Shown piece after piece: positions 1 through 17,172 of a DNA stretch of 17,172 bases (position 1 is the first letter of the stretch; each line of letters opens with the position of its first letter). The DNA is taken from positions 16,510-33,681 of the forward strand of contig CAKMZU010000001.1 of assembly GCA_929200485.1 (NCBI GenBank), read 5' to 3'. The notes beneath the pieces were generated by a model. That model saw nothing but the letters and a program-made list of their open reading frames with translations. It was not told the origin of the DNA and did not search any database. The position numbers were made by a program, and so were the translations under genes. The DNA is from an uncultured Gammaproteobacteria bacterium (lineage in GTDB: Bacteria; Pseudomonadota; Gammaproteobacteria; Pseudomonadales; DT-91).

Positions 1-901
1 ACACCTACCCATGGCCAAAGCCACCAGCATAGCCATGGATGCCATTGAAAAAGCCGCCAAACCCCTCAAATTTAAAGCACCAAAAGGTTACATTCTATCA
101 GGCATTTCAAAGCGTGGCTGGGCTAGCTGGCTGACTATGCTTGCAGATGATCGCGTTGTGGGTATTATCCCTGCGGTGAATGAAATTCTTGACGTACAAA
201 ACACCATCCCATTTATCAAAAAAAGCATCACCTACTGGCCACCGGCTTTTCATGATTATCTTCGCGCAGGTATTCATCATTTTCTGGATCATGAAAAGTT
301 CATTCAGTTATTGAACATTTGTGACCCCTACCGATATAAAGACAGCCCCCAATACCAAAAACGATTTAACTTACCAAAATATATCATTCGCACATCCGGC
401 GACGATTTTTTTACCCCCGACTGCCAGAACAACGTAGACATCCTCGAACAAAATACGCATATACGCGTCCTTCCAAACCAGGGTCATCGACTCAATGGCA
501 AAACCTATGCGATTGCAGCAATGGAATATTTTGCGTTTTTTCTTAAACGCAAACCAATCCCTGAACTAACCGAACACTTGAACAACGATCAACTAAGCCA
601 CGTATCCATCAATCAAAACGCTAAAAAAGTCATTCTTTGGCAAGCACACAATCCTAACGCGCGCGACTTTCGCTACTCAAACAATATACGCTACGAAGCC
701 ATCAACTTATCGCAAAACTACGCAGACATCGGCCCCTGCTTAATCACCCTGCCAAACCTTCCTGAAAAAAAGGGCTTTTATGCTCGGTTTCTTGAGGTTC
801 GCTTTGATAATCTGACCTTAACAAGCAAAGTTCACATTTCACCTGACACCTTTATTTCACCCATCCATTCTTCCCCATCACCAAGGCTGCGACCTAAATA
901 A
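1..901 (+). CDS. PqaA-like (PhoPQ-activated pathogenicity-related) alpha/beta hydrolase, 5' truncated
   Basis: The frame is open from the window edge, so the ATG at 11 is probably internal and only the C-terminal part is present. Family proteins are usually well over 400 residues; about 296 codons follow that ATG. Counting from it, the stretch SGISKRGWASW around Ser33 matches the nucleophile elbow of the PhoPQ-activated pathogenicity-related family, where G-x-S-K-R-G is characteristic. A GDDFFTPD segment fits the acidic residue of the triad and NQGHRL the histidine. WQAHNPNARDFR further on is also typical of the family. The biochemical substrate of the family is not settled, so no reaction is assigned. 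The signal sequence, if any, lies outside the window. The stop is TAA at 899-901, and 110 bases separate it from glyA, so the two are probably separate transcription units. Family assignment is fairly sure; function is not. Confidence 0.8.
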   Translation, partial: HLPMAKATSIAMDAIEKAAKPLKFKAPKGYILSGISKRGWASWLTMLADDRVVGIIPAVNEILDVQNTIPFIKKSITYWPPAFHDYLRAGIHHFLDHEKFIQLLNICDPYRYKDSPQYQKRFNLPKYIIRTSGDDFFTPDCQNNVDILEQNTHIRVLPNQGHRLNGKTYAIAAMEYFAFFLKRKPIPELTEHLNNDQLSHVSINQNAKKVILWQAHNPNARDFRYSNNIRYEAINLSQNYADIGPCLITLPNLPEKKGFYARFLEVRFDNLTLTSKVHISPDTFISPIHSSPSPRLRPK

Positions 902-1011
902 GAAAATACATGATTGTATTGCGTTCTATTGATGAATTTATATTAAAAAGCCGGTAGAATGCGCAGCCTTCATCGACCTGCCAATCTCTTAAAAAACCCA
1001 AGGAGCCGCCC

Positions 1012-2271
1012 ATGTTCCACAAAGACATGTCCATTGAGTCATTTGACAAAGAAATTTTTGATGCCATCGAAGCGGAAAAAAAGCGCCAGGAAGAGCACAT
1101 TGAGCTTATTGCGTCAGAAAACTATACCAGCCCACGAGTGATGGAAGCCCAAGGTTCGGTATTAACCAACAAGTATGCAGAAGGCTACCCAAACAAACGC
1201 TACTATGGCGGTTGTGAATATGTTGATATTGCTGAGCAACTGGCCATTGATCGTGCCTGCGCGTTATTTGGCGCTGACTACGCGAACGTTCAACCCCACT
1301 CAGGCTCACAGGCAAACTCTGCCGTTTTCATGGCATTGGTTCAACCTGGCGACACTGTTCTTGGTATGAGCCTTGCTGACGGAGGGCACTTAACCCACGG
1401 CGCCAAACCCAATTTTTCTGGCAAAATGTATAACGCCATTCAATACGGCCTAAACAACGACACCGGTGAAATTGATTACGAACAAGTTGAAGCTTTGGCG
1501 CTTGAACACAAACCCAAAATGATTATTGCAGGTTTTTCTGCTTATTCACGTGTGGTTGACTGGCAACGTTTCCGTGACATCGCCGATAAGGTTGGCGCCT
1601 GGCTAATGGTTGACATGGCTCACATTGCAGGCCTTGTTGCAGCTGGCCTTTATCCAAACCCAGTCCCCATTGCTGACGTGGTCACGACGACCACTCACAA
1701 AACCCTTCGTGGACCTCGTGGTGGATTAATTTTAGCCAAAGCCAACCCTGAGATTGAAAAGAAATTTAATTCAGCGGTATTCCCAGGTGGCCAAGGCGGC
1801 CCATTGATGCACGCCATCGCAGGCAAGGCTGTCTGCTTTAAAGAGGCGATGTCCGATGAGTTCAAAACCTATCAAGCACAAGTCATTAAAAATGCACAAG
1901 CCATGGCAGAGGTGATGATTGAGCGAGGATACGATGTGGTTTCTGGCGGAACTGATGATCACCTGTTTTTGTTAAGCTTGATTCGTCAAGGTATCACAGG
2001 CAAAGACGCTGACGCAGCTCTGGGCCGAGCGTATATCACCGTCAATAAAAATGCGGTACCCAACGACCCCCAATCACCTTTTGTTACTAGCGGATTACGC
2101 ATTGGCACACCCGCTGTCACCACTCGTGGATTCAAAGAAGAAGAGTGTAAAGAGTTGGCAAGCTGGATTTGCGACATTCTTGATGATATAAACAATGAAG
2201 CACTGATCGAAAGCATTAAAGCTAAAGTCATTGCCTTATGTCAGCGATACCCCGTTTATAAACAAGGATAG
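1012..2271 (+). CDS. glyA: serine hydroxymethyltransferase
   Basis: PLP-dependent cytosolic enzyme that interconverts serine plus tetrahydrofolate with glycine plus 5,10-methylene-tetrahydrofolate, the main source of one-carbon units. The 419-residue protein has the usual bacterial length. [16 protein letters not shown] near residues 29-44, the [20 protein letters not shown] block, and [14 protein letters not shown] with the PLP-binding lysine at Lys230 are diagnostic. The ATG at 1012 is supported by a strong Shine-Dalgarno AAGGAG at 1000-1005, six bases upstream. A TAGAAT at 955-960 could be a -10 box, but I see no good -35 at normal spacing. nrdR follows after 33 bases on the same strand, so co-transcription with nrdR-ribD is likely. 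No PurR- or MetR-like site was recognised. Nothing unusual in the protein. Confidence 0.98.
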
Positions 2272-2304
2272 CCTAAAGGGTAATCCTTAGAGGATAAAAA
2301 AAGC

Positions 2305-2769
2305 ATGCACTGCCCTTTTTGCCAAGCGTTAGATACTAAAGTTATTGATTCACGATTGGTTGCCGAGGGCAGTCAAGTCAGACGTAGACGCGAGTGTGCT
2401 GGATGCACTGAGCGTTTTACCACTTATGAAATCGCTGAGCTTGTCATGCCAAAAATCATCAAGCACAGCGGTGTTCGCGAACCGTTTGATGAAGCAAAAC
2501 TTCGTGCCGGTATTCTACGGGCACTTGAAAAACGTCCCGTTAGCGTTGAGCAGATTGAAGCTGCCATTGATCAGGTCAAACACCAACTACGAAGCACGGG
2601 TGAAAGAGAAGTTCAATCCAACTTGATTGGTGAAGCCGTCATGGATACCCTGAAAAGCCTTGACCAGGTCGCTTATGTTCGCTTTGCATCCGTTTATCGA
2701 AGCTTTCAGGATCTGGAAGAATTCCGCGCTGAGATTGATAAATTAAAACCTGCTGGTGAGGAAAACTAA
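2305..2769 (+). CDS. nrdR: transcriptional repressor NrdR (ribonucleotide reductase regulator)
   Basis: Nucleotide-sensing repressor of ribonucleotide reductase operons that binds NrdR boxes in DNA. The 154 residues show the family layout: an N-terminal zinc ribbon with Cys3-x2-Cys6 and Cys31-x2-Cys34, the basic run [18 protein letters not shown], then an ATP-cone domain over roughly residues 49-139 ([20 protein letters not shown] to [13 protein letters not shown]). A Shine-Dalgarno AGAGGA lies at 2289-2294. Placement between glyA and ribD is a common gammaproteobacterial order. The TAA stop overlaps the ATG of ribD by one base, which implies translational coupling. No ribonucleotide reductase gene is in the window, so its targets are elsewhere. 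Confidence 0.97.
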
Positions 2770-3881
2770 TGTTTTCTGCCTTAGATTATCAATTCATGGC
2801 CGATGCCATTATTGAAGCAAGAAAAGGCCAATACAATACCTCTCCTAACCCCGCCGTTGGCTGTATCATCACAGATGGAACTAAAAAAGCCTGTGGCTTC
2901 CATGAAAAAGCAGGCCTTGGGCATGCAGAAGTCAACGCACTGAAGAACGCAAAAGCCCAAGGGGTAAACCTTGCAGGATCGACGTGCTATGTCACGCTTG
3001 AACCTTGCAGTCATTTTGGCAAAACACCGCCTTGTGCAGAGGCTTTATCCCAAAGCGGGGTTAAGCGCGTGGTGTTTGGTATGTTTGACCCCAACCCAAA
3101 GGTTTCAGGCAAAGGCGTAGCACACCTTCGTGCTTGCGGCATTCAAGTCGACGGCCCATTGCTTGAAGAGGAAGCAAGACAGCTAAATATCGGTTTTTTT
3201 CATCGGATGGCCACAGGTTTACCCTGGTTTTTTGCTAAAACCGCCTCAAGCCTTGATGGGCGAACAGCGATGGCTAGTGGCGAAAGCCAATGGATTACAG
3301 GCAAAGAAGCACGCGCAGAAGTACAAAAGCTTCGTGCAAAAAGCTGTGCCATTATCACAGGTATTGGCACTGTTTTAGCCGATGACCCGCAACTTAACGT
3401 CAGAGATTCCCGTTTTTCTTTGAATGGGCATGGCATCCGCCAGCCGTTACGAGTTATTGTGGATAGCCAGTGCCGGATACCACTAGACGCAAAGTTACTG
3501 AATGACGGAGGCAAAACCCTGATTGCTTATGCTCAAGGCGATTCAAAAAAGCTTTCCGCATTAAAAGAAAAGCAGATTGAAACCGTTCAGTTAGATGATG
3601 GTCAGGGGAAAGTTGATCTTTCTGCGTTACTGCGGTTTTTAGGCGAAAAGCAATGCAATACCGTGATGCTCGAAGCCGGCAGCACCTTGCTTGGGTCATG
3701 CCTCGAACAAAATCTAATCAATGAAGTAAAAGCGTTTATTGCCCTCACACTGCTGGGATCAAAAGCCAGGCCACTTGCAACCCTGCCCCTTACTCAAATG
3801 AATCAGCAGATTCGATTTAAAAAAACAGACCTGCAACAGGTTGGCCAGGATTTATTAATTACCCTCTCAAGAAACGCCTAA
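2769..3881 (+). CDS. ribD: bifunctional diaminohydroxyphosphoribosylaminopyrimidine deaminase / 5-amino-6-(5-phosphoribosylamino)uracil reductase
   Basis: Catalyses two consecutive steps of riboflavin synthesis: zinc-dependent deamination of the pyrimidine made by GTP cyclohydrolase II, then NADPH-dependent reduction of the ribose side chain. The N-terminal deaminase (about residues 1-145) shows the zinc motif His52-Ala53-Glu54 and PCSHFGKTPPC with Cys80 and Cys89. The C-terminal reductase (about 150-370) starts with FFAKTASSLDGRTA and GESQWITG. The 370-residue length is normal. The start ATG overlaps the nrdR stop (TAATG). Downstream, where ribE usually follows, an antisense lipoprotein gene ends 19 bases after the ribD stop. 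I see no convincing rho-independent terminator between the two convergent genes. Confidence 0.97.
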   Translation: MFSALDYQFMADAIIEARKGQYNTSPNPAVGCIITDGTKKACGFHEKAGLGHAEVNALKNAKAQGVNLAGSTCYVTLEPCSHFGKTPPCAEALSQSGVKRVVFGMFDPNPKVSGKGVAHLRACGIQVDGPLLEEEARQLNIGFFHRMATGLPWFFAKTASSLDGRTAMASGESQWITGKEARAEVQKLRAKSCAIITGIGTVLADDPQLNVRDSRFSLNGHGIRQPLRVIVDSQCRIPLDAKLLNDGGKTLIAYAQGDSKKLSALKEKQIETVQLDDGQGKVDLSALLRFLGEKQCNTVMLEAGSTLLGSCLEQNLINEVKAFIALTLLGSKARPLATLPLTQMNQQIRFKKTDLQQVGQDLLITLSRNA

Positions 3882-3900
3882 CCAACTGACGCACAGCATT

Positions 3901-6417
3901 TTACCGTCTCTTTTTTATCGTTGTATCAGGCGAAGTGACGTTGGTTTTTCTCGTGTTAATAGTAGTTTCAACTTCACTGATTCTATTAATAAGAGTGTCA
4001 ATCTTAGCTCCGGCATCTCTACTAGCCTGATCATTGATCGTATCAGTATCGGGAGTCACGGCTTTCCGACTTCTTTCCAGCTCCGCTCTGAATTCTGTCA
4101 CTGTTTTAAGAGCTTCACTGCGGTATCTGCTGTCTACTTTAAAGGCACCTTTTTTCCCAAGGTCAGTTTCAATTTTGGATATGTATCTATCTAAGTTATG
4201 CAATACAGCTACTTCTCGTGTTATCGAAAAACCTGCTATAAGTGTGTCGCCCTGTGTGTTATTTACCCTATCAACAATTTTAAATTGTTCTATAGTTTCT
4301 AAAGAATAAACAGACCCACCATAGTTGTTTTTAAGTTTCTCTTGAAAACCCTTCAGTCGCCATATCTTAGGTTGAGAGCTGAAAAAACTGACCGCCTTAC
4401 CCAAGCCAAAGCTTTTCTTTGTGCCGGCTGACAAATTCTGCTTACGACTATCAATTACAGGGGCTTTGGTATCTTCCTGAGCGTTCATGAAAGCTTTTGT
4501 ACTAGCTTTCTTATGCGCTTCTATCATCTTAGAATTATATTCTGGACCAGACTCTATCTCGCCTCCAAATGTGACCTTCTTTTTCTCTACATAAGCCCCT
4601 CCTTTAAGCAGAGGGGAGCGTTGCCCATTTAGCGATGGTGATAAATTAGCTTCTGAATCTTCCGCTAACAAATCAAGATCTGACGGGCCAAAAACTGTCA
4701 CTATTAATTTACTCGCTTTAAAACTATCACCGTCCTGATCTCCGTCAGCTTTAAGTCCATTGATGTGAAATCCTTCCAAGATCAAATCTTTTATTAATTG
4801 GCTTGCCTGGTCTGCCGTTGAGAAGTTCACTATTTGAACATAAGGGTCGACTCTACCGATATTGACAACCACAGATGCATTTGAAAAGTCGATCGTTTTT
4901 ATCGATGCTGCTGCATCATCAATGTTAGCGCCCAAGCTCGGGTAATACGCGCGATAAATCGACTCCTCCAACCCTTTCTCTGTCAGCATGAATTTCCCTG
5001 CACCAACCTCAGCTAATTCGGTTTGACTGATAATTGGCAGCCTAATCTCAATTCGATGTGGAAGATCATTCAATAGCGAAACAGTGTTTGCATTGACCGT
5101 TGTCACTGATTCAAAATGCCCATCAATGACGACAAAGTCACCTTCTTTCACCTCTGAAGAGAGCTTTTGCTTACCTGCAACCGTTATCTCGGGAAATCCC
5201 CAAAAGTTATTACCTGTTGCATTCAAAGCCTGTGGTTCAACCACCAAAGGCGACAGGCTTTTTATACTACCTGCTAAACGAATACTTAACGGATCACCTT
5301 TCACTTTTTTGTTGCTTTCACGATCGAGCAACCACCAATCGGCCCCTTGGAATGTCATGCTTTCAAAGGTTGATACCTGATCATTATCGATATTCATCAA
5401 GAAAAAGGGATTTGTTTTTTGCTCCTTATCAAGAATTCTTGTGACATCAGTAAATCCTTCACTAAACGCTATTTTTGCAACTCTCTCTGGCCACTTCATT
5501 GTATCCACCATAGAGACAGAAGAGAGGCTTAACGTATTTGATTTATATTGCCCTTTTGCTTTTAAATAAACAGGGGTATCGGTGAGATTAAGCCCATTCA
5601 CCCATTCCAGTGCATCAGTTGCATCGATAGCAACCCAATCTTTTTTGAAAGTCGACTCGGATATTGCCAGCTCAAATGGCAGGCTTTCCTGAACCCCAAA
5701 GTAAAAAGCATTCAACCCAATCGTTTCATTACTCAACGCATCCAAATACCCTTCGACGATGACTTCTTCATCAATTGCATCAACAAGTTCTGCTTCAACA
5801 ACAGGCAAAAAGGTATAGGTTGTTTGATCATCTTCATTCGCCGTAATCAATGAACTAAAAGCACCATCGACATCAATCGCCAAACGAATAGCAGCAGGCT
5901 CTGCCCCCACGCTCAGCACCTTATCATCCTTAAACGACAACATCACAGTCTCAAACGCGTATTCGCCGCTATACAGCTGGCCATCCGCATTAAATAGCGT
6001 AGGAATATTCACGCCATCTTCAGTTAAATAAGAAAACATCGAACTATCGACATCCAGACTAATTATCAGCCCCACATACTCACCTCTGGGCAATTGAATT
6101 TGATTCAGCAAATAGGATGCACTGCCGCTCCCCGATAAAGGTAATTTAAAAATTTCTTGAGGGTCTCCTTTGGTTACAGGAATCAAAACCCCATCCTCTT
6201 TAAGCAGCATCATTGAATTGACAACCCAATCAGCATAGAAAAAGCTATTGTTATTTGGGCTTATAAAAATATTAACAAGACCTAAATCAGAGCCTTCCAA
6301 CACAAGGGTTTCCTGATTATTTGAAGAAGTGTTTTTATTTGAAGTGTCATTGCTTCCAGAGCAACCAAATAAGAAGCTTGCCAGTATGGCTGATAGTAAT
6401 AAGGGAGTAACTCGCAT
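3901..6417 (-). CDS. large putative outer-membrane lipoprotein of unknown function, inserted in the riboflavin locus
   Basis: Encodes 838 residues. The N-terminus MRVTPLLLSAILASFLFGCSGS is a lipoprotein signal with lipobox L16-F17-G18-C19; Ser at +2 suggests outer-membrane sorting. Residues of roughly 35-215, with an LPRGEYVGLIISLD stretch followed by a beta-rich segment ending in an LAIDVDGAFS-like strand, resemble the DUF4382-type beta-sandwich of secreted lipoproteins; this is a weak, by-eye match. Several beta-rich segments follow. The C-terminal 90 or so residues are charged and helical (coiled-coil-like) and end in KKRR. No catalytic motif is visible. AGAGAAG just upstream of the ATG could serve as ribosome-binding site. 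The gene is convergent with ribD (19-base gap) and divergent from ribB(X) (253-base gap), so it is transcribed alone. It occupies the place where ribE is normally found. The open frame is certain; the function is unknown. Confidence 0.85.
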   Translation of the reverse strand: MRVTPLLLSAILASFLFGCSGSNDTSNKNTSSNNQETLVLEGSDLGLVNIFISPNNNSFFYADWVVNSMMLLKEDGVLIPVTKGDPQEIFKLPLSGSGSASYLLNQIQLPRGEYVGLIISLDVDSSMFSYLTEDGVNIPTLFNADGQLYSGEYAFETVMLSFKDDKVLSVGAEPAAIRLAIDVDGAFSSLITANEDDQTTYTFLPVVEAELVDAIDEEVIVEGYLDALSNETIGLNAFYFGVQESLPFELAISESTFKKDWVAIDATDALEWVNGLNLTDTPVYLKAKGQYKSNTLSLSSVSMVDTMKWPERVAKIAFSEGFTDVTRILDKEQKTNPFFLMNIDNDQVSTFESMTFQGADWWLLDRESNKKVKGDPLSIRLAGSIKSLSPLVVEPQALNATGNNFWGFPEITVAGKQKLSSEVKEGDFVVIDGHFESVTTVNANTVSLLNDLPHRIEIRLPIISQTELAEVGAGKFMLTEKGLEESIYRAYYPSLGANIDDAAASIKTIDFSNASVVVNIGRVDPYVQIVNFSTADQASQLIKDLILEGFHINGLKADGDQDGDSFKASKLIVTVFGPSDLDLLAEDSEANLSPSLNGQRSPLLKGGAYVEKKKVTFGGEIESGPEYNSKMIEAHKKASTKAFMNAQEDTKAPVIDSRKQNLSAGTKKSFGLGKAVSFFSSQPKIWRLKGFQEKLKNNYGGSVYSLETIEQFKIVDRVNNTQGDTLIAGFSITREVAVLHNLDRYISKIETDLGKKGAFKVDSRYRSEALKTVTEFRAELERSRKAVTPDTDTINDQASRDAGAKIDTLINRISEVETTINTRKTNVTSPDTTIKKRR

Positions 6418-6449
6418 TTGTTATTCTTCTCTTGGGAGATATTGCTCTC

Positions 6450-6455
6450 AGTATA
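6450..6455 (-). promoter_or_regulatory. candidate -10 box for the 838-residue lipoprotein gene
   Basis: On the minus strand these bases read TATACT, 32 bases before the ATG at 6417, which would give a 5' leader of about 25 bases. No good -35 hexamer sits at 17 bases (only a weak TATTTG), so this is tentative. Confidence 0.25.
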
Positions 6456-6485
6456 GTTTCCAATGCGGACGACAAATAAAAAGAC

Positions 6486-6508
6486 GATTAACAAAGATTT
6501 AGTTAATC
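6486..6508. repeat. perfect 7-bp inverted repeat in the divergent lipoprotein/ribB(X) intergenic region
   Basis: GATTAAC at 6486-6492 and GTTAATC at 6502-6508 are exact reverse complements separated by nine bases. The dyad lies upstream of the candidate promoters on both sides, a fitting place for a regulator operator. No regulator family is recognised from the motif. Confidence 0.4.
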
Positions 6509-6581
6509 AATGGACTCTTTTCATGGCTCGAATATTTACCGATTAAACTTCTGTAAATTCAGTATATTTACCAACAAATTC

Positions 6582-6610
6582 TTGACTATTTACCCTATTA
6601 AGCGCAGCAT
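6582..6610 (+). promoter_or_regulatory. candidate promoter for ribB(X)-ribH-nusB
   Basis: TTGACT at 6582-6587 is a near-consensus -35. Seventeen bases later CAGCAT (6605-6610) is a poor -10 with three of six matches. It lies about 60 bases before the ribB(X) ATG. The leader is short and shows none of the conserved blocks of an FMN riboswitch. Confidence 0.3.
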
Positions 6611-6670
6611 AGCGCCCTTTGTTTTTATGGCTTAAATAGCGTAGGCTTACGGCCGTCACAGAGAGTCTCC

Positions 6671-7789
6671 ATGAACACCCCTGAAGAAATCATTAACGAT
6701 ATTCGCCTCGGAAAAATGGTCATTCTTATGGATGACGAAGATCGCGAGAATGAAGGCGACCTCGTCATGGCTGCCGAATGCGTTCGACCTTCCGATATTA
6801 ACTTTATGATTACTCATGCTCGCGGGTTAGTTTGCCTGCCCATGTCTGGTGAGCGTTGCGATCAGTTAAACTTGTCTCTAATGGTCGATGATCCTGCCTG
6901 CTCCCATGGCACAAATTTCACACTTTCCATTGAAGCCAAAGAAGGGGTAACCACGGGTATTTCTGCCTCTGACCGCGCCCAAACCATCAAAGCGGCCATT
7001 GCTAAAAACGCAACACCTGATGACATTGTTCAACCAGGGCACATCTTTCCATTACGCGCACAGAAAGGCGGCGTGTTAACCCGTGCGGGGCACACCGAAG
7101 CCGGTGTTGATCTTGCACGTATAGCCGGATTTGAGCCAGCAGCCGTCATTGTCGAAATCATTAATGCCGATGGTGAAATGGCAAGACGCCCTGAGCTAGA
7201 AGCCTTTGCAGCCGAACATAACCTGAAAATCGGCACCGTGGCTGATTTAATTGAATACCGTGTCGCCACTGAAAAAACGGTTCAGCATCTTGATTCCGCA
7301 CCGATTGCCACGACTCACGGCGAATTTATCCTTCACCGCTACAAAGACTTAGTGTTTGATCATATCCACTTCGTTTTAACCTTAGGTGACATCAAGCCTG
7401 ATGAAGTCACACTTACCCGCGTCCAGCAAACCAATACGGTAAGAGATGTCCTTCAAGGCGTTATCCCTGGTATTGAAGGCTGGAACATGGGCAGTGCAAT
7501 GCAAGCTATCCAAAAAGAAGGCAAAGGCGTTATTGTTCTTATTCACCAGCCAGAAACCAGTGATGAGCTACTAGCCAGCAGTGATTTGATTACTGGCAAA
7601 GAGTCTTTACCGCCAAAAAATTCAAACCTGACCCGTGAGATGAACTTAACCGTAGGCCTTGGATCACAATTGTTACGCGATTCAGGCGTTGGCAAAATGA
7701 AGCTTATGTCCAAACCTGTTCGTTACAGTGCAATCTCAGGATTTAACCTTGAAGTTGTAGAGTTTGTTTCACCCTCTGATTTTCTATAA
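6671..7789 (+). CDS. ribB: 3,4-dihydroxy-2-butanone 4-phosphate synthase with degenerate GTP cyclohydrolase II-like domain (RibBX type)
   Basis: The N-terminal domain (about residues 1-200) makes the four-carbon unit of riboflavin from ribulose 5-phosphate. It carries the acidic active-site motif DDEDRENEGD at residues 21-30 and RAGHTEAGVDLA from Arg138. The C-terminal domain (about 205-372) is related to GTP cyclohydrolase II by position and fold, but the zinc-binding cysteine cluster of active RibA (the G-S-x-R-C-D-C type motif) is absent. It therefore probably does not hydrolyse GTP and fits the RibBX variant described in Proteobacteria. A functional ribA is expected elsewhere. GAGAG upstream of the ATG is a weak ribosome-binding site. 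ribH starts nine bases after the stop. There is no FMN riboswitch in the leader. Confidence 0.93.
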   Translation: MNTPEEIINDIRLGKMVILMDDEDRENEGDLVMAAECVRPSDINFMITHARGLVCLPMSGERCDQLNLSLMVDDPACSHGTNFTLSIEAKEGVTTGISASDRAQTIKAAIAKNATPDDIVQPGHIFPLRAQKGGVLTRAGHTEAGVDLARIAGFEPAAVIVEIINADGEMARRPELEAFAAEHNLKIGTVADLIEYRVATEKTVQHLDSAPIATTHGEFILHRYKDLVFDHIHFVLTLGDIKPDEVTLTRVQQTNTVRDVLQGVIPGIEGWNMGSAMQAIQKEGKGVIVLIHQPETSDELLASSDLITGKESLPPKNSNLTREMNLTVGLGSQLLRDSGVGKMKLMSKPVRYSAISGFNLEVVEFVSPSDFL

Positions 7790-7798
7790 GAGTTTTTT

Positions 7799-8263
7799 AT
7801 GAATATTATTGAAGCGGATTTAATCGCAAGCGGTAAAAAATTTGCCTTAGTTGTTGGTCGCTGGCATGGTTTTGTTGTCGATAAACTCGTTGAAGGTGCA
7901 AAAAGCTGCCTGTTACGCCACGGCGCAAAAGATGCAGACATTACCTTGATTTATGCACCCGGTGCGTTCGAGATTCCCTTAACCGTACAACAGGTTGCGG
8001 CAACCAACAAATATGATGCCATTATTGCATTAGGTGCTGTTATTCGTGGCGGCACACCGCACTTCGAATACGTTGCCGGTGAATGTGTCAGCGGTCTAAG
8101 CAAAGTCAGCCTTGACCAAAACATTCCCGTCACCTTTGGCGTGCTAACTGTTGATACCATTGAGCAAGCCATCGAACGTTCCGGAACAAAAGCCGGTAAC
8201 AAAGGCGAAGAAGCCGCACTTTCTGCCATTGAAATGGCCAATTTACTAACAGTAATAAAATAA
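7799..8263 (+). CDS. ribH: 6,7-dimethyl-8-ribityllumazine synthase
   Basis: Condenses 5-amino-6-ribitylaminouracil with 3,4-dihydroxy-2-butanone 4-phosphate to lumazine, the penultimate step to riboflavin. The 154 residues include PGAFEIPL, the phosphate-binding and catalytic block [17 protein letters not shown] with catalytic His88, FGVLTVDT, and [12 protein letters not shown] near the end. The substrate-stacking position usually seen as RFN in relatives such as E. coli reads R21-W22-H23 here. The ribosome-binding site AAGAG overlaps the ribB(X) stop. The ribH TAA is immediately followed by the nusB ATG (TAAATG), so the three genes form one translation-coupled operon. Confidence 0.97.
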
Positions 8264-8731
8264 ATGAGTAAACGCCCATTAACCGACCAGCAGATACTGG
8301 TCGCTAAGCGCCGAAAAGCAAGACATTATGCCATGCAGGCGCTTTATCAATGGAAGATGACCAAAGCACCGATCAATAGTATCGAAACCGAATTTCATGT
8401 CGACAATGACTTCCGTCAGGTGGATGTGGATTATTTCAATGCCATTTTGCATGAAGTCCCAGCTAATTTGGATGTGATTGATGAAGCTATCGAGCACTGC
8501 ATTACTGATCGAGAAATAAAAGACATTAACCCCGTAGAGTTTTCTCTGCTGCGCATGGCTGTGTATGAACTGAAAGAGCGCATTGACACCCCTTATAAAG
8601 TCGTTATTAACGAAGCGGTTTCTTTGGCTAAAAAATTCGGCGCAGAAGATAGCCATAAATTTGTTAATGCGGTTCTCGATAAAGCGGCAAAAGACTTCAG
8701 GGCCATCGAAGTGCAAGCAAACAAAAGGTAA
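8264..8731 (+). CDS. nusB: transcription antitermination factor NusB
   Basis: RNA-binding helical protein that with NusE (S10) binds boxA and supports antitermination on rRNA operons. Its 155 residues carry the N-terminal signature RRKARHYAMQALYQW (from about residue 16) and the C-terminal signature PYKVVINEAVSLAKKFG followed by SHKFVNAVLDK. Length is typical. No Shine-Dalgarno is visible before the ATG, which directly abuts the ribH stop, so translation presumably relies on coupling. The ribH-nusB pairing is common in gammaproteobacteria. A 111-base gap with a palindrome separates it from thiL. Confidence 0.97.
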   Translation: MSKRPLTDQQILVAKRRKARHYAMQALYQWKMTKAPINSIETEFHVDNDFRQVDVDYFNAILHEVPANLDVIDEAIEHCITDREIKDINPVEFSLLRMAVYELKERIDTPYKVVINEAVSLAKKFGAEDSHKFVNAVLDKAAKDFRAIEVQANKR

Positions 8732-8775
8732 GCAAAAAATCCCCCGCTACATACTTTAAAAAGTAGAATATAAAA

Positions 8776-8798
8776 GACTTCCCGCCTTCGCGGGAGTC
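8776..8798. repeat. REP-like GC-rich palindrome between nusB and thiL
   Basis: The core CCCGC-CTTC-GCGGG forms a five-pair stem, extended by an A-T pair and GAC/GTC beyond a one-base bulge. The sequence, followed by CA, resembles the dispersed CCCGCGAAGGCGGG-type palindromes common in beta- and gammaproteobacterial intergenic DNA. There is no T-run after it, so it is not a standard rho-independent terminator, though it could stabilise an mRNA 3' end. A weaker TACTT-TAAA-AAGTA hairpin lies at 8752-8765. Confidence 0.5.
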
Positions 8799-8842
8799 CA
8801 TATAAAGCAACCCATCCTTGCCATCAATAAATAGAACGATCC

Positions 8843-9796
8843 ATGAGCACAGGCGAATTTGCATTAATCAAACGCTTTTTTTCTGGGCAGCAAATCACCC
8901 CTGAAACCGTCACACAAGGCATTGGTGACGACTGTGCCGTATTGGACACAACAAAAGTCAGCGACTTAGTTATTTCAACGGATACATCAATTGCAGACGT
9001 GCATTTTCCAGCAGACGCTGATCCTCAATTCATCGGCATTCGATGCCTTGAAGTCGCCGTGAGTGATCTTGCGGCAATGGGCGCTGTACCTCTCTACTTC
9101 ACTTTAAATGTTAGCCTCCCGTCCAACCACAATGACTGGCTTGCTGGATTCACAAAAGGATTATTTGAATCGGCTAACCGCTTTCCTATCACCTTAATTG
9201 GCGGAGATACCACCAAGGTTACCTCATTAATGCACTGCCAAATCAGTGCAACGGTTTTTGGGTCATTGCAAGGTCAGCCAGGCTTATACCGATCTGGTGC
9301 AACACCCAACGATCATATTTATGTCACCGGCACCTTAGGCGATAGCGCTCTGGGTTTAAAAGCGTATCAACAGCCCGAAGAATTTAAGGAAAGGGATCTT
9401 CAATTTTTATTGGATGCCTACTTATCACCCAAAGCACAAATAGAAAAAGGTGCAGCCCTTATTGGCAAAGCAACGAGCTGTATTGATATTTCTGACGGGT
9501 TACTCTCTGACCTTGGTCACATACTAACGGCTTCAGGCTGTGGCGCTGAAATCTATATTAATCAACTGCCTTTATCCACGGAACTGCTTAGATATTGCTC
9601 TAGAGAACAAGCCATTGAGTTAGCCCTCACCGGCGGCGATGATTACCAGCTTTGCTTTACCAGCCCCTTAAATCAAACTCAGCTAGGCATTGACAATATC
9701 ACCTGCATTGGCAATATAACGACAAACAGTGGATTGATTTTCATCCCAAAGACTTATACACCGCCAAATAAAACAGGTTTTGATCATTTTTTATGA
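8843..9796 (+). CDS. thiL: thiamine-monophosphate kinase
   Basis: ATP-dependent phosphorylation of thiamine monophosphate to the active cofactor thiamine diphosphate. The 317 residues match the AIR-synthase/PurM-like ThiL family: GIGDDCAVL with Asp29-Asp30, STDTSIADVHF around residues 45-55, LEVAVSDLAAMGA, a GGDTT motif, CIDISDGLLSDLGHI and LTGGDDYQLCF near the end. Metal-binding aspartates are all present. Only a weak purine stretch precedes the ATG at 8843; alternative starts would remove part of the conserved N-terminus. The stop overlaps the pgpA start as ATGA, so the two genes are coupled. thiL-pgpA after nusB is a conserved gammaproteobacterial order. Confidence 0.96.
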   Translation: MSTGEFALIKRFFSGQQITPETVTQGIGDDCAVLDTTKVSDLVISTDTSIADVHFPADADPQFIGIRCLEVAVSDLAAMGAVPLYFTLNVSLPSNHNDWLAGFTKGLFESANRFPITLIGGDTTKVTSLMHCQISATVFGSLQGQPGLYRSGATPNDHIYVTGTLGDSALGLKAYQQPEEFKERDLQFLLDAYLSPKAQIEKGAALIGKATSCIDISDGLLSDLGHILTASGCGAEIYINQLPLSTELLRYCSREQAIELALTGGDDYQLCFTSPLNQTQLGIDNITCIGNITTNSGLIFIPKTYTPPNKTGFDHFL

Positions 9797-10296
9797 AGTC
9801 TACAGCCTTATTTAATTTAAAAAATCCCGTTCATCTATTGGCAACAGGCTTTGGTTCTGGATTAAGCCCATTTGCCCCTGGGACAATGGGCACAATTGCT
9901 GCCATCCCTTTATTTTATGCGGCCCAAGCTGTTATACCCTTACAATATTATTGGGTATTTTTATTAGTAACTTCCATAGCAGGGGTTTATATCTGCGGCC
10001 AAGCAGCCAGAGACATTGGGGTACATGACCATGGCGGAATCGTGTTTGACGAATTTGTCGGGCTTTGGATTACCCTTTACGCCGTGCCTAACCATTGGGC
10101 TTGGGTATTAGTCGGATTCTTGTATTTTCGTTTTTTTGACATCATCAAACCTTTCCCCATTGGCTTATTAGACAAGTATGCTAAAGGTGGTTTTGGCATT
10201 ATGATTGATGACATCGTCGCTGGTATTTATGCATTGGCATTATTAAAGTTAACAACTTCCTTGTTTTTATACTTCAGAGAAGCATTAGGTATTTAA
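9793..10296 (+). CDS. pgpA: phosphatidylglycerophosphatase A
   Basis: Inner-membrane enzyme that dephosphorylates phosphatidylglycerol phosphate in phospholipid synthesis. The 167-residue protein has the family features: GFGSGLSPFAPGTMGT near residues 19-34, the acidic HDHGGIVFDEFVGLW motif, FRFFDIIKPFPIGLLD, and GFGIMIDDIVAGI near the C-terminus, with several hydrophobic membrane segments between. The ATG overlaps the thiL stop by four bases. It is convergent with the following minus-strand gene. If that gene's amber codon were read through, the two would overlap by 12 bases. Confidence 0.96.
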   Translation: MKSTALFNLKNPVHLLATGFGSGLSPFAPGTMGTIAAIPLFYAAQAVIPLQYYWVFLLVTSIAGVYICGQAARDIGVHDHGGIVFDEFVGLWITLYAVPNHWAWVLVGFLYFRFFDIIKPFPIGLLDKYAKGGFGIMIDDIVAGIYALALLKLTTSLFLYFREALGI

Positions 10297-10416
10297 CTCT
10301 TTGCTGACACCCTCTTCAGCAGCATTAACTTCGCTATTGTTTTTATCATACTCACATTGCTTTTTTTCTGCATCGATAAGCGCATCCATATTAACCGACC
10401 CGCCAAAGTCTCTACC
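10285..10416 (-). other. in-frame open extension beyond the amber stop of the first secreted-protein gene
   Basis: Directly after the TAG at 10417-10419 the same minus-strand frame stays open for 43 codons, starting GRDFGGSVNMDALID and ending KELNT before a TAA at 10285-10287. The composition (Asp, Glu, Lys, Asn rich) matches the preceding protein. It may be the lost original C-terminus, but an open run of this length can occur by chance. Otherwise the pgpA-to-gene gap holds only a weak six-pair hairpin at 10302-10321. Confidence 0.35.
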
Positions 10417-11139
10417 CTAGCTACGTCCTGGAAAGGGTGCAAGCAATGCTGATGCCATAATCGTAACTTCAGGCTCTACTTTAGCTATAGATTGACTGAA
10501 AACTTCTATTATTCTATTAACTTTCTCGCTAAACTTTTCCTTTTTCTGAGCTAGCCAGGGGCTTTCTCTAATGTAGCATTTAGTCGAGCCAAACGCTTGA
10601 TCTAACATTTTTTTGATATCTTCTCTACGATACATATTCTTGTTATAACTAATTGACTGCTGACTACATAAAATTAGCGCCATTTGCATAACATTTTCCA
10701 TTTCTTCATCATTATTTGCACATGTATCAACTTTACCAAGCAGTTGTCTTGCCCAATCATCAGCTGTATGAGTATATCTTTCCTCGCTATCTATCGGGTA
10801 ATGATTTCCCGAATTACTAGGAAATCCGGAAATCGCCATTTTAAAAAGTAAATATAGTGTGTTTTTTTCAAATGAATTGAGATCTTCTAAATTGGACTTG
10901 ATCGGGTCATTTGCTTGTTCATCATCACTTTCGAACTGGGCTGCATCATTTTCCCCGTTATTATTTAGCGCCTTTGTACTATCCTCAGCTGTAATACCCT
11001 CAGCTGTAATACCCTCAGATTTCTCATTATCCCGCACTAAAAAACCTTCACTTTTATTTTTAGAAACATCACCACCTGGCATTGCATAAATACTTGAATA
11101 GAATAAATTAAAAAATAAAAAGATAACTAAATATCGCAT
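10417..11139 (-). CDS. secreted protein of unknown family, copy A
   Basis: Encodes 240 residues from the ATG at 11139. That start is chosen over one 39 bases further upstream because GAGG precedes it at good spacing and because the paralog at 12419-11688 starts at the same point. The N-terminus MRYLVIFLFFNLFYSSIYA is a Sec signal peptide with a probable signal peptidase I cut after the second alanine-bearing IYA. The mature protein has an acidic, Asn/Glu/Ser-rich segment with a repeated EGITA, then a helical part with conserved DPIKSNL-DLNSFE and FKMAISGFP. No known domain is recognised. It pairs with copy B, and both face an MltC-like transglycosylase gene or its remnant across a shared-type divergent region. 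The amber stop may be premature. A role linked to the envelope cluster is an inference from position only. Confidence 0.75.
   Translation of the reverse strand: MRYLVIFLFFNLFYSSIYAMPGGDVSKNKSEGFLVRDNEKSEGITAEGITAEDSTKALNNNGENDAAQFESDDEQANDPIKSNLEDLNSFEKNTLYLLFKMAISGFPSNSGNHYPIDSEERYTHTADDWARQLLGKVDTCANNDEEMENVMQMALILCSQQSISYNKNMYRREDIKKMLDQAFGSTKCYIRESPWLAQKKEKFSEKVNRIIEVFSQSIAKVEPEVTIMASALLAPFPGRS
10984..11013. repeat. 15-bp tandem repeat inside copy A
   Basis: CTCAGCTGTAATACC occurs twice without gap (10984-10998 and 10999-11013), giving the doubled GITAE in the protein. The matching site in copy B also has two 15-base units, but diverged. Confidence 0.85.
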
Positions 11140-11171
11140 AGCGCCCTCAAATCTATTTGGTATATTATTAT

Positions 11172-11214
11172 TTGACAAAGTAATTTATGATTGTTCAAAA
11201 ATTTGAGATCGAAT
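11172..11214. promoter_or_regulatory. control region of the left unit, conserved with the right unit
   Basis: Contains TTGACA at 11172-11177 (plus strand) and ATTTGAGATCGAAT at 11201-11214, a one-base variant of the perfect palindrome in the right unit. A TTAGCGCTAA palindrome lies further on at 11268-11277. On the plus strand this would now drive only a pseudogene. It may still serve copy A on the minus strand. Confidence 0.3.
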
Positions 11215-11337
11215 ACATATCAAATGACAGATCAAGTAAACCAACAAAAATGATAAAGCTTCCAACATTAGCGCTAAGCTACTGATAATAAAAAACCTAT
11301 TTTTAGGATTTTATTTTTTTAAATAATTGGTTTAAGG

Positions 11338-11740
11338 ATGAATCTGTGCTTTTGCCAAATATCTCCAACAAAGCGCCCTGACGGATAAAGAAATTGAGAA
11401 AATCGCAGAGAAACTGCTGAAACAGAAACGACTCACCCAACAGACCCAGATAACGAATAGCAACAATCAAAAAATTTTCAGCTTAGACATTCCTCAATCC
11501 ATTAATAACCTAAAACAAATGCCTGAAAATCCAAACAGACCAATACTACAAAAGCAAATCAATCCACTGTTAGTTTGCAAGCTGCGCTTTTATCTTCGAA
11601 GAACGCGCAACCAATGAGCGAGGATAAAAACAGCTTATCGCAAAAAGCAAAAAGCAAAAAATCTGGAAAAAACCATTCACCAATAAGCTAATCATCACTC
11701 GGTTGGAAAACCCTTTTTTTTTGCATTAATTGAAACAAAA
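11338..11740 (+). pseudogene. MltC-like lytic transglycosylase remnant
   Basis: The first ten bases ATGAATCTGT equal the start of the intact gene at 12641. The sequence then jumps to the equivalent of position 13107 and follows the intact gene to about 13500 (for example LTDKEIEK, AEKLL, QKRLTQ, NNQKI). The missing 457 bases comprise most of the signal peptide and the whole N-terminal domain and leave a frameshift: from the ATG only 16 codons are open. Further indels follow, including an extra 7-base unit in a GCAAAAA run. The catalytic glutamate and everything after it are absent. The 3' end runs into the last codons of copy B on the other strand. It covers most of the space between the two secreted-protein genes and has no other coding content I can support. 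Confidence 0.88.
11640..11661. repeat. triple GCAAAAA heptamer in the pseudogene
   Basis: GCAAAAA occurs three times in a row (the last with one more A). The intact gene has GCACAAAGCAAAAAA here, so one seven-base unit was probably added by slippage, shifting the frame. Confidence 0.8.
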
Positions 11741-12419
11741 TATGCATAATATCAGGTCTTACTTCATCTATAGATTCATTAAAAGCATCTATGATTTTTT
11801 TAGCTTTCTCGCTGAAATTTTCCTTTTTTTTAGCTAACCAAGCGCTATTACTAATGAAATCTTTAGCTGAATCAAACCCTTGGCCTAACATTAATTTGAT
11901 ATCTTCTAGCTCATAAATACTCTTGTGATGACGAATTAACTGATGCCCATTTAAAATCAGCGCCATTTGCATAATATTTTTCATTTCTTTATCATTATCT
12001 GCAACTGCATTAAGTAACCCTCTTGCCCATTGATCAACTGATTCATTACACTCGCCAGTGCTATTTAACTGGAAATAAACTTCCTCTTCAGAAGTGATTG
12101 GAAATCCGGAAATCGCCATTTTAAAAATTAAATACAGCATACCTCTTTCAAATGAATTGAGATCCCTTAGATTGGACTTAATCGGATCATTTCCTTGCTC
12201 ATCATAACTTTCGAACTGAGCTGCATCATTTCTCCCGTCATTATTTAGCGCCTTTGCACTATCCTCAGCTACGCTACCGTCAGCTGTACCACCTCCGTAA
12301 TTTCTATTATTCTGTACAAAAGTACCTTCACTTTCATTTTTAGAAACAACATTACCTGGCAATGCATAAATACTTGAACAGAATAAATTAAGAAATAAAA
12401 AGATAACTAAATATCGCAT
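11688..12419 (-). CDS. secreted protein of unknown family, copy B, with chimeric C-terminus
   Basis: Encodes 243 residues, paralogous to copy A from the first residue (MRYLVIFLFLNLF, signal peptide ending SIYA) through the acidic segment and the conserved DPIKSNL-DLNSFE, FKMAISGFP and MQMALIL stretches. GAGG precedes the ATG. The last 17 or so residues (ILFQLMQKKRVFQPSDD) do not match copy A. Their codons are the reverse complement of transglycosylase sequence, equivalent to about 13448-13500 of the intact gene, so this end was created at the duplication join. The gene lies divergent to the intact transglycosylase gene, 221 bases apart. No domain is recognised. Whether the altered tail matters for folding or export cannot be told. 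Confidence 0.78.
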   Translation of the reverse strand: MRYLVIFLFLNLFCSSIYALPGNVVSKNESEGTFVQNNRNYGGGTADGSVAEDSAKALNNDGRNDAAQFESYDEQGNDPIKSNLRDLNSFERGMLYLIFKMAISGFPITSEEEVYFQLNSTGECNESVDQWARGLLNAVADNDKEMKNIMQMALILNGHQLIRHHKSIYELEDIKLMLGQGFDSAKDFISNSAWLAKKKENFSEKAKKIIDAFNESIDEVRPDIMHILFQLMQKKRVFQPSDD

Positions 12420-12451
12420 AGCCCCCTCAAATCTATTTCATAAATTATTAT

Positions 12452-12482
12452 TTGACAAAGTTATTTATTATTGTTCAATAAT
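12452..12482 (+). promoter_or_regulatory. candidate promoter for the transglycosylase-lipoprotein cluster
   Basis: TTGACA at 12452-12457 is a perfect -35. Possible -10 boxes are TTCAAT (16-base spacing) or AATAAT at 12477-12482 (19-base spacing). The -35 is kept in the left unit. The leader to the ATG at 12641 would be about 150 bases. Confidence 0.35.
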
Positions 12483-12493
12483 GTTCTTAAAAA

Positions 12494-12518
12494 ATTTGAG
12501 ATCAAATACATATCAAAT
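12494..12518. promoter_or_regulatory. candidate operator: ATTTGA-GA-TCAAAT palindrome plus extra half-site
   Basis: A 14-base perfect palindrome at 12494-12507 is followed by another ATCAAAT at 12512-12518. The same arrangement with one change occurs in the left unit, suggesting retained function. A second dyad, TAGCGTT/AACGCTA, lies at 12562-12584. No regulator is recognised. Confidence 0.3.
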
Positions 12519-12640
12519 GGTAGTTTCAATAAACCAGCAAAAATGATCAAGCTCCCAACATTAGCGTTAAATTACTAAACGCTATTGATAAAAACACGCC
12601 CTGTTGTTAGGATTTCATTTTTTTAATAATTGGTTTACGG

Positions 12641-13939
12641 ATGAATCTGTTATCTAAAACAATTGGCTTGGGATTTTTAGCCGCCTTCCTTACAAGCTCT
12701 CTTCAAGCGAACAATACCCAGCTGCAAGAATTCACAGCATACAAATCCGCTCTCCTTGATGAGTTCCAGACCTTCAAACGCATTCACGAAGAAGAAAGTA
12801 AAAAATATCGTCAAGCCTTAAAGAAATATTGGGATGATCCAGAGTTCAGCAGCAAAACAACCTGGGTTCAATATACCAACGGTGATCTTCAAAAAAGTCG
12901 CGTGGACTTTGAAAAAGGCGAGATAACCATTAGCCGCATTCAAAAGGCTGGCACACCCAAAAAAGACATTAAACAAGCCGTTATTGAATTACTAAAAACG
13001 ACCAAGCAGCAGGCGTTTAATAACGACAAACTCTCTCAATCGATTGAAAAGCGCAGCCTTGCGGAAGTAAAAAATATCAAAACTGGCAAGCCGTCGAACG
13101 AATCAGTGCTTGCTTCACATATTTCAAATAAAGCGAGCCTGACGGATAAAGAAATTGAAAAAACCGCAGAGAAACTGCTCACACAGAAACGACTCACCCA
13201 GACAACGAATAAGAACAATCAAAAAATTGTCAGCTTACATATTCCATTATCCATTGATAACCTAAAACCCATTAATAACCTAAAACAAACGCCTGACCAA
13301 TCCAAACAGGCCAATACAACAAAAGCAAATCAATCCAATGTTAGTTTGAAAGCTGCGCTTTTATTCTCGAAAAACGCGCAACCAATGAGCCAAGGCGAAA
13401 ACAGCTTACCGCACAAAGCAAAAAACCTGGAAAATGCCGTTCATCAATATGCTAATCAGCGCTCGGTTGCAAAACCCTTGATTTTTGCATTAATAGAAGC
13501 AGAATCCGCGTTTAATCCGCTAGCAAAGTCCCATATTCCCGCCTATGGATTAATGCAGATTGTACCGCAAAGTGCAGGTCAAGATGCCTCAGCCCTGATC
13601 CATGGAAAAGCTACTTTGTTGTCACCTTCCTATCTTTACAACAGCAAAAAAAATATTGAGATGGGCGTGGCTTATATTTATATCCTTTATTATCGCTACT
13701 TAAAATCTATCGATGACCCCGTATCCCGCCTTTATTGCACTATCGCCGCTTACAATACAGGCGCTGGCAATGTTGCTAAAGCGTTTACCTCAGGACGCAA
13801 TATCAAAAAAGCAGCCAAAACCATTAACCAAATGTCTTCCGATGACGTTTATCACCACCTAATCAAACACCTTCCCTATGCCGAGACACGAAACTACTTG
13901 AAAAAAGTGAATCGGCTATTACCTAAATATTTTGTTTAA
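12641..13939 (+). CDS. MltC-like membrane-bound lytic murein transglycosylase (soluble-signal variant)
   Basis: Cleaves peptidoglycan glycan strands to 1,6-anhydro products in the periplasm. The N-terminus MNLLSKTIGLGFLAAFLTS ends LQA before NN, a Sec signal cut by signal peptidase I; there is no lipobox, unlike E. coli MltC. Residues of about 28-135 match the MltC N-terminal domain (YKSALLDEFQTFK, WVQYTNGDLQKSRVDFEKGEITI). A Lys/Gln/Asn-rich linker of about 120 residues follows. The catalytic SLT domain (about 265-432) has FALIEAESAFNP with catalytic Glu288, YGLMQIVPQSAG, and TIAAYNTGAGNV, then a MltC-like tail with DDVYHHLIKHLPYAETRNYL. At 432 residues it is longer than E. coli MltC because of the linker. 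Only ACGG directly abutting the ATG resembles a ribosome-binding site. It heads a co-directional lipoprotein cluster, nine bases before the next gene. Confidence 0.9.
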   Translation: MNLLSKTIGLGFLAAFLTSSLQANNTQLQEFTAYKSALLDEFQTFKRIHEEESKKYRQALKKYWDDPEFSSKTTWVQYTNGDLQKSRVDFEKGEITISRIQKAGTPKKDIKQAVIELLKTTKQQAFNNDKLSQSIEKRSLAEVKNIKTGKPSNESVLASHISNKASLTDKEIEKTAEKLLTQKRLTQTTNKNNQKIVSLHIPLSIDNLKPINNLKQTPDQSKQANTTKANQSNVSLKAALLFSKNAQPMSQGENSLPHKAKNLENAVHQYANQRSVAKPLIFALIEAESAFNPLAKSHIPAYGLMQIVPQSAGQDASALIHGKATLLSPSYLYNSKKNIEMGVAYIYILYYRYLKSIDDPVSRLYCTIAAYNTGAGNVAKAFTSGRNIKKAAKTINQMSSDDVYHHLIKHLPYAETRNYLKKVNRLLPKYFV

Positions 13940-13948
13940 GGAATTACT

Positions 13949-14899
13949 GTGAAAAGGGTATTCAGCCTCATCCTTATTGGTGTTTTGGCAAGTTGTGCCA
14001 GCACCCCTAAAGTGACCACACCTAATTGGTATATCAACCCCATCGCAAACCAGGGCAACAAACTCTATGGCGTTGGTCAGGGTCTATCAAAAAAAGCAGC
14101 AAAACAACGAGCGCTTGAGGATATTCTTCAATTTATCAGCGTAGAGCTGGCAACGCAGTCCACATCGAGTCAAACCGTATCACTGGGTCAACTTAGCAGC
14201 TCATATAATCAAAAAAGTAAAATATCAACATCCAACATACAGTTCACTAAAGTAACAGAAGAACAAACAGCTCAATCGGGCGTTGATTACTATATGCAAG
14301 TCTCCGTCAATAAATCGGATATTGTTGATAGCCTGAATAAAAAAGCCAATAAGCATGCACGCGAACTTAAGGCGGCTGTATCAGAAAAAAATAGCTCCCC
14401 GATAGACTCATTGCTAACGCTTAATAAGCAGCAGAAGGCACTGAAAGAATTAGTGGAATTAACGCCTTTACTCTCATCCTTTGACCCCCATTATTCCGAG
14501 ATTGAACATGAACGACTTATCCAGCAGTTTATTAAAAAACGGGCGTCTCTCGTTAAGCAATTTTCAATAAAAATTGATGCTCCAGATACGCTAACCCCTC
14601 TCGTTGATTCAATTTATTCGTATTTCAATCGGCAAAATGTGTTAAAAGTTTCTGCAAAACCCGATCTGCTAATTGTTTTACGAGAATCCAGCCAACAATC
14701 GTCACTTTACGGCTCCACCACAGCCGAAGTCTCTTTAAATATTCAATTAAAGGACAGAAAGAACACCGTTATTTATAAAGAAAATGTTAAAAAGTCAGCA
14801 TCTTCTGTTACCTCTTTTGCTAAAGCAAAAACCAGCGCAATAACCCAGTTAGCTAAACAAGTTAACGATCTCAACTCAATCAAACACTTAGGATTTTAA
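13949..14899 (+). CDS. LPP20-family lipoprotein
   Basis: Starts with GTG at 13949, supported by AAGGAA at 13938-13943, which overlaps the transglycosylase stop. The 316-residue product begins MKRVFSLILIGVLASCAS, a lipoprotein signal with lipobox L13-A14-S15-C16. Residues of about 26-130 show the LPP20 pattern: PNWYINP, LYGVGQG, then an AKQRALEDI-type helix and a strand-rich segment ending DYYMQVSVNKSDI. A helical middle part follows. The last 100 residues form a second alpha/beta domain (PDLLIVLRESS, AEVSLNIQLKD). Similar proteins include the flagellar FlgP-type lipoproteins, but no flagellar gene is nearby. It likely sits at the outer membrane, facing the periplasm, with the next two gene products. 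Confidence 0.8.
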   Translation: MKRVFSLILIGVLASCASTPKVTTPNWYINPIANQGNKLYGVGQGLSKKAAKQRALEDILQFISVELATQSTSSQTVSLGQLSSSYNQKSKISTSNIQFTKVTEEQTAQSGVDYYMQVSVNKSDIVDSLNKKANKHARELKAAVSEKNSSPIDSLLTLNKQQKALKELVELTPLLSSFDPHYSEIEHERLIQQFIKKRASLVKQFSIKIDAPDTLTPLVDSIYSYFNRQNVLKVSAKPDLLIVLRESSQQSSLYGSTTAEVSLNIQLKDRKNTVIYKENVKKSASSVTSFAKAKTSAITQLAKQVNDLNSIKHLGF

Positions 14900-14916
14900 T
14901 AAAAAGGATCTTACCT

Positions 14917-15951
14917 ATGAAAATTGTACTCTTACTCATCTCCACACTCATTCTATTCGGATGCTCCAGTTATAAAATCAAAGGCGACATCCAAACAGAT
15001 TTTGCTAAAAAAGATATTCCTCAGACGGAATTTTTGCCATCAAAGGACAAAATCGCAGGCAAGCCTATGACTATCTTAGTCATGGACACTAAAGTTCAAT
15101 CAAAACTTGGCAAACAAGCGGAACTAAACTCTGTTGTTTCATCGAACATCGAAGGTCTATTGATCAAAAACAAGGTGAACCTTGCCGACCGTACCAAGGC
15201 AACCGAGTTAGGCAAGGAGCTTCAACTAGCTGAGTCCAAAGGGGTGTCCACCTATCAAGGTGAGCAAGTTGCTGACTATGTGCTTATCCCACATATTACC
15301 AGCGCGGTTTTTTCTCGTAAGTATCACGACGCCTACACAACACAAGACAAAGAAGGTAAAACCTACTATCACCCGCCAAGATGCGTGTATGAAGCTGATA
15401 CCACAGGTTTTATCGAAGTGTATGAAATGCCAGCATTAGTGGCTAAAGATCGCGTTGAGATTAAAGGCTATTCAAGCAAATCGACTGAAACCCGTCGTGG
15501 CTCCAGCTGCGGTTATTCACAGGATGACACTAACGCCCTAGTTGTTGCTGCGAGTCAAAAAGGCATCAAAAGAGAAAAATCCACAATCAAAAATCTGTTT
15601 GCCCCAACAGGCTATGTTGTTGAAATGCGCATGAGCGAAAAAGGCAAAGCCATCATTAAAACCACCCTAGGAACCGAAAAAGGTGCCATATTAAAAGGCA
15701 AGGTATTGATCAAACAAAAACGTTCTCAAACTAACGACTTGACCGGCAAGACTGATATGATTCAGGTTACTGTTGGCGAAGGCACCATCTCTGACAAACT
15801 TTATGGGCCTTATTCCTGGATTATTCTTAATGATAAAAAATCCAAGCTTGGCCAAATCCGCCTAGGCGATGAAGTGAGTATTGAATACAAAGATTCAATT
15901 TTCGATAAAATGAGCAATGGCGTCAATAGCTTCGACAAGTTTGTCAATTAA
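14917..15951 (+). CDS. CsgG/FlgT-like lipoprotein
   Basis: The 344-residue protein starts MKIVLLLISTLILFGCSS with lipobox L13-F14-G15-C16. AAGGAT seven bases before the ATG is a good ribosome-binding site. Residues of about 45-135 have a CsgG-type pattern: PMTILVMDTKVQ, a helix with SSNIEGLLIKNKVNLADRTKATEL, then ADYVLIPHITSAVFS. A central segment holds two cysteines (Cys156, Cys198) that could form a disulfide. The last 100 residues are beta-rich with a repeated glycine pattern (KTTLGTEKGAILKGKVLI and LGQIRLGDEVSIEY) reminiscent of the FlgT C-terminal domain. Neither match was tested by alignment. CsgG-like lipoproteins build outer-membrane pores or rings or activate penicillin-binding proteins (LpoB); which applies here is open. 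Flanking LPP20 genes support a shared complex. Confidence 0.72.
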   Translation: MKIVLLLISTLILFGCSSYKIKGDIQTDFAKKDIPQTEFLPSKDKIAGKPMTILVMDTKVQSKLGKQAELNSVVSSNIEGLLIKNKVNLADRTKATELGKELQLAESKGVSTYQGEQVADYVLIPHITSAVFSRKYHDAYTTQDKEGKTYYHPPRCVYEADTTGFIEVYEMPALVAKDRVEIKGYSSKSTETRRGSSCGYSQDDTNALVVAASQKGIKREKSTIKNLFAPTGYVVEMRMSEKGKAIIKTTLGTEKGAILKGKVLIKQKRSQTNDLTGKTDMIQVTVGEGTISDKLYGPYSWIILNDKKSKLGQIRLGDEVSIEYKDSIFDKMSNGVNSFDKFVN

Positions 15952-15972
15952 TCTAGAACACAGGGAAAAACC

Positions 15973-16533
15973 ATGAAAATAACAATGAAAAAGCTATTAG
16001 CATCAGGCGCACTAACGCTACTCGCCGCTTGTGGCTCTGTACCCGAAAAAGAACAAGCCGCCAGCATTCCATCCTGGATATTAAGCCCAACCATTGATGA
16101 TGGCATTGCTGCAACCGCGTGTGTTAATTTTTCAGGCAATATGAATATTGATAAAGCTCAGGCCGTTGCTACAGCAAGAGCTGATATCACCAAGCAAATT
16201 AACATAAAAGTTCAAGCAATGGATAAAACCTATGCAAGAAAAACAGAAACCGCAGATAAGATGGTTTCTAGTAACGTCTTTGAATCGGTTTCAAAGCAAC
16301 TCGCTCAACAATCGCTGGTTGGTTCACGACCAGAAAAAGTTGAAATTCTTGATATTGCTGGCAAGCAACAGCTTTGCGCCATGGTAACCTTGAAGCCTGC
16401 GATCACTGAAAAGCTGTTTAAAGACATTATCAAAAATTCGGGTGAGAAGATCGCCGCACAAGATGAATCCATTCTATTCGAAGAATTCAAAGCGCATAAA
16501 GCCCAACAAGAGTTAGAATCCAGCACATTTTAA
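15973..16533 (+). CDS. second LPP20-family lipoprotein
   Basis: Encodes 186 residues. AGGGA upstream at about seven bases favours the ATG at 15973 over one four codons downstream. The N-terminus MKITMKKLLASGALTLLAAC gives lipobox L17-A18-A19-C20. The remainder is essentially one LPP20-type domain: IPSWILSP, GIAATACVNFSGN, DKAQAVATARADITKQI, ending in a strand pair (VEILDIAGKQQLCAMVTL) and a charged helical tail. It is 21 bases downstream of the CsgG-like gene on the same strand and is probably the last gene before a hairpin at 16542-16564. It differs clearly in sequence from the first LPP20 protein, so the two likely play distinct structural roles. Confidence 0.8.
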   Translation: MKITMKKLLASGALTLLAACGSVPEKEQAASIPSWILSPTIDDGIAATACVNFSGNMNIDKAQAVATARADITKQINIKVQAMDKTYARKTETADKMVSSNVFESVSKQLAQQSLVGSRPEKVEILDIAGKQQLCAMVTLKPAITEKLFKDIIKNSGEKIAAQDESILFEEFKAHKAQQELESSTF

Positions 16534-16541
16534 CCTCTCTA

Positions 16542-16564
16542 AACCGGCCTCATTGAGGCTGGTT
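16542..16564. terminator. 10-bp hairpin after the second LPP20 gene
   Basis: AACCGGCCTC pairs with GAGGCTGGTT (one G-U pair) around a three-base loop ATT, nine bases after the stop codon. The tract that follows, CTATTACCC, is poor in T, so termination may be partial or the stem may act on mRNA stability. The next gene starts 25 bases after it. Confidence 0.45.
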
Positions 16565-16589
16565 CTATTACCCTCACAAGGAGTCCATA

Positions 16590-17172
16590 TTGAAACTGAT
16601 CACCCCCTTTCTCGCCACAATTATTTGTTTAGCATTTTCAAGCCATGTGTCAGCAAATGAGTCTCAAGCTTTCGAAGAACTTTGCGAATCGTTTAATAAT
16701 TGCACTAAAAAAGAACCAGAAGTACAAACACAAGTTATCATCCAAAAAGAAGTGATCTATGTTGAAGCGCCTACACCTCAACCTTCACATCAAAAACCAG
16801 CTCAGCCAATACCACCAAAAATCGTCAACCCCGAGCCGCCCGCTAAAGCACAACCCAGAAACACACAACACTTATTTAATAACAACATAGTCAGCATCGA
16901 GTTGTTAGGGTTACGAACCAATGAGGATAAAACCACACTTATTGCTCAATTTGAGATCGCAAACCAGCTTGATAAAACAATATGGATCTACTACAACTAC
17001 ATGAGTGATTTTTTGATAACTGACTCCAATGCAAGAATATGGAAGTTAACAAAATCAACTGGGATAAACAGTAACCATACGCGCTTTACACCAAAAAGCA
17101 CCAGCAAAAGTCAAATGATCTTTAAGCTTAGCGAAGCAAAAGAGCTCACCGACCTTTCCAAATCTAATGCCA
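16590..17172 (+). CDS. secreted or periplasmic protein of unknown function, TTG start, 3' truncated by window
   Basis: The frame is open from TTG at 16590 to the window end (194 codons). AAGGAG at 16578-16583, six bases before the TTG, makes this start convincing even though the codon is rare; the first ATG in frame is far inside the protein. The N-terminus (M)KLITPFLATIICLAFSSHVSA reads as a Sec signal with cleavage before NES. A short acidic region with two cysteines (LCESFNNC), a proline/glutamine-rich linker, and then a beta-rich domain (IVSIELLGLRTNEDKTTLIAQFEIANQL) follow; that last part has the look of an extracellular immunoglobulin-like or DUF4352-like fold, but I cannot assign it. 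Direction and spacing place it with the lipoprotein cluster. Confidence 0.75.
   Translation, partial: MKLITPFLATIICLAFSSHVSANESQAFEELCESFNNCTKKEPEVQTQVIIQKEVIYVEAPTPQPSHQKPAQPIPPKIVNPEPPAKAQPRNTQHLFNNNIVSIELLGLRTNEDKTTLIAQFEIANQLDKTIWIYYNYMSDFLITDSNARIWKLTKSTGINSNHTRFTPKSTSKSQMIFKLSEAKELTDLSKSNA

Follow-up and report, generated by a model that had tools for sequence, protein, structure and literature searches.

Here, we ask what a lytic transglycosylase is doing in a row with lipoproteins whose relatives build rings around flagella. Our preferred reading, to which we give a probability of roughly 45%, is that an outer-membrane scaffold of FlgT/LpoB type may place or regulate a soluble lytic transglycosylase. 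The window, i.e., the whole stretch of 17,172 nucleotides that was analysed, comprises positions 16,510 to 33,681 of a 49,650-base contig in an assembly of 3.66 Mb (512 contigs, 93% complete). At 12641-17172 of the window, five plus-strand frames follow each other with gaps of 9, 17, 21, and 56 bases (Table 1), in line with the co-directional cluster with short gaps described in the initial annotation, and the four complete frames are all open. A promoter scan placed TTGATA-17-TAGGAT at window positions 12585-12613, with 7 sites found and 10.1 expected. The stem between LPP20b and the last gene is a possible mRNA boundary, as read from its letters; it is absent from the list returned by a terminator scan.

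Table 1. Features of the envelope gene cluster, in window coordinates
Feature	Coordinates	Strand	Basis
MltC-like lytic transglycosylase	12641..13939	+	Pfam SLT, Mltc_N; closest solved chains MltC
LPP20a lipoprotein, GTG start, lipobox LASC	13949..14899	+	Pfam LPP20
CsgGL lipoprotein, lipobox LFGC	14917..15951	+	predicted structure, intermediates
LPP20b, short LPP20-type lipoprotein, lipobox LAAC	15973..16533	+	sub-cut-off Pfam LPP20, profile match to LPP20a
10-pair stem (one G-T), 3-base loop, without T run	16542..16564	+	read from sequence
TTG-started secreted protein, incomplete	16590..17172	+	frame list, extension past window

The enzyme matches Pfam SLT (1.6e-24) and Mltc_N (8e-9), its closest solved chains are those of MltC (9vi7 and 4c5f), and it retains the catalytic-type motif ESAFNP, in which we take the Glu to be catalytic. 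By reading of the sequence, it has a signal peptide. A search of the enzyme sequence for a lipobox found none, and its score lies far below the NCBIfam cut-off for MltC equivalogs (166.9 of 375 bits). Scanning with an alignment of the enzyme gave 403 relatives, and all counts for the enzyme refer to the best 80 of these 403 rather than to a random draw. Among these 80 named relatives, the ES motif is kept throughout (76 with ES.F.P.A.S and 4 with ES.Y.P), while 77 have no lipobox pattern. Relatives of the enzyme are also carried by 21 viral loci.

The three lipoproteins are less uniform in how readily they can be assigned. LPP20a matches Pfam LPP20 (PF02169) at 2.8e-8, with 34.5 bits against a cut-off of 25.9; the domain covers residues 25-118 and is followed by ~200 further residues. 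LPP20a also matches 4kzs, annotated as “LPP20 lipofamily protein,” at 2e-7 and, by profile, at 7e-15. LPP20b stays under the cut-off (0.0086, 16.9 bits) and was not among the matches of an LPP20 search of its own genome. Its relatives exceed the cut-off (1.6e-6 and 1.5e-7), and the LPP20b profile aligns with the LPP20a profile with a probability of 95.6 (E 1.2e-8). At the level of profiles, LPP20b is probably a remote member of the LPP20 family. We considered whether LPP20a might carry a second CsgG-type domain in its C-terminal part, but found no support: hhalign of LPP20a against CsgGL gave a probability of only 39 and aligned the two from the signal peptides on. LPP20a, CsgGL, and LPP20b all have lipoboxes, and in none of them is the cysteine followed by Asp. 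As a rule, lipoproteins without Asp at this position are sorted to the outer membrane (OM) and, by this rule, the three proteins probably reside in the inner leaflet of the OM.

CsgGL itself has no match in Pfam or NCBIfam, including PF03783 (CsgG) and PF13036 (LpoB), and sequence searches of solved structures returned nothing of note. Its description here draws on its predicted structure and on intermediates. An AlphaFold2 model from a three-sequence alignment (pLDDT 36) was set aside; the model used here has a pLDDT of 80, and its top Foldseek match is FlgT (3e-12). The model aligns to the middle and C-terminal domains of FlgT and not to FlgT_N, leaving only ~46 residues ahead of the alignment, a count that includes the signal peptide. 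It predicts a CsgG/TolB-N-type domain at ~49-229 followed by a FlgT_C-type barrel at ~230-325. Other structural matches are CsgG (2.3e-5 in Foldseek), the PelC dodecamer, TolB, LptE, and GNA1162; in VIA-align, CT253 and PelC have the top Z score of 11.3 and FlgT follows with 10.6, where differences <1 count as ties. Among 18 aligned relatives, Cys156 and Cys198 are kept in 17, and the lipobox cysteine is missing in four. An intermediate comes from an Aquifex metagenome-assembled genome (MAG): its CsgGL relative matches Pfam CsgG over the cut-off (2e-14) and FlgT_C weakly, and the CsgGL profile finds its C-terminal domain at 4e-16 and its N-terminal domain at 0.013. Altogether, the fold types given in the initial annotation, FlgT/CsgG, LPP20, and MltC, are upheld by Pfam, AlphaFold2/Foldseek, and the intermediates, and the relation of CsgGL to FlgT was found when its structure was predicted. 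We are confident, on this evidence and that of recurrence described below, that the locus encodes a protein resembling the middle and C-terminal parts of FlgT within a recurring set with LPP20 proteins and the enzyme.

Recurrence was followed from CsgGL and from the enzyme. Profile A1, built from the CsgGL of the window and two database matches regardless of neighbours, detected eight loci at E <1e-8 in genomes of the order other than the own one (a ninth, at 0.008, was excluded). LPP20a adjoins CsgGL in five of these eight loci, and the enzyme is in the cluster in four; one is a fragment, G061 ends at a contig end on its other side, and G208 and G287 stand alone. A search with A1 of genome contigs, viral contigs, and plasmids gave no relative. 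With the wider profile A7, matches were obtained in 22 of 390 order genomes and in 4 of 369 class genomes, the own genome being included in both counts. Strong matches (<1e-30) occur in 10 of the 390 order genomes, own genome included, and in 3 more of the 369 class genomes, giving 17 loci in 13 genomes; the 12 of the 22 order genomes with matches only above 1e-30 are left out of these 17 loci. An intact LPP20a adjoins at 11 of the 17 loci, a proportion that is biased upward because G011, G053, and the second G025 locus entered A7 via their LPP20a neighbour, while the 5/8 obtained with A1 is free of this bias. The enzyme is in the cluster at 6 of the 17 loci (two of the six being one cluster), four CsgGL genes stand alone, one lies at a contig end, and one, a fragment, neighbours remnants of ETEC_3214. 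The five nearest relatives have no strong CsgGL match; on contig 13 of the own genome, CsgGL and LPP20a occur as a pair once more. The distribution of CsgGL is rare and patchy.

Seen from the enzyme, LPP20-type genes are enriched nearby. Within 4 kb of the MltC-like gene at the 80 named loci, 54 of 620 frames are LPP20-type, against 8 of 558 frames further away, a comparison that treats related loci as independent and, thus, has a p value that is too small. Among these best 80 of the 403 relatives, 38 have an LPP20-type gene within 4 kb of the enzyme, 35 have one on the same strand and at most two genes away, and 7 have a CsgGL gene nearby. With phylum labels assigned by hand, the 38 loci divide into 16 of 23 in Gammaproteobacteria, 12 of 40 in Campylobacterota, 6 of 9 in Aquificota, 2 of 2 in Deferribacterota, 1 of 2 in Desulfobacterota, and 1 of the remaining 4. 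A gene for a protein of 111-135 aa, which by reading belongs to the HIT family, precedes the enzyme in 21 loci.

The same genes, rearranged, reappear in five lineages besides this one, namely Marinobacter, a Cellvibrionaceae-type lineage, another Pseudomonadales MAG, one further genus, and the Aquifex MAG, and are often accompanied by a gene with an ETEC_3214 domain. Enzyme, LPP20b, LPP20a, and CsgGL occur together in Marinobacter (3 loci), a Cellvibrionaceae MAG, strain Bs31, the Pseudomonadales MAG, and three genomes of one genus. In Marinobacter, the order is ETEC-LPP20b-enzyme-LPP20a-CsgGL; in the three genomes of one genus, it is ETEC-LPP20a-CsgGL-LPP20b-enzyme; and in L065 and L088, LPP20a-CsgGL-enzyme-LPP20b is accompanied by a divergent ETEC gene. 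These last two loci also have an ion-channel-like gene near the set. The row in the Aquifex MAG starts with an LPP20 protein over the cut-off, a small protein resembling LPP20 (3e-11 by profile, without a Pfam match), and the enzyme, and continues with the CsgG protein with weak FlgT_C, a protein of 363 aa, and an LPP20-like protein under the cut-off. In the class genome G620 (L181), an ETEC_3214-type gene and LPP20b flank the enzyme, and in a genome of the same genus as the own one (L176), the enzyme has no LPP20-type gene among the listed neighbours. What is conserved between lineages is content, while order differs, and this retention of content despite shuffling argues for a shared function. 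The initial annotation expected the genes to recur together, and they do so in these lineages; consistent scattering of homologs was not seen, even if several CsgGL genes stand alone.

Of the 80 named loci (best 80 of 403), 11, all from Gammaproteobacteria, have an ETEC_3214-type gene at most 4 kb from the enzyme. Three proteins, two of which come from the 80 loci, were tested for the NCBIfam domain (NF043066), and all have it. The own genome has no match, and this absence is weak since control genomes have none either. The available passages of PMC5554520 call the function of ETEC_3214 in E. coli H10407 unknown.

Cells must restrain their lytic transglycosylases, of which, to our knowledge, few partners have been described. 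We suggest that the four complete genes form one envelope module. LPP20a, CsgGL, and LPP20b, probably anchored in the OM, would form a periplasmic scaffold from the domain types of the FlgT/FlgP rings, and this scaffold would hold and regulate the soluble MltC-like enzyme and thereby direct the cutting of glycan strands to selected sites of the wall under the OM. CsgGL would take the place that LpoB has in related clusters. This reading builds on which genes are present, how CsgGL is predicted to fold, the kept active-site motif, an enzyme without a lipid anchor, and recurrence of the set; from these we infer a physical complex, its sorting to the OM, and tethering or activation of the enzyme. 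In its favour are lipoboxes in all three partners but not in the enzyme, the LPP20-type genes beside the enzyme and the recurrence of the set across lineages, LpoB-type genes in related clusters, and the absence of FlgI and FlhA from the own assembly. It is weakened because CsgGL is patchy, with the enzyme in the cluster at only 6 of 17 loci, 4 of 17 genes standing alone, and no lipobox cysteine in 4 of 18 aligned relatives, because L176 has no LPP20-type gene among the listed neighbours, and because only 12 of 40 enzyme loci in Campylobacterota have an LPP20-type gene within 4 kb.

A possible, if rather unlikely, alternative is that CsgGL and the LPP20 proteins form a FlgT/FlgP-like ring in the OM for a trans-envelope structure other than a flagellum, for which the enzyme opens the wall. 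The best Foldseek matches of CsgGL, those to FlgT, include a chain from the cryo-EM “LPHT ring,” and CsgG and the PelC dodecamer, both rings of the same superfamily, are among the further matches; however, so are TolB, LptE, and GNA1162. The available passages of PMC12222027 describe an LPP20-type SHS2 fold shared by FlgP and FlgT, in which ring formation accompanies a hairpin insert. By eye, no secretin or pilus gene is present among the listed neighbours, which counts against such a structure.

An unlikely alternative is an accessory flagellar set that seats the motor in the OM and wall of flagellated hosts and that, in the present genome, is left over or re-used after flagellar loss. In addition to the match with FlgT, FlgI is present in 12 of 12 other CsgGL-positive genomes tested, but the base rate in CsgGL-negative genomes comes from five relatives only. 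In these nearest relatives, FlgI is found in one and absent in four, as would fit loss. In the own assembly (93% complete), neither FlgI (0 matches; controls positive in 3 of 14) nor FlhA (0 matches; controls positive in 4 of 14) was detected. The statement that no flagellar gene is present, made for the window, thus extends to the whole assembly for these two markers, and in this host the set can do without a flagellum. Moreover, all four complete frames are open here despite the missing markers and, by eye, the listed clusters contain no flagellar gene. In other hosts, the set may have a flagella-linked origin or role.

Decidedly improbable, in our estimation, is a set in which CsgGL acts on a penicillin-binding protein as LpoB does and couples the transglycosylase to wall synthesis. 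LpoB is an OM lipoprotein that activates a wall synthase and presumably belongs to the same fold superfamily as CsgGL. Clusters of Spongiibacter, Neomelitea, and Marinospirillum contain an LpoB-type gene together with a gene for a protein of 508-571 aa, and no CsgGL was detected in them; the LpoB-type assignment comes from Pfam LpoB in two of the three genera (4e-33 and 1.5e-36) and from blast clustering in the third. These genes in Spongiibacter and Marinospirillum speak for an activator, as does the Aquifex intermediate, which matches LpoB weakly (Pfam 0.0003; TIGR02722 8e-7; both under the cut-off). Against it, CsgGL has no LpoB match, the Aquifex protein is the only one of 21 CsgGL relatives that has one, and, by eye, no synthase gene is present in the listed clusters.

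A CsgG-type pore that exports the neighbouring secreted proteins is very improbable despite the fold match to CsgG, because Foldseek ranks CsgG far under FlgT, the hairpin at 133-158 of CsgGL is too polar (mean hydropathy −1.75; 10 of 26 residues K/R/D/E/H) to favour a CsgG-type membrane strand, and a search of 91 loci found no relatives of the secreted neighbours. The proposal that the divergent secreted proteins are cargo or partners is not supported either, as nothing ties them to the cluster. The TTG-started protein found only itself in these 91 loci and has a weak match to Lipocalin_8 (0.0019). Its frame, cut by the window end, continues past 17172, and its end lies in a gap, a run of N just beyond.

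A literature search found no published description of a set of LPP20, FlgT/CsgG, and lytic transglycosylase genes; it had little coverage of subscription journals, so that absence is unproven, and the set is recurring and apparently unstudied. FlgT, FlgP, and LPP20 occur together in papers on flagellar motors, and LPP20 and lytic transglycosylase in papers on H. pylori. The recurring set gives a soluble MltC-like enzyme named partners of LPP20, FlgT, and LpoB type, also in Marinobacter, and offers a possible non-flagellar source for the ring domains of the Vibrio flagellum. A bolder and doubtful version is a flagellum-independent ring of FlgT/FlgP type that has its own wall-clearing enzyme, is present in several phyla, and is possibly ancestral to the Vibrio H/T ring. 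In that case, FlgT would be the product of a fusion, and its parts would still be encoded separately in the Aquifex MAG and here.

The preferred scaffold with its soluble enzyme can finally be set against known systems. Like MltC (4c5f and 9vi7), the enzyme has the catalytic domain, the N-terminal Mltc_N region, and the ES motif; unlike MltC, which is an OM lipoprotein, it has no lipid anchor and falls below the equivalog cut-off. LPP20a and, probably as a remote member, LPP20b share the domain of the LPP20 family (Helicobacter Lpp20, 5ok8; HP1454-type, 4kzs; FlgP fold), but LPP20a has its ~200 extra residues, and both sit with MltC-like and CsgGL genes. CsgGL shares its core fold with the CsgG curli pore and differs from it in having no Pfam CsgG match and a polar hairpin. 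An LpoB-type gene is present in clusters related to that of the window; unlike LpoB, the activator of PBP1b, CsgGL has no sequence match to that family and adds a FlgT_C-type barrel. CsgGL has the middle and C-terminal domains of FlgT of the Vibrio flagellar H ring (3w1e and 8z5n) in the same order; in contrast to FlgT, it has a lipobox and no FlgT_N domain, and its gene accompanies one for a lytic transglycosylase, in an assembly where neither FlgI nor FlhA was detected.

Genes for CsgGL, the FlgT/CsgG-like lipoprotein, and for the enzyme, the MltC-like lytic transglycosylase, also occur apart from full sets. The window's own genome contains a second pair of CsgGL and LPP20a (an LPP20-type lipoprotein), and no enzyme is encoded among the neighbours shown. 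In genome G620, an ETEC_3214-type gene, the enzyme gene and the gene for LPP20b, the other LPP20-type lipoprotein, are consecutive and are followed by a lipoprotein-like frame of 138 aa; the CsgGL genes of this genome are located away from the row. Moreover, a family of 471-504 aa proteins recurs near the enzyme or LPP20b at eight loci, one member being a fragment; the three members tested had no Pfam match over the cut-off. In L172, the family member seems to stand in for the enzyme at its place.

Features by locus and coordinates
Feature	Location	Coordinates	Strand
Second CsgGL-LPP20a pair	own genome, contig 13	12766-14740	
Same pair	L165	8749-10771	
ETEC_3214-type/enzyme/LPP20b row	L181	736-3342	
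471-504 aa family	L039	3470-4885	
471-504 aa family	L049		
471-504 aa family	L074		
471-504 aa family	L081		
471-504 aa family	L083		
471-504 aa family	L092		
471-504 aa family	L096		
471-504 aa family	L172	5003-6517	
Secreted protein	window	10417-11178	-
Secreted protein	window	11688-12419	-
Small frame	L002	7450-8133	
838 aa frame	window	3901-6417	-
nrdR-ribD-ribBA region	window	2305-8731	
nrdR-ribD-ribBA region	L090 (Spongiibacter)	6283-9705	
363 aa protein	L072 (Aquifex MAG)	8718-9809	

The two secreted proteins encoded divergently from the cluster have similar N-terminal parts and are evidently paralogs. Neither matched Pfam or NCBIfam over a family cut-off, and the 91 loci searched contained no relatives. 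A further small, secreted-looking frame is present in L002.

An nrdR-ribD-ribBA region (gene names by reading) lies a few genes from the window's enzyme cluster and adjoins the cluster in Spongiibacter; this common neighbourhood is possibly an old position of the cluster. Between the window's ribD and ribBA is an 838 aa lipoprotein-like frame, for which Pfam and NCBIfam searches gave no family match.

In the Aquifex MAG, the CsgG+FlgT_C protein is followed by a 363 aa protein, which matches LipL46 weakly (2e-5, far under the cut-off) and might represent a putative FlgT_N-like part.
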